Assembly (NCBI GenBank): GCA_011033025.1
Contig: WFMF01000007.1
Span: forward strand, 248,001-312,000
Source of the DNA: Beroe forskalii
Taxonomy: Eukaryota; Ctenophora; Nuda; Beroida; Beroidae
Length of the DNA stretch: 64,000 nt
Direction: 5' to 3'
Below the pieces are notes generated by a model that saw nothing but the letters and a program-made list of their open reading frames with translations, had not been told where the DNA came from and searched no databases. Shown piece by piece: positions 1-64,000 of this stretch (the first letter of the stretch is position 1; each line of letters begins with the position of its first letter). Both the position numbers and the translations under genes were made by a program.

Positions 1-2718
1 ATGGCACAAGCAACTTGAATCACAGATAGTGATTTGGACAGTAAACCTCTTGAACACTGAACCTCTTGACTTCCTTGTGTTCACTGGCTGACTGGCTCAA
101 TGGCTCATGCAGTTATAATGGCGGTGTTAACGGATTTGATATCATTCAACCTTCAAATTAAAGCATCACAAGCTAGCCACTGCTGCAGGCTGTCACCTGA
201 TTTACCCACCTTTAAGGTTTCCTGACAAGGCCCCATATAAGGCCCGTTCTTCAGTTGAAATACCATCACTGTTACAGTAGTCCCAACAACAGCTCTTCCA
301 TAAGGCTCGGTGAAGGTTGCCCTCAACTGCCTCACTGAATGAGAGGTGGTGTGTTGAATGTCGTGTTCGGGAGCACAGTTTGAACTCTTAATAATAAAGT
401 GCTTGATTGATAACGATCGAAGAAAGAGCGTTAGAACATGAAAGTTATCCAGGATTCAATGATATACACTATATCCCAACTTTTAATCTTAAAGTTGGGA
501 CCGTTTGTTCAAGAACTTTGAAGTTTCAAAGTTTGAAGGGTTCAGTTAGAAGTAGTTAGAAGAGCGCATCTAAGATGCACCATAGAACATGGGTACTAGA
601 GAACACACCGTTGAGTGGAGGTCTCGCTGTAGTTAGGATCATTGTACAGTCTCCAGCCGTCAATAACAGCAGCCCTCCAACACTGTCCAGCACTGATGCA
701 CAGTTTCTGAGCCTCGTCACTTTGACCAGCCCGCACCAGACAAAACAGGTGCTTTATCAGCCGGGACTGATCCTCAACATCCAGTTCAGCTAGGGGTTTA
801 CCTGCAAGGAAAACAAATCAGTTTAGGGATAGATATGCAGGCATAGCAAGGATCAATACCTTTTTCTAGACATTAATAACTGCGATTATTTTCATGATTG
901 TTGGGACTTGTGCTTCAGCCCATCTCCGACCTTCATGTGTCTTTTATAATATTGTCAGAATCAGAATCTGAGATAATAAGAAGCACACACACCTTCCCTT
1001 GAAGGAGCGTCAGGGTCCATGGAAGAGACGGTCTTCTTCATTTTCTGGTTACACAGCGTGTGGAAAGTGTTCTCCCACGTCACTTTACCGGAGAAATAAC
1101 CAACCTAGATCAAAGAAAAGTAGGGCATGGCGAGAAACAAATTAATAATTTAGGGTATTTGACATTTGTCAAAATAAGGAGCACAATTCATAAATCCATA
1201 AGCTGGTATTGTGAAAACAAGAAGCTAGAAAGCGGCAGTTCTTACTTTGGTGGGTAGTTCAGGCACAAGTTCCGCCGCATTGCTCTCCAGCCAATCCAGG
1301 ACCACCTGACAATGTCTTATGACGTCATCCTTCAGATAGAGCTTGTTGACGGAGTGCAGGGCGCTGTCTGTGTCGTTGTCTGCATCCTCCTCCAGTAGCG
1401 AGGTGTTCAGTTTGTTCTGGTAGATGGCTCCCAGCAGCTTCCACGTGTACCTAGCAGACGAGGAATCAACAGACAGTCGACACAAGTCATTATAAGGGTG
1501 TTCGCAGTGTTTTAGAGGCCAGAGCTCTTAACTCAAAATCAATAAAAAGCTCCAAAAGCTAGAAAGATGATTCATGACTCATGTTTAAGTGTTCCTATAA
1601 TAGGATGCCGGGCGTGAACCATTTCATAATTGGGGCTAAAAGTGGTAAATTACTGGAGTAGCCTTTTCCGTGAACTCAACGAACTTTACCTTTCGTTGGT
1701 GATGTCAGCACACACGTTCCTAATCTGGAGTGAGAGTTTCTTGCTGTACTTTACGGAGGGTAGCATGTTCTTTGAGTTGTTGTAAAGGTCCTCGCACTGT
1801 AGAGTGAAGGAGCTTACGATGGAGAGGATATCACCTCCTAACAGGTCACGATATCTGGAGGAGTAAGGGGTTAGAGGAGTGTGGGAAGTGGTAACAAGGA
1901 AGGATCAGAGGGAACAAAAAAAAGTTTCATCAGCGTTTCAGTGATGGAGAGACAGACAGGCCCGCCTTGGTGAATTAAAATAATTAACGTAAAGAATTGT
2001 TATTACTATACAGTAAAGATTATCAATTGGTTAAGAGTTAAGAGTAAAAGGCTTACTCAATTCCGCTTACACTTTTGAAAAGCCCTTGATGAGAAGGTTA
2101 GCCGAAGTAATCTTTTCCACGGTATCAGCCATCTCAGGGTTCTGTAGCACGGAATCTGCCACAGACATCTGACTCAAATCCTGGTGCATGGTCACGTCAG
2201 AGGTACTCCCCACCCTCCCTCCACCAATGGAGGTGGTTTCCAGAGGTCCAGACATTCGTCTCGGAGACAAGACGTTCTGGTGGTCGATCAGAGCGATGGA
2301 GTCAAGTTGCCTGTGTTGGAGGGGAGTAGCCCCTGGCATCGGGGATAAACCGATGGATTTGTTTCCGATTCGTTTGGAGGGAGTCAGTGACTCGTCCAGG
2401 GTGCATATCGCACGTTTAATCTCGTGTAACCGATCTGCATATTTGAGGGTAGGTTTCTCTTGGAGAGGAGTGAAGGCATACTCGGCCATACCAACTCAAA
2501 GATCGTGTGGTTTAGATTTAGGATGACAATAAACACAATGTTATTCTATCGAAAATGTGATTCCTGGTGCTCATTCTAGAGCTTTTTTCTAGCAGACTGC
2601 AAGGTTCAAGTTTGCCAAGGGCATGAACTAATGAGTCTGGTTTGTTCGTTCGTCCTGGTACTGTAAATTTCAACTTTTTAAGGAACGAACAAGTCCGAAT
2701 AAGTTATTATGCATTATA
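1..2718. repeat. Left arm of the Nup107 inverted duplication
   Basis: This segment matches, in reverse complement, 12724 to about 19000, apart from a 3.5-kb insertion in the latter (about 15031-18590) and the intron-4 repeat expansion. Exon lengths and splice sites are conserved, and by eye identity is well above 90 percent. The arms are separated by about 10 kb that hold the helicase-topoisomerase gene and the LINE. Confidence 0.75.
210..2489 (-). CDS. NUP107: Nuclear pore protein Nup107, 5' part (exons 1-6), copy 1
   Basis: Nup107 is a scaffold subunit of the Y-complex (Nup107-160) of the nuclear pore. Six exons can be read on the minus strand: 2071-2489 (ATG at 2489), 1690-1854, 1246-1450, 993-1104, 609-801 and 210-334, all with GT donors, AG acceptors and matching phases. 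The N-terminal exon is Ser/Thr/Pro-rich and probably disordered. Exon 5 encodes [16 protein letters not shown] followed by YNDPN, and exon 6 encodes EGN...LWKSCCW and [11 protein letters not shown], which match the conserved Nup107 helical domain. The gene runs off the left edge, so the C-terminal half is not visible; bases 1-209 are intron 6. No frameshift or stop was found in these exons, so this is the better candidate for the working copy. The ATG lies about 445 bp downstream of the stop of the helicase-topoisomerase gene on the same strand. Family call is from recognised motifs, not a search. Confidence 0.85.
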
Positions 2719-2934
2719 TGAGGTGCGAATTCTGTCGAACTAACTTCAAAAACACAAAGCTTATCTGTCAATCGCGAGTCTAACAATTTCGTATTATATA
2801 CACAATAAATGAAGAATATTTACATTGTACATAACAACATAAATTCAGCTCAATTTGAAAATGTCATCAAATACAATACAACTGAAAGAAGATGAAACAT
2901 CAGAAATAAATACTACTTTGGCTTAAAGCATCAC
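2490..2934. other. Intergenic stretch upstream of Nup107 copy 1
   Basis: Short AT-rich interval between the Nup107 ATG and the stop codon of the helicase-topoisomerase gene. The part up to about 2718 is also found, inverted, upstream of Nup107 copy 2 (about 12724-12924), including a stretch with GAACGAAC repeats, so it probably holds the shared promoter. No TATA box stands out. Confidence 0.5.
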
Positions 2935-5900
2935 TCATGTTTTCTGCCGTTTAAAACTGTCTGTTTGGTGAAAAGGGTGGGTTTCCCTCTTCGCACCCCG
3001 ATGCTGTCCTCCTCTGAACTGACCAAACCCTCGACCCCGATTACTGAACCCTCCACGACTATGCTCACCTTGTGAGTCACTACCGTGTGGTCCATTGCTA
3101 TGGAAATCACCCCTACTATGGTTATTAAATGTCCCTCTATTCTGATGGTTTGAAGCCCCTCTACTCTGGTTATTAGCCCCTCTATTCTGATGGTTTTGAG
3201 CTCCACGGAATGATTGACTGGGTCCACCACCTCCTCTTTGACCTCTGAATCCACCCCTTCCCCTACCTCGATTATTAAAACCACGGTCAGAGTAACTGCT
3301 GTATTCGACGTTGTTACTATAGGTGTTATTGCTATTGTTATTGTAGTTGTTGTTATTATTGTAGTTGTTTCCGTGGTTGATGAAAGCTCCTGACGACCCT
3401 CCATCCTCGTCCTTGATACCGAAGTATCTGTCGCATTTGGCGAGGTTTTGTCTGTAGTTGATGAACTTGTTCTTGAAGAGGTTTAAGTTACTCGACACAA
3501 CGTCAGATTTCTCTGTTTCTCCCGTTGCTATCTTTGTTATTTGTTCTTCCATGTAACCTGGGCGGAGGGAAGAATGAGAAACAATTAATTTACCGTCAAT
3601 TTATACCAAATCTAACAAGATAGAACAAATTAGTTATCAATTCGTAATAGGTAAAAAATATAATCGTGTTAGGTTATACTAATATAATTCATATCAAATG
3701 CTTATTCGACAATTTCAACATCAACTCCAATAAATATCAAGGCACACTCCATTACCTCTGATTGCCGGTTCACATAGCTCCGAATCCAGATTCTCAAAGC
3801 AGGAAAGGAAGGCCAGACCGAAGCCCCTTGGCACCATGTGTCTGGAAGCAGGAGGTGGAGGGTTGCCCCCTCCTCTCCCTCCTCCCCCTCTCCCTCCTCC
3901 TCGGTTCTTCTTCCCAAAGAACTTCCTGACGGGAATGACAGTTCCCTTCTGACCGTCCTGTCCAGGACCACACACATCCACGTAGTGACGTTCCTGGATG
4001 TTCTTGATGTGTTGAGGGATAGACGCGTCAGTGCCGATACCGTGCTTGTCCATGAGAGCGATCAGTTCACTTTCTTGCAGGTAATCTGAATAGGAGACAA
4101 TTTTATTTCAAAATTCAAATATTGCATAGCTCAAAGTAAAGGCTTATCATTTAACAACTATAGTCTATTCAGAGTTACAAGATGGCGAGCATTTTGTCAG
4201 TGCGAGACTTGTTAGAAATAACATTCTTACCATTTAAGTAACGGCCAATTAAATTTACCCAACTCAAATGAAATTGGTTCCGACTAGATATGAAACATAA
4301 TATTAATTATATTAATTTCGAATGGTTACATTGTAACAAGTAAGAAGCTATAAACTGAGGTTCACAAACTTTAGATTGTGCATTGGCGACTTGAACTAGT
4401 TTTTCAGGTCTAACTATCGTTTTTCCTCAATAATGCTCTAACTTGATTATATAAAGTCGTGATGTAAAGTTTGAAACCTGGTGGTTTAGTGTACTCTTCC
4501 TCCTTATTCAGTCCATGCACTGGAACGATCATTCCTTGTAGCGACTGATTAGGTGGCAGCTAGGAAGGAAAGATGTTACATGGCCCTATTCACAAATACT
4601 TGCTTTTTAGAGAATTAAAAGTGTTCGATGTCTGTGTATTGCTGGTAAATTTTTCATAAGAAATCATAGTAACAAGACAGGTTGAGCTTAATAGTTCCTT
4701 AAACATGAGAAATATTGAGTTCACTTAACTATTTGATCACACTTACTAGGTTTTAGAACGTGACCTATAAGTAAATGTACCAAAAGCATGAATTGAATAT
4801 TTCAGTAGGTATTACCTGTATCTCGTTAAGCTTCAGGTCTCGTTCTTTCCATGGCATAGCAAAGGTGAAACCCTTGTCGTTGACCTTATGACAGATGAAT
4901 TTGAACTTGTAACCACCAACATCTACAATAACTGAGTGTTCAGTGTACTCGAAGTTATTGTGAAGTGAGGCAATGAAATGCCGGGTTATGTAGTCGTATA
5001 TTTTCCATTCGTTAGGTTTCATGTCTTGACGGTTTGCAGCTCTCATGGGAGTGATAGGAGGATGGTCTCCAGCATCATGCCCCCACGGGAAGGGGGATTG
5101 ATACGACCGTCCTGGGAAAATGATGTGTTGGAAAGGACTACTTAGTAAAGGTACTTAGTAAAGGTACTTAGTAAATAAGGGCAACATTGAATGATCAAAC
5201 TGTGAATCATATAATGGTGTTTGAAATTATGCTAACAAGAAAAATTCAAAACTTCAAGATGTGAAATATAGACAGATCACATTGCAGCATCTATGCTATA
5301 TTGCAGTTTGTAAATGTAAGATCAATGCCTCCTAATAGTTACCCGAAGTAGGAAGGATGCTGAGTGCCCCCAGTTTGGGCTGTTTGACTGTTCACGGAGG
5401 ACAGAGATCAGATCAAACTGTGGAGAATATGCAGTGGTTTCTGTTCGTGGGTAAGAAATCAACCCTGATGTGTAGAGATGTTCTGCTGCATTCATAGCAG
5501 CAGTTGGGGACATTCCCAAACCTTTTGAACATGCTTTCAGTAAGGTCACTGTATTGAGTCCATTAGGCTTGTATGAGCATTTATTTTCTTGCTTTACCTC
5601 AACAACTGTAGCTGATTGCAAGTGATATACTGCATTTTCAATTTGCTGGGCCTCATAATCATTTTCAACTCTATCTTTGATGAACTTTAACTGACAGTTC
5701 TGACCTTGGATATTCGCATTCAAGGTAAATACAAAATATTTTTGGCTCTGAAATGACTGTATTTCACGGTGACGTTTTGCACAAAACCAAAGAGTAGGAG
5801 TTTGACATGGCCCATAGCTGATACATTTCTGATCTTTAAGTCTGAACTTTTGCTTGGCTTGATCAAGATATGTACGAGTCATGAGTCTTGTGAAAGCAAC

Positions 5901-8333
5901 ACCTATTTTAAGATCAAGCTCTTGTCTGGCGTCAACACTCAATGCTGCATACTTATCTGGCTTTATAGGATTATCATATGCATAGTTTAATTCAGTCTTA
6001 GTGAGAGAAGAAAAACGTGCCCTGTAAACATTGTCATAATTAACAAACTCCTGAGCAAGGGAAATAACTTCAAAGCCAATGTTTTCCCCTTCTCTATCAC
6101 AATCTAGCCATAAGTATAGATATTGTGATTCACTAGCAAGTTCTTGGAGGTGCTCAACAACACATAACTTTTTTGAGGTATCTTCAATAACTTTTTTCAC
6201 TGGAGCATCAAAGAGTGTTGATATGTCTTGAACTCTCTGATTTTCAAAGCTAAGCCCAAAAATGTGACCTACCACTGACGTTATCATTAATTTACATCTT
6301 TTTTGTGCAGGCCCAAAGTATTTGATAATTTCAAATATCTGATTTGCTCGGCTTTTTCCTTTCCTTGTTCTATACCTTCCATTAGATGATAAACTATCAG
6401 CAATCATTTTAGCTACTGATGGTTTTTCTGCCACCATCAAAACTTTTTCAAACTGCTCATCCTCAGCAGCTCTACGTTCATTGTTTCTTTGCTGCCTTTG
6501 TTTTAGATCATCAATCAAGTATTGTATTTCCTGAGGAATAGGCTGCCTTGTTTTCTCCATAATTTCAACAATACTTTGAACTTTCCAGATATCTTCATTT
6601 CCACGAGTAACAAAAGTATATGATTCACCAGTGGCACCAGCTCTACCAGTACGACCAATTCTGTGAACATAATCCTCAGCTGAACCTGGCATATCATAGT
6701 TTATAACTGCAGTAAGACCTTTAACATCAAGTCCACGAGATGCAACATCTGTTGCAACAAGAACAGGTAGTCTTCCATCTTTGAACTTTGCTAAAGTTTC
6801 TTCACGAAATGCTTGAGTCCTATCTCCATGCATAGCAGCTGCATGTACACCACAACGTGTCAACATATTGGCAACAAAATTGCAGGTATTTTTCCTAGCA
6901 ACAAATAAAAGAATATTATCCCCCTGATGGGCTATTTTTCTCCTAATTAAATTCACAGTTTCATTGTCCTTATCATCTGCAGAAGGAAGTGGAATGAGAT
7001 ATTGATGTATGTTCTCATTGGCTTGGAGATTATCCTGATCTCCAAGTCGTATATGTATGGGGTTAGACAAAAAGTCATCTGCAAGTCTTCTTACTTCTTC
7101 AGGCCAAGTTGCTGAAAACATGAGAGTTTGCTTTCTTCTAGGCAATCTTTTAAGAATAGACCGAATTTGAGGCTCAAAACCCATATCAAGCATTCTATCT
7201 GCTTCATCCATAACCAGATAAAACACTGATGATACATCAATTTGCTGGGAGTCAAGGAAGTCATTAAGCCTTCCTGGGGTAGCAATAAGAACATTGACAC
7301 CACTATTGATTGCTTGTAGCTGCTCTCTTTTAGGTGCACCTCCATATGCGATTGCAGTGCCATAACCAGCAATACTTCCAAATTTATCAGCTTCTTCTTG
7401 TATTTGAACAGCAAGCTCACGAGTAGGAGCCAATACCAATACACATATTGGTTTATGTGAACCTTTGAAACGTTGGTCTATTTTATGATAAGCAGGAAGT
7501 AAGAATGCAAGAGTCTTTCCAGATCCAGTTTTAGCTATAGATACAACATCCCTTTCTTTGACTGCAATTGGCCATGTCTGGGCTTGTATTGGTGTAGGAG
7601 CTTGGAAACCAGATTCAAAAAACTTTCTTAATTGAATATCCTTTACACCAGGGAGATCATTAAACCTTTCAATAGGATCTGGAACAGGTGCCTTTCCAGT
7701 GGCATCCCACACAACAAGTCCATGTTGCTGCCGATAAACATTTGAGTCAGCATGCCTATGCCTTTCTAGGTCATCAGGCAGACAACCTAATGATGATTTT
7801 GATGTTACTAACTGAGAGTAGTTTTTTACAGCAGCACCCATATCACCAAATTCACTCATGGGACAAGTTTTATTGGCATTAGATGGCTTTTCAATATTAT
7901 TAGTGTCAACTAAAACCTGGGCAAGATTTTCTGTGAAAGGCACTTTTGTAGATTGGCTCTGCAATGGGGTTTGATATTGAGCTTGGTACTGTTGGTTAGG
8001 GGACCCATGAGATGTGGATTGATGTCCTTGCAAATAGACCTGGTTGTTGATAACTGGATTGGGTTGAAAATTTACTGCTGCTACTTGGGATGTCTGAGGA
8101 TACTCCATGGCATTGAAAGCATGATTTGGCATGATTTGCTGAGTATAGTGAGTAGGGTTCAAGCCAGTAGATAAACTTGCTTCACCACTACCTAAAGTCT
8201 GGGGCTGGCATTGGTAGTTTTGTCCAACAGTTGACACACAGGGGGCATTCAATTGGGGATTATATTGAACATAATTTGGGTACTGATTATAAGGTGGCTG
8301 ATTTGTAAGGCCAGCATGTGGAGGATATGACAT
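2935..8333 (-). CDS. TOP3B: DEAD-box RNA helicase fused to topoisomerase III-beta (5 exons)
   Basis: Exon 1 (5343-8333) encodes 997 residues in one frame. Residues 1-140 are rich in Gln, Asn, Tyr and Pro. A DBP2/DDX5-type helicase follows: Q motif GFQAPTPIQ at 242, AKTGSGKT at 267, PTRELA at 303, DEAD at 376, SAT at 407, RGLD at 533, HRIGRTGR at 557. After a charged linker (about 605-629) comes a type IA topoisomerase: TOPRIM start KVLMVAEKPS at 630, DCDREGE at 744, SYGPCQTPTL at 839, and SYPRTET with catalytic Tyr961. Exons 4816-5111, 4478-4559, 3756-4085 and 2935-3557 continue TOP3B (HDAGDHPPITPM, HGIGTDASIPQHI), with an RGG insert in exon 4 and an Asn/RGG-rich C-terminus instead of the usual zinc fingers. 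TOP3B acts on DNA and RNA. Exon 2 is one base short in a G5 run (5080-5084). The start is the first ATG of the frame, with a plausible 5'UTR splice acceptor at 8394. Helicase and topoisomerase assignments are strong; that one protein is made is inferred. Confidence 0.85.
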
Positions 8334-8394
8334 TTTGCTGAGATCCTGATTTCACTTTCACTATGGCCAGCAGTTTCCCCTTCTTAAACCATGC
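8334..8394 (-). promoter_or_regulatory. Putative 5'UTR exon end of the helicase-topoisomerase gene
   Basis: On the minus strand a pyrimidine-containing AG acceptor (TTTCATGCAG) ends just before 8394, and 61 bases of possible 5'UTR lead to the ATG at 8333. If used, the transcript has at least one upstream non-coding exon, which would show that this is a spliced host gene and not a bare retrocopy. Confidence 0.4.
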
Positions 8395-10225
8395 CTGCAT
8401 GAAATTACAGAGTTAATGAATAAATAAAATGCTAATGTGTGAATACTTCAACTGATAAATTGTAAATAGGTTATGAAAGTACTTGGGGATCATTTACAAA
8501 TTACATTATCAAATTTTGGCCCAGTTTTCTGAAAATTTTGCTAAATGATACTGAGAATTCATGGGAGAAAAATTGGATATTTTGAATAAAATAAATGAAA
8601 ATGTTTTGATCGGACATCAACATTCATTTCATGAAACAGCACATTATATAGACATTACATTGAAAAATACATTACAATGTATAAATTAACATTTAAAAAT
8701 AATAATTTAATGGCGAATTTCAACTTTACATTATTGATTATTAAAACCGAAACCTCCTATCCCCTCCCCATAATCATTTGAAACGCTCCTTCCCCAACAT
8801 GATTTAAAAGCCATTCAAATGATCCCTATTTCAATTACATAGGTTTAACAAACATTAATATCAACCCGTATTGCTATCAATCACAGTTTAGTAATTATAG
8901 GTATCTCATTCAACCATGACAACTTCCTTGAAATTGAACACATCTCTCCTCCAATCTAACCTTGCACCCCTATCAACCACTGAAATCTTCATCACCTTAT
9001 ATCTATATAGTTTTATATTAGTTTGATGGCTACTTCTATTAGTAAGATTTTGTATTACAAAATCTTTACTAACAAAATTTTCAAGCAAGGGTTTCGATCA
9101 ATTTTGAGGTACGATGTATGACCCGCTGACGCCAGCGCCGCGCGCGCGGCGCTGATTCTCGAGAGGGTCTGTCAACACCAAAAAAAATCAATTAATTCGC
9201 CAAACCAGATGCTAACACCGAACCGAACGACAAATTTGAGGAATGAAATAAAGGCACGCACCGAGCGCAAAAGAAGCCAAGAGTACTCTGTTTGTTAAAC
9301 ACGTACATCCATGTTCGCGTTGCGCGGCGCGCTTCCCTAGGGAAGCACCGCGAGCGCAGCGTAAGCAGGCTATAGCGATAAAATGGCTCTGCTAAGTGTA
9401 CATCAATAATAATAATTGCATTGTATTTGGTTTTGCTTTTAATCTTTTTTTAATGCAAAATGCAAAACATGAAGATTATACATGAAATTATATAAAAAGA
9501 ATGCGCGCGTGCCGCCCAACTTTTACCCGTGCGGTTCCTAAGCCCGCATAGGTGTGTGTACGCGCCGCGCGCAACCCACAAAGGGATATACGTGTTTAGC
9601 AATGTTTGACCTACTGACGTTGCTTTACTTCAAATGAATTATCAATCAGCCATCATTTGGTTAAATTGCGATAAATAAGATTTTGAACTTTTCTATATTA
9701 TTACAATTTCACTGACTGTGACTCAATTTTCCATCCAATATTCAGATGGCCTGATAAAATCTGGCAATCTGCAATCATTGGTTGCCAAAAACAGGGACTC
9801 ATAGAGCTCTCTTTTGAAGAGTGAGTCGTAAAGTCAACTTGCTTCATTTAAAATCAGGCGATTGAATTGGATTGTATTCAAACATTCAGTTCATGACACC
9901 ATTTGACTGAGGGAACATTTGTCTTTGGGTAGGTGGAAACATTTGACATGGGTGAGCAGTTGGTTTGGTTCATCTAAAGTATTCTGAAACGAATAAGTTA
10001 GGAGGAATAAGTGAAAGAGGAATTGAAAAACCTCAAAATCCGAGGTAGGTATTGGATTGATGATGCCTGCACACCAGTCATCTTGGTGCAGTTCATTCAG
10101 ACCTGACTGACATTTTACATGCTGCTATATTCTGATGAAGCCATGTAAACAGTTTCGATTTGATTATGAAAGTGGAACCATTTAAACTTACAACACAACA
10201 CATATTAAATTAATTAACTGAGATA
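8395..10225. other. Intergenic region with CpG-rich palindromes
   Basis: No gene is seen here. The stretch 9110-9600 is much richer in CG dinucleotides than its surroundings and carries a perfect 20-bp palindrome at 9134-9153 and a perfect 16-bp palindrome at 9331-9346 (GCTTCCCTAGGGAAGC). It may be a distal promoter for the minus-strand gene or the remains of hairpin elements. From about 9650 the sequence may belong to the 5'UTR of the LINE. Confidence 0.4.
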
Positions 10226-12443
10226 ATGGACCATACATCTCAAAGTGTTCCAGTTACAGCTACTGAAGATAATGAAGAAACTACTAATGGGTGTTTATCT
10301 GAATGCAGTAATTCAAGTTGGAACAACAAGCGGAAATTTGTTCAGTCTTATGCATATAATGGTAATAAATCTCCTTCTGTAAGGTCACCTAGCTACAAAA
10401 AGACTGCTGGCTCAAGAAATCAATGTCCCTGTTTACGTGTTGTAAATGATTCATGTTATATAACATGTGAGTCTTGCAGTCAATGTTACCACTGCAAATG
10501 TGTTGGTCTTGGTGAATTGCCACAAACTGCTGTTGAGTTACTTCTAACTTGGAAATGTTTCTCATGTTTCAAGCCGACCTTTCATAAACTATCAAAGAAA
10601 GCTGAGATTGATTACAGGGCCATTGTGAAAGAGGAAGTACAAAATGCTTGTACAACAACAATCAAGGATATGGTTGTTACTGCAACCCAACAGGCAATTG
10701 TCAAGGCCACTAAGGGCCTTGTAGAAGAAGTTTCAAGGAAAACGAATGAATCTGTTAAGACGTTTGCAGAGGTAACGGCCAAGAAATCAAAGGAAGTTCA
10801 AAAGAAGATTGTAGAGGATGTCAAAGAAGCTACAGCTTCTACTGTCATTATTGGGGAGGTATGTTTTAAAAATGGATACTGACCAAGCAGAAAGGGAGCG
10901 CAGAAAATGTAATGTTATTATAAACAGTATTCCAGAACATGGTGGGTCATTGACTGGGCAAGAAACTTGGGATAAAGATGTTGAATTCCTTTGTGAAAAG
11001 TTGAGATGAATTTCAATGAAATAAAAAACTGCTTCAGGACTGGTTCCTATAAAAGAATTCTGATGGAACAACTAATCCAAGACCTCTGGTTGTGATCATG
11101 AAAATGAGGAAATTGCTAAGTATTGGCATGATTTTGGAAGGGTTATCGCATCAGAGGAACTGATTTTGGGTCAATCCTGATCTTTGCCGGACTGATAGGC
11201 ATACTTCTTTTTTTAGCTCAGGAACGGAGGAGCAGACTGGAAAAACGAGTTCCAGCACCAAAAGTAAATCAGCCATAACTCCTAAGTCATCAAGAAAGAT
11301 AAGAAACAGTCTCCTGAATGTTTTCTATACAAATGCTTGTTGTTTAACAAACAAAATGACTGAGTTGAAGCATCTCATATCAGTGAATCAATATGACATA
11401 GTTTGTGTTACTGAAACACATTTCTATGATGGACTTACTAGGGCAGAATGTAAGATTCCTGGTTTCAACCCTTATCGTGCTGACAGGAATTTCAAACTTG
11501 ATAGGTCAACTAATTACAATCAAATCAGTGAATGTGGAGGTTCTATCATCTATGTCAATCAAAGTATTGAGATCCTTAATTGTAAAACAGGGCCAGACTC
11601 TATTGCAGTATCTTTAGAGTGTGACATTGGAAAAGTTTTGATTGGTTGTGTTTATAGATCTCCTTCATTGAACAAACGCCAAAGATTTGAAGCTTTTAGA
11701 ATTTGTAAAAGAAATTTTTTCACTGATGAGAATCATATTGCAAAATTTTGTTATGGAGATTTAATCTCTCATGTGTCTTGGCAATCAGGTACAATGACAG
11801 GTATGAATGATTCTGTCAACAGTACAGTTTGCATGCAAAAACTGTATTTGGATTTTATTCATGAGTTGGGAGTTTCATGGTTATTAACATCAGAATCTAC
11901 ACGAAGGAGACTAAATAAAGTAACTGGTGTATTGAATGAAAGTTTACTAGACCAACTTTTGTTCACTGAAGAAAACCTTGTCAATGAATATAAGCTTGGT
12001 CCTCACTTAGGCAAGAGTGACCATGTAACTCTTACTACAGAACTCAATGTATCACAGTCCTCAAAGTTAGAAGAAAACAAAGTTACAAATGAAGAAAGAA
12101 GATGTTGGTCTAAAGTAACCTCTGAGGAGATCCTACAATGGTCACATGAAATATCCTGGAACTTAGATCCTGATGAAGTTGATGATATGTCTGTGAATGA
12201 ACTATGGTCAATAATTTTGAGAAATTGAATGTTATGTCAGATAGAGTTCCACTTCAAAATGTTACAAATAATATTGATATTAATTATAGTGCACCTTGGG
12301 TAAATAGATCATTGAAAAGAGCCATAAGAAACAAAAATAAAGCCTGGAATGTTTTTGATGTGAATCCTAATGTAAGAAACTGGAGTTTAGCATTGCTCAG
12401 AAAATTTTTTTGTAATAACTTATTTTCCCTAAATTTCCGATAA
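10226..12443 (+). mobile_element. CR1/L2-like non-LTR retrotransposon, 3'-truncated and decayed
   Basis: The first ORF (10226-10879) has a PHD-like Cys/His cluster (CPC...CESCSQCYHCKC...WKCFSC, about residues 65-115) and a Lys/Glu-rich helical stretch. A frame change near 10860 leads to an RRM-like start (RERRKCNVIINSIPE). A second ORF (11356-12228) is an apurinic-type endonuclease: DIVCVTETHF near the start, GCVYRSPS in the middle, and LDQLLFTEENLV...LGKSDHVTL near the end, as in CR1 and L2 elements. A shifted frame (12204-12443) holds the linker before reverse transcriptase (APWVNRSLKRAIRNKNKAW). The GDFN-type motif is degenerate and the reverse transcriptase itself is missing. It is therefore a dead copy cut off soon after the endonuclease. 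It sits between the two inverted Nup107 copies. Confidence 0.8.
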
Positions 12444-12924
12444 CGTCGTCCTAAATATTTACATGCCTCAGAAAAAAATTTTAAAAAAACATAAAAATTT
12501 TAAAAAACAACATCTCGACAGCTTTAATCATTAACGTAATAGGGGTAACACTACTTTACGAACAACTTTATGTTGCACGTGCGCAAATATCCAACTCCAT
12601 AGCAACGGGCACCTCATTTCTCCTGTTTGCATTCGTTTTCCTTGATATTTTCTTGGCAAGCTCAAATTTACTGTGTACGGAGCACAAACATTATTCACGT
12701 GCTCTTACGAAATTATAATTAAGATAATGCATAATTACTTTTTTGGACTTGTTCGTTCATTAAAAAGTTGAAATTTACAGTACCAGGACGAACGAACAAA
12801 CCTACTCATGAAGTGCTCTCTAGAATGAGCACCAGGAATCACATTTCGAACATTTTTTAAGAATAACAATGTTTCCACCGTTTTTTAACATCATAAATCT
12901 AAACCACACGATCTTTGAGTTGGT
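12444..12924. other. AT-rich interval and copy of the Nup107 upstream region
   Basis: From about 12724 this is the inverted counterpart of the sequence upstream of Nup107 copy 1. The left part holds only AT-rich sequence after the LINE; nothing else is recognised. Confidence 0.5.
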
Positions 12925-14673
12925 ATGGCCGAGTATGCCTTCACTCCTCTACAAGAGAAACCTACCCTCAAATATGCAGACCGGTTACACGAAATTAAAC
13001 GTGCTATATGCACCCTGGACGAATCACTGACTCCCTCCAAACGAATCGGCAACAAATCCATCGGCTTATCCCCCATGCCAGGGGCTACTCCTCTCCAACA
13101 CAGACAACTTGACTCCATCGCCCTGATCGACCACCAGAACGTCTTGTCTCCGAGACGGATGTCTGGACCTCTGGAAACCACCTCCATTGGTGGAGGGAGG
13201 GTGGGGAGTACCTCTGATCTGACCATGCACCAGGATTTGAGTCAGATGTCTGTGGCAGATTCCGTGCTACAGAACCCTGAGATGGCTGATACCGTGGAAA
13301 AGATTACTTCGGCTAACCTTCTCATCAAGGGCTTTTCAAAAGTGTAAGCGGAATTGAGTAAGCATCTTGCTCTAAACTTTTAAGCAATTGTTAATCTTTA
13401 CAATCAATAATGGAGAATCTCCATTATTTTGGAGATGTAACATAGTTATAACAATTCCATACTTTAGTTGTTGAAATTCACCAAGGCGGGCATGTCTGTC
13501 TCTCTGTTACTGAAACACTGACCAAACCTTTTCTGTTCCCTCTGATCTTTCCTTGTCACCTCTTCCCACAATACTCCACGACCCTGGCTCACTCCCCCTT
13601 CCCACTCAATCCCACTCACCCCACTCCTACTCCCAACTCTCACTCCCACTCCCCTACTCCTCTGACTTCTTACTCCTCCAGGTATCGTGACTTGTTAGGA
13701 GGTGATATCCTCTCCATCGTAAGCTCCTTCACTCTACAGTGCGAGGACCTTTACAACAACTCTAAGAACATGCTACCTTCCGTAAAGTACAGCAAGAAAC
13801 TCTCACTCCAGATTAGGAACGTGTGTGCTGACATCACCAACGAAAGGTAAAGTTCGTTGAGTTCATGGAAAAGGCTGCTCCAGTAATTTCCCACGCCCGG
13901 CACCCTCTATTCGTTTGCACCCGATCATTAGCACTTGAACATTGTCATGAATCATCTTTCCAGCTTTTGGAGCTCCTTATTGTTTTTTTAGTTTAGACTT
14001 TAGAGCTCTGGCCTCGTAAACACCGCGAATTTAACCATCATAGTGACTAGTGTCGACTGTCTGTTAAGCTGTTAATTCCTCGTCTGCTAGGTACACGTGG
14101 AAGCTGCTGGGAGCCATCTACCAGAACAAACTGAACACCTCACTGCTGGAGGAGGATGCAGACAACGACACAGACAGCGCCCTGCATGCTGTCAACAAAC
14201 TGTATCTGAAGGATGACGTCATACGACATTGTCAGGTGATCCTGGATTGGCTGGAGAGCAATGCTGCGGAACTAGTGCCAGAACTACCCACCAAGGTTAG
14301 AACTGCTGATTTCTCTAGCTAGTCCCCAAACTACCCACCAAGGTAAGAACTGCCGATTTCTGGCTTCTTGTTTTCACAATACCAGCTTATGGATTTATGA
14401 ATTGTGCTCCTTATTTTGACAAATGTCAAATACCCTAAATTATTAATTTGTTTCCCGCCATGCCCTACTTTTCTTTGATCTAGGTTGGTTATTTCTCCGG
14501 TAAAGTGACGTGGGAGAACACTTTCCACACGCTGTGTAACCAGAAAATGAAGAAGACCGTCTCTTCCATGGACCCTGACGCTCCTTCAAGGGAAGGTAGG
14601 TTTGCTTCTTATTATCTCATCTGATTCTGACAATATTATGAAAGACACATGAAGACTGAAGGTATTGATTCCA

Positions 14674-14876
14674 GCTATGCCTGCATGTCTACCCCTCAAC
14701 TGATGTGTTTCCCTTGCTATGCCTCTACCCCTCAACTGATGTGTTTCCCTTGCTATGCCTGCATGTCTACCCCTCAACTGATGTGTTTCCCTTGCTATGC
14801 CTCTACCCCTCAACTGATGTGTCTCCCTTGCTATGCCTGCATGTCCACCCCTCAACTGATGTGTTTCCCTTCCACA
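14674..14876. repeat. 36/42-bp tandem repeat in intron 4 of Nup107 copy 2
   Basis: About five units built on CCCCTCAACTGATGTG with alternating spacers (CTATGCCTGCATGTCTA or CTATGCCTCTA). Copy 1 has a single unit at the matching place (about 800-860), so the expansion happened after the duplication. The array runs up to the exon 5 acceptor and is open in both strands by virtue of its repeat composition. Confidence 0.8.
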
Positions 14877-15030
14877 GGTAAACCCCTAGCTGAACTGGAT
14901 GTTGAGGATCAGTCCCGGCTGATAAAGCATCTGTTTTGTCTGGTGCGGGCTGGTCAGAGTGACGAGGCTCAGAAACTGTGCATCAGTGCTGGACAGTGTT
15001 GGAGGGCTGCTGTTATTGACGGCTGGAGAC

Positions 15031-18000
15031 TTTTTTGGAGTTTGCCAAAAAGTGTTTGCCAAAGTTTGCCATAGTTTGCCAAAGTTTGCCAAAATTTGCC
15101 AAAGTTTGCCAAAAATACTCCAAAATTTTTTAATTTCTGATTTGTTGTCCACAGTGCATGCAGGACATGTGCATAATGGTTTTCTAAGGAGCTGAATCGA
15201 TTTCCAATGATAAATTTCATTCAGACCTTCCCCTTCGAGGCTTTACGCCTTAACCTTTCCCCTCCAAGCACCGTTTTGTTTTCAAAAAGGTATCCTGTGG
15301 CTAAAGGACCAGGTTTAGAAATTTCGAGAACATTTTGGTTCGAGAAAAGAGATTTATAATTCCCAGGCATGGATCCATGTATCTACTATCTACTTATCTC
15401 TTACCAGTTCATCTGCTAACGTGTCTTGGGCAAAATGGTACCATTAGCATCCATGGAGGCTGAGTGGAGGCTAAGTGGAGGCTAAGCCTCCACGGAAACT
15501 GAAATGTAACATTTTCATGGAGGCTCCACTAGGCTCCACTCAGCCTCCAAATGACTCCACTAGGCTCCAGGCAGCCTCCACTAGGCTCTACTAGGCCACC
15601 ACTCAGCCTCCACTAGGCTCTACTAAGCCTCTACTAGGCTCTACTCAGCCTCCACTAGGCTCCACACAGCCTCCACTATGCTCAACACAGCCTCCACCAG
15701 GCTCCACTCAGCCTTCACTTGGCTCCACTCAGCCTCCATTAGGTACTACTCAGCCTCCACTAGGCTCCACAGAGCCTCCACCAGGCTCCACAGAGCCTCC
15801 ACTAGGCTCCACAGAGCCTCCACCAGGCTCCACAGAGCCTCCACTAGGCTCCACTCAGCCTCCACTGGGCTCCACAAAGCCTTCATTAGGATCCACTCAC
15901 TCTCCACGAGGTTCCACTCAGCGTTAACTAGTAGTGGAGGCTGTGTGGAGCCCAGTAGAGGCTGGAGACACTCAGCCTCCACTGGCCTCCACTCAGCCTC
16001 CACTGGCCTCCACTCAGCCTCCACTCAGCCTCTACTAGGTACGACTCAGCCTCCACTAGACTCAGCCTCCACACACACTCACACAGCCTCCACTATTAGT
16101 GAAGGCTGAGTGGAGCATAGTGGAGATTGAGCTATTGAGTGGAGCCTAGTGGAGGCTGAGTGGAGCCACATAGCCCTACTAGGCCTCACTCAGCTTCCAC
16201 TCACTCTCCACTATGCTCCACTCAGCCTTCACTAGTAGTGGGGGCTGTGTGGAGGCTGAGTTGTGGGGAGCCTAGTAGAGGCCTTGTAGAACCTAGTGGT
16301 CCACTAGGATCCACTCAGTCTCCACTAGGCTCCACACAGCCTCCACTAATCTCCACTCAGCCTCCACTAAGCTCCACAGAGCCTCCACTATTAGTGTAGG
16401 CTGAGTGGAGCATAGTGGAGATTGAGTGTAGCCTAATGGAGGCTGAGTGAGGCCTAGTGGAGGCTGAGTGGAGCCTAGTTGACCACTAAGCACTACAAGG
16501 CATCTAGTCTCTACTAGTCTACTAGGCTCCCCACAGCCTCCACTAGGCTCCACTCAGCTTCCACACAGCCCCCACTACTAGTGAAGGCTGAGTGGAGCAT
16601 AGTGGAGAGTGAGTGGAGGCTGAGTGAGGCCTAGTAGGGCTGTGTGGCACCACTCAGCCTCAACTAGGCTCGACAAAACCTCCACTAGGCACCACTCAGC
16701 CTCCACTAGGCTCCACACAGTCTCCACTAGGCTCTACAAAGCCTCAGATAGGCTCCCCACAGCCTCCTCTAGGCTACACGCAGGCTCCACTAGGCTCCAC
16801 TCAGCCTCCACTACAATTAGTGAAGGCTGAGTTGAGCATAGTGGAGAGTGAATGGAGCCTAATGGAGGCTGTGTGTAGCTTAGAAGAGGCTGTGAGGAGC
16901 CTAGAAGAGGCTTACTGAAGACTAGTGGGGGCTGTGGTGAGCCTAGTCGAGGCTTTGTTGAGCCTAGTGAGGCTTAAGTGGTGCCTAGTGGAGGCTGAGT
17001 GGAGCCTTATGGAGGCTGAGTGAGGCCTAGTGGGGCTGAGTGTAGCCTTGTGGACCACTGGGCTCTTCAGAGCCTCTACTAGGCTCCTTCAGCTTCCCCT
17101 AGGCTCCACTCAGCCTCCACTTGGCTCCACTCAGCCTCCACTAGGCTCGACAAAGCCTCGACTAGGCTCACCACAGCTTCCAATAGTCTTAAGTAAGCCT
17201 CTTTTAGGCTCCTCACAGCCTCCACTAGGCTCCACTCAGCCTCCACTAGTCTTCAGTAAGCCTCTTCTAGGCTCGGTCGTCATGGTAGGACCTTACTATT
17301 GATTTTAGGCTGCTGGAACAGACTTATGAAGCGTGGATGCTTCGGTTTTAGGGCTTTATACAATGGTTTGTGGAGGCTGAGTGGAGCCTAGTGGACCACT
17401 AGGCACTATAAGGCCTCTACTAGGCTCCCCACAGCCTCCACTAGGCTCCACTCAGCTTCCACACAGCCCCCACTACTAGTGAAGGCTGAGTGGAGCATAG
17501 TGGAGAGTGAATGGAGGCTGAGTGAGGCCTGGTAGGGCTGTGTGGCACCACTCAGCCTCCACTAGGCTACACGAAGGCTCCACTAGACTCCACTCAGCCT
17601 CTAGGCTCTACTACAACTAGTGAAGGCTGATTTGAGCACAGTGGAGAGTGAGTGTAGCCTAATGGAGGCTGTGTGTAGCTTAGAAGAGGCTGTGAGGAGC
17701 CTAGAAGAGGCTTACTCAAGACTAGTGGAGGCTGTGGTGAGCCTAGTCGAGGCTTTGTCGAGCCTAGTGGAGGCTGAGTGGAGCCTTATGGAGGCTTAGT
17801 GAGGCCTAGTAGGGCTGAGTGTAGCCTAGTGGACCACTGGGCTCTTCAGAGCCTCTACTAGGCTCGTTCAGCTTCCACTAGGCTCCACTCAGCCTCCACT
17901 AGGCTCCACTCAGCCTCCACTAGGCTCCACTCAGCCTCCACTTGGCTCCACTCAGCCTCCACTAGGCTCCACTCAGCCTCCACTAGGCTCCACTCAGCCT

Positions 18001-18590
18001 CCACTAGGCTCAACAGGCCTCGACTAGGCTCACCACAGCTTCCAATAGTCTTAAGTAAGCCTCTTTTAGGCTCCTCACAGCCTCCTCTAGGCTACACACA
18101 GCCTCCACTAGGCTCCACTCAGCCTCCACTAGTCTTCAGTAAGCCTCTTCTAGGCTCAGTGGTCATGGTAGGGCCTTACTATTGATTTTTATTCGGCTGG
18201 AACAGACTTATGCAGCGTGGATGCTTCGGCTTTATACTTTTATATAATGATTTGATCGGACTACTTAGTACTTAAATGCATAAAGCTTAAAGTAAGAGGC
18301 AATGAAATATCTTATTTGTTACTGTAGCCTTCTTCTCGGATCAATGTAGATGTGGTCTGTGCTACAGCTTCTGGATAACGTCAAAATGTGAAACAGACCT
18401 TGGGAATCGATTCAGCATCCTTGAAAAGCATATTATGGGTACCTAAAGTGTTGCCAAAGTGCTCAAAAAGGTGTTTTATTTTTGGCAAACTTTGGCAAAC
18501 TTTGGCAAATGCTTCCACTTTTTTTGGAGTTTGCCAAAAAAAGTGTTTGCCAAAGTTTGCCATAGTTTGCCAAAGTTTGCCTTACCTCCC
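15031..18590 (+). mobile_element. Minisatellite-bearing element (copy E1), left end truncated
   Basis: The edges are clusters of GTTTGCCAAA repeats (15035-15115 and 18477-18582). Inside them are conserved blocks (about 15180-15460 and 18180-18450), and the centre is a 21-bp minisatellite. The right end reads GTTTGCCTTACC followed by a C run. The left end begins directly in Nup107 exon 5 without the matching G run, so it is truncated. No transposase ORF is seen; long frames inside are products of the 21-bp unit. The element is best called a non-autonomous DNA element, by comparison with the fuller copy at 21477-25041. Confidence 0.6.
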
Positions 18591-19235
18591 CCCCTAACTA
18601 GTCCTAACTTATCTCTTCAAACTTTGAACAAATGTTCCCAACTTTAAGATTAAAAGATTTTTCATACTTCTGAAGTATACTTCTGAAGTAAGGTATTGTC
18701 AATTTTTAAACTGTGCTCCCGAACACGACATTCACCTTACCAACTCCCATCCAGTGAGGCAGTTGAGGGCAACCTTCACCGAGCCTTATGGAAGAGCTGT
18801 TGTTGGGACTACTGTAACAGTGATGGTATATCAACTGAGGAACGGGCCTTATATGGGGCCTTGTCAGGAAACCTAAAAGGTAGGTCGGTCATCTTTCATA
18901 TTCGTTTTTATTATCCAGAGATATAGGTGTCCAAATCACTATCTTTGAATCAAGTTGCTTGTGTCATTGACTTATCCTTTCTATAACTGCTAATATTTCA
19001 GCTATGATGCCGGTTTGTTCCTCCTTCGCTGACATCCTCTGGGCCCACATTAAAACCCTCATTGACCAGCAAGTTGAGGATGAACTCTGTGACTCCCTAC
19101 TCCCTCAAGACTACTGGAACATGAGACTCTCTCTGGACTCAATCATCGAATCCATGAGTATGATAGTAGTAGCTTACAAATTTACATTCATTGTTAACAT
19201 AGTCTTGGACCACTATTTTGCTTATGCTAAGGTAA
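15035..19235. repeat. Left arm of large palindrome
   Basis: The arm contains element E1 and Nup107 exons 6 and 7 of copy 2. It matches the reverse complement of 20851-24993. The spacer (19236-20850) holds Nup107 exons 8-10. Small indels separate the arms, for instance in exon 6 and in a CT run of exon 7, so they are not identical. Confidence 0.8.
15460..18170. repeat. 21-bp minisatellite array, both orientations
   Basis: The unit is AGGCTCCACTCAGCCTCCACT with many variants. Blocks of the unit alternate with blocks of its complement (for example at about 16090-16290 and 16830-17030), giving many local inverted repeats. The 21-bp unit is a multiple of three, which keeps frames open and creates spurious peptides with Ser-Thr-Arg-Leu-His and Val-Glu-Ala-Leu-Trp periodicity. 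Confidence 0.9.
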
Positions 19236-19737
19236 GTAAATTAGGTCACATTTTGCTAGGTGCTTAATTCATTACATCAAGAATCACCCTGATGACGCAC
19301 CTAAATGATTACCGTATATTGAACCCTCATCATGATCTCTGTTCGATATTACGAATTTAAGACTCTTTAGATTATGAAACCTCCCCCTTCTCCTAACTCC
19401 TCACCACCACCCCTCAGGAAAGTTGAAGCAGAGTGACAACCTCTACAACACGCTGCAACTGCAGCTGATAGCTGGTGACATACCGGGTGTCCTGGGCACG
19501 GTATCCCACCACATGGACACTGCCAGTGTCAGTGAACGGCGCTTCCTGTGCCATCTCCTCCTGGTCCTGGAGTTGCTGCATCCCGGTGTGGCTAGTGGCG
19601 TTATGTCTGATACTGTCTCCAAATATGTCAGGGTAAGGGAAATTTGGAGGATTTCATGATCGGAACTACTCTTAACTTAATTTCCCACTTAATTAATTAA
19701 TTCCCAATTCCCAAACCACCATTCAAATAAATGTCCA

Positions 19738-19955
19738 ACTCTCTATCACCCCTTCTCTAACCCACTCTAACACCCCTTCTCTAGCCCTCTCTAACACCCG
19801 TCCTCTTACCCTCTCTAACGCCCGTCCTCTTACCCTCTCTAACGCACATCTCCAACACCCCTTCTCTAACCCCACTTCACTAACACCTCTTCTCTACCAC
19901 TCCTTCTCTAACCCCTTCTAACACCCCTTCTCTAACCCTCTCTAACGCCCCTCAG
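19738..19955. repeat. Pyrimidine-rich tandem repeat before Nup107 exon 9
   Basis: Degenerate units of about 20 bp (CTCTAACGCCCGTCCTCTTACC type) make up almost the whole intron and merge into the polypyrimidine tract of the exon 9 acceptor. Confidence 0.7.
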
Positions 19956-20850
19956 TCGCTGAGGGAGGAGGAGTGCATAGAGGAACTCCTCTTCTACACC
20001 TCCCAACTCTCCCCTGAAGTACAGATCTCACTGCTGAGTGAGGTGCTGGCTAATGTGGAGCAGGAGGACCGGCCTCCTTGTGTCGAGTTCGCCTTGCAGT
20101 TCAACATTCCTATAGGTTACCTTGTTAAACATTACTGTAAGTTACCTTGGCGGCGTGCTAGACAGTAGACTTTATATATCATTGCTTCATGGCTTGGTCA
20201 CTGCAAGCACAGGAGATGATGACTTGTTCATGCCTTCCTTCCAACTTCCATGAATGTAGCGTCTGTGGAAGGATGCTGCCTCTAAGTTTTCCTGTCTGGT
20301 GCTGTCTGGAAGTGTATTGGTTGCATGCTCCAAACAAGATAATGATCTGATTATCAATACACTTCGTCACTGTTATTCCCTCCGCAGATAGAGTCCGTTA
20401 CCATGACGATATACCACAACCTCATCTCGGACCACTCCCCCTCCAACAGTGACGTCATCAGTGTTGCGAACATCTCCGACACTGACGCCAAGGTGGTGTC
20501 GGCTGTCGCCTGGCTGCTCCTTACCGACACGCAGCGTAGTGCAGCGCTCAAAGAGGCTAACAGACTCATACGCCGCTTCCTGGGCGCCAGGAAGCATGCA
20601 CCGGCGTGCGCCGTGTTTGAAATGATCCCGCCAGACTCTATTGATGTGATACAGAGGGAGGACTTTTAGCGCATTTTTTTACTTTTCTACGACTTACCAG
20701 TTCGCCCTGTTACTACCGCGTTCGATTCCTTCATCCCTCCGGTTTTCACTCTGACACCGCCCTCAAATCCTTCCTCTGACGCCCCTGACGCCCCGTTCCT
20801 CGAAACCCCTTTTTGACACCAGTTCACACTTTTCACCCTCCCCCCACTTT

Positions 20851-23800
20851 TTACCTTAGCATAAGCAAAATAGTGGTCCAAGACTATGTTAACAATGAAT
20901 GTAAATTTGTAAGCTACTACTATCATACTCATGGATTCGATGATTGAGTCCAGAGAGTCTCATGTTCCAGTAGTCTTGAGGGAGTAGGGAGTCACAGAGT
21001 TCATCCTCAACTTGCTGGTCAATGAGGGTTTTAATGTGGGCCCAGAGGATGTCAGCGAAGGAGGAACAAACCGGCATCATAGCTGAAATATTAGCAGTTA
21101 TAGAAAGGATAAGTCAATGACACAAGCAACTTGATTCAAAGATAGTGATTTGGACACCTATATCTCTGGATAATAAAACGAATATGAAAGATGACCGACC
21201 TACCTTTAGGTTTCCTGACAAGGCCCCCATAAGGCCCGTTCTCAGTTGATATACCATCACTGTTACAGTAGTCCCAACAGCAGCTCTTCCATAAGGCGCA
21301 GAAGGTTGCCCTCAACTGCCTCACTGATGGGAGTTGGTAAGGTGAATGTCGTGTTCGGGAGCACAGTTTGAAATTGATACCTTACTTCAGAAGTATACTT
21401 CAGAAGTATGAAAAATCTTTTAATCTTAAAGTTGGGAACATTTGTTCAAAGTTTGAAGAGAAGTTAGGACTAGTTAGGGGGAGGTAGGCAACTTTTATGG
21501 CAAACTTTGGCAAACACTTTTTTGGCAAACTCAAAAAAGTGGAAGCATTTGCCAAAGTTTGCCAAAGTTTGCCAAAAATAAACACCTTTTGAGCACTTTG
21601 GCAACACTTTAGGTACCCATAATGTGCTTTTCAAGGATGCTGAATCGATTCCCAAGGTCTGTTTCACATTTTGACGTTATCCAGAAGCTGTAGCACAGAC
21701 ACATCCACATTGAATTGAGTAGAAGGCTACAGTAACAAATATACGATATTTCATTGCCTCTTACTTTAAGTTTTATGCATTTAAGTACTAAGTAGTCCGA
21801 TCAAACCATTGTATAAAGCCCTAAAACCGAAGTATCCACGCTTCATAAGTCTGTTCCAGCCGAATAAAAATCAATAGTAAGGCCCTACCATGACCACTGA
21901 GCCTAGAAGAGGCTTACTGAAGACTAGTGGAGGCTGAGTGGAGCCTAGTGGAGGCTGTGTGTAGCCTAGAGGAGGCTGTGAGGAGCCTAAAAGAGGCTTA
22001 CTTAAGACTATTGGAAGCTGTGGTGAGCCTAGTCGAGGCCTGTTGAGCCTAGTGGAGGCTGAGTGGAGCCTAGTGGAGGCTGAGTGGAGCCTAGTGGAGG
22101 CTGAGTGGAGCCAAGTGGAGGCTGAGTGGAGCCTAGTGGAGGCTGAGTGGAGCCTAGTGGAGGCTGAGTGGAGCCTAGTGGAAGCTGAACGAGCCTAGTA
22201 GAGGCTCTGAAGAGCCCAGTGGTCCACTAGGCTACACTCAGCCCCACTAGGCCTCACTAAGCCTCCATAAGGCTCCACTCAGCCTCCACTAGGCTCGACA
22301 AAAAGCTCGACTAGGCTCACCACAGCCTCCACTAGTCTTGAGTAAGCCTCTTCTAGGCTCCTCACAGCCTCTTCTAAGCTACACACAGCCTCCATTAGGC
22401 TACACTCACTCTCCACTGTGCTCAAATCAGCCTTCACTAGTTGTAGTAGAGCCTAGAGGCTGAGTGGAGTCTAGTGGAGCCTTCGTGTAGCCTAGTGGAG
22501 GCTGAGTGGTGCCACACAGCCCTACCAGGCCTCACTCAGCCTCCATTCACTCTCCACTATGCTCCACTCAGCCTTCACTAGTAGTGGGGGCTGTGTGGAA
22601 GCTGAGTGGAGCCTAGTGGAGGCTGTGGGGGGAGCCTAGTAGAGGCCTTATAGTGCCTAGTGGTCCACTAGGCTCCACTCAGCCTCCACAAACCATTGTA
22701 TAAAGCCCTAAAACCGAAGCATCCACGCTTCATAAGTCGTTTCCAGCAGCCTAAAATCAATAGTAAGGTCCTACCATGACGACCGAGCCTAGAAGAGGCT
22801 TACTGAAGACTAGTGGAGGCTGAGTGGAGCCTAGTGGAGGCTGTGAGGAGCCTAAAAGAGGCTTACTTAAGACTATTGGAAGCTGTGGTGAGCCTAGTCG
22901 AGGCTTTGTCGAGCCTAGTGGAGGCTGAGTGGAGCCAAGTGGAGGCTGAGTGGAGCCTAGGGGAAGCTGAAGGAGCCTAGTAGAGGCTCTGAAGAGCCCA
23001 GTGGTCCACAAGGCTACACTCAGCCCTACTAGGCCTCACTCAGCCTCCATAAGGCTCCACTCAGCCTCCACTAGGCACCACTTAGCCTCCACTAGGCTCA
23101 ACAAAGCCTCGACTAGGCTCACCACAGCCCCCACTAGTCTTCAGTAAGCCTCTTCTAGGCTCCTCACAGCCTCTTCTAAGCTACACACAGCCTCCATTAG
23201 GCTCCATTCACTCTCCACTATGCTCAACTCAGCCTTCACTAATTGTAGTGGAGGCTGAGTGGAGCCTGCGTGTAGCCTAGAGGAGGCTGTGGGGAGCCTA
23301 GTCGAGGCTTTGTAGAGCCTAGTGGAGACTGTGTGGAGCCCAGCGGAGGCTGAGTGGTGCCTAGTGGAGGTTTTGTCGAGCCTAGTTGAGGCTGAGTGGT
23401 GCCACACAGCCCTACTAGGCCTCACTCAGCCTCCACTCACTCTCCACTATGCTCCACTCAGCCTTCACTAGTAGTGGGGGCTGTGGAAGCTGAGTGGAGC
23501 CTAGTGGAGGCTGTGGGGAGCCTAGTAGACTAGTAGAGACTAGATGCCTTGTAGTGCTTAGTGGTCAACTAGGCTCCACTCAGCCTCCACCAGGCCTCAC
23601 TCAGCCTCCACCAGGCTACACCCAATCTCCACTATGCTCCACCCAGCCTACACTAATAGTGGAGGCTCTGTGGAGCTTAGTGGAGGCTGAGTGGAGATTA
23701 GTGGAGGCTGTGTGGAGCCTAGTGGAGACTGAGTGGATCCTAGTGGACCACTAGGTTCTACAAGGCCTCTACTAGGCTCCCCACAACTCAGCCTCCACAC

Positions 23801-24993
23801 AGCATCCACTACTAGTGAAGGCTGAGTGGAGCATAGTGGAGAGTGAGTGGAAGCTGAGTGAGGCCTAGTAGGGCTGTGTGGCACCACTCAGCCTCCACTA
23901 GGCTCCACTCAATAGCTCAATCTCCACTATGCTCCACTCAGCCTTCACTAATAGTGGAGGCTGTGTGGAGTCTAGTGGAGGCTGAGTCGTACCTAGTAGA
24001 GGCTGAGTGGAGCCTAGTGGAGGCCAGTGGAGGCTGAGTGGAGGCCAGCGGAGGCTGAGTGTCTCCAGCCTCTACTGGGCTCCACACAGCCTCCACTACT
24101 AGTTAACGCTGAGTGGAGCCTCGTGGAGAGTGAGTGGATCCTAATGAAGGCTTTGTGGAGCCTAGTGGAGGCTGAGTGGAGCCTAGTGGAGGCTCTGTGG
24201 AGCCTGGTGGAGGCTCTGTGGAGCCTAGTGGAGGCTCTGTGGAGCCTGGTGGAGGCTCTGTGGAGCCTAGTGGAGGCTGAGTAGTACCTAATGGAGGCTG
24301 AGTGGAGCCAAGTGAAGGCTGAGTGGAGCCTGGTGGAGGCTGTGTTGAGCCTAGTGGAGGCTGTGTGGAGCCTAGTGGAGGCTGAGTAGAGCCTAGTAGA
24401 GGCTTAGTAGAGCCTGGTGGAGGCTGAGTGGTGGCCTAGTAGAGCCTAGTGGAGGCTGCCTGGAGCCTAGTGGAGTCATTTGGAGGCTGAGTGGAGCCTA
24501 GTGGAGCCTCCATGAAAATGTTACATTTCAGTTTCCGTGGAGGCTTAGCCTCCACTTAGCCTCCACTCAGCCTCCATGGATGCTAATGGTACCATTTTGC
24601 CCAAGACACGTTAGCAGATGAACTGGTAAGAGATAAGTAGATAGTAGATACATGGATCCATGCCTGGGAATTATAAATCTCTTTTCTCGAACCAAAATGT
24701 TCTCGAAATTTCTAAACCTGGTCCTTTAGCCACAGGATACCTTTTTGAAAACAAAACGGTGCTTGGAGGGGAAAGGTTCAGGCGTAAAGCCTCGAAGGGG
24801 AAGGTCTGAATGAAATTTATCATTGGAAATCGATTCAGCTCCTTAGAAAACCATTATGCACATGTCCTGCATGCACTGTGGACAACAAATCAGAAATTAA
24901 AAATTTTGGAGTATTTTTTGGCAAACTTTGGCAAATTTTGGCAAACTTTGAACTATGGCAAACTTTGGCAAACACTTTTTTTGGCAAACTCCA
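20851..24993. repeat. Right arm of large palindrome
   Basis: Reverse complement of 15035-19235. It carries relics of Nup107 exon 7 (about 20923-21080) and exon 6 (about 21207-21330) on the minus strand. Both are damaged: exon 6 has a short deletion after the EGN codons and exon 7 a 2-bp loss in a CT run. Confidence 0.8.
20923..21330 (-). pseudogene. NUP107: Nup107 exon 6-7 relics in the palindrome arm
   Basis: The minus strand encodes MMPVCSSFADILWAHIK at 21080-20923, and the exon 6 region with [15 protein letters not shown] at about 21330-21207. Indels break both frames. They exist only because the palindrome copied them and have no other exons in register. Confidence 0.75.
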
Positions 24994-25041
24994 AAAAAGT
25001 GGAAGCGTTTGCCAAAGTTTGCCAAAGTTTGCCTACCCCCC
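21477..25041 (-). mobile_element. Minisatellite-bearing element (copy E2), both ends present
   Basis: This is the inverted counterpart of E1 with both termini. Left is GGGGGAGGTAGGCAA and right is GTTTGCCTACCCCCC, an imperfect terminal inverted repeat. Clusters of TTTGGCAAAC follow inside each end, then conserved blocks that include GCTGAATCGATT, then the 21-bp minisatellite (about 21900-24590). There is no ORF that could be a transposase. Only E2 extends past the palindrome arm on the outer side, so it gives the true outer end of the element. Confidence 0.6.
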
Positions 25042-25304
25042 TTCATAAATGTCTTAAATGATATGATAAAAAGTCACATTGAATAGTTTAAAGTAAGTAA
25101 CTAATTAATAAATAGGTACTAAGGTACGTACCTACATTGGGTCTTTAGTGATCACTGATCAGTGACTCTACCACTGCTACTACTAAACGGGGGACGGATC
25201 AACAGGCGAGTTTCAGACAGAAACCCCAGCTCGGGACCTCCTGATTGAGGTCTCAGGTGATCTTTGAACTTTTGCTAGAGCTATCACTGATCAGTGAACT
25301 TTTG

Positions 25305-25389
25305 TCAGAGAATCATTGAACTGTCCCATGTCGGAATGGTCAATCACGTGGTGACAGCTGCTCCACCCACTGAGCTATCTCAGGGAGAG
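25305..25389 (-). repeat. tRNA-like sequence (SINE head or tRNA relic)
   Basis: The minus strand has a good A box (TAGCTCAGTGGGTGGAGCAG) and a degenerate B box (AGTTCAATGATT). It lies head to head with a second tRNA-like unit on the plus strand a few bases away. The anticodon arm cannot be folded convincingly, so a working tRNA is unlikely. Confidence 0.45.
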
Positions 25390-25393
25390 AAAA

Positions 25394-25470
25394 GGAGACA
25401 GCTCAATAGGTAGAGCAGCTGTCCCGGCATGCAGACAGTCGAGAGTTCAAATCCTGGTGTCACGCCGTCA
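25394..25470 (+). repeat. tRNA-like sequence (SINE head)
   Basis: An A box (AGCTCAATAGGTAGAGCAG) and a B box (GAGTTCAAATCC) are spaced as in tRNA genes. The acceptor stem does not close. A tRNA-derived SINE, with 25470-25620 as its body, is the best reading. Confidence 0.5.
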
Positions 25471-25619
25471 GGGTCGTTATTTAACTAATTACTTAATTAG
25501 TTGATTATTTAGTCCCCACGTTGTCATGGAGGCCTCCCTCTGGGGCTTTGGGCGTTCTGGAGACTTTCTCTCGCAGGTCCATTGCCATTATAGAGTTTTA
25601 ATAGTACATCCTTTAATAG

Positions 25620-26610
25620 TACATAGATAGGAGTTCTGGATCCCTAATGCAGATTAGTGAACTGGTTTTAGAGTGGAGTAAATGAAGGTAGATTGATCAG
25701 TAAACTGGTGTCAGAGTGAATTAGCGTAGATTGATCAGTGAATTGGTGTTAAAATGACCAGTAAAATAGCGTCAGATTGATCCGTAATCGACTGTCAAAG
25801 TTATCAGTAAATTAACATCAGATTGATCAGAGAACTGGTGTCTGATTGTCTAAATACCTAAATGTCTAAGCTGAAGACGATAATCACAAGATTTTCGAAA
25901 GCTTCTGATTACAATTATCTCGTATGAATTATTTCGTTTAATAAACTTCAATCTCTTGAGTTGTAAGTGATAAGTAAATCGGTGTCAGATTGGTTAGTTA
26001 TCCATAAATTAGCGTCAGATTGATCAGTTATCGTTCGTTTCACTTCGCTGAGCTAAGAAGAGAATAAAAGAATAAAGAACATTATTCATTCTATTGATCA
26101 GTTATCGGCTGTCGAAGTCATCAGTAAATTACCATCAGATTGATCATGGAGAACTGGTGTCTAATTGTCTAAATGTCTAAGTGACAAGACTCAGGCATTC
26201 GGCTGTTGTCAGTCCAAAGAACTGAGTTGAGGCTGGAGCCTCGCGCCTATGTTCATCGATGAAGATAGGCGCGAGGCTCCAGCCTCAACTCAGTTCTTTG
26301 AACTGACAACAGCCGAATGCCTGAGTCTTGTCTAAGGACAACTAAATCGTAGATCAGAGTAAGATTGATAATAGTGAATTGGTGTCTCAGTGATCTATAA
26401 ATCAGCGTGGATCGATCAGTCAACTGGTGTCAAAGTGATCAGTAAATTACTGAATTAGCATCAGATTGGTTAGTGAATTGGCTAATTGGTGCCTCAGTGT
26501 TCGTTAAATTGCCAAAATCAGTGAACTGGTTTTCACATTGATACGTAGATTAAAGCGTCACTTGATTAGTGAACAGGAGTCAAAGTAACAGTAAATTTCA
26601 GATTGTCTGG
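25620..26610. repeat. Degenerate short repeats based on ATTGATCAGTGAACTGG
   Basis: Phrases such as GATCAGTGAACTGGTGTC and CAGTAAATTAGCGTCAGATT recur throughout at irregular 20-60 bp intervals. A few more occur at 31855-31930 and 32165-32230. No coding potential is seen. Confidence 0.6.
26183..26332. repeat. 150-bp near-perfect palindrome
   Basis: The arms 26183-26250 and 26265-26332 (68 nt each) are complementary with one mismatch. Even the 14-nt centre contains TTCATCGATGAA. The transcript would fold into a nearly perfect hairpin. TAAG stands next to both outer ends and could be a target duplication. A fold-back transposon and a hairpin-RNA locus are both possible. Confidence 0.9.
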
Positions 26611-26835
26611 TCAGTATATGCAAAAATAGGCTCATCTGTGCAAAAATTCAGGAACTTATCCCGCTATGTTATTTGTGCTTCTTATCATGTTAGAAAACAT
26701 ATAAGCCCAGGAGTATTGAAAAATACCTTGGGGAAACTCGAAAATTGACCACGCCCTTTTCCGACCGTGGGAAAATTTATCGATCACAGAGAAAATAAAT
26801 TTATTGACATATATAGCATGATGGGTGTCTAAACC
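26605..26835. repeat. Block P (first copy) next to the 162-bp satellite
   Basis: The same block occurs at 30520-30720 (inverted) and 38480-38700. It includes the hairpin-forming CCACGCCCTTTTCCGACCGT region and always lies at the end of a 162-bp satellite run. It is non-coding; the 60-residue frame found in all three copies has no recognised domain. Confidence 0.7.
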
Positions 26836-27645
26836 CATGTTTTTTGGGACGCTGAATCGATTGCAAGGGTTATTTTTAGTCTCTGACCATCATATAAGTC
26901 ATTAGTGACCACGCCCACCCTTTAGCGTGGGAATTTTTGAGTCATTTTCACATGATATTTTTCCAAATCAAACTGTGGCATGTTAGGTGTCTAAACCCAT
27001 GTTTTTTGGGACGCTGAATCGATTGCAAGTGTTACTTTTAGTCTCTGACCATCACATAAGTCATTATTGACCACGCCCACCCTTAAGTGTGGGAATTTTT
27101 GAGTCATTTTCACATGATATTTTTCCAAATCAAACTGTGGCATGTTAGGTGTCTAACCCCATGTTTTTTGGGACGCTGAATCGATTGCAAGTGTTATTTT
27201 TAGTCTCTGACCATCACATAAGTCATTATTGACCACGCCCACCCTTTAGCATGGGAATTTTTGAGTCATTTTCACATGATATATTTCCAAATCAAACTGT
27301 GGCATGTTAGGTGTCTAAACCCATGTTTTTTGGGACGCTGAATCGATTGCAAGTGTTACTTTTAGTCTCTGACCATCACATAAGTCATTATTGACCACGC
27401 CCACCCTTTAGTGTGGGAATTTTTGAGTCATTTTCACATGATATTTTTCCAAATCAAACTGTGGCATGTTAGGTGTCTAACCCCATGTTTTTTGGGACGC
27501 TGAATCGATTGCAAGGTCTATTTTTAGTCTCTGACCATCATATAAGTCATTAGTGACCACGCCCACCCTTTAGCTTGGGAATTTCTGAGTCATTTTCACA
27601 TGCTGTATTTTCAAACCAAGCAACACACAAGTCACAAATCTTCTT
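26836..27645. repeat. 162-bp satellite, five units
   Basis: The landmark GCTGAATCGATTGCAAG occurs at 26851, 27013, 27175, 27337 and 27499, exactly 162 bp apart each time. Every unit has GACCACGCCCACCCTTTAGC and GAGTCATTTTCACATGATAT. The run is cut at about 27665 by a fragment of the minisatellite-bearing element. Confidence 0.9.
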
Positions 27646-27675
27646 TCATCAGTAGGGCAATTCATTACTTTAAGT

Positions 27676-28080
27676 GTTATGGCAAACTTTGCCAAACACT
27701 TTTTTTGGCAAACTCCAAAAAAGTGGAAGCATTTGCCAAAGTTTGCCAAAAATTAAACACCTTTTTGAGCACTTTTGCAACAATTTAGGTACCAATATTA
27801 TGATTTTCAAGGATGAGGAATCGATTCCCAAGGTCTGTTTAACATTTTGACGTTATCCAGAGTCTGTAGCAGAGACCACAGAGAATAGAGTATGAGGCTA
27901 CAGTAACAAATACGATATTTCATATCCTCTTACTTAAAGCTTTATGCATTCAAGTACTACGTAGTCCGATCAAACCGTTGTATTAAGCCCTCAAACCGAA
28001 GCATGCACGCTACATTAGTCTGTTCTAGCAGCCTAAAATCAATAGTAAGGCCCCACTGTGACCATTGACCAGTTTCCATG
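27676..28080. mobile_element. End fragment of the minisatellite-bearing element (copy E3)
   Basis: It matches the 21490-21900 region of E2: the TTTGGCAAAC cluster, then GAATCGATTCCCAAGGTCTG, then the block before the minisatellite. It has no opposite end of its own and runs straight into a minisatellite. Confidence 0.7.
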
Positions 28081-29715
28081 GATTCATCCTCAGCTGTGTG
28101 GAGGCGAGTGGAGGCTGTGTGGAGCCATTCATGCTCCACCAGGCTCCACTCAGCCTCTACTAGGCTCCACTCAGCCTCCAATAGGCTCCACATAGCCTCC
28201 ATAGGCTCAACTCAGCCTTTACTAGTAGTGGAGGCTCAGTGGTGCCAAGTGGAGGCTGAGTGGAGCCTAGTAGAGGCTGAGTGGAGACTAGTGGAGAGCC
28301 GAGGGGAGGATGTTTGGAGCCTAGTGGAGGTTTAGCGGTGTCTAGTGGAAGCTGAGTGGTGTCCACTGTCTAGTGGAAGCTCAGTGAAGCCTAGTGGAGG
28401 CTGTGTGGAGCCTAGTGGAGGCTGTGTGGAGCCTAGCAGAGGCTGTGTGGAGACTAGTGGAGAGCCGAGGGGAGGATGTTTGGAGCCTAGTGGAGGTTTA
28501 GCGGTGTCTAGTGGAAGCTGAGTGGTGTCTACTGTCTAGTGGAAGCTCAGTGAAGACTAGTGGAGGCTCTGTGGAGCCAATTGGAGGCTGAGTGGAGCCT
28601 AGTAGAGGCTGAGTGGAGACTAGTGGAGAGCCGAGGGGAGGCTGTTTGGAGCCTAGTGGAAGTTTAGCAGTGTCTAGTGGGAGCTGAGTGGTGTCTACTG
28701 TCTAGTGGAAGCTCAGTGAAGACTAGTGGAGGCTCTTTGGAGCCTAGTGGAGGCTGAGTGGAGCCAAATGGAGGCTGGCTGGAGCTTGGTGGAGGCTGAG
28801 TGGAGCATGAGTGATGCCTAGTGGAGGCTGTGTGGAGCCTAGTGGCGGCTCTGTGGAGCCAAGTGGAGGCTGAGTGGAGCCTAGTAGAGGCTGAGTGGAG
28901 ACTAGTGGAGAGCCGAGGGGAGGCTGTTTGGAGCCTAGTGGAGGTTTAGCGGTGTCTAGTGGAAGCTGAGTGGTGTCTAATGTCTAGTGGAAGCTCAGCG
29001 AAGACTAGTGGAGGCTCTTTGGAGCCTAGTGGAGGCTGAGTGGAGCCTAGTAGAGGCTGAGTGGAGACTAGTGGAGAGCCGAGGGGAGGCTGTTTTTAGC
29101 CTATTGGAGGTTTAGCGGTGTCTAGTGGAAGCTGAGTGGTGTTTAGTGTTTACTGTCTAGTGAAAGCTCAGTGAAGACTAGTGGAGACTCTTTGGAGCCT
29201 AGTGGAGGCTGAGTGGAGCTTAGTGGAGGCTGAGTGGAGCCGAATGGAGGCTAAGTGGAGCCTAGTGGAGGCTGGCTGGAGCTTGGTGGAGGCTGAGTGG
29301 AGCATGAGTGAAGCCTAGTGGAGGCTGTGTGGAGCCTAGTGGAGGCTGGCTGGAGCCTGGTGGAGCATGAATGGAGCCTAGTGGAGGCTGTGTGGAGACA
29401 AGTGGAGAGCCGAGGGGAGGCTGTTTGGAGCCTAGTGGAGGTTTAGCGGTGTCTAGTGGAAGCTGAGTGGTGTCTACTGTCTAGTGGAAGCTCAGTGAAG
29501 CCTAGTGGAGGCTGTGTGGACTGTGGAGCCTAGTGTCACAGCCTCCACTAGGCTAACACAGCCACTAGGCTCTCACAGCCTCCACTAGGCTCCACGGAGC
29601 CTCCACTACTAGTAAAGGCTGAGTTGAGCCTAGTGGAGACTGATTGGAGCCTTATGGAGGCTATGTGGAGCCTATTGGAGACTGAGTGGAGGCTGAGTGA
29701 AGCCTAGCATATGTT
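28080..29715. repeat. 21-bp minisatellite array with higher-order repeat
   Basis: It has the same GTGGAGGCTGAGTGGAGCCTA unit as 15460-18170, mostly in one orientation. A higher-order unit of roughly 130-190 bp, marked by AGAGCCGAGGGGAGG, recurs about seven times. No gene is seen. Confidence 0.85.
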
Positions 29716-30720
29716 TGTGTCTCATTGAATTCCCTAATTTTCAGCCCCTTTCTCATTTATTGATACTTGACTGCCATATTTTGCTGGAGCTCGCTTCTGA
29801 ATTCATAACATTCAAATTATTTTGCCTGAAGTTTTAATTACAATTGAAGTTTTTAGTTGCAATACTTTAGATTCGATTCCGTAGTACGATATCCAACATA
29901 ACTCTATTAAAGTATTAACATAATATTGTGTTCAGGATGATTCAGTATGAACTGAGTATCTAACTGGAATGATCCTGTTGCCGTTGGATCTGAAGATCAA
30001 GATTTACCACAAAATAAATTGCCCTACTGATGAAAGAAGATTTGTGACTTGTGTGTTGCTTGGTTTGGAAAAATATCATGTGAAAATGACTCAAAAATTC
30101 CCACACTTAAGGGTGGGCGTGGTCAATAATGACTTATGTGATGGTCAGAGACTAAAAGTAACACTTGCAATCGATTCAGCGTCCCAAAAAACATGGGTTT
30201 AGACACCTAACATGCCACAGTTTGATTTGGAAATATATCATGTGAAAATGACTCAAAAATTCCCATGCTAAAGGGTGGGCGTGGTCAATAATGACTTATG
30301 TGATGGTCAGAGACTAAAAGTAACACTTGCAATCGATTCAGCGTCCCAAAAACATGGGTTTAGACACCTAACATGCCACAGTTTGATTTGGAAAAATATC
30401 ATGTGAAAATGACTCAAAAATTCCCACGCTAAAGGGTGGGCGTGGTCACTAATGACTTATGTGATGGTCGGAGACTAAAAATAACCCTTGCAATCGATTC
30501 AGCGTCCCAAAAAACATGGGTTTAGACACCCATCATGCTATATATGTCAATAAATTTATTTTTTCTGTGATCGATAAATTTTCCCACGGTCGGAAAAGGG
30601 CGTGGTCAATTTTCGAGTTTCCCCAAGGTATTTTTCAATACTCCTGGGCTTATATGTTTTCTAACATGATAAGAAGCACAAATAACATAGCGGGATAAGT
30701 TCCTGAATTTTTGCAGGGTA
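29716..30720. repeat. Inverted composite: linker, three 162-bp units, block P
   Basis: A unique linker (29716-30060) leads to three satellite units in reverse orientation (landmarks at 30171, 30333 and 30494), then to block P (30520-30720). The whole order recurs at 38480-39768 in the other direction, showing that the composite moves or duplicates as one piece. Confidence 0.8.
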
Positions 30721-31060
30721 CATGCGTCAAATGAGAAATTGCCTTTTATCACTTCCTGTACATTGTAAACGATTGAAATCAGTGTAATACGTATTGAAGA
30801 TAACAACATCATGTCCTGACTTAATTCCAATGGCTGTGATAGCTTTAACTCTCAGAAACCACATACATGCAACTGAAAACAAGAATTCCTAGGATATTCA
30901 TGCAATTTTGGAGGCTACTAGTATTGTCCCTATTGAATGACTTCTCAAAATTTTCAGCCTTAGCATAAGTTTACACATCCATTTTCACTCTACAACGTTG
31001 TTTATGATGAACATGCATCTAATTAGGTGCTAATTGGATTTTTGTCCAGCCCACTGTTTT

Positions 31061-31837
31061 GCCCAAATGATCAATATTGAATTTTGACCAAATGATCGCA
31101 GATCATTTGACCCTGAACGTGATCATTTGACCCAATTTTAGTCGATTTTAAAGGCTTTTTCATCCCTTTCACTAAATTTGTGGCTTTTAAATGCATTTAT
31201 AAGTTTATCATGTTATACATGTACCTACTTATGATCATAGGCGATCAGAAATACTTTCAATAATGCCTTTAAAAATAACATAATAGGTAAAATTAATCAA
31301 AAAACCAAAAAATTACATCGGTTGGATCCTCCACGTCTTTCTAATTCTTTGTATATATAAGATATGTACTTTTGAATAGATCTATTGCATTAAATAACTA
31401 ACATTAGGTTTTAAACAGTAGATTTTGCTTGCATTTGTTTAATTTTAGGGATTATTTTGTTGACTATAGATTAAATGGTCATTTTATTCATGTTTTAATC
31501 CATTTCATTAACATAGAACACAAATTACAGCTGGAAAAAAATATTTTCGACTAAAAATTGCAAAATTTAGGGTCAAATGAGTCTACTTAGAGTCAAATGA
31601 TGCGATCATATGACCCTAAAAAGGCACAGATCATTTGACCCTAGCATTTTGAAAGGGGCCTTTTTCATGGGGTCAAATGATAATATCATTATTGGCCATT
31701 CTGAACTTTAAAATGTTACTGGAGGTATCCGAAAATGAGGTAAAATCTATTTAGATGGAGTTTCCATGGAAAACGGAGCCATATATTGATTTACGACGAA
31801 GTCATTACAAATTACATAAACTAGGATCATTTGCCCC
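31061..31837. mobile_element. Element built on GATCATTTGACCC motifs
   Basis: The motif or its complement occurs near 31061, 31085, 31101, 31121, 31570, 31591, 31604, 31629, 31669 and 31825. The outermost forms, GCCCAAATGATC on the left and GATCATTTGCCCC on the right, look like terminal inverted repeats. No ORF is present. It is read as a non-autonomous element with motif clusters near both ends; this is inference. Confidence 0.5.
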
Positions 31838-31984
31838 ATGTCTCCCCTATTTCTGAATGATCAGTAATTTTGTGTCGGATTGATCAATTAACTGGTTACT
31901 GGTGTCTGAGTAATTATTAAATTAGGGAATGGACATTTCACCTCAAATTTGTTTCACCTACGACACTACCTCATGATATTTCCT

Positions 31985-32150
31985 TAATTTGTGCATACGG
32001 GCCAACTATAGGTAGACAACGGTTAGGGTTGGGGTTAGGTTTATGGTTAGGGTAAGTCATGGAGTCAAGGGTTTGGGCAAGGTAAGGGCTATGGTAAGAG
32101 ATAAAGCGCCGTGATGTGAAATGTCTGAGGTTATAAGTCGGGCTCCTTGC
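31985..32150. other. Unassigned spacer with GGGTTAGGGTTAGG-like tract
   Basis: A short run of GGTTAGGGTTGGGGTTAGG and related steps lies at about 32018-32055. It is too short and irregular to be called a telomere array. Nothing else is recognised. Confidence 0.4.
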
Positions 32151-32479
32151 TCTCCTGGTGCCTGAGTCAGTAAATTGATCAGAGAACTGGTGTCAACGTG
32201 ATGAGTAAAATAGTGTCAAACTGATCAGAGAATGCAAAATACCACCGAGGCCGAAGGCCGACGTTTTCATGGAAGGACAAGATTTATATGTATACATGTA
32301 CATTGTACATGATATTGTGTATATTTGTTATTTCATGTCGCACAACACACTCAGTACTACTCCATGAATCCTCAAGCGCATTTCTTAGCCGTAAATCTAA
32401 TTTACACATTCTCTACACTTACACTGTGAAAAACAGTGAAGAGTGTAACGAACTGTCTACTGATTAGATTACAATTTAC

Positions 32480-32890
32480 ATGGGAGCAGCGATGTGAAAA
32501 CCGGGGAAATATGTATGGGCTGTCGGCTCAACAGCATCCTTTACAGTTCACATGTATGTCACGTGCAGCACGTGACTGCAACTGATACTGCTAGTGCGAT
32601 GTGAAAACCGGGAATCTTTCAATGCACTGTCTGGAGAAGCAGTGAATTTACAGATATGCTGTATGATCACATGCATATCACGTGAGTAGCATGACTGACA
32701 TTCGATACCCCACAAGCGATGTGAAAACAGTGCAATTTCAACAAACCTGCTCACCAAAACCGAGGATATTTATAAATACTGCCTGATCACGCGCATATCA
32801 GGTGACAAACCTCGTGACAGATCATTTACGTGAAAACCGTGCTTCTCAACCTGGACTGTCAGCTGAAACAGTGAAACAGGTCAATCAATG
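32480..32890. repeat. About 110-bp tandem repeat, four units
   Basis: GCGATGTGAAAACCGGG or a variant recurs at about 32490, 32597 and 32715, with a degenerate fourth at about 32830. Each is followed by a CACATGCATATCACGTGA-like block. It abuts the Penelope-like fragment at 32930. Confidence 0.7.
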
Positions 32891-32954
32891 TTGGGCCATG
32901 GAGGGGTGCCTTATATATATATATATGAAGATTATTGATGAATTGATTTTTCGT

Positions 32955-33125
32955 TACGGAAGGTCACCCTTGTAGATAAGGTTAAGCCTGAACCATGGGA
33001 TACCCAAGAAAGCATAACTCGTAAACTAAGTAAGAAGGAAGCTTATTGGCAGCACCTTCTTAAAACTTTTGAATCAGATGGAGGGCTGAACATCCGCAAT
33101 GAACGAATAATCGCCAATAAGCGTA
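32955..33125 (+). mobile_element. C-terminal fragment of a Penelope-like element
   Basis: The plus strand reads LSKKEAYWQHLLKTF and GGLNIRNE, which is the tail that follows the GIY-YIG domain in Penelope-like elements. Only the last 50 or so codons are present. It lies tail to tail with the larger element at 34490-36720. Confidence 0.65.
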
Positions 33126-34067
33126 TTAATGGCTCGTAATCCCATGGCTATAGATAGGCACCAGAGCATTCCAAAATCCCTTCTATCAGACACTCCTATA
33201 TTTTTTGATTATTACTGGTACACACTAGTCAGCTTAATTGCATATCTTACATAGCTTCATTCAGTTATTAACCCCTGTATTATTTTTTCAGGTTTTATTA
33301 ATTTATTAATTTATTGCTTTTATATTTTCAGATGTTTTGAAGTTTGATGTTTTCAACTATTTTATTGATATTGCACTCTTTCAGATGGATGTTATACATT
33401 GATATTGTAATATTTTCTTTTAGATGTAATGATTCATGATATTGTAAAAATTACCTAATCTGTGCTCTGACCGTACGTCACCAATTGACTTTTCTAAATT
33501 GATATTGTATTCTGTGATACTAATTTGTTTGTGTATTTTAGCTATATGATCCCCAGAAGATGTAACTTATCGAAGTTCCAGATCAGTTAAATGTCGTTTC
33601 ATTTGAGTCCTGTTGAATTTTGAAACTATATATATATATATATATTTGTTTGTTATTTTGAATCTGCAGGTCAATATTTCATGTATTGCATGTGGTATTC
33701 TACTGATTCTTTTATATTTGTTTACTAATTTATTGATTCTAATTTATTCAATTCAGTTTTCAGATGTATTCAAGTTTGATGTTTTCAGGATGTAGTTATA
33801 ATTTGATATTGTATGCTTTAGTTGTTAGAAATCATTGATATTGTAAGTTATTCCTTTGATGTATTTAGATTCATTGAGATTGTTATAACTGTTGTAATTT
33901 GTGCTCTGACCGTACGTCATCACTTGACTTTTCCAGTTATATATTGTATCAGTATGTTTTTACTAATTTGTTACATTGTCTTTAGCTATAATGATCCACA
34001 GAAGATTGCACAATTCGAAGTTACAGACATCCTAAATGTTGTTTCATTTGAGTACTGATGAAATTTA

Positions 34068-34119
<52 letters not shown>

Positions 34120-34120
34120 T
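33126..34120. repeat. Duplicated AT-rich tails between two Penelope-like elements
   Basis: Two related segments of about 440 bp (about 33180-33625 and 33625-34070) share TGTGCTCTGACCGTACGTCA and a TTTCATTTGAGTNCTG ending. Each ends in a TA microsatellite (33626-33645 and 34070-34115). They resemble the terminal repeats of Penelope-like elements. Confidence 0.65.
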
Positions 34121-34489
34121 TTCTAGATTCTAGAGAGTCAAATGAAACACACAAGTTTGGACTAGATCCTCGACATCAAGTCTTTACATCCAATCATGTT
34201 CTCTAAAGTTTAAATAATCATGCAAGTTTTAACTATAAAAATAGAAAAGGGCAAGGGTTCATATTCAGAAATTTGAAAAATATTTCAAAAACCAGTACCT
34301 GCGGAATAACAAAACAAAATTGAAAATGAAAATCACAGACCAGAAAAATTATAAGCAAAATCAGGGTTCAGAAACACAAAAAGGTTGCCCATTGGACAAT
34401 GCCAATTGTTCGCTCATATTATGAAGGGTAACAAAGGACTATTGCTGAACCTGTTGCTGAGACATGTACGACTGACTTGTCTCAGTTCT

Positions 34490-36720
34490 AGGATCTCTTG
34501 TTGAACCCTCCATAGTTACTGTATAAAAGAATTGGTTTTGCCAATATGCCTCCCTATTTTTTGAGATTCTGAGTATTACAATCAGTTGTCAAATAATCAA
34601 TTATTGTTACATTCAAATGCATTTTCAAAATATTATCAAAATCGTTCAATTTGCATTTTCTGTTAAAATTATGGTTAGATTTATCTTCTTTGAAATGTTT
34701 AGTTATCTCACAAGTAGCTAAACTATGTCTTGTGAGATTTATGGTTTGTCCATCGTGATTTAGTGCTTATTTCACTACTGCCTACATAGGACCTTTTACA
34801 CACTAAATCATCTATTAAATAGATAACCCATTTGGTTTCACAGTTCATATTATGACGAAAATCAAATTTCTTGTCTGTATGGTAGCTAGTTATAAAATCG
34901 GGATGAACCAAAAATAACTTACAAAACTTACAAGCTTTACTACATTTAAAACATCCTACATTCGAGTTAGTAACACCAGTCATTGCAACTTCATTGGTGT
35001 TCTAACTGCTTAAGTTTACTAGGTGCCAAAATTTCTTTAATAGTCTTATTACCCCTATAATGACACAAATACTTTTTTAGGTTGATAACTTTACAAGTTT
35101 CGGGGTGTAATTTAATAGATATTTGTATTTGTGTATAAATTTACTAACAGGTGGTAAGTCTGGATTGAAGTCTATTACTAAAGGGAAATTCCGACTAGTA
35201 ATTTCTTTGCTAGTTTCTAAAATATCCTCATCATTGACTTCATTACCTTTAAATAACTTATTCCTATCTAGACTTTCAACTTTGGTAAAAGCATTGTCAA
35301 TGAGATTCTTATTGTACCCACGATTTAACAAATAATTAGTATACTCTAGTTTAGCATTAAGATATTCTGTATGCTCTGGATGAAACTTAAAACACGGTAC
35401 GCTATGCTATATGGTATATTTGATAGGGTATGTCGGGTGACATGAATTCGATTCAAATAATGGTGGTTGTCACTGGTTTGCTATAAGGTTTGGTGTGGAT
35501 GATTCCATCCTTAAAGTATACCCAGAGGTCAAGAAAACTCCATTCCAGTAGATGTAGGTTCAGACATAGTGAATTTTATGTCTTGATGAAATGAGTTAAG
35601 AAAGTTGAAAAACTGCTGCAAAACTCTGAAGGTTGTGAGTCCATATGATGAAAAATATCATCACGGAATCTTTCAAACAAGGTGGGTTTGCAAATGTTAT
35701 GATTGGTTGAGAGGTCTTCAGAATGAACCAAGTCATCTATCGCTGATAATGCGACATCTGCATAGTCACAAGCATTGAGGGTCCCATTGCAGTACCCCTC
35801 TTTTTGTGAATACATTGTCCCATTAAACAGAGTGAGGTTGTTGTCCAGAGTTATTTCTATTGCTTCAACAATACAAATGCTGGAAAAAAGTGGGTTGATG
35901 CGTTTATCAAGGTGCTTTGGCAGGCATCAAGGCTCAGGTTTTTGCTGATGTTAGGAACATACTCAATATCAAACGAACAGAAATAAAATGAATCCTTGTT
36001 TCTAAGGGATTGTGATTGGTTGAGGTTATCGATTTTCCGAAGAAAATGGTTGGTGCTCAATGAGGCAGTTCCAGGGGGACCTTTTTAATTCGTGGGCTGT
36101 GAGTATTGCTAGGTTTTTAGTGTAACTATTACAACCTGTGCTTATTAGACGTCCCGGGTAGTTTTTTTCAGGTTTGTGGGCTTTGAAATTACAGTAGTTG
36201 TTTCTCTCTGGGCAGTTGTCTTCATTAGGTGTTACCCAATCTACTATTCTGCTAGTCATCCCTGGCTCATCTTGAATTTTTGAGTCCATGATTTTATTGC
36301 ATTTCTTAAACATGCAGTGGTGGCTTGATCTGGATCTTCAATTTTTCAAAAGTGTCTGGTTTGAGTTCACTCTCTGTTCTAGCAATGTAATCATCCCTAT
36401 CAAGCACAAGCAAACCTTTCCCTTTATCAAACACTTGAACACTTGGCGTCATTCCATGCTTTACTGATATAGCTTTGATAAAGTTTTGCTGATGTTAGAA
36501 GGGTTTGTTCTTGACGTTTGCTACTATATTTATTAATCATCATTTACTTTGCTAATGAATAATTCAACAGCATGAGATTGCAATGTGGAATGAAAGACAG
36601 GCTTTTGGAACCTGATAAAAGCTTCTTTCCATTTCAGGAATTCCTGGATGCAAATTCTGTATTTGAGAGGGTAGCAAATTGTTACTTTCAAGTTGGATGA
36701 GGGATCTGTTGTAAGCAGAT
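34490..36720 (-). mobile_element. Penelope-like retroelement with GIY-YIG endonuclease, decayed
   Basis: Minus-strand fragments occur in the order expected for the family. First is KGKGLLVLDRDDY near 36440 (N-terminal part of the reverse transcriptase). Next come KAHKPEKNYPGRLISTG near 36180, SFDIEYVPNIS near 35970 and FRDDIFH near 35665 (the catalytic Asp pair). Last are a Cys-rich stretch, VIYLIDDL...SYVGSS...RWTNHKSHK (34830-34723) as the GIY-YIG core, and a C-terminal tail to about 34490 with a stop in GLNKR-type sequence. Several frameshifts and stops break it into six or more frames, so it is inactive. Upstream of 36720 it meets a TA repeat. Confidence 0.8.
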
Positions 36721-36756
36721 CTCATTGAGTTAGACCATTTATATATATATATATCA

Positions 36757-37035
36757 GGGCGCTGGCAAGCGCTCGCGGCCACGTTATGGGGTCTCTGGAC
36801 GAGGGCATCTGCCCGATGGTAGATGCCCTCGGCCCGAAGGGCCGAGGCATTCCCGAACGATTTAACCCCGCCCCCGGGCGGTGCGCCATCGCCCCGAGCA
36901 ATGATGGCAGCAGTCCCGGCCCGATGGCCGGGACCGCTGGCCAGACACAGTAAAGAGCTAGCAGTACCAGCACGAAGTGCTGAAAGTCGTAAGGGAACCA
37001 ATTTTCATGTTTTGAAAATGAGTTTGCCAGCGCCC
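36757..37035. mobile_element. GC-rich hairpin element with GGGCGCTGGCAA ends
   Basis: Perfect 12-bp inverted ends lie at 36757-36768 and 37024-37035. The 279-bp body is far richer in GC than its surroundings and consists of successive hairpins (GGGCATCTGCCC, CCTCGGCCCGAAGGGCCGAGG within 20-21 bases, GTCCCGGCCCGATGGCCGGGAC type, AGCACGAAGTGCT). It sits in a TA microsatellite, so the target duplication cannot be read. Frames crossing it are not genes. Confidence 0.7.
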
Positions 37036-38470
37036 ACTATATAAAAAATGTAATAGTGATTTGCGAAAACGCGATTTTCGGAGTCGCGTTTTAGACATGT
37101 TAACGAGTTCTGTTGGACATGAAAATTTGTACAGTTGTAGTCCATTGCATAAAGAACAATCCCGAAAAATTTCATGAAAATCGGTCGCACCGTTTTTTCA
37201 CAATAAATTGTCAAAAAATCCTGTTTGCCAAAATTAGTGTTATGGACGGTACACGACGACGCACGACCTCCTCCACCAAGCAAACGGGAAAACACTGGAG
37301 AACCATAAAAGATAGAACCGTAACTAAAAATCGTACATTATATGGCTACATGTGAGTTTTCATCTCAGGTTTGTGGGATGGCATGAATATGAATATGGGA
37401 TCATTCATATTACGTTATCAGCCAGGGGACATAATTATCAAATTTTACGGACATTAATATTCACGCTCGATCCTGCCACTTCAAATTCAAGAAAATCTCG
37501 AAATTTTCGGTTCGATTTTTCCATTTTACAACGATTTGAATACTTGATTTCAAGATTTTTCAATATATTTCGTTAATTGATGATAAATTTCCATATAGCA
37601 GGTTCTAAGCATAAAAGAAGCATAATTTCCTTAAAATTTTGTTATTGCGTTTAAAGAGATAAAGTCAGAAATTTTGCTTCTCTACCTAGAAATTTTAAGA
37701 GGAAATACCGGACTTAATTTTCACGGACCTGAAAATCACAGACAATAGTATCACGGACAAAATTTTCACGGACATTAATATTCACGCTGATGTGCTTAGC
37801 TGCGTGATTTTAATGTTAGTTTCATGACCTCTAAGTTTCATGACAAAAACTGCTCCTTATCCAAAAGATTTGACCATCATTCGATAAAAATTGCATTTCA
37901 ATGGAATCTCAAATCTTGAAAAAACTGATAGACTGAATACGAAATTTCACCCTCCTATTTTCACAAATTTGGGCCAAAAAGTAGTTTCTGTAGACTGTAG
38001 GATAAAACATATTTTCAAGATTTTTGCGTGGACGGGTATACGATTTTTCTTCGTAAAGTGGGCTAAAAGTCTAAAAAAAAGGCAATTTCCAATAATTCTA
38101 TAGTTCTAATTATATTTCAATACTAGCCAAACTGTGTTCGTTACGTATTCAGTTTCGCTGAACATAAATCATTAAAATGATTATCAATTATAATAATAAA
38201 GCACACATTTTTAACCCGCTTAACCATGATTAAGAAACTCAATTCTCTAGGCATCTAAGCGGTAACTGTTGAGTGACGTTTCACATCCTTTTGGATCCTT
38301 TTCAAGAACATTTAATCGCAAATAAGCATTATGGTAACAGAAAACATTAAATCTAGTAGTTATATCAACAAAAAAATCTTGCATTTTGCCCTCCAGAAAA
38401 AATTAAAATTCTAAGTCAATCAATTTTTGCACAGTCAATATTGTCTGAAAAAGCACATCTGAAGAAGTAT
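37036..38470. other. Unassigned AT-rich region
   Basis: There is no gene I can support. The phrase ACGGACATTAATATTCACGC occurs at about 37452 and again at about 37768, and related TCACGGAC steps lie at 37715-37770. The block 37060-37230 reads like an old transposon fragment, but no domain is recognised. Confidence 0.4.
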
Positions 38471-38479
38471 GTTTTCAAT

Positions 38480-39768
38480 AGTCTGGTCAGTATATGCATG
38501 TACCCTGCAAAAATTCAGGAACTTATCCCGCTATGTTATTTGTGCTTCTTATCATGTTAGAAAACATATAAGCCCAGGAGTATTGAAAAATACCTTGGGG
38601 AAACTCGAAAATTGACCACGCCCTTTTCCGACCGTGGGAAAATTTATCGATCACAGAAAAAATAAATTTATTGACATATATAGCATGATGGGTGTCTAAA
38701 CCCATGTTTTTTGGGACGCTGAATCGATTGCAAGGGTTATTTTTAGTCTCCGACCATCACATAAGTCATTAGTGACCACGCCCACCCTTTAGCGTGGGAA
38801 TTTTTGAGTCATTTTCACATGATATTTTTCCAAATCAAACTGTGGCATGTTAGGTGTCTAAACCCATGTTTTTGGGACGCTGAATCGATTGCAAGTGTTA
38901 CTTTTTAGTCTCTGACCATCACATAAGTCATTATTGACCACGCCACCCTTTAGCATGGGAATTTTTGAGTCATTTCACATGATATATTTCCAAATCAAAC
39001 TGTGGCATGTTAGGTGTCTAATCCCATGTTTTTGGGACGCTGAATCGATTGCAAGTGTTACTTTTAGTCTCTGACCATCACATAAGTCATTATTGACCAC
39101 GCCCACCCTTAAGTGTGGGAATTTTTGAGTCATTTTCACATGATATTTTCCAAACCAAGCAACACACAAGTCACAAATCTTCTTTCATCAGTAGGGCAAT
39201 TTATTTTGTGGTAAATCTTGATCTTCAGATTTAACGGCAACAGGATCATTCCAGTTAGATACTCAGTTCATACTGAATCATCCTGAACACAATATTATGT
39301 TAATACTTTAATAGAGTTATGTTGGATATCGTACTACGGAATCGAATCTAAAGTAAGTATTGCAACTAAAAACTTCAATTGTAATTAAAACTTCAGGCAA
39401 AATAATTTGAATGTTATGAATTCAGAAGCGAGCTCCAGCAAAATATGGCAGTCAAGTATCAATAAATTAGATAGGGGCTGAAAACTAGGGAATTCAATGA
39501 GACACAAACATATGCTAGATTGCTAGGCTTCACTCAGCCTCCACTCAGCCTCCAATAGGCTCCACATAGCCTCCATAAGGCTCCAATCAGTCTTCACTAG
39601 GCTCAACTCAGCCTTTACTAGTAGTGGAGGCTTTGTGGAGCCTAGTGGAGGCTGTGTGGAGCCTAGTGGAGGCTATGTGGAGCCTAGTGGAGGCTGTGAC
39701 ACTAGGCTCCACAGTCCACACAGCCTCCACTAGGCTTCACTGAGCTTCCACTAGACAGTACAGGTGAA
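38480..39768. repeat. Third composite: block P, three 162-bp units, linker, minisatellite
   Basis: The order is block P (38480-38700), three satellite units (38700-39150), unique linker (39150-39525, equal to 29716-30060 inverted), and 21-bp minisatellite (39525-39768). It corresponds to 28080-30720 in the opposite direction. Confidence 0.8.
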
Positions 39769-41187
39769 TGCCTCACAAAATTCCATGCCTCACAAAAGTC
39801 CTATTGCATAAAATGTATGCACAAGAAATTATATCCTACATATGAGTAGTTTTTGATCCTGAAACTGTGTTAATGAAAGAACAAAATAAACTTCCTCAGA
39901 CCGTATAAGCTTGAATGGTTTTTATTTTATAGGTTATGACTCAATAAATACAAATTTTTAGGCCATGGAATTGTTCTGGCTGCCTATCATGATTAATCCG
40001 TTGGAGATAAGTCATGAAAAGGGGGTATGATTGAATTGAACCCATATAAATAGAACATGTAAACGAAGTTTAGAAAATGTGTGATCAAGAACAAGAAAAA
40101 AAAGTTGAAAAAATACCATTGCCTCACAAAAGTACCATACCATAAAATAGAATTTGGTTGTATTGGCTTTTAGATGTTTGATAAAAAGCATATTGGTCTT
40201 GTAGTATGAACCTTTATGACCTATATATAATAAATAATCATGTTTGAAAATTCAAAATGCACAACATATTTTCAAAAAGGGACTTTTGTGAGGGCATAAC
40301 ACATTTTCAAGCCAACAAAAATATCACGGACTATCTTTATAATGCCTGGAATGAAAAAAATTAAGCAAGGTAATTTAATTTTCAGAATGTCAGATTAATA
40401 TCAGCAGCATCAATGCTTCATTGCATCTATAAAAGAAAAAAATGTTGATTGGACTTTTGTGAGGCAATAGAGAAATCACCATTATGCCTCACAAAAGTCC
40501 AAACTTTCGAAAAAAGTTTTGCACGAAAAATAAGTTTGCATTTGCCAATATCTTTCTATTAGGCAGATCTTTGGGACAAAAAGGAAGCTAGCATAATCGC
40601 TGGTGACTCAAATAGCTACCATTTATCCAAATTTAACTGAAAAAAAAATATTTTGTAGGTAGAAATTTTGTTGAGGCTTTTACCGTCAATTTTCTTTGGA
40701 AAAGGTTGAAAATACAAAATCTTTTCATAGGTCAATAAACATCTTCAAAAATACGATGCAAAATTTGAGGATAAAAAAATTGCAAAATTTGTTCGAATAA
40801 TATAGCCAAATACAATATTGCCTCACAAAAGTACCAATTGATTGCATGAAATTTTTACTCCATTTAACTATTTAACCATTCAGGTGCTCAAGGAAACCAT
40901 CTATTACGCAAATTTAACTTACTTAGCATCCTTAAAAACAATAATATCAAGAGATTTATTTTTGCTTAAACAAAAAATATGGCATTATTTCATATCATGG
41001 GGACTTTTTGTGAGGCATAATTTATTTCAAATCTCCAAAATATGACATTAATTTCGTTTGTAAACACCAAAAATGCTTTCAGGATGAAGGCAATTGAATC
41101 AAAATAATGAGCCTGCATAGTTTCAATTATGTAGCATTTTCATAACAGAAGAAAAAGAAAAATTTTCAATGGGACTTTTGTGAGGCA
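39769..41187. mobile_element. Element built on regularly spaced TGCCTCACAAAAGTCC motifs
   Basis: Forward motifs start at 39769, 39786, 40120, 40485 and 40819; reverse motifs at 40280, 40451, 41001 and 41172. The set 39786/40120/40280/40451 is repeated as 40485/40819/41001/41172 with identical F-F (334) and R-R (171) distances. The sequence between motifs is AT-rich and not visibly alike in the two halves. No ORF is seen. Two adjacent non-autonomous elements with TGCCTCAC inverted ends are the likeliest reading. Confidence 0.6.
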
Positions 41188-41376
41188 AGGTAGACCCTAC
41201 GTTTTTTAGGACAAAATTTCAAATGAAAACTCCAATTTTCTCCATTTCAATCATCCGGAGAAAAATTCAGCTTCTCCTCCATCCTTAGAGATGAATGAAA
41301 AACAAAATAATAATGAATTAGATGATTTATGGCATGATGAAAATAGTGGGACTTGTGAGCAAACACTCAGACACCC

Positions 41377-42060
41377 ACTCAGCTCACTAGACACCGCTAA
41401 ACCCACTAGGCTCCACCCAAACAGCCTCCCTCGGCTCTCCACTTGTCTCCACACACCCCCCCACCCCCCGGGGCCCCCCCCAGGCTCCCCAGCCCACCCG
41501 GCCACCGCTCCACTCAGCCCCCACCAAGCCCAGCCAGCCTCCCCAGGCTCCACTTTGCCCCCCTTCCCCAAGCCCACTAACTCCACCAGCCCACTAGGGG
41601 TCCAAAGAGTTCCACTAGTCTTTACTGAGCCACAGAAGTAAACACCAAACACCCCAGCTTCCACTAGACACCAAACCCCAAACAAAAACAGCCCCCCCGG
41701 CCTCCACTAGTCTCCACTCAGCCCCAATAGGCTCCCTACCCCCCTAGGCCCAAGATCCACTAGTCTTCGCTGAGCTTTCCCCTAAAATTGTACCACTCAG
41801 TTCACTAGACACCACTAAACCTCCACTGGCCCAAACAGCCCCCCCCTCGGGCCCCCACTGTCCCACTCAGCCCTCTAGGCTCCACCACCCCCTTGGCTCC
41901 ACAGAGCCGCCACTAGCTTCACACAGCCTCCAAGGCATCACCATGCCCACTCAGCCTCCACCAATAGCCAGCCCCATTTGGCCCCTCAGCCCCAATTAGG
42001 CCCAAAAAACCTCCACTAGCTTCACTGAGCTTCCACTGCAGGGTTTAAAACACCACCAGT
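41377..42060. repeat. Diverged C-rich form of the minisatellite
   Basis: Units such as CTCCACTAGACACC, CCTCCACTAG and CACTCAGCC recur with many C runs and losses. The tract runs up to the assembly gap. The pattern of homopolymer C and missing bases could partly reflect sequencing error at a contig end. Confidence 0.7.
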
Positions 42061-42066
42061 TTCCCC

Positions 42067-42166
42067 NNNNNNNNNNNNNNNNNNNNNNNNNNNNNNNNNN
42101 NNNNNNNNNNNNNNNNNNNNNNNNNNNNNNNNNNNNNNNNNNNNNNNNNNNNNNNNNNNNNNNNNN
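42067..42166. other. Assembly gap, 100 N
   Basis: Exactly 100 undetermined bases, the usual placeholder for a gap of unknown size. It lies at the end of the C-rich minisatellite. Order and distance across it are not assured. Confidence 0.99.
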
Positions 42167-42931
42167 AGATAAGCTATCTGAGACCCATTCATTAACACAA
42201 TTGGGACTAAGACCGACAACATATCCAAAGATGAAGTTCTGGGATGGTCCCGTTCTCTCTCCACTAGCTTCACAAATTTTGCCATTTTTTTGGGATTTTT
42301 TTCGTGCAAAAGTGTTTCAAACAATCGCATATATCTCAATGATGCCGGACAGTCCAGAACTTTTCAACCACATTTTTCAAAAGTACATTAAATTTCCGTT
42401 CTACGACAGCGGAGCATTTTTTCCTATCTCGAAAGCTTCATACCGAAAAATTGCGTTGAAAAACGCCTATTTTTGGGAAAATCGACATTTCAAATTCATT
42501 GTTTTGTGACGTCATTATGACGTCATTATCATGACGTAAAATAGTTTTTAAGGTCACTTTTAGCAAGTTCTATCTTTCTACTTTCCAACGCTGGGTCGAT
42601 GAGCTCTGTATCTTTTACGGTTCTCGAGATATAGCTGTTTAAAGAGGGTATACTTCGTGCACTAAAAAAGTCTCTCGTATATGTATGTCTATATGTCTCT
42701 CTATATATATGTATATATATGGTCGTAACCCAATTTAACAAGAACACCCTCGATTTTAGAAATATTCAAGTTGTAATAACTCGGCCATTGTTCATCCGAT
42801 TGACCTGAAATTTTGACAGTTGCACCTTTGGCCTCTAAACATGCGATGTTCAAATTTTAGTGCGATTTCGGCAACGGGAACTTACTCAAATTTCAACGTG
42901 AAATATAGCGAATCCATGAAAACATATAGTT
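42167..42931. other. Unassigned sequence after the gap
   Basis: No gene is seen. There is a TA/TATG microsatellite at about 42670-42720, and the rest looks like old interspersed repeat. Confidence 0.4.
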
Positions 42932-43150
42932 GGGGGCTGGCAAGCAAAGTTAACAAAACTCACTTCCGATGTCCGGAAGCTCGTTTACTGTAAGGATCGC
43001 CGTTCAATGCTCGCCCTCGGACCCTTCGGGTCCTCGGGCTCGCGCTCGGGCCTTCGGCCCTCGCACTGTTAGGTCCGCCGTCCAATGCTCGCCCTCGGGC
43101 CCTTCGGGCCCTCGGGCTCGCAAACCGCCGCGGGGGGCTTGCCAGCCCCC
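42932..43150. mobile_element. GC-rich hairpin element with GGGGGCTGGCAAGC ends
   Basis: Perfect 14-bp inverted ends lie at 42932-42945 and 43137-43150. Inside are two related 76-bp halves (each with CAATGCTCGCCCTCGG) and hairpins with TTCG loops (CCTCGGACCCTTCGGGTCC, GGGCCTTCGGCCC, GGGCCCTTCGGGCCC). It is related to the element at 36757-37035 by its ends and its build. It lies in the intron next to a TRPM-type exon. Confidence 0.75.
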
Positions 43151-43191
43151 TGATAACCTGTGGGGTGCAGCTCCGTGTGTTTGGTATAAAC

Positions 43192-43401
43192 CTGTGGGGT
43201 GCAGCTCCGTGTGTTTGGTGTAGCTCCACTCCGTTTCCCCGAGTGGCTGGTACTTGTGGGAAGGGTGGGAGAGGGGCTTGTTGCACCCGCACACCTCAGA
43301 ATCCGGGGCTTTTGGGACAGCCGAGACACACGCTCTCTTGCGGTACATGCTGTAGTCTACTGAGTCAATCCCTGCGTCCTGTAGCGCAGGATGGGTCAAT
43401 T
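43192..43401 (-). CDS. Exon of a TRPM-type cation channel (N-terminal region)
   Basis: The minus strand encodes VDYSMYRKRACVSAVPK, then a Cys pair VCGC, then TEWSYTKHTELHPT. The order basic-Cys-Val segment, CxC and W-Y-KHT-PT is the signature of the start of the TRPM homology region, where the next residue is Asp. Here the exon ends after PT plus one G, which fits a following Asp codon. An AG acceptor (TCTAG) precedes 43401 and a GT donor follows 43192. Other exons of the channel should lie to the left and may be lost in or beyond the assembly gap. The last 30 or so bases are tandemly repeated just outside (43156-43185), giving a second possible donor. Subfamily cannot be told. Confidence 0.6.
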
Positions 43402-43646
43402 CTAGATTATTGAGCAGCAATTGACCTTATACTCAGCTTTATCAAGGACAACATTACAGTGAATTGTTTCCATCCTAAAGCAACTGACCTCATTAACATT
43501 AAAGCGAAACTTGCCCTATACTATGCCCATATGTGCAAAAGGCTCGTGCAACACTTGTCTGAGCAGCTACGATGCAATACAAACAATTTCCCTGTCATCA
43601 AAGCAACACTCTCCAAGGCAACCTCCCGTATCCGAGGAACACTTAC

Positions 43647-43795
43647 CTCGGTACCGTAGTTGTACTGTTTGAAGAGCTGTCTCCTCCGAGTAGCTCGCAT
43701 TGTTTCACTGTTCTCAAGATACGCCCTGTACTTCTCCCTGACGTCTTGTTGGGTTCCCTGCTGCGCTAGGTAGAGAGACACTATCTTCTCCTTTC
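43647..43795 (-). CDS. Probable upstream exon, same gene or unknown gene
   Basis: A 149-bp minus-strand exon is bounded by ATTTACAG at 43796 and GAG|GTAAGT at 43647. It encodes KEKIVSLYLAQQGTQQ and onward to QLFKQYNYGTE, a charged helical segment. It lies 246 bp upstream of the TRPM-type exon on the same strand. The best donor gives a phase that does not fit that exon; a weaker donor four codons earlier would fit. No family is recognised. Confidence 0.4.
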
Positions 43796-44027
43796 CTGTA
43801 AATGAATCATGGGGGAAGGGGAGGGAGGTGTCGGGGGGCAGAAAGCAAGGCCGTGATAAAACAGCATGCTCTTTTTTAGTTTCTTAGTTTGTTACATTCA
43901 GAAAAAAACAAGCAATATCAACCGCGCACTGATTGGCCAATACGCAATGAATATAATGATGATTTCGGCATCGTGCTATGATACTATGATAAAGGTAGCT
44001 GGAAAACCTTGAGAACATATTAACATA

Positions 44028-44132
44028 ACTCACATGGTTGCTTCCCTCCTGATCTCTGTCATGTGGCACCCCTCCCTTTCCGTTCTTCATCTGCTTCTCC
44101 ACGTCATGTGACGTAATGTCCGCCACCTTGCC
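44028..44132 (-). CDS. Possible small exon with ATG
   Basis: The minus strand has an AG just before an ATG at 44141-44132 and a good donor (CAT|GTGAGT) near 44028. It encodes MTGGKVADITSHDVEKQ and continues polar. It could be the first coding exon of the same gene. Phase to the next exon is unsettled. Confidence 0.3.
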
Positions 44133-44169
44133 GCCAGTCATCTGTCATGTGACTCTGCTTCCTGGACAG

Positions 44170-45750
44170 AAAGGGTAGACATGAACAGGGGAAGCGATAA
44201 CAAAAATACAATTAACTAAATGATAGGTAGTAGGTACATTATTTTGGAGTTACCAAGATCTCCAAAAAAAGCATACGCCTCGAGCTTATAAGCAGATATT
44301 CAATCTAGGCTTATAATGAATTGACGTGGATTGTGTCAATTATGCCTTGAAGAATGAAATATTGACTATATCATTTCATCACTGGGGTCACTACCTAACA
44401 AGTTTTTCGGTTTCTCTGTTTATAAATTCAGGAACTTCTTATTATTATTAACTTCTTCCCTTCCTTCTTTTACGCTATTACGTTATGATCTGCCTACTTT
44501 TGTACTTTAAAAGTTTGAGGGCAAAGCTTTTCAAAGAAAGTATGTAGCAGTAACTATAGCAACGACAGTACCCACATTAAATAATCACGGAACGGAAGTA
44601 GCTAAGTAGGTAACAACAAGACAAAAGCTTAAAAGCTAAAAAGATCAGAGATTCGGGTTATTGACTTCTCCGTTGACGCACCCTTTCTGTTTCCTTTTTG
44701 CAATGGCCTCACACCTGCCAAAAAGGATGGTAGAAAGTGAGAAAGAGAATAATAAAAAGGAGGCGTCGACGTAGCAATCGATGACGGATACTAGAGTCAT
44801 CCTCCTCATAAACATTCAAACAATCTACCTACTTCACGACAAATTGTATGTGAGTAGCTATGTTCATTGTACACTGTATCTATATGCCTGCAATCTACAT
44901 GCTTATACTTAAGTAGTTAAGTGATCGGGTAATGATCTTATTAAGACACTGGTAAAGTAAGCTTGAGTAGGTAATGAAGAATAGATATCATATTTTGCAT
45001 TTAAAACTTTTCAACTGAATACCAACAAGCAGTAACCCACTAAATAGCTTTAAAAAAGTAAGCTCGACCAATAGTTCATGCTTCATGATCGACCATTAAC
45101 CACATCAAAATTACTTAAAGAAATCTCATAGCAATTTTGAAACTCGTGCTTCAGTTACTTAAGATTCAATATGATGAATCTACATTGGCTTATAACTTCA
45201 TAGTAGAGAAACATAGGACAAAGTTGGGAAAATCAAACTGCACATGAACGAGGGATCAAAAGAGAGTCAAATAAATGATTCATCACATTGCACGATATCA
45301 TCAAGTTTCATGAAAATCGGGCATAGGGAACTGTATGAAGTCAACGTTTGAAAACTCTAAAATCCTTAAATTCTCCTGCGACTCCTCCGCTATTAGCTTA
45401 TAAGGTACTGAGCAATAAATATTATAACCATCCAGGGATACATCTTTCCCTGTCACATGAAACTCCAAACGTCACAATGCATACAGCTGCCTACCACTGT
45501 ACAATTATTGGTATGCCTAAGAGTACAATTATTGTCATGAGCACAAGTACAATGAAGCAATAATGCTTACTGGATAATGATCTTAAGGTACCTCAGATAT
45601 ATTGAATTGAGCACGAATTTACCAATTTAGGAGAATTATGGGAGTTAAATATTAGAATTAACCAAGTGAGTATGCAAGTACTGCACAAAAGGCGGAGAAA
45701 TTTCTTGATCAGAAAAATAATAGAAACTTTTTGAGTCTAGGGAGACAGCC
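44170..45750. other. Intergenic region, nothing recognised
   Basis: AT-rich sequence without a supported gene, RNA or element. It holds the promoter of the first SDR gene, but no specific box stands out. Confidence 0.4.
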
Positions 45751-48285
45751 ATGGAGCTCATCGTGGAAGCAGCGGGCTTTCTTCTCTTCTGGATATGGGA
45801 TCTCATTAAGGAGATCATATTCCTCATATTCAGATGCAGACCTCAGAAGGAGATAAAGAGTGAAAACATTCTCATCACAGGAGCAGGTGAAATGCGTGGC
45901 CTAGTTGTTTCTTTTTACCGAAATGGCAGTTCCCAAAAATCATTACATTCAAGAGACCAAGATCAGTTTGATGTATTGATTCGTCGCACATTGCCACATA
46001 TTTCCGTTTTCAAACCCTTCAAAATGAGCCAGTGAGCCCCTGCTTTGAGTCAAGATAGAAAATAAGTTGATCTGATGGACAATTTCTCCTCGACAAATTC
46101 TTATCAGGAATTCATTTCAGGGTCAGGATTTGGCAAGCTCCTGGCTGAACGGCTGGCTTGTGACATGAACATTCTCCACCTGGTGGACATCAACCCCAAA
46201 CTGAACCAGGAGACAGCAGCGAGTCTCCAGGGCAGGAACTGCAAAGTCTACACCTACACTTGCAACGTGGGGGAGCTGGCTAGTGTGAGGGAGCTGAAGG
46301 AGCAGATCAAGCAGAATACTCCAGACAGACACATCTCCTACCTCTTCAACATCGCGGGAATTGTCCAACTGCACTCAAAATATCAATACCTCCGTTCAAC
46401 AGTTACTTTATCTAGCCTTTATTTCCATACGCTTGAAGCAAAAATTCAATCGAAAAGTAGGTAATTAATAAAGTCAAGCTGACAATACAATTCCAACTAA
46501 AATAGTAGCTGATTGCTGAAAGCAAAGAATATCGTTCCAATAAGAAACAATATTACAAGCATTCTGTTAACTCGTTATAACATGGTAGTGGAAAGCAATA
46601 AGACATGCATGTATTTTGCTCTAATGTATAACTTCTTGGCTGTTAAAATTATCATCATCAGCATAATTACACACAGCTTCAGTCACATAACGATTGAAGT
46701 TTGAGCTACTCTATGTTGGTTCAAGGCATTGAAAGCGTTCAAATAAAAACCCAGGAAGCAAAAACAAATCTGTGTTTACACAATAATTTTAAAGCGATGC
46801 CAAACGAAAATAATGAATTTCTGTTACGATACTGGATTTCATTTTAACTTTAAGGAATCTAAATGCTGTATTAAAAAAATTAGAAGATTTCCAGTTTCGA
46901 TAGGACAAGATAAAAGGAATATAGCAGGGACTTACCTACATGATGGTACACGGTTGGACATAAAATAAAACGAGATAATTATAGAAGCCCCCTGACGTTT
47001 TCATTGGCATTTAGCCTGATCGGGTGCATATTGGCTTAGACCCTCGCCAAATTGGACCCGATTGGCACATGTCTTTATATTTTGTAGAATCGTGGGTACA
47101 AGGGCCTTCAGTGTCAGTGCTATTGTCCGACCAGATTCTCAAACTTCATCCGATAAAAGGTAATTCACCATTTTCAGGAATTGTCCAAGGAAAACTGTTC
47201 TCTGAATTGACAGAAGAACAAATGGAGAAGACCATGAAAGTGAACATGAATGGAGTTATGTTCTTGTGTAAGATGGTGTTTGATGACATGGTTAACAACT
47301 ACGGGCACATCATCAATATGTCATCTTCAGCCGGCATATTCTCTGGACCCAGGAGTGCTGATTACTGTGCCTCTAAGTTCGGAGTCAGAGGACTAACTCA
47401 AGGTAAGTCAGACAAATGGGCGAGTTTTAATAAGGGAGGAGATGAGGTCAGGTTTTACAGGGGAATATTTGGGATCAAATTAAAGATAGTCAAATAGTCA
47501 AATAGTTAAGAATTTAGGAATTTTCCCATCAAACGACATCTATCGCGTTCACCGGCGGAGGAAACTTCACCCAATCCCTCTTACAGCATTGATGTGTGAG
47601 TTGGATGCCCTCAACCTGGACAATGTCAAAGTGACCTCAGTCCACCCCCACATCACTGACACGGGGATGTTCAACCAAACGAAGGCTAAATACCCTATGA
47701 TAGTACCCATTCTGAAGCCTGAGTGGGTTGTGGATGAGATTCTAAAGGCCACCAGGGAGGAAAAGCTTCAGGTGAGATATCTTACCGTCTCCATGAAATA
47801 TCAATTCATATGATTTAAAGAAGCTAAGAAATACCTACTTGTTGAAATTGTTGATTGTAAAGCCTGTTGCACTTTGTATGTTTGTAAAGAAGTAAAGTAC
47901 GAAAAAGGCGGTGAAGTTGTCATTTCATTACCCTCATGGTTTAAAAGGGCATAATACAGACGCAGAATTTCCATTCCCCGTACTCAAGTTCTGGCTCACT
48001 TTTCTAAACACAAAATCCCTGACAAATATTCCAAATCTCTGACAAATTCCAAATTTCTGACAAATTCAATCTCCCTGAAAAAGTCCAAATCCCTGATAAA
48101 ATCAAAACCCTTGACATATTCCAAATCCCTGACAAATTCCATCTCCCTGACAGGTGATCCTGCCTAAGATAGGACTCCTCTTCCTGTTCCCAGAACAGCT
48201 GATGTCGATGAAGGTGTTGAGGAGGTACCTTTCCATGATGGGTAACAACGCCATGAAGGACTTTGTGAAGATAAGGCAGGAGTAA
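45751..48285 (+). CDS. Short-chain dehydrogenase, 17-beta-HSD11/13-like, copy A
   Basis: Exons: 45751-45886, 46121-46357, 47178-47402, 47587-47771 and 48154-48285, in total 304 codons. The protein starts with a hydrophobic helix (about residues 5-28) as in lipid-droplet or ER-bound SDR enzymes. It continues with the cofactor motif TGAGSGFGK, an acidic end of strand 2 (VDIN, suggesting NAD), FNIAG in place of NNAG, and the catalytic Ser (SSSAG) and Tyr-Lys (YCASK). Expected role: oxidation or reduction of steroid, retinol or fatty alcohol. Intron 2 lacks a GT donor: exon 2 ends GCGG and is followed by GAATTGTCCAA, the first 11 bases of exon 3. Unless a non-standard donor is used this copy may not splice properly. 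The exon 5 acceptor is formed by the last unit of a short tandem repeat. Confidence 0.8.
48010..48153. repeat. 18-bp tandem repeat upstream of SDR copy A exon 5
   Basis: About eight degenerate units of AAATCCCTGACAAATTCC. The last, CTCCCTGACAG, serves as the splice acceptor of exon 5. Confidence 0.75.
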
Positions 48286-50102
48286 AAACATGATGGAACG
48301 CGAGTGGTTAGTGAGTTATATAGGAGGTGATGTCAGCATCAGGAAACTCAACGGTGGTCACTGTGAGTCCCTAAAATCCCTTAAATCTAGCTCACTTTAC
48401 TTGCAGAACTATATCATGCAGTTGTTGTTGCGATATTACGTAAATTATTATTTCGTGCTGTTTCAACTAAATAAGTTTAATTTTAATTTATAATTACTCC
48501 TATAACCTGATGGTTTTCAGTTTTTTGCAAGATTATGTTTAAAATTAGATTTTAATGATATTCAATTCAGATCAAATGCTTGAGTAATTGGTATCATTTA
48601 TTCATTTCCTTTTGAATTTCAGTATAATATTTTAGTATTTTAAATCTAAACTTTAAATCTTAATATTTTCTAATTTGTGATCAGAGTTAGTAATTTATAA
48701 AGTATTGTTTTGGAGATACCGAGATGAGTTACTGAAAGAATGCAGAAGCTATTCTTCTTGATCGCCCTCCTCACGAATTATTCTCTTATTTACTTAGATA
48801 GTCAGATATATACCCATAAACTGGGCAGATTTTCGTACCTATTACCCATTTTTCTTGAATAAAATTTAAAATAAGCAGAATATTATGCATCTCATAATGA
48901 GTTTTAAATAAGAAAACAAAGTACCACGTATTTTCATAATTTGCTAAATAAATTAGTAAGTTAGTATGTATTAATAAAAATTCATATTAATTAAATCAAT
49001 AATCGTTTGCAGGGTCTGTCGAACTCATAGGAGCGCGGCTTTTTCATGCGCGCCTCACTGCCTGTTATCAACAGCCAGTGAGCCGCGCACGATTACGCCG
49101 CGCATGGAAAAGCCGCGCACCTAGGAGTTCGACACGCCACCGTTAAATTACTGATTAATAAAAAAAAGAGTTTATCGAATGAGTTTATCGAATGATTGAT
49201 TGATTGATTGAAAACCCCGTAGGGGCACCACTAGGGGCTTTGAAACTTTATTACATTGTACGTAAATCCATAATTGCATAATATCGAATGAAATTAAAAT
49301 CGAATGAAATGAAAAGTGGGGGAAATCGTTGCGTAAATCAATCATTGGCCTCATGAAATTATAAAGGAATGATTGTTTTAATCTCCCTTACTTATTAACT
49401 TATTGACCAGACTGAAAAATCGAATCTTTCCATAATAAATTAAGTTTCATGATTAGGTTTTGTTTCTTGTAATTGTTTTTCATTATACGGAGAACTTTTG
49501 CAGAAAATTATTTCCGTTTTGCTGAAATAACAGCTGCCACTGTTTGCTGAAATAGCGTTTTTTAAGTTGTTTTCTTCATGCCCAGTAGGATTTAAATTTT
49601 CTGTTTTCCTCAAAAATAATTGCAATGATGAAACAGGTTTTTAGTTGTGGTTGTATATTTGTTACCTTGATTTAAATTTAAATAGGTGAAGCTTCATAAT
49701 TCACCGCCCAAACAGAGTAACAGTGGCCCATTGACCCATCCTGTGACCAATTATTGTAGTATTATACCAGACATTTAACCAAACATTGTAATAGATATCA
49801 AAACTGTGTCTCACTAGCGTCTTTCAACTTTCTATATCTCCTAAGCCACTAAGCCACTACGACCCTCAGCTCCTTTGGCTGTTTAGGTACTCTCATTTCT
49901 CAACCTTTCCTTTTCAATAATTGCATGTTAACTAAAGCAGACATCCAGACTATTCTTCTTAATTAATGTTCAACCTTTAAAAGTTTCTTAATTATTAGTT
50001 GCTTACTAAATTTGTTACAATAAGGTAAAGCAGACATCCAGATTCCAGACTATTCTATCTTTTGAAAATAACACATATCCTCATTAGTCTAGGAAGAGAG
50101 CC
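48286..50102. other. Intergenic region between SDR copies A and B
   Basis: AT-rich, with one palindromic element (49018-49133) and a TTGATTGATTGATTGA run at about 49193. No gene is seen. Confidence 0.5.
49018..49133. mobile_element. 116-bp palindromic MITE-like element
   Basis: The ends are inverted repeats of about 35 bp starting GTCGAACTC, with GCGCGGCTTTT inside, and only a few mismatches. The centre folds again (CTCACTG...AACAG-CAGTGAG). It is GC-rich in AT-rich surroundings. Target duplication not evident. Confidence 0.75.
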
Positions 50103-52023
50103 ATGGAACTGATAGTCCAAATCTTTGGCTTTCTTCTCTTCTGGATATGGGACCTCATTAAGGAGATTATATTCCTCATATTCAGATGCAGACCTCAGAA
50201 GGAGATAAAGAGTGAAAACATTCTTATCACAGGGACAGGTGAATAGTGTGATTGTGATTTGACTTTTAACGTATACAGAGCAACAAAAGGACATAAAGGA
50301 GCATATACAATCACTGAGGTCTAAAATAGGCTGAGATTTAGAATGGACAATTTCGTGATGTGTCTGCCACCTGTAAAGTACGGATGCAGTACACAGTGAC
50401 GTCTTATTTAACAATATATTCTCACTATTTGACAGCATATGTTAATGCACTCATGGCTACCGTTCAAGTTTAGATAATGAATTCATTTCAGGGTCAGGAT
50501 TTGGTAAGCTCCTGGCTGAACGGCTGGCTTGTGACATGAACATTCTCCACCTGGTGGACATCAACCCCAAACTGAACCAGGAGACAGCAGCGAGTCTCCA
50601 GGGCAGGAACTGCAAGGTCTACACCTACACTTGCAACGTGGGGGAGCTGGCTAGTGTGAGGGAGCTGAAGGAGCAGATCAAGCAGAATACTCCAGACAGA
50701 CACATCTCCTACCTCTTCAACATCGCGGGTACGGCAGCTGAACTGCTTTTAAGCCTTCTCAGAGTGGAGGTCATAAAGAAAATGCAACTCAGATAATTAG
50801 GACTCCTAATCAAAGAATTGCAGCTATCGACCAATCTTGTCTTAGACTACGCATTTTCATTGAATATTGACCTAAAACTCCCTTCTAAACTTGATTGATT
50901 TCCCGAAACCCGCAGGAATTGTCCAAGGAAAACTGTTCTCTGAGTTGACAGAAGAACAAATGGAGAAGACCATGAAAGTGAACATGAATGGTGTTATGTT
51001 CTTGTGTAAGATGGTATTTGATGACATGGTTAACAACTACGGTCATATCGTCAACATTTCATCTTCAGCTGGCATCATGGGAGGACCTAGGTGTTCTGAT
51101 TACTGTGCCTCCAAGTTTGGAGTCAGAGGCTTCACTCAAGCTTTGATGTTTGAACAGTTGAACGGTTATATGGTACAGTGGTGACTGTATACCGCAACTC
51201 ACATGAATTGTAATATTATGGTCACAAAAACGAGCAAGGCCGTGATAGGTTTGAGGTATGCACCCGATGCATTATCGCTCCGGGCAGTAACCCTTTAACT
51301 TTCGGATTGCTACGACACTGAGCCTAACTGAGCATTACCATGGAAAGGCCCTACCACCAAAAAACATAAATAATCACGACCAAATACTACACTTCGCTAG
51401 TTTCTTAGTTTTAAAGGGTTTTATCAAACATCGATGTTATGGAATATGGTTGTATGGGGTTCTGAAAAGGTTGAACTTAATTTTGTCCAAGCATTGACCC
51501 TCCCTTCACTCAAGCTTTGATGTTTGAGCTGGACGACCTCAACCTGGACAATGTCAAAGTGACCTCAGTCCACCCCCACATCACCGACACGGGGATGTTC
51601 AACAACACCAAAGCTAAACACCCTTTCATAGTGCCCATTCTACAGACAGAGTGGGTCGTGGATGAGATTCTCAAGGCCACCAGAGAGGAAAAGCTGCAGG
51701 TTATTCTTGAGATTTCAGTCTTGCTCGTGATTCTAACTTTCTGCCTCTCGAGTTTTTTCATATGTATTTGAATACGCATGTAAAGAAGTAAGTGGTACAT
51801 GGTTGCATGATAATGATGGCAATTTCAAAAATCAAAGAATCAACATGTTATCTGTAGTGATTACTGATAAGTTACCTACTGTAATTTTCAGGTTATTCTA
51901 CCCAGAATTGGGAATGCATTTCTTTTCCCTGAACAGCTGATGTCGATGAAGGTGTTGAGGAGATACGGTAGAGTTTTAGGCAATGATGCCATGGCAGATT
52001 TCGTGAAAATAAGGCAGGACTGA
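50103..52023 (+). CDS. Short-chain dehydrogenase, 17-beta-HSD11/13-like, copy B
   Basis: Exons: 50103-50238, 50492-50728, 50916-51140, 51515-51699 and 51892-52023, with the same lengths as copy A and again 304 codons. Features are the membrane helix (FGFLLFWIWDLIKEIIFLIF), TGTGSGFGK, VDIN, FNIAG, ISSSAG and YCASK. Intron 3 has no canonical donor next to exon 3. A 24-bp direct repeat that spans the spliced exon 3-exon 4 junction is present at both its ends (51130-51153 and 51504-51527). Intron 4 starts with GTTATTCT, the first eight bases of exon 5. The reading frame itself is intact. It follows copy A by 1.8 kb and precedes copy C in the same orientation, so the three arose by tandem duplication. 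Confidence 0.8.
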
Positions 52024-53294
52024 TAACATCTCCAGATAACTTATTTCTTTTCATTGTATCAAATACCTAGATTTCATTTTTCATTTTCCAAGTAGAAATG
52101 AATGGGATAGATTGATAATGATCATTGATTTAGATGCCCGACATTTTGCAATCAATAAATTGCTGTTCACCTTCACAACTCATGCCATGCGACCCTCATT
52201 CAGTCTGGGGCTCCTTCACGAATGCAATTCTTTAGTACCTATGTTTGGGAATTTATTTACGATTGAAACTTTTTCTTAAATAAATTCATTTGAAATTTTG
52301 AATTTCACGATACTGCTTTTAGGAATTCTCATCACACAATTATAGAATCATATCGACACACATGTCACATATTGCCACACCTATAGTTACTGTTTTCATT
52401 CAATGAACTAATGAACGCAACTCCTCGTTCCATTCCGGTGTTATTGAATGGGGGAGGGTCTTTTGTCCGCTCACCATTGTTCATATAATGAAGATTGCAT
52501 TCATGAAGACTGGAATCTGCGCATAAACAATTAGCAAGGATTAAAAAGATTGCATTCTTTGAGCGGTAAACAATTGCCTAATTACATTCAACAACTCGTT
52601 AATCCTCTACTCTCTGGTAAATATAATTTGTTTAAATTAATTAATCTATTATTCTCCCCGATGAAATTTTGTGTTTTACCAGGGCTTTAAAATTCTATAG
52701 GTATCTAACTCATTGTGTTTTTTTAGTATTTTTGTTTCGACAGTTCTTTAATTCATATTCATAACATGAAAAATCGTGCCGTTAGTACTTAAAAACAACT
52801 CTTCTAAAAGCTGAAGCTGCCAATTATTCTCACAGTGATAAACTGTGAAAATTGACACCTTGAAAGTTAGGGAATTGGAATTAGGACACTTTCTGGCTTT
52901 CGAGCTCTCCCAACTTTTGACGAATTCGGAAGCACTTCGGAAAAAAGTTAGGGGCGATGAACTTTAGGATATGGGAACTAATACTTCCTAGGGAGTAGGG
53001 GCTAGGAACACTTTTTATGAATCACGCGCACTTAGTGGCAAAATCACGCGTACTTAGTGGCGTACTTAGTGGCGAAATTAAGAATCGCCAATAAGTTTTC
53101 ATAGACTATTCTCAAGAACTTTTAACAAATTCCCAAGAATTTTCAACAAATTCCTAAGAACTTACAACAAATTCCCAAGAATTTTCAAGACAGAGACATG
53201 AGTTGATCGAATCACTGCAAGTTTATATTGGGTTTTGTAGATTAATATGGGTCATGTTACGAATTCAAAAAATAATAAATATTGTTACGTAAAA
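52024..53294. other. Intergenic region, nothing recognised
   Basis: AT-rich. A 26-bp repeat of the type CAAGAATTTTCAACAAATTC occurs three to four times at 53113-53190. No gene is seen. Confidence 0.45.
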
Positions 53295-53303
53295 CTTATT
53301 TAG

Positions 53304-53804
53304 GTTCTAGACAGGAGCTCTCAGGGGCTATAGGCTATAGCCCGAGCTATAGCTCGGGTCAGAGTTACTTTCTATACAGGGTGACCCTTTACGCTGACCC
53401 GGGATATCGTCCGATACAAAATTCTTTCTAGACAGGGCTGCTCGAGCTATAGCTCCTGTCAGGTAACGCCTTGTGTCACGTGTGCAAAAAGGTGTAATGT
53501 TACAATAACAAATGATATGATGCGGTACTACGATCTGCTTCCTATTTCGCGTTGTTGTCATGACGCGCACCACGTGACAGGGTCACGTGTATCAGAAAGA
53601 GCTATAGCTGGGGTCAGAGTGCTTTCTAGACAGGAATGATGACCCGAACTATAGCCGGAGCTATAGCCGGGGTAATACCTCCAACTATTACCCCGGCTAT
53701 AGCCGGTACTATAGCCGGGGTCATCGAAAAATCCTATTCTATACAGGCCTGCTCGAGCTATAGCTCGAGCTATAGCCCCTCAAAAATCCCTGTCTAGAAC
53801 GGGT
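53304..53804. mobile_element. 501-bp element with CTATAG palindromes and a 9-bp target duplication
   Basis: GTTCTAGACAGG at the left end is inverted at the right (CCTGTCTAGAAC, 53789-53800). CTTATTTAG flanks both sides (53295-53303 and 53805-53813) and reads as a 9-bp target duplication. The interior is made of palindromes on GAGCTATAGCTC, including a large hairpin at about 53640-53725 (GCTATAGCCGGGGTAATA...TATTACCCCGGCTATAGC). No ORF of note. A 9-bp duplication fits Mutator-like elements; this is inference. Confidence 0.75.
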
Positions 53805-53813
53805 CTTATTTAG

Positions 53814-55533
53814 AGTTCCAAAATTTTAGTAAGGGAACCTAATGCCTCCCAAACTATTTCACGAAGGAGCTCCAGAATATCAATAATTTACATCATCAGA
53901 AGATAACTGTAAATAAATTTTATTCTAGCCATATTATTTCATTATTAGATTACTGATATTTATGCGTATGCTTTATACCTATGTTTATATAGTATATACT
54001 GTATGTTTTATAATATGTTTTTATGATTTTAGTCGAAAAAAGGTTTTTATTGATCAAATTTCGTTTCAGTTTCTAGGTCTCATCCGAACATATTCTAAAT
54101 TCTTGGAACTTTAAATCTTTGAATTATCTATGCCCATGATGACTAATCAGAAATTAGCCTTTCAGAGATATTTAAATATGACCAGAAATGGACTGGGATT
54201 GGGGGCAGCAGGCACAGCACCTTTCCAATTTTAGAATTTTCTTTGTATATCTCTAAAATCTGAACAACAACTTCCCGCTTCTTCATCACCTATTGTAACG
54301 GAATTTAGAAAAAAGCTGTGCAAATAATTGACTTAATTTAAATTCTGCTACAGAATTAGAAGTGCTACTTCAAGCTTTCAAATGATAAGTACAGAGTAAA
54401 GTTGTTCGGATGAAAGCAGATATAGATTATAGATACGTTCGTGAAAAAGCGACTCTGGCACGGCTCCGAGCTGGCAGTGACAGTACCATTACTGAGAAAA
54501 GAGTCGGATGATAATTCACGATGCATGATATCATGAAACAACATCACCATGCAACGACACATGTTATTGTCACACCACTATAAAACGTGTTGTTCTGGTG
54601 AATGGCTTTGCATTTGTCAGCAAGCCAGTATTAGGTGCCCGTTCTTTTTATAAGTTTGTAAGTTCTATAAAAAGTCAGAGTTAATTTATGGTCTTTTCCA
54701 AATCTCATATAATGTACGAAATGATGATACATCTTCTCTTGAACGCTATAACATCCCAGGTAGGCAGTCACTCATTCAGCAATCCTTCTGTATCTATATC
54801 ATGGCACACGTGGATTGGAACTCTACATTTAGAATATCCATATTGCATGAGAATTTGCACTATCGGCTAATTATGCACAAACTATAAATTAAGTATGCTG
54901 TGACATTTTTTCATCCTCGACCTTGCCTGCCTCTCGAATTTAGCTTCCATTTTCATCTCAGGAAATGTCCTTGAGCCCCTAAGATAATTGAGCGATTAAC
55001 CCCCTCAACCCCAACGATTATCCCTATACCTACTTGAGATTTCTAAGTTTTAAAATGTACTCATATCAATCCTTTGGTCCCCGTACTGTAAAGATTTCTT
55101 GTTCCTCTTTCATAGCTTGAAATATAGTGTAGGTACTGTAATTCTATACTTTCACCAAGACAACCGTATCTGCCATGGCCGTATTATCTCGAACATTTTG
55201 TGTTTCCGACCCTTTTAAGCCTTTATTAGATTATTGCGTCAGAAGGTTTACTGAATGTTATCACGAATTTGCCACTTGTTTTCTAGAAAACCGCAACATA
55301 TCACATATGTTTTATTTATTTACTTGATCGTAACTGCCGGTCACCGCCCGCCGGACCAAAGTGCAAGCTCGGCAAAATTTCTAACTAACTCAAATAATAT
55401 CTAGTAGTTATTGTTCGCGATTGCTTTCAAGTTTCAGTCTTTGGACATTAAAAATGGTGATGCTGCTAGATCAAGCATTGGGTTACAGTATTGGTCTAAT
55501 ATTAATGAAAATTTGTTGAGAATCCCAGATAGG
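53814..55533. other. Intergenic region upstream of SDR copy C
   Basis: No gene or element is recognised. The short frames here have no domain and no splice context. Confidence 0.4.
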
Positions 55534-57416
55534 ATGGAAGTGATAATTGAGATACTCAGTTTACTCCTCTTCTGGGCCTTTGACCTCCTCAAAGAGCTGG
55601 TATACGTGATATTCAGATGCCGACCTCAGAAGGAGATCAAGAGCGAAAACATTCTCATCACAGGAACAGGTACAGCTTCATTCGTCATCCATGACTTCTG
55701 TAGTTAATATTATCACATCGTGCCTTTAGGTACAAAGCTCCTGCTTTACTTTTAATGGACGTTATGCCATTCACCTTTTTCCTCGTTTAGGTATTGAGTA
55801 TCCAGTGCAGTTAATTTAAAATCGTGAATTCTACAAATACTCTGAAATGCAATGTGTCCTACAGGTTCCGGTATTGGCAAGCTGGTAGCAGAACGGCTGG
55901 CTTGTGACATGAACATTCTCCACCTGGTGGACATCAACCCCAAACTGAACCAGGAGACAGCAGCGAGTCTCCAGGGCAGGAACTGCAAAGTCTACACCTA
56001 CACTTGCAACGTGGGGGAGCTGGCTAGTGTGAGGGAGCTGAAGGAGCAGATCAAGCAGAATACTCCAGACAGACACATCTCCTACCTCTTCAACATCGCG
56101 GGAATGAATCTGCAGACTTGCAGAAATCTAGAGAAAAAATAATTCTTTGGAAAGGATTTCTGAGTTTTATTAGTTTATTCCGTGCAAAATTCAGAACGCT
56201 TTTCAGACAACATAATACTTTAATCAAGTTAATTAATAGGTACCTACATAATAACAGATATTTTCTTGTCTGTTTTTTTTCAAAATAAATTATTTAAAAA
56301 CACAGAGACATGAGTCGATCGAATCACTAGTTTAACTTTATAGGCACTGTGTTTTTTTGATTGATGCCTACGACCAGTCGGTCATGTCACTAATCTATTG
56401 ACAATGTAACTGTAACTCTATTCGCTCAGGAATCGTATTCGGTAAGATGTTTGCGGACGAGACAGAGGAGGAAATGGAGAAGTCCATCAAGGTGAACCTG
56501 CTGGGAGTCATGTACTTGTGTAAGATGGTGTTTGATGACATGGTCAGTAACTACGGGCACATCGTCAACATCTCCTCCACTGCTGGTATCATGGCAGGAC
56601 CACGGGTTGGGGATTACTGTGCTTCGAAGTACGGAGTGAGGGGACTCTCTAATGGTAGGTTGCGTAATCGAATTTAATGGACACAAGATCTGTTAAAGTT
56701 TAAGCGCGTTTTAACTTTTTAAGATTACGAAATATTATTATCCGAGAACGTAACCCTTTTACTGTTACCTTTCTCCATGAGCCAATCTATCTGATCACAA
56801 AGAAGCTTTAATAAGGAACCACAGCTACCATTTCCCTGGATAACTCATCCTGACTCCACTTCAGCACTGCAAGCAGAGCTGAGAACGTTGGGACTGGATA
56901 ACGTGAAGGTCACCTCAGTCCACCCCCACATCACCAACACGGGCATGTTCAACAACACGAAGTCCAAGTGGCCCCTGCTCCTGCCCATGCTGGAGCCGGA
57001 CTATGTGGCAGAGGAGGTGATCAAAGCAACCAAGGAGGAGAGATACCAGGTGAGGGATGGTTCACATACCTATTACGTAATCAGCCAGGGGGAGGAAGGG
57101 TTTAAAAATGAGTAAGCTAGATGATGTTATGGTTACAAATACAACTAATGGAACCTGATTATGGGGGGGGGATAAGGGTAGCCTCTTTGAAAATATCTGA
57201 TTTTAATATCTGAATTATTTTCGAGCTAAAAATAATTACTCATTTTTTGAATATTATATCATAATAGCATTTCTAATTCCTCAGGTCATCATGCCCAAGG
57301 TTCTAAACGCTGCCTTGGTTCCCGAACACATTATGCCGATGCCGACTTACAAGAGATACGCAGAGATAATGGGCAACGATTTGATGAAAGACTTTGTTAA
57401 GATTAGGGCAGAATAA
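55534..57416 (+). CDS. Short-chain dehydrogenase, 17-beta-HSD11/13-like, copy C
   Basis: Exons: 55534-55669, 55865-56101, 56430-56654, 56865-57049 and 57285-57416, equal in length to those of A and B. The protein has the N-terminal hydrophobic helix, TGTGSGIGK, VDIN, FNIAG, ISSTAG and YCASK, and differs clearly from A and B in exons 1, 3, 4 and 5. From 55891 to 56105, however, it is base-for-base identical to copy A (46147-46361). Exon 2 is followed by GAAT instead of GT, the first four bases of exon 3, so intron 2 lacks a standard donor like copy A. The ATG at 55534 was chosen because it matches the starts of A and B; an upstream ATG in frame (55411) would add a non-homologous leader. Confidence 0.8.
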
Positions 57417-58654
57417 ATTTGAGGCCTTATCACCTATTTTATGATGTACATATTTTGTTATTTCCAACTTTTTAGATTTTACTATACTATATGTTCATTT
57501 CTGTGCTGCTGACATTTAAAGAGAAAGATAATTCTATCATTAATGTCAGCTTTTGTTATCAAGTAGTGTGTACTAGTACTACAATTTTAATCTTTTAAAG
57601 AACAGTTCGTATTATTTTGCTTTGAGCAAAGCAGATAAGAAAATATCAGATTATTCAGAATCATTTGTAGATATCCAATATCTCAACTGCATTTTTTGGT
57701 ATTCAAAAATCAAAAATTAAGTTTATTACTTTATGACCGCACTCGGGCTTCGCCCGGTGTTTATACTATAAACACCGCTCAGATTTGATGCCACATGGTA
57801 TAAACCCTTGGGTTTATACACAATAAACTCCTAATATAAGGTACGCCCTCGCGTTATCAAATATCGTTTGACTCACCTCTAAGGCATTTCAAGGCAGTCC
57901 GTGGCGGTCCATCACAGCTTCAGAGCTTCTAATTCGATGTCCCCATCACGGAGTAAAGCACAGTAACCGCTGATAGCTCAATCATTTCATGTTTATCCAT
58001 CCTAACCCTAATTGGAGAGTGTTTTTGAATAAAATGATTGAGGCTTATTCCATGTTATATCCTTGAATTTGAATCCAAGCTTTATAATTTCAAAAATCAA
58101 AAATTAGCTATACTATTTATGTGTTGAGATTCCATTCTTGACCCCCACAATTTCTATGAGTTTTACTTTCCAATTGAATAGCAATACAATAGATAAGTAG
58201 TGCACAACATAAATAATGACGGCAAAATAATTGCAATACTTTCAACTTTCAAACACAATCTTTGTATTTACATTATAACATAAATGGGTGATTCTCACAG
58301 GAAATCCCATTTATAATTCATTTTAAATTTAATGTTAATTTTTTATTTCAGATTCGCATTAATGAAAAACGCAGCACAAAACATATTGTGTTGAACCATA
58401 GATTGCTTAAAAAGAGGAAAATTTCGAAATGCAAATGTCATCAGGAGAAAATTGAAAATTTCTTAAAACTGTTTATCACATTGATGATTTTGTGGAGCGA
58501 TTTATGATTTTCAGGGTCAAAAATTCTTGATTGTGACGACAAAAGTTTGTTTAGGCACTATGCATGAACCAGAAAACTCAAATTTATTCGTATTTAAATA
58601 CTTAAATATTGTGCAATAATCAAACGGACATAAATTAGGTATTACAATAACCAG
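57417..58654. other. Region without a supported gene
   Basis: AT-rich. It holds the 3' flank of SDR copy C and two short hairpins at 57755-57777 (arms of 11, one-base loop) and 57798-57819 that share the TTTATA core. Confidence 0.5.
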
Positions 58655-58823
58655 TAATCAAACACCCTTAGGATACGTTTATATGAATTATCACACGAGC
58701 GAAGCGAGTGTGATAATTCGAATTATTGTTCGAGCCGAAGGCGAGTGCAATAATTCCAATTATCACTCGAGCCGAAGGCGAGTGTGATAATTGATATAAA
58801 CGTATCCTCAGGGTGTTTGATTA
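58655..58823. mobile_element. 169-bp MITE-like element with about 42-bp inverted ends
   Basis: The ends start TAATCAAACACCCT and are complementary for about 42 bp with three mismatches. Two further hairpins (GAGCGAAGCGAG, GAGCCGAAGGCGAG) fill the centre. No coding capacity. Confidence 0.85.
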
Positions 58824-59065
58824 ATCTATTATATAATGTGAGAAACGGGCGGAGATCTACACTGGTTTTTCCAATGAAAAAAGCAAATTTAGAAGCTTTT
58901 AAATATAAAAATCCTTTGAGCTAAAGAGAATAGGGCCTGAAATTTATTTAGGAAAATATCAAGATTGGCCAGGAATCTTAGATTAGATGATGAAGAGTGG
59001 CTATGTATATTTAAATTTGCCTTCAAAGTATGAATAAAACGTAAATCCGGAATCTTTATAAACTT

Positions 59066-59146
59066 GGGGGGGGTCCACCGGCCAACGGCCAACGGCCAAT
59101 TGGCCGAAATTGGGAATTTTTTAGACGGTTGGCCGGTTGGCCGTTT
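59066..59146. mobile_element. GGCCAACGGCC hairpin element, copy 1
   Basis: GGGGGGGTCCACCGGCCAAC begins the element, and GGCCGGTTGGCCG followed by a T run ends it. The centre (AATTGGCCGAAAT to AGACGGTT) is shared with 63824-63899. Confidence 0.7.
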
Positions 59147-59290
59147 TTCTATTTTTGAGATTTTCCGGTCTTTAGGGGGGTGCAATCAAAAAACTCCCAG
59201 AGAGAAAGTTTCTTGTTTTAGTTCAAAGAACACGCCTGAGTACATTTGAAGACACTTATTATCGAAATTGCGAAAAAATGTGAAGTTTAA

Positions 59291-61801
59291 CCCATTAGTG
59301 CCCAAGGAAAAACTGGCAGAGTATTTTATATAACATGTTTATTTTCCGAACCACACTGGGCCACAATGACTAAGTTTAAAATCCCAATACTGGTACTTCA
59401 GTAGTTTTTCGAGTTATGAACCTGTTGCTTTCGGGCAACACTGGGCTGTTGCCTTGGGAAACATTACTTTATCTCTCAATATTTGGTATCTAAAAAGTGA
59501 ATTTATGGTTTATTCTACTGAGCAAGTAGCCACAGATGGAAATGGAAATCATATGCAATACTCACGGGAACCCAAAGCCTCAAAAAACGTACTGTTGCCC
59601 ACAGGCAACACTGGGGAGAAATGACATTTAACTATTTATTTCACGTTCTTGGACATTCATATCACGTGTGGACGGAAACAATATGCCTTTAAACATATAT
59701 AATCATTAAATATGGGATGATTTCCATAAATGCTGTTGCTTTTAGGCAACACTATGCCTGGATTTTACATAGCATCATGCGACAATATTTTCAACTACCA
59801 ACTACGAGAATGGTTATTTTCTTGCCTTATTTGGTGTGCTAGATGTCTATACTTCTATAGATGTGAAGTCTGGCATAAAATTTCAAAGATTATTGTTGCT
59901 TCTAGGCAACACCAGGATTCAACATGATAAATTTTGCTCCAAAATACATTTCTATAAAACTGCATGTTGGAATTTTATGCATTGGCAGGACCTTCTTTGC
60001 ACTGACCCCTGGCTGTAGATTGAAAAGACAGATAATCTTCATAGATAAGGCCATTGGGGTCTATTAGAAAACTGGATCGTAATAATTATTATTATTCAAA
60101 TGGACTTTAGTTAACATAGAATTATGTCCCTTACTGCATGAGTTACTGGATACGCCACATTTCTGATTTCTGCCTTGACATGACCGTTACCCCCATTGAA
60201 GCATTGAAGCGCACTCTATTTACATAACTCCGAGCTTGCAAAATGGCTCTGACTGACCTTCAGAGTTTACATTTTCCTTAAAAGAATGGTTAGATGATTG
60301 TGAAAAGGATCGTGGATTTATAGGCACCTCGTAGGTATACTGTATAGCCAATAGTAATTATACACAGGTGAATAATGAATATTCGTTAAGTTTCCGTTGT
60401 GTGCTTGGGTTATGGATTGCCCCTTGAAAGTTGCAACTGGATGTTTACAGACACAGATAGGCTCAACATGGCCACAGTTAGGCATTTTATAAGGAGACTT
60501 TCGTCATTTCAGTAATTTGTGATTAGGTATGCAATGTCCCTGAAGTCTGAAAAGTGAAAGCTGAATAGACGTAATGTGTAGAAATGAGTGAAGGTTGTTT
60601 ATAGACTCTTACAGGACATGCAAATGCAGGTGGAACCCACTTGATGGTATTTTTGTCAGTTTTCTGCTATTGCTAGATCTCTCACCTGATCCAGTCGAAA
60701 AACTCCACACTGTTACTACTCATAATCTGTACGTTCAGGGCTATGAAGAGTATTGCACCATCTATAGGGAGCTTTAATTTTACTTGCCTATTGTGCACAG
60801 ACCTTTTTTTAACACCAATAGCAAATACCATTACAGTACATGCCAATCAGTACATGCCAATCCATATTTTTATAATGTTTTTAATTAATGTTGGTTCCGT
60901 TGAAAAATTAAGGACTCTGGTCAAGTTCTGAACGACCCAAAATACAAGTGTATCCCAGTGTTGCCCAGAGGCAACAGATATAGTTTATTTTAACATTGCT
61001 GAACGAACAATTTAAACATTTATATCAGAAAGAACAATATGTTTATTTAAATTGGCGTGCGTGTGGTAGGCCATGCCTCACAATATAATGGTGTCCTGGT
61101 GTTGCCCAGAGGCAACAAAGCAACAATTTTTATATATTTTAGCCTTTCTGAACGTGCAGCATACAGATTTCTATTACATAGTATCAGCCTTTTTGTTAAA
61201 AAGCCGTTAATTTCGCTATTTTGGGCAAATTTTCAGCTTCTCCCAGTGTTGCCCAAGAGCAACACTTAGCAAATGTTGCATATAACGTTCTTCTGCTTAG
61301 TGAATTTGCAATTTGGCTCAATTATAAAGCAATCAGACGATGCAAAACGGTCAGATAAAACATGATTCTGAGGTTTCTAGCCCATTTAGAACTGTTGCTT
61401 TTGGGCAACAGCCCCAGTGTTGCCTAAAAGGCAATCGGAACTTTGAATGCTTATATCTCCTGACTGGTTTGGACTAATGAGTTCATTCTTTGACCATCTG
61501 AATGCCACGTCCAATGACCATTTAGGTGTATGCAGCAATAAAATCAAAAATCTGGTTTAGCTACCTCAATTAACCCAATAACTGAAGGTGGTAGAAAATC
61601 CTATCAAAAAATAAATGGTCAAATTAATTGGTCAATTAACTGGTTGCCTGATGCCAAAAAAGATATATTTCGAGATCAGGAAGTGTGTGAAATTTAATAG
61701 AGCTGGTGTTGTTGAAAAAACGAAATTAATATCTCATTCAGAGAAGCCACAATTACTCAAAACGTAACTGTTGCTTTTAGGCTACGTTGGGCACTAATGG
61801 G
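59291..61801. mobile_element. 2.5-kb piggyBac-type non-autonomous element with hairpin arrays
   Basis: TTAA (59287-59290 and 61802-61805) flanks inverted ends CCCATTAGTGCCCA. TTAA duplication and CCC-starting ends are the hallmarks of piggyBac elements. Ten copies of an 18-bp hairpin (TGTTGCC-N4-GGCAACA type) lie at 59423, 59593, 59734, 59894, 60959, 61100, 61247, 61393, 61418 and 61769. Most on the left are followed by ACTGGG-like sequence, and those on the right are preceded by CCCAGT. No transposase was found; the small frames inside have no known domain. Confidence 0.8.
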
Positions 61802-61805
61802 TTAA

Positions 61806-62395
61806 GATAATCAAGCTCATTTTCGTAGTCTAGAACTTTTGGCAACTCATAGACCAGGATCATCCTACTGTTTAAGTCTCAATAGGTTCACCTCGAGGTA
61901 TTGAATATCCCCCAGTGCCCAGGAAAGTATTGGAGTGCCCTGTAAGGAGCCGTGTAATGAATCAATCACCCTGACATTGTCAGTAGACTATTGAGTATTG
62001 GAGCTAACGTTGGCTTCCCAGAATTCTGTCAACCCCAAGGCTTTGCTACCATTGAAATCCACTCCTGCTCCCACTTCCAGGGTCTGTTCACCACTAATAT
62101 CATCTTTCAACAACTAATATTACCTTCTACAACAGCATTGCTTTCTTCATCTTTACCTCCCACCTCCAATCTCCATTCTTCACCGCCCCTCTTTCCGGTA
62201 CAGTCCTCTCTGCAGTCTGAAAGTGCCCCCAACACTGTAGCATCATGCATTCCTTAGCCATGTCTCACCTTAGGACCTTTGCCTCATGATTCCTCATGAT
62301 TCCTCATGACCAGCCACTGCTCTCAACTTCCTTCTGAGTCTTCTACCCAGTCTCCTCTTCAGTCTTTTCATCCTGATCTGCAGCCCCTCTTAAAT
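61806..62395. other. Region without a supported gene
   Basis: An 88-codon frame (61991-62254) is Ser/Pro-rich with no domain and no splice context; I do not call it. Confidence 0.4.
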
Positions 62396-63160
62396 GGATT
62401 CCTAGTCCATCCCCCTACTGAACCCCTACTGAACCCCTGTTGACCCCCTACTGACCCCCTGCTGACCTCAACTGACCCCTGGTGAACCCCTGCTGAACCC
62501 CTGGTGAACCCTTGCAGACTCCCTGGTGAACTAAGTCTACAAGTGCTGTCCCTCAGCACAACCGAGATGTTTCTCCATATGAATTATTGAAAAAATGTAT
62601 ATTGTAATTGTGCTGTAAAATGATATTCAAATTCAAAACAAACCCCTGCTGACCCCCGGTGAACCCATGTTGACCTCCTTCTGACCCCCACTAACCCCCT
62701 GGAGAAACCCCAACTAACCTCCTGGCAACTCACTGGCGAACTCCAACTGACCCCCTGCTGACCCTCAACTGACACCCTAGTGGACCCCTACTGACCTGGT
62801 GAAATCCTACCGTTGAACCCCTGCTGACCCCATACTGAGATAGGACCCCTGCTGACACCCAGGTGAGTCCCTACTGACTCCCAGCTGACCCCCTACTGAC
62901 TCCCTGGTGAATACTGATTGACCCCATACTGAACCCCCTACTGACCCCAAGGTGAACCCCTATTGAATCCTGCTGACTCCCTGGTGAACTCCTACTAACT
63001 GCTGATGACCCCCACTTACCCCTACTGACCCCCTGGCGATCCCCAATACCCCTGCTGACCATCTGGTGACCCCACTATCACCCTGGTGAGTCCCTATTGA
63101 ACCCCTGCTCAGTGCTGGCTTGCTGAACCCCTGCAATGATGACCCCTGGTAAAACCCTAC
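62396..63160. repeat. Degenerate minisatellite CTGACCCCCTGGTGAAC
   Basis: About 15-bp steps (CCCCTGCTGACC, CCCTGGTGAACC, CCCTACTGACC) repeat some 45 times, broken once by a short non-repetitive piece at about 62525-62640. The frames on the minus strand are products of the repeat. Confidence 0.85.
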
Positions 63161-64000
63161 TGAAAACTTGATGATCATTGTTTCGAGACTTGTCATGAGT
63201 GATTTTGAACATATAAAGATATAAAACAATTCGCCTCATCATATCTTATCATTACTCTTCAGTCATCACGACGTGTCAATGAAGCAATGACCAGATGACC
63301 TATGTACCCTCAACAGTTCAGCACACCAAAATACCAATAGCAACTTTCAAAATTCTTTCTTTCTTTGATTTGGCAACATTCAAAACAGCATTTTATAAAA
63401 TTTATGGAGCTAATAAATAAATAAATAAATGCAAAACACTTATTCCACGCTTAGACATCGTTAAACACCACTACTAGAGAGATATTTTAGCCATTCAAGC
63501 GTGCCCTATAAAAACTCCTTTAAAATACTATCTTTAATCACATAATTAGATCCAAGATATATAGTCTTCTATAAATTGATATCATTGTTCTTGCAGGTTA
63601 CAGGCTATTAGTAAATATAATCATCCTTCATAACTGAGAGCCTTCTTCAAGCATAAGGGCAAATTTTGATTGTTTCAACGACCTCAGTTGACACATTTGA
63701 CACCCCCGCCAATCAAATTAGCGGAAAAATGTCGGTTAAGGAAATTGTAACAACTTTTTCTCTCACAACTTTCAACTAAAATGCTTCTGGCCGAAACCAG
63801 GGGTAAAAAACAAAACAAAAAAAGGCCAACCGGCCAACGGCCAATTGGCCGAAATGGCAAATTTTTTAGACGGTTGGCCGTTGGCCGGTGGACCCCCCCT
63901 AACTTTGCTCATATCTTTCGATTCCAAGGTACTATAAAAGTGATCGTCGATTGAAAAGTGTAGCAACATCAAAACAAAATTGAAAGATCATTTCCGTGTA
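63161..64000. other. Region without a supported gene, right edge
   Basis: AT-rich sequence with a TAAA run at about 63413-63430 and the second GGCCAACGGCC hairpin element. Nothing else is recognised. Confidence 0.45.
63824..63899. mobile_element. GGCCAACGGCC hairpin element, copy 2
   Basis: It has the same ends as copy 1 but in the opposite direction (A run and GGCCAACCGGCC on the left, GGTGGACCCCCCC on the right), while the central 33 bp keep the same direction as in copy 1. Confidence 0.7.

Follow-up and report, generated by a model that had tools for sequence, protein, structure and literature searches.

The gene and its exons

The 64-kb stretch of DNA analysed here (the window) carries on its minus strand a gene whose first coding exon, according to the open reading frame analysis, is a frame of 997 codons without a stop (8333–5343), in which a DEAD-box helicase is followed by the N-terminal half of a TOP3B-type topoisomerase. 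The original prediction had placed one uninterrupted frame at 5343–8333, which is correct for the minus strand, while the plus-strand reading of the same interval contains many stops. Beyond this exon we found four more coding exons (5111–2935), absent from that prediction, which carry on human TOP3B in order when aligned to it, and all four introns are of the GT-AG type. The features, all on the minus strand, are:

5343–8333, minus strand: coding exon 1, the helicase-TOP3B fusion exon, 997 codons, initiator ATG at 8333 and splice donor GT at 5342–5341
7719–8333, minus strand: N-terminal extension, residues 1–205, rich in Q, N, P and S
6519–7718, minus strand: DEAD-box helicase core, residues ~206–605, from Pfam and solved-structure matches
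6450–6518, minus strand: charged linker, residues 606–628, 11 of 23 residues charged
5343–6449, minus strand: N-terminal half of TOP3B, residues 629–997, with the TOPRIM residues and the catalytic Y961
4816–5111, minus strand: coding exon 2, TOP3B core (HDAGDHPPIT...), within which the reading frame changes
5080–5084, minus strand: five consecutive G within exon 2, where the TOP3B-matching frame shifts
4478–4559, minus strand: coding exon 3, GT-AG, with fitting phase
3756–4085, minus strand: coding exon 4, TOP3B core (DKHGIGTDASIP...), carrying an RGG/PPPP insertion
2935–3557, minus strand: coding exon 5, which completes the TOP3B core and continues into an RG/RGG-rich tail, the last base of the stop codon being 2935

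The two remaining sense frames of exon 1 are interrupted by 47 and 107 stops, and when the bases of the exon were shuffled 200 times, no open frame exceeded 183 codons, compared to 997 in the real sequence. Since stops are so common in the other sense frames, the open frame is most simply explained by purifying selection. The G+C content at third codon positions (GC3) of the 997-codon frame is 0.27, near that of the introns (0.30–0.32), and differs sharply between exon 1 (270/997) and exons 2–5 (208/431; p=2e-14); this gap could arise if exon 1 has an unusual origin.

The helicase part

The N-terminal extension precedes a helicase core with intact DEAD-box motifs: AKTGSGKT (residue 267), PTRELA (303), DEAD (376), SAT (407) and HRIGRTGR (557). 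For residues 1–221 no solved-structure match was found at E≤10. Pfam matches to DEAD (E=9e-48) and Helicase_C (2e-31), followed by Toprim (1e-13) and Topoisom_bac (2e-44), bear out the claim that a DEAD-box helicase and TOP3B lie in one chain in that order. The helicase had also been described as DBP2/DDX5-type. This holds in so far as the best solved relatives of the core are DBP2 (348 bits) and DDX17 (344 bits), with vasa next at 280 bits, but the fusion helicase is only 47% identical to both DBP2 and DDX17, whereas these two share 63% with each other. In an unrooted tree of six sequences DBP2 and DDX17 form a pair (87% support), and the fusion helicase falls outside it on a long branch. From these comparisons the helicase appears to be a divergent branch, for which DBP2/DDX5/DDX17 is the closest family among solved structures, and it differs from that family further in being joined to a topoisomerase. 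It may also resemble the plant RH14/RH46 helicases.

The topoisomerase part and the C-terminal tail

The first half of the topoisomerase is 44% identical to human TOP3B and contains the motifs EKPSVAK (residue 636), DCDREGEN (744) and SYPRTET (960, with Tyr961). E636, K637, D744, D746, E748 and Y961 correspond to E9, K10, D117, D119, E121 and Y336 of human TOP3B, so that for the residues tested the original prediction that all key residues are present holds true, but further downstream the frame breaks in exon 2. A Lys directly after the first TOPRIM Glu (E636-K637) and a Pro after the catalytic Tyr (Y961-P962) are both retained; they are described as marks of topoisomerase III in the excerpted text of PMC10969213. 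Against solved sequences, the N-terminal half of the topoisomerase scores 247 bits with TOP3B, 203 with TOP3A and 65 with the next match, and the C-terminal half 159 bits with TOP3B and 69 with TOP3A; judged by these scores, the topoisomerase is nearer TOP3B than TOP3A or the bacterial enzymes.

The C-terminal zinc fingers of TOP3B are absent, as exons 4 and 5 encode only three and one Cys residues, respectively, and we therefore file the domain, by its sequence, as a divergent TOP3B core rather than a standard TOP3B. The C-terminal RGG box is present (16 RG and 4 RGG in exon 5). Such a box is reported to be important for the activity of TOP3B on RNA (excerpts of PMC10969213 and PMC12585913), and the zinc fingers are likewise reported to affect TOP3B activity (PMC12585913, in part). 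At the positions that contact TDRD3 in human TOP3B, only one of nine residues is identical (V264), and the changes V262D, F265E, D266N, I269E, M272Q, F273I, M276A and P437G turn several hydrophobic residues into charged ones; in the surrounding stretch (human residues 240–299) 13 of 59 positions are identical. As the whole stretch has diverged this far, the substitutions hint only weakly that the TDRD3-binding surface may have been lost.

The junction between the two enzymes

In the alignment, K2 of human TOP3B pairs with E629, so that Phe628 sits opposite the human initiator Met, one column past the aligned region. No Met occurs in the TOP3B part before M633, within VLMVAEKPS; judged by this alignment, the TOP3B part lacks its own start codon at the usual place. 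The linker is present at residues 606–628, though instead of the claimed 25 or so charged residues it has 23 residues, 11 of them charged. The AlphaFold2 model, which is of moderate quality (pLDDT 70, pTM 0.41) and does not place the domain contacts firmly, shows a helix across residues 601–625 with pLDDT of about 58–70. The linker is short, charged and possibly helical.

The position of M633, near the start of TOP3B, would suit a locus that makes two proteins, with TOP3B produced separately from an internal promoter, from an M633 start or by splicing, and with the fused frame incidental. According to the structural model, though, initiation at M633 would cut away part of the first TOPRIM strand (residues 629–635), and inspection of the linker by eye revealed no splice acceptor preceded by a pyrimidine tract, which makes this arrangement very improbable.

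Joining of a helicase gene to TOP3B in the assembly or the library must also be considered, as the window is repetitive, with palindromes whose arms are 98–99% complementary, and contains one N gap; the difference in GC3 between exon 1 and exons 2–5 points the same way. The sole run of N lies, however, at 42067–42166, and there is neither N nor a repeat at the junction: the segment 6300–6600 matches only itself, plus hits of 16 and 18 bases attributable to chance. The join lies in frame inside a single exon, and TOP3B is retained from residue 2 onwards. Within exon 1, GC3 is 0.21 in the helicase part and 0.30 in the TOP3B part (p=0.006), both well below the 0.49–0.74 of the NUP107 and dehydrogenase exons measured in the same window. 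We consider such an artefact highly improbable.

The frame change in exon 2

At the run of five G (5084–5080) the frame that matches TOP3B shifts, with human TOP3B matched on either side in different frames. The exon lengths add up to 4322 nt, which is not divisible by three, and in the sequence as written the protein would stop after 22 codons of exon 2, losing approximately half of the topoisomerase core. Either a base was called wrongly here or the allele is broken. As a further candidate, a splice site allowing exon 2 to be read in the second frame from its start was sought by eye, and no suitable donor or acceptor was seen; moreover, upstream of GHDAG the second frame gives residues that fail to align with human TOP3B, while those of the first frame align up to that point.

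If the change is genuine, the locus might hold a broken or dying chimeric copy, in which the fusion arose and its function was then lost; exon 1 may in that case be an old, cDNA-derived, intron-free segment. The shift between two stretches that both match human TOP3B would agree with such decay, as would the inverted duplication of neighbouring NUP107 exons, the sign of a rearranging locus. On the other hand, the change sits in a homopolymer, the five modelled exons show no further stop or frame change, and exon 2 beyond the change, exons 3–5 and all splice sites are intact, unlike in a long-dead gene. On balance we regard a broken copy as unlikely.

Comparison with reverse gyrase

The original prediction spoke of a reverse-gyrase-like layout, and for the domain order this is valid: reverse gyrase of archaea and thermophilic bacteria is likewise a single chain in which a type IA topoisomerase comes after an SF2 helicase module. 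The shared order might suggest a genuine reverse gyrase in a eukaryote, one that would introduce positive supercoils into DNA. The likeness ends there. The reverse gyrase family model TIGR01054 gives only 101.2 bits against a cut-off of 471.7, and matches residues 717–971, i.e. the topoisomerase part. Relative to DBP2, the insertions in residues 216–603 are merely 1, 1, 2 and 2 residues long, and with none longer than two residues the fusion helicase has no latch, an element reported as essential for positive supercoiling in the excerpted part of PMC8191776. Of the best 50 of 970 folds matched at E≤0.001 in a structure search, not one carries reverse gyrase in its title; these 50 are DEAD-box helicases or complexes with one, and TOP3B or TOP3A. 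Nor is any of the 24 solved sequences that match the TOP3B half named reverse gyrase. Instead of a latch-bearing enzyme, the fusion combines a DEAD-box RNA helicase, whose motifs are intact, and a TOP3B-type topoisomerase, and the positive-supercoiling alternative is extremely improbable.

Search for relatives

Relatives were sought in viral and prokaryotic collections, so that finding no second fusion there carries little weight. With the exon 1 protein, 17 candidate stretches in viral contigs yielded nine relatives, all of which match helicase residues only. The TOP3B half found no relatives among 72 candidate stretches in viral contigs or 63 in genome contigs. A TOP3B core segment found none among 14 candidates in viral contigs, and 15 among 65 in genome contigs, all titled archaeal. 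In none of these 15 could the frame accommodate a helicase (ORFs of 600–879 residues, starting near TOPRIM), and in the nine scanned with Pfam no helicase domain was detected. Elsewhere in the 64-kb window, neither the helicase nor TOP3B has a second copy. In a library of viral structures, the 50 matches listed are helicases and topoisomerases as separate proteins. No Rfam match reached the gathering score. The open-licence literature searched yielded no description of a helicase-TOP3B fusion, and the one-chain form is known from one locus in one genome.

Proposed function

Taking this evidence together, the locus is probably a eukaryotic gene fusion, in which a helicase from the neighbourhood of p68 has been joined in frame to TOP3B and works as a coupled enzyme on RNA or R-loops. 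The gene probably belongs to an animal, for which the evidence is indirect. The sequence shows the frame, the domains, the catalytic residues, the exons and the tail; from it we infer that the protein is expressed, that its two activities are coupled, and what its substrate would be. The helicase would spend ATP on opening RNA duplexes or RNA:DNA hybrids (R-loops), generating a single strand together with local twist; the topoisomerase tethered to it would cut, pass and reseal this strand, relieving the linkage made by the helicase, while the RGG tail and the low-complexity N-terminus would hold the RNA.

Action on RNA or R-loops, as originally suggested, is plausible, and is strengthened by papers on TOP3B with DDX5/p68. 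Fly Top3b is reported to associate with p68, and the authors propose that the activities are coupled (PMC6251927, in part); resolution of R-loops by TOP3B with DDX5 is reported in excerpts of PMC10657456 and PMC13352852. Since TOP3B is found in association with DDX5/p68 in both human and fly, and coupling was proposed in fly, the fusion may be a natural one-chain form of a known partnership, locking together a pair that human and fly cells build from separate proteins. The same two enzyme families, the same catalytic residues and an RGG-rich tail are found in both systems, and for the human and fly proteins joint action on R-loops or RNA is reported or proposed (PMC10657456, PMC13352852 and PMC6251927, all in part), but in the present gene the two enzymes form one chain, with a divergent helicase, without zinc fingers and with most TDRD3-contact residues changed.

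The fly data also counsel caution. According to the excerpted text of PMC6251927, RNase greatly reduced or removed p68 in Top3b and TDRD3 precipitates, so the link between Top3b and p68 appears to run largely via RNA, and the authors consider their Top3b-Rm62 double mutant at odds with simple coupling. The same source reports that depletion of TDRD3 in fly leaves less p68 with Top3b, whereas a review (PMC13352852, in part) describes TDRD3 as dispensable in flies and reports independence from it in human cells. As the sources disagree, it is only possible that the fusion replaces TDRD3. We put forward more tentatively, as less than an even chance, that the protein is a self-contained RNA/R-loop helicase-topoisomerase, comprising a p68-like motor and TOP3B, free of TDRD3 and zinc fingers, and in effect an RNA-side counterpart of reverse gyrase in which unwinding driven by ATP would be coupled to the passage of single strands.

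The motors of BLM-TOP3A and PICH-TOP3A are of the RecQ or SNF2 type. In these pairs, too, a helicase or translocase works with a type IA topoisomerase (PMC6251927 and PMC8191776, in part), but as separate proteins and on DNA substrates.

A single-chain form occurring in nature would point to an evolutionary benefit in fixing this partnership, and it would set the stoichiometry of helicase and topoisomerase and the distance between them. It would also offer a single protein in which the coupling of RNA unwinding to strand passage could be measured. To our knowledge, the layout of a helicase followed by a type IA topoisomerase is otherwise known only from reverse gyrase, and the fusion, if true, would represent an independent origin of it.

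A fused helicase-topoisomerase frame

The fusion of a DEAD-box helicase to topoisomerase 3-beta (TOP3B) is real and in frame in the genome assembly, at a single locus whose exon 2 contains a frame change. Its first exon is an open frame of 997 codons on the minus strand (8333-5343); in-frame stops precede it, and a GT splice donor (5342) follows. The original prediction placed an open frame at 5343-8333 without stating a strand; the interval holds, but the plus-strand reading is riddled with stops. The other two sense frames of exon 1 contain 47 and 107 stops, and the longest open run in 200 base shuffles was 183 codons. Four Pfam domains follow one another, DEAD (9e-48), Helicase_C (2e-31), Toprim (1e-13) and Topoisom_bac (2e-44), bearing out the predicted fused frame, and every motif named for it is present, Tyr961 among them. 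Text searches of open-licence papers brought up no description of such a fusion. Among archaeal topoisomerase III relatives, an in-frame helicase was seen in 0/15 by frame length and N-terminus, and in 0/9 by Pfam scan.

The topoisomerase part

The topoisomerase part of exon 1 matches human TOP3B best, at 247 bits, ahead of TOP3A (203) and the enzyme after it (65); over 358 aligned residues it shares 156 with human TOP3B. Residues E636, K637, D744, D746, E748 and Y961 correspond in the alignment to human E9, K10, D117, D119, E121 and Y336. Because E629 aligns with human K2, Phe628 occupies the human start position; the first Met of this part is M633, within the stretch VLMVAEKPS. The earlier account ended at the first intron, and four further coding exons lie downstream:

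Coding exons downstream of exon 1
5111-4816, minus strand, coding exon 2
4559-4478, minus strand, coding exon 3
4085-3756, minus strand, coding exon 4
3557-2935, minus strand, coding exon 5

All four introns are GT-AG, with consistent phases from 5079 on. Exons 2-5 follow human TOP3B in order (HDAGDHPPIT..., DKHGIGTDASIP...; 72/148 aligned residues identical) and end in a tail carrying 16 RG and 4 RGG motifs. Human TOP3B is described as having zinc fingers (PMC11743793); with only three cysteines in exon 4 and one in exon 5, the fusion protein lacks them.

The alignment with human TOP3B runs unbroken from the end of exon 1 through the opening codons of exon 2 (DGRINPPSRG) to the Gly before HDAG, while the match from GHDAGDHPP onward sits in a different frame, whose upstream residues in exon 2 show no alignment to human TOP3B. 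The change falls at a run of five G (5084-5080), and the exon lengths total 4322 nt, which is not divisible by three; exon 2 was used as stored, uncorrected. Inspection by eye revealed no splice alternative bypassing the site. Since the modelled exons show no other stop or frame change, a homopolymer base-call error is the simplest cause, although the locus could also be a broken allele.

Among residues of human TOP3B catalogued as touching its partner TDRD3 (PMC5296760), one of nine positions tested is identical in the fusion (V264), and V262D, F265E, I269E and M272Q place polar or charged residues in the greasy contact patch. TDRD3 binding may thus be lost; since the whole surrounding stretch is poorly conserved (13/59 identical to human TOP3B), this is a hint and not a result.

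The helicase part and comparison with reverse gyrase

Among solved structures, those closest to the helicase part are yeast DBP2 (348 bits) and human DDX17 (344), followed by vasa (280), in agreement with the predicted DBP2/DDX5 type. It is 47% identical to each of the two, but they are 63% identical to each other, and in an unrooted six-sequence tree they pair (87% support) with the fusion outside on a long branch. These identities and this placement suggest a helicase nearest the p68 (DDX5) family and no plain DDX5 orthologue.

An AlphaFold2 model of residues 195-997 (16 rows) has mean pLDDT 70 and pTM 0.41, and its domain contacts are not reliable. In the model the linker forms a helix (601-625; pLDDT about 58-70) that extends as far as the first strand of TOPRIM. 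Foldseek matched the helicase half to DEAD-box folds, Dbp2 first, and the topoisomerase half to TOP3B/TOP3A folds; no reverse gyrase title appears among the best 50 of 970 matches (E<=0.001). Reverse gyrase was rejected as an identity, its family model giving 101 bits, where the cut-off is 472, and matching the topoisomerase part only. The latch of reverse gyrase, which positive supercoiling is reported to require (PMC8191776), has no counterpart in the fusion, where insertions relative to DBP2 span at most 2 residues.

Genomic neighbourhood

NUP107-type exons flank the fusion gene on both sides in an inverted duplication (648-2717, minus; 12724-15031, plus) with pieces 83-95% identical; Pfam detects Nup84_Nup100 in the window. 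A 141-codon open frame (stop included) in the two copies differs at 14 bases, 13 silent and one changing an amino acid, so both copies look constrained. Two open frames at 10226-12228 (plus), with no Pfam match at E<=0.01, resemble pieces of a LINE-type retrotransposon. A 21-bp tandem satellite forms a long palindrome (15080-18315 / 21741-24950; arms mostly 98-99% complementary), which is either real or an assembly fold-back. Units of ~162 bp, direct and inverted and up to 99% identical, recur at 26639-27666, 30013-30734 and 38487-39154. An apparent short-chain dehydrogenase gene is present in three tandem copies (45734-47773, 50086-51701 and 55517-57051); the one exon scanned gave adh_short at E=9e-5, under the Pfam cut-off. 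Together with the intron layout, the Nup84_Nup100 and dehydrogenase hits point indirectly to an animal origin.

Composition of exon 1 and the join

At third codon positions, exon 1 has a GC of 0.27 (270/997) and pooled exons 2-5 one of 0.48 (208/431; p=2e-14; individual pieces 0.38-0.59). The NUP107 pieces range over 0.56-0.64, and five segments of dehydrogenase exons over 0.49-0.74, with a sixth left out as unreadable in frame. The exon 1 value lies close to intron GC (0.30-0.32) and below the other exons, and exon 1 therefore has the look of an old segment without introns, in which silent sites drifted to background while the frame was kept open. It is possibly cDNA-derived or of foreign origin. 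Within it, the helicase part (0.21) differs from the TOP3B part (0.30; p=0.006); both values are much lower than in the neighbouring genes, evidence against a misjoin where the two parts meet. The single N run of the window is at 42067-42166, the junction's only matches to the rest of the window are chance ones, of 16 and 18 bases, and no second copy of either helicase or TOP3B occurs elsewhere in the 64 kb.

Partnership and possible mechanism

The fusion is well motivated by known biology. In the fly, Top3b and p68 are reported to associate biochemically and genetically, and p68 was proposed to unwind RNA while Top3b relieves the stress (PMC6251927). Counting against a simple reading, RNase lowered p68 peptides about tenfold or abolished them, and the double mutant deviates from the prediction of plain coupling, the authors calling for more work (PMC6251927). 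TOP3B reportedly resolves R-loops in coordination with DDX5 (PMC10657456), and a review reports TDRD3-independent binding of human TOP3B and DDX5 (PMC13352852). The Beroe forskalii fusion is the TOP3B-DDX5/p68 pair in one-chain form: the helicase motor would open RNA or a hybrid, the tethered topoisomerase would pass strands through the single strand so freed, and the RGG tail together with the low-complexity N-terminus may hold the RNA.
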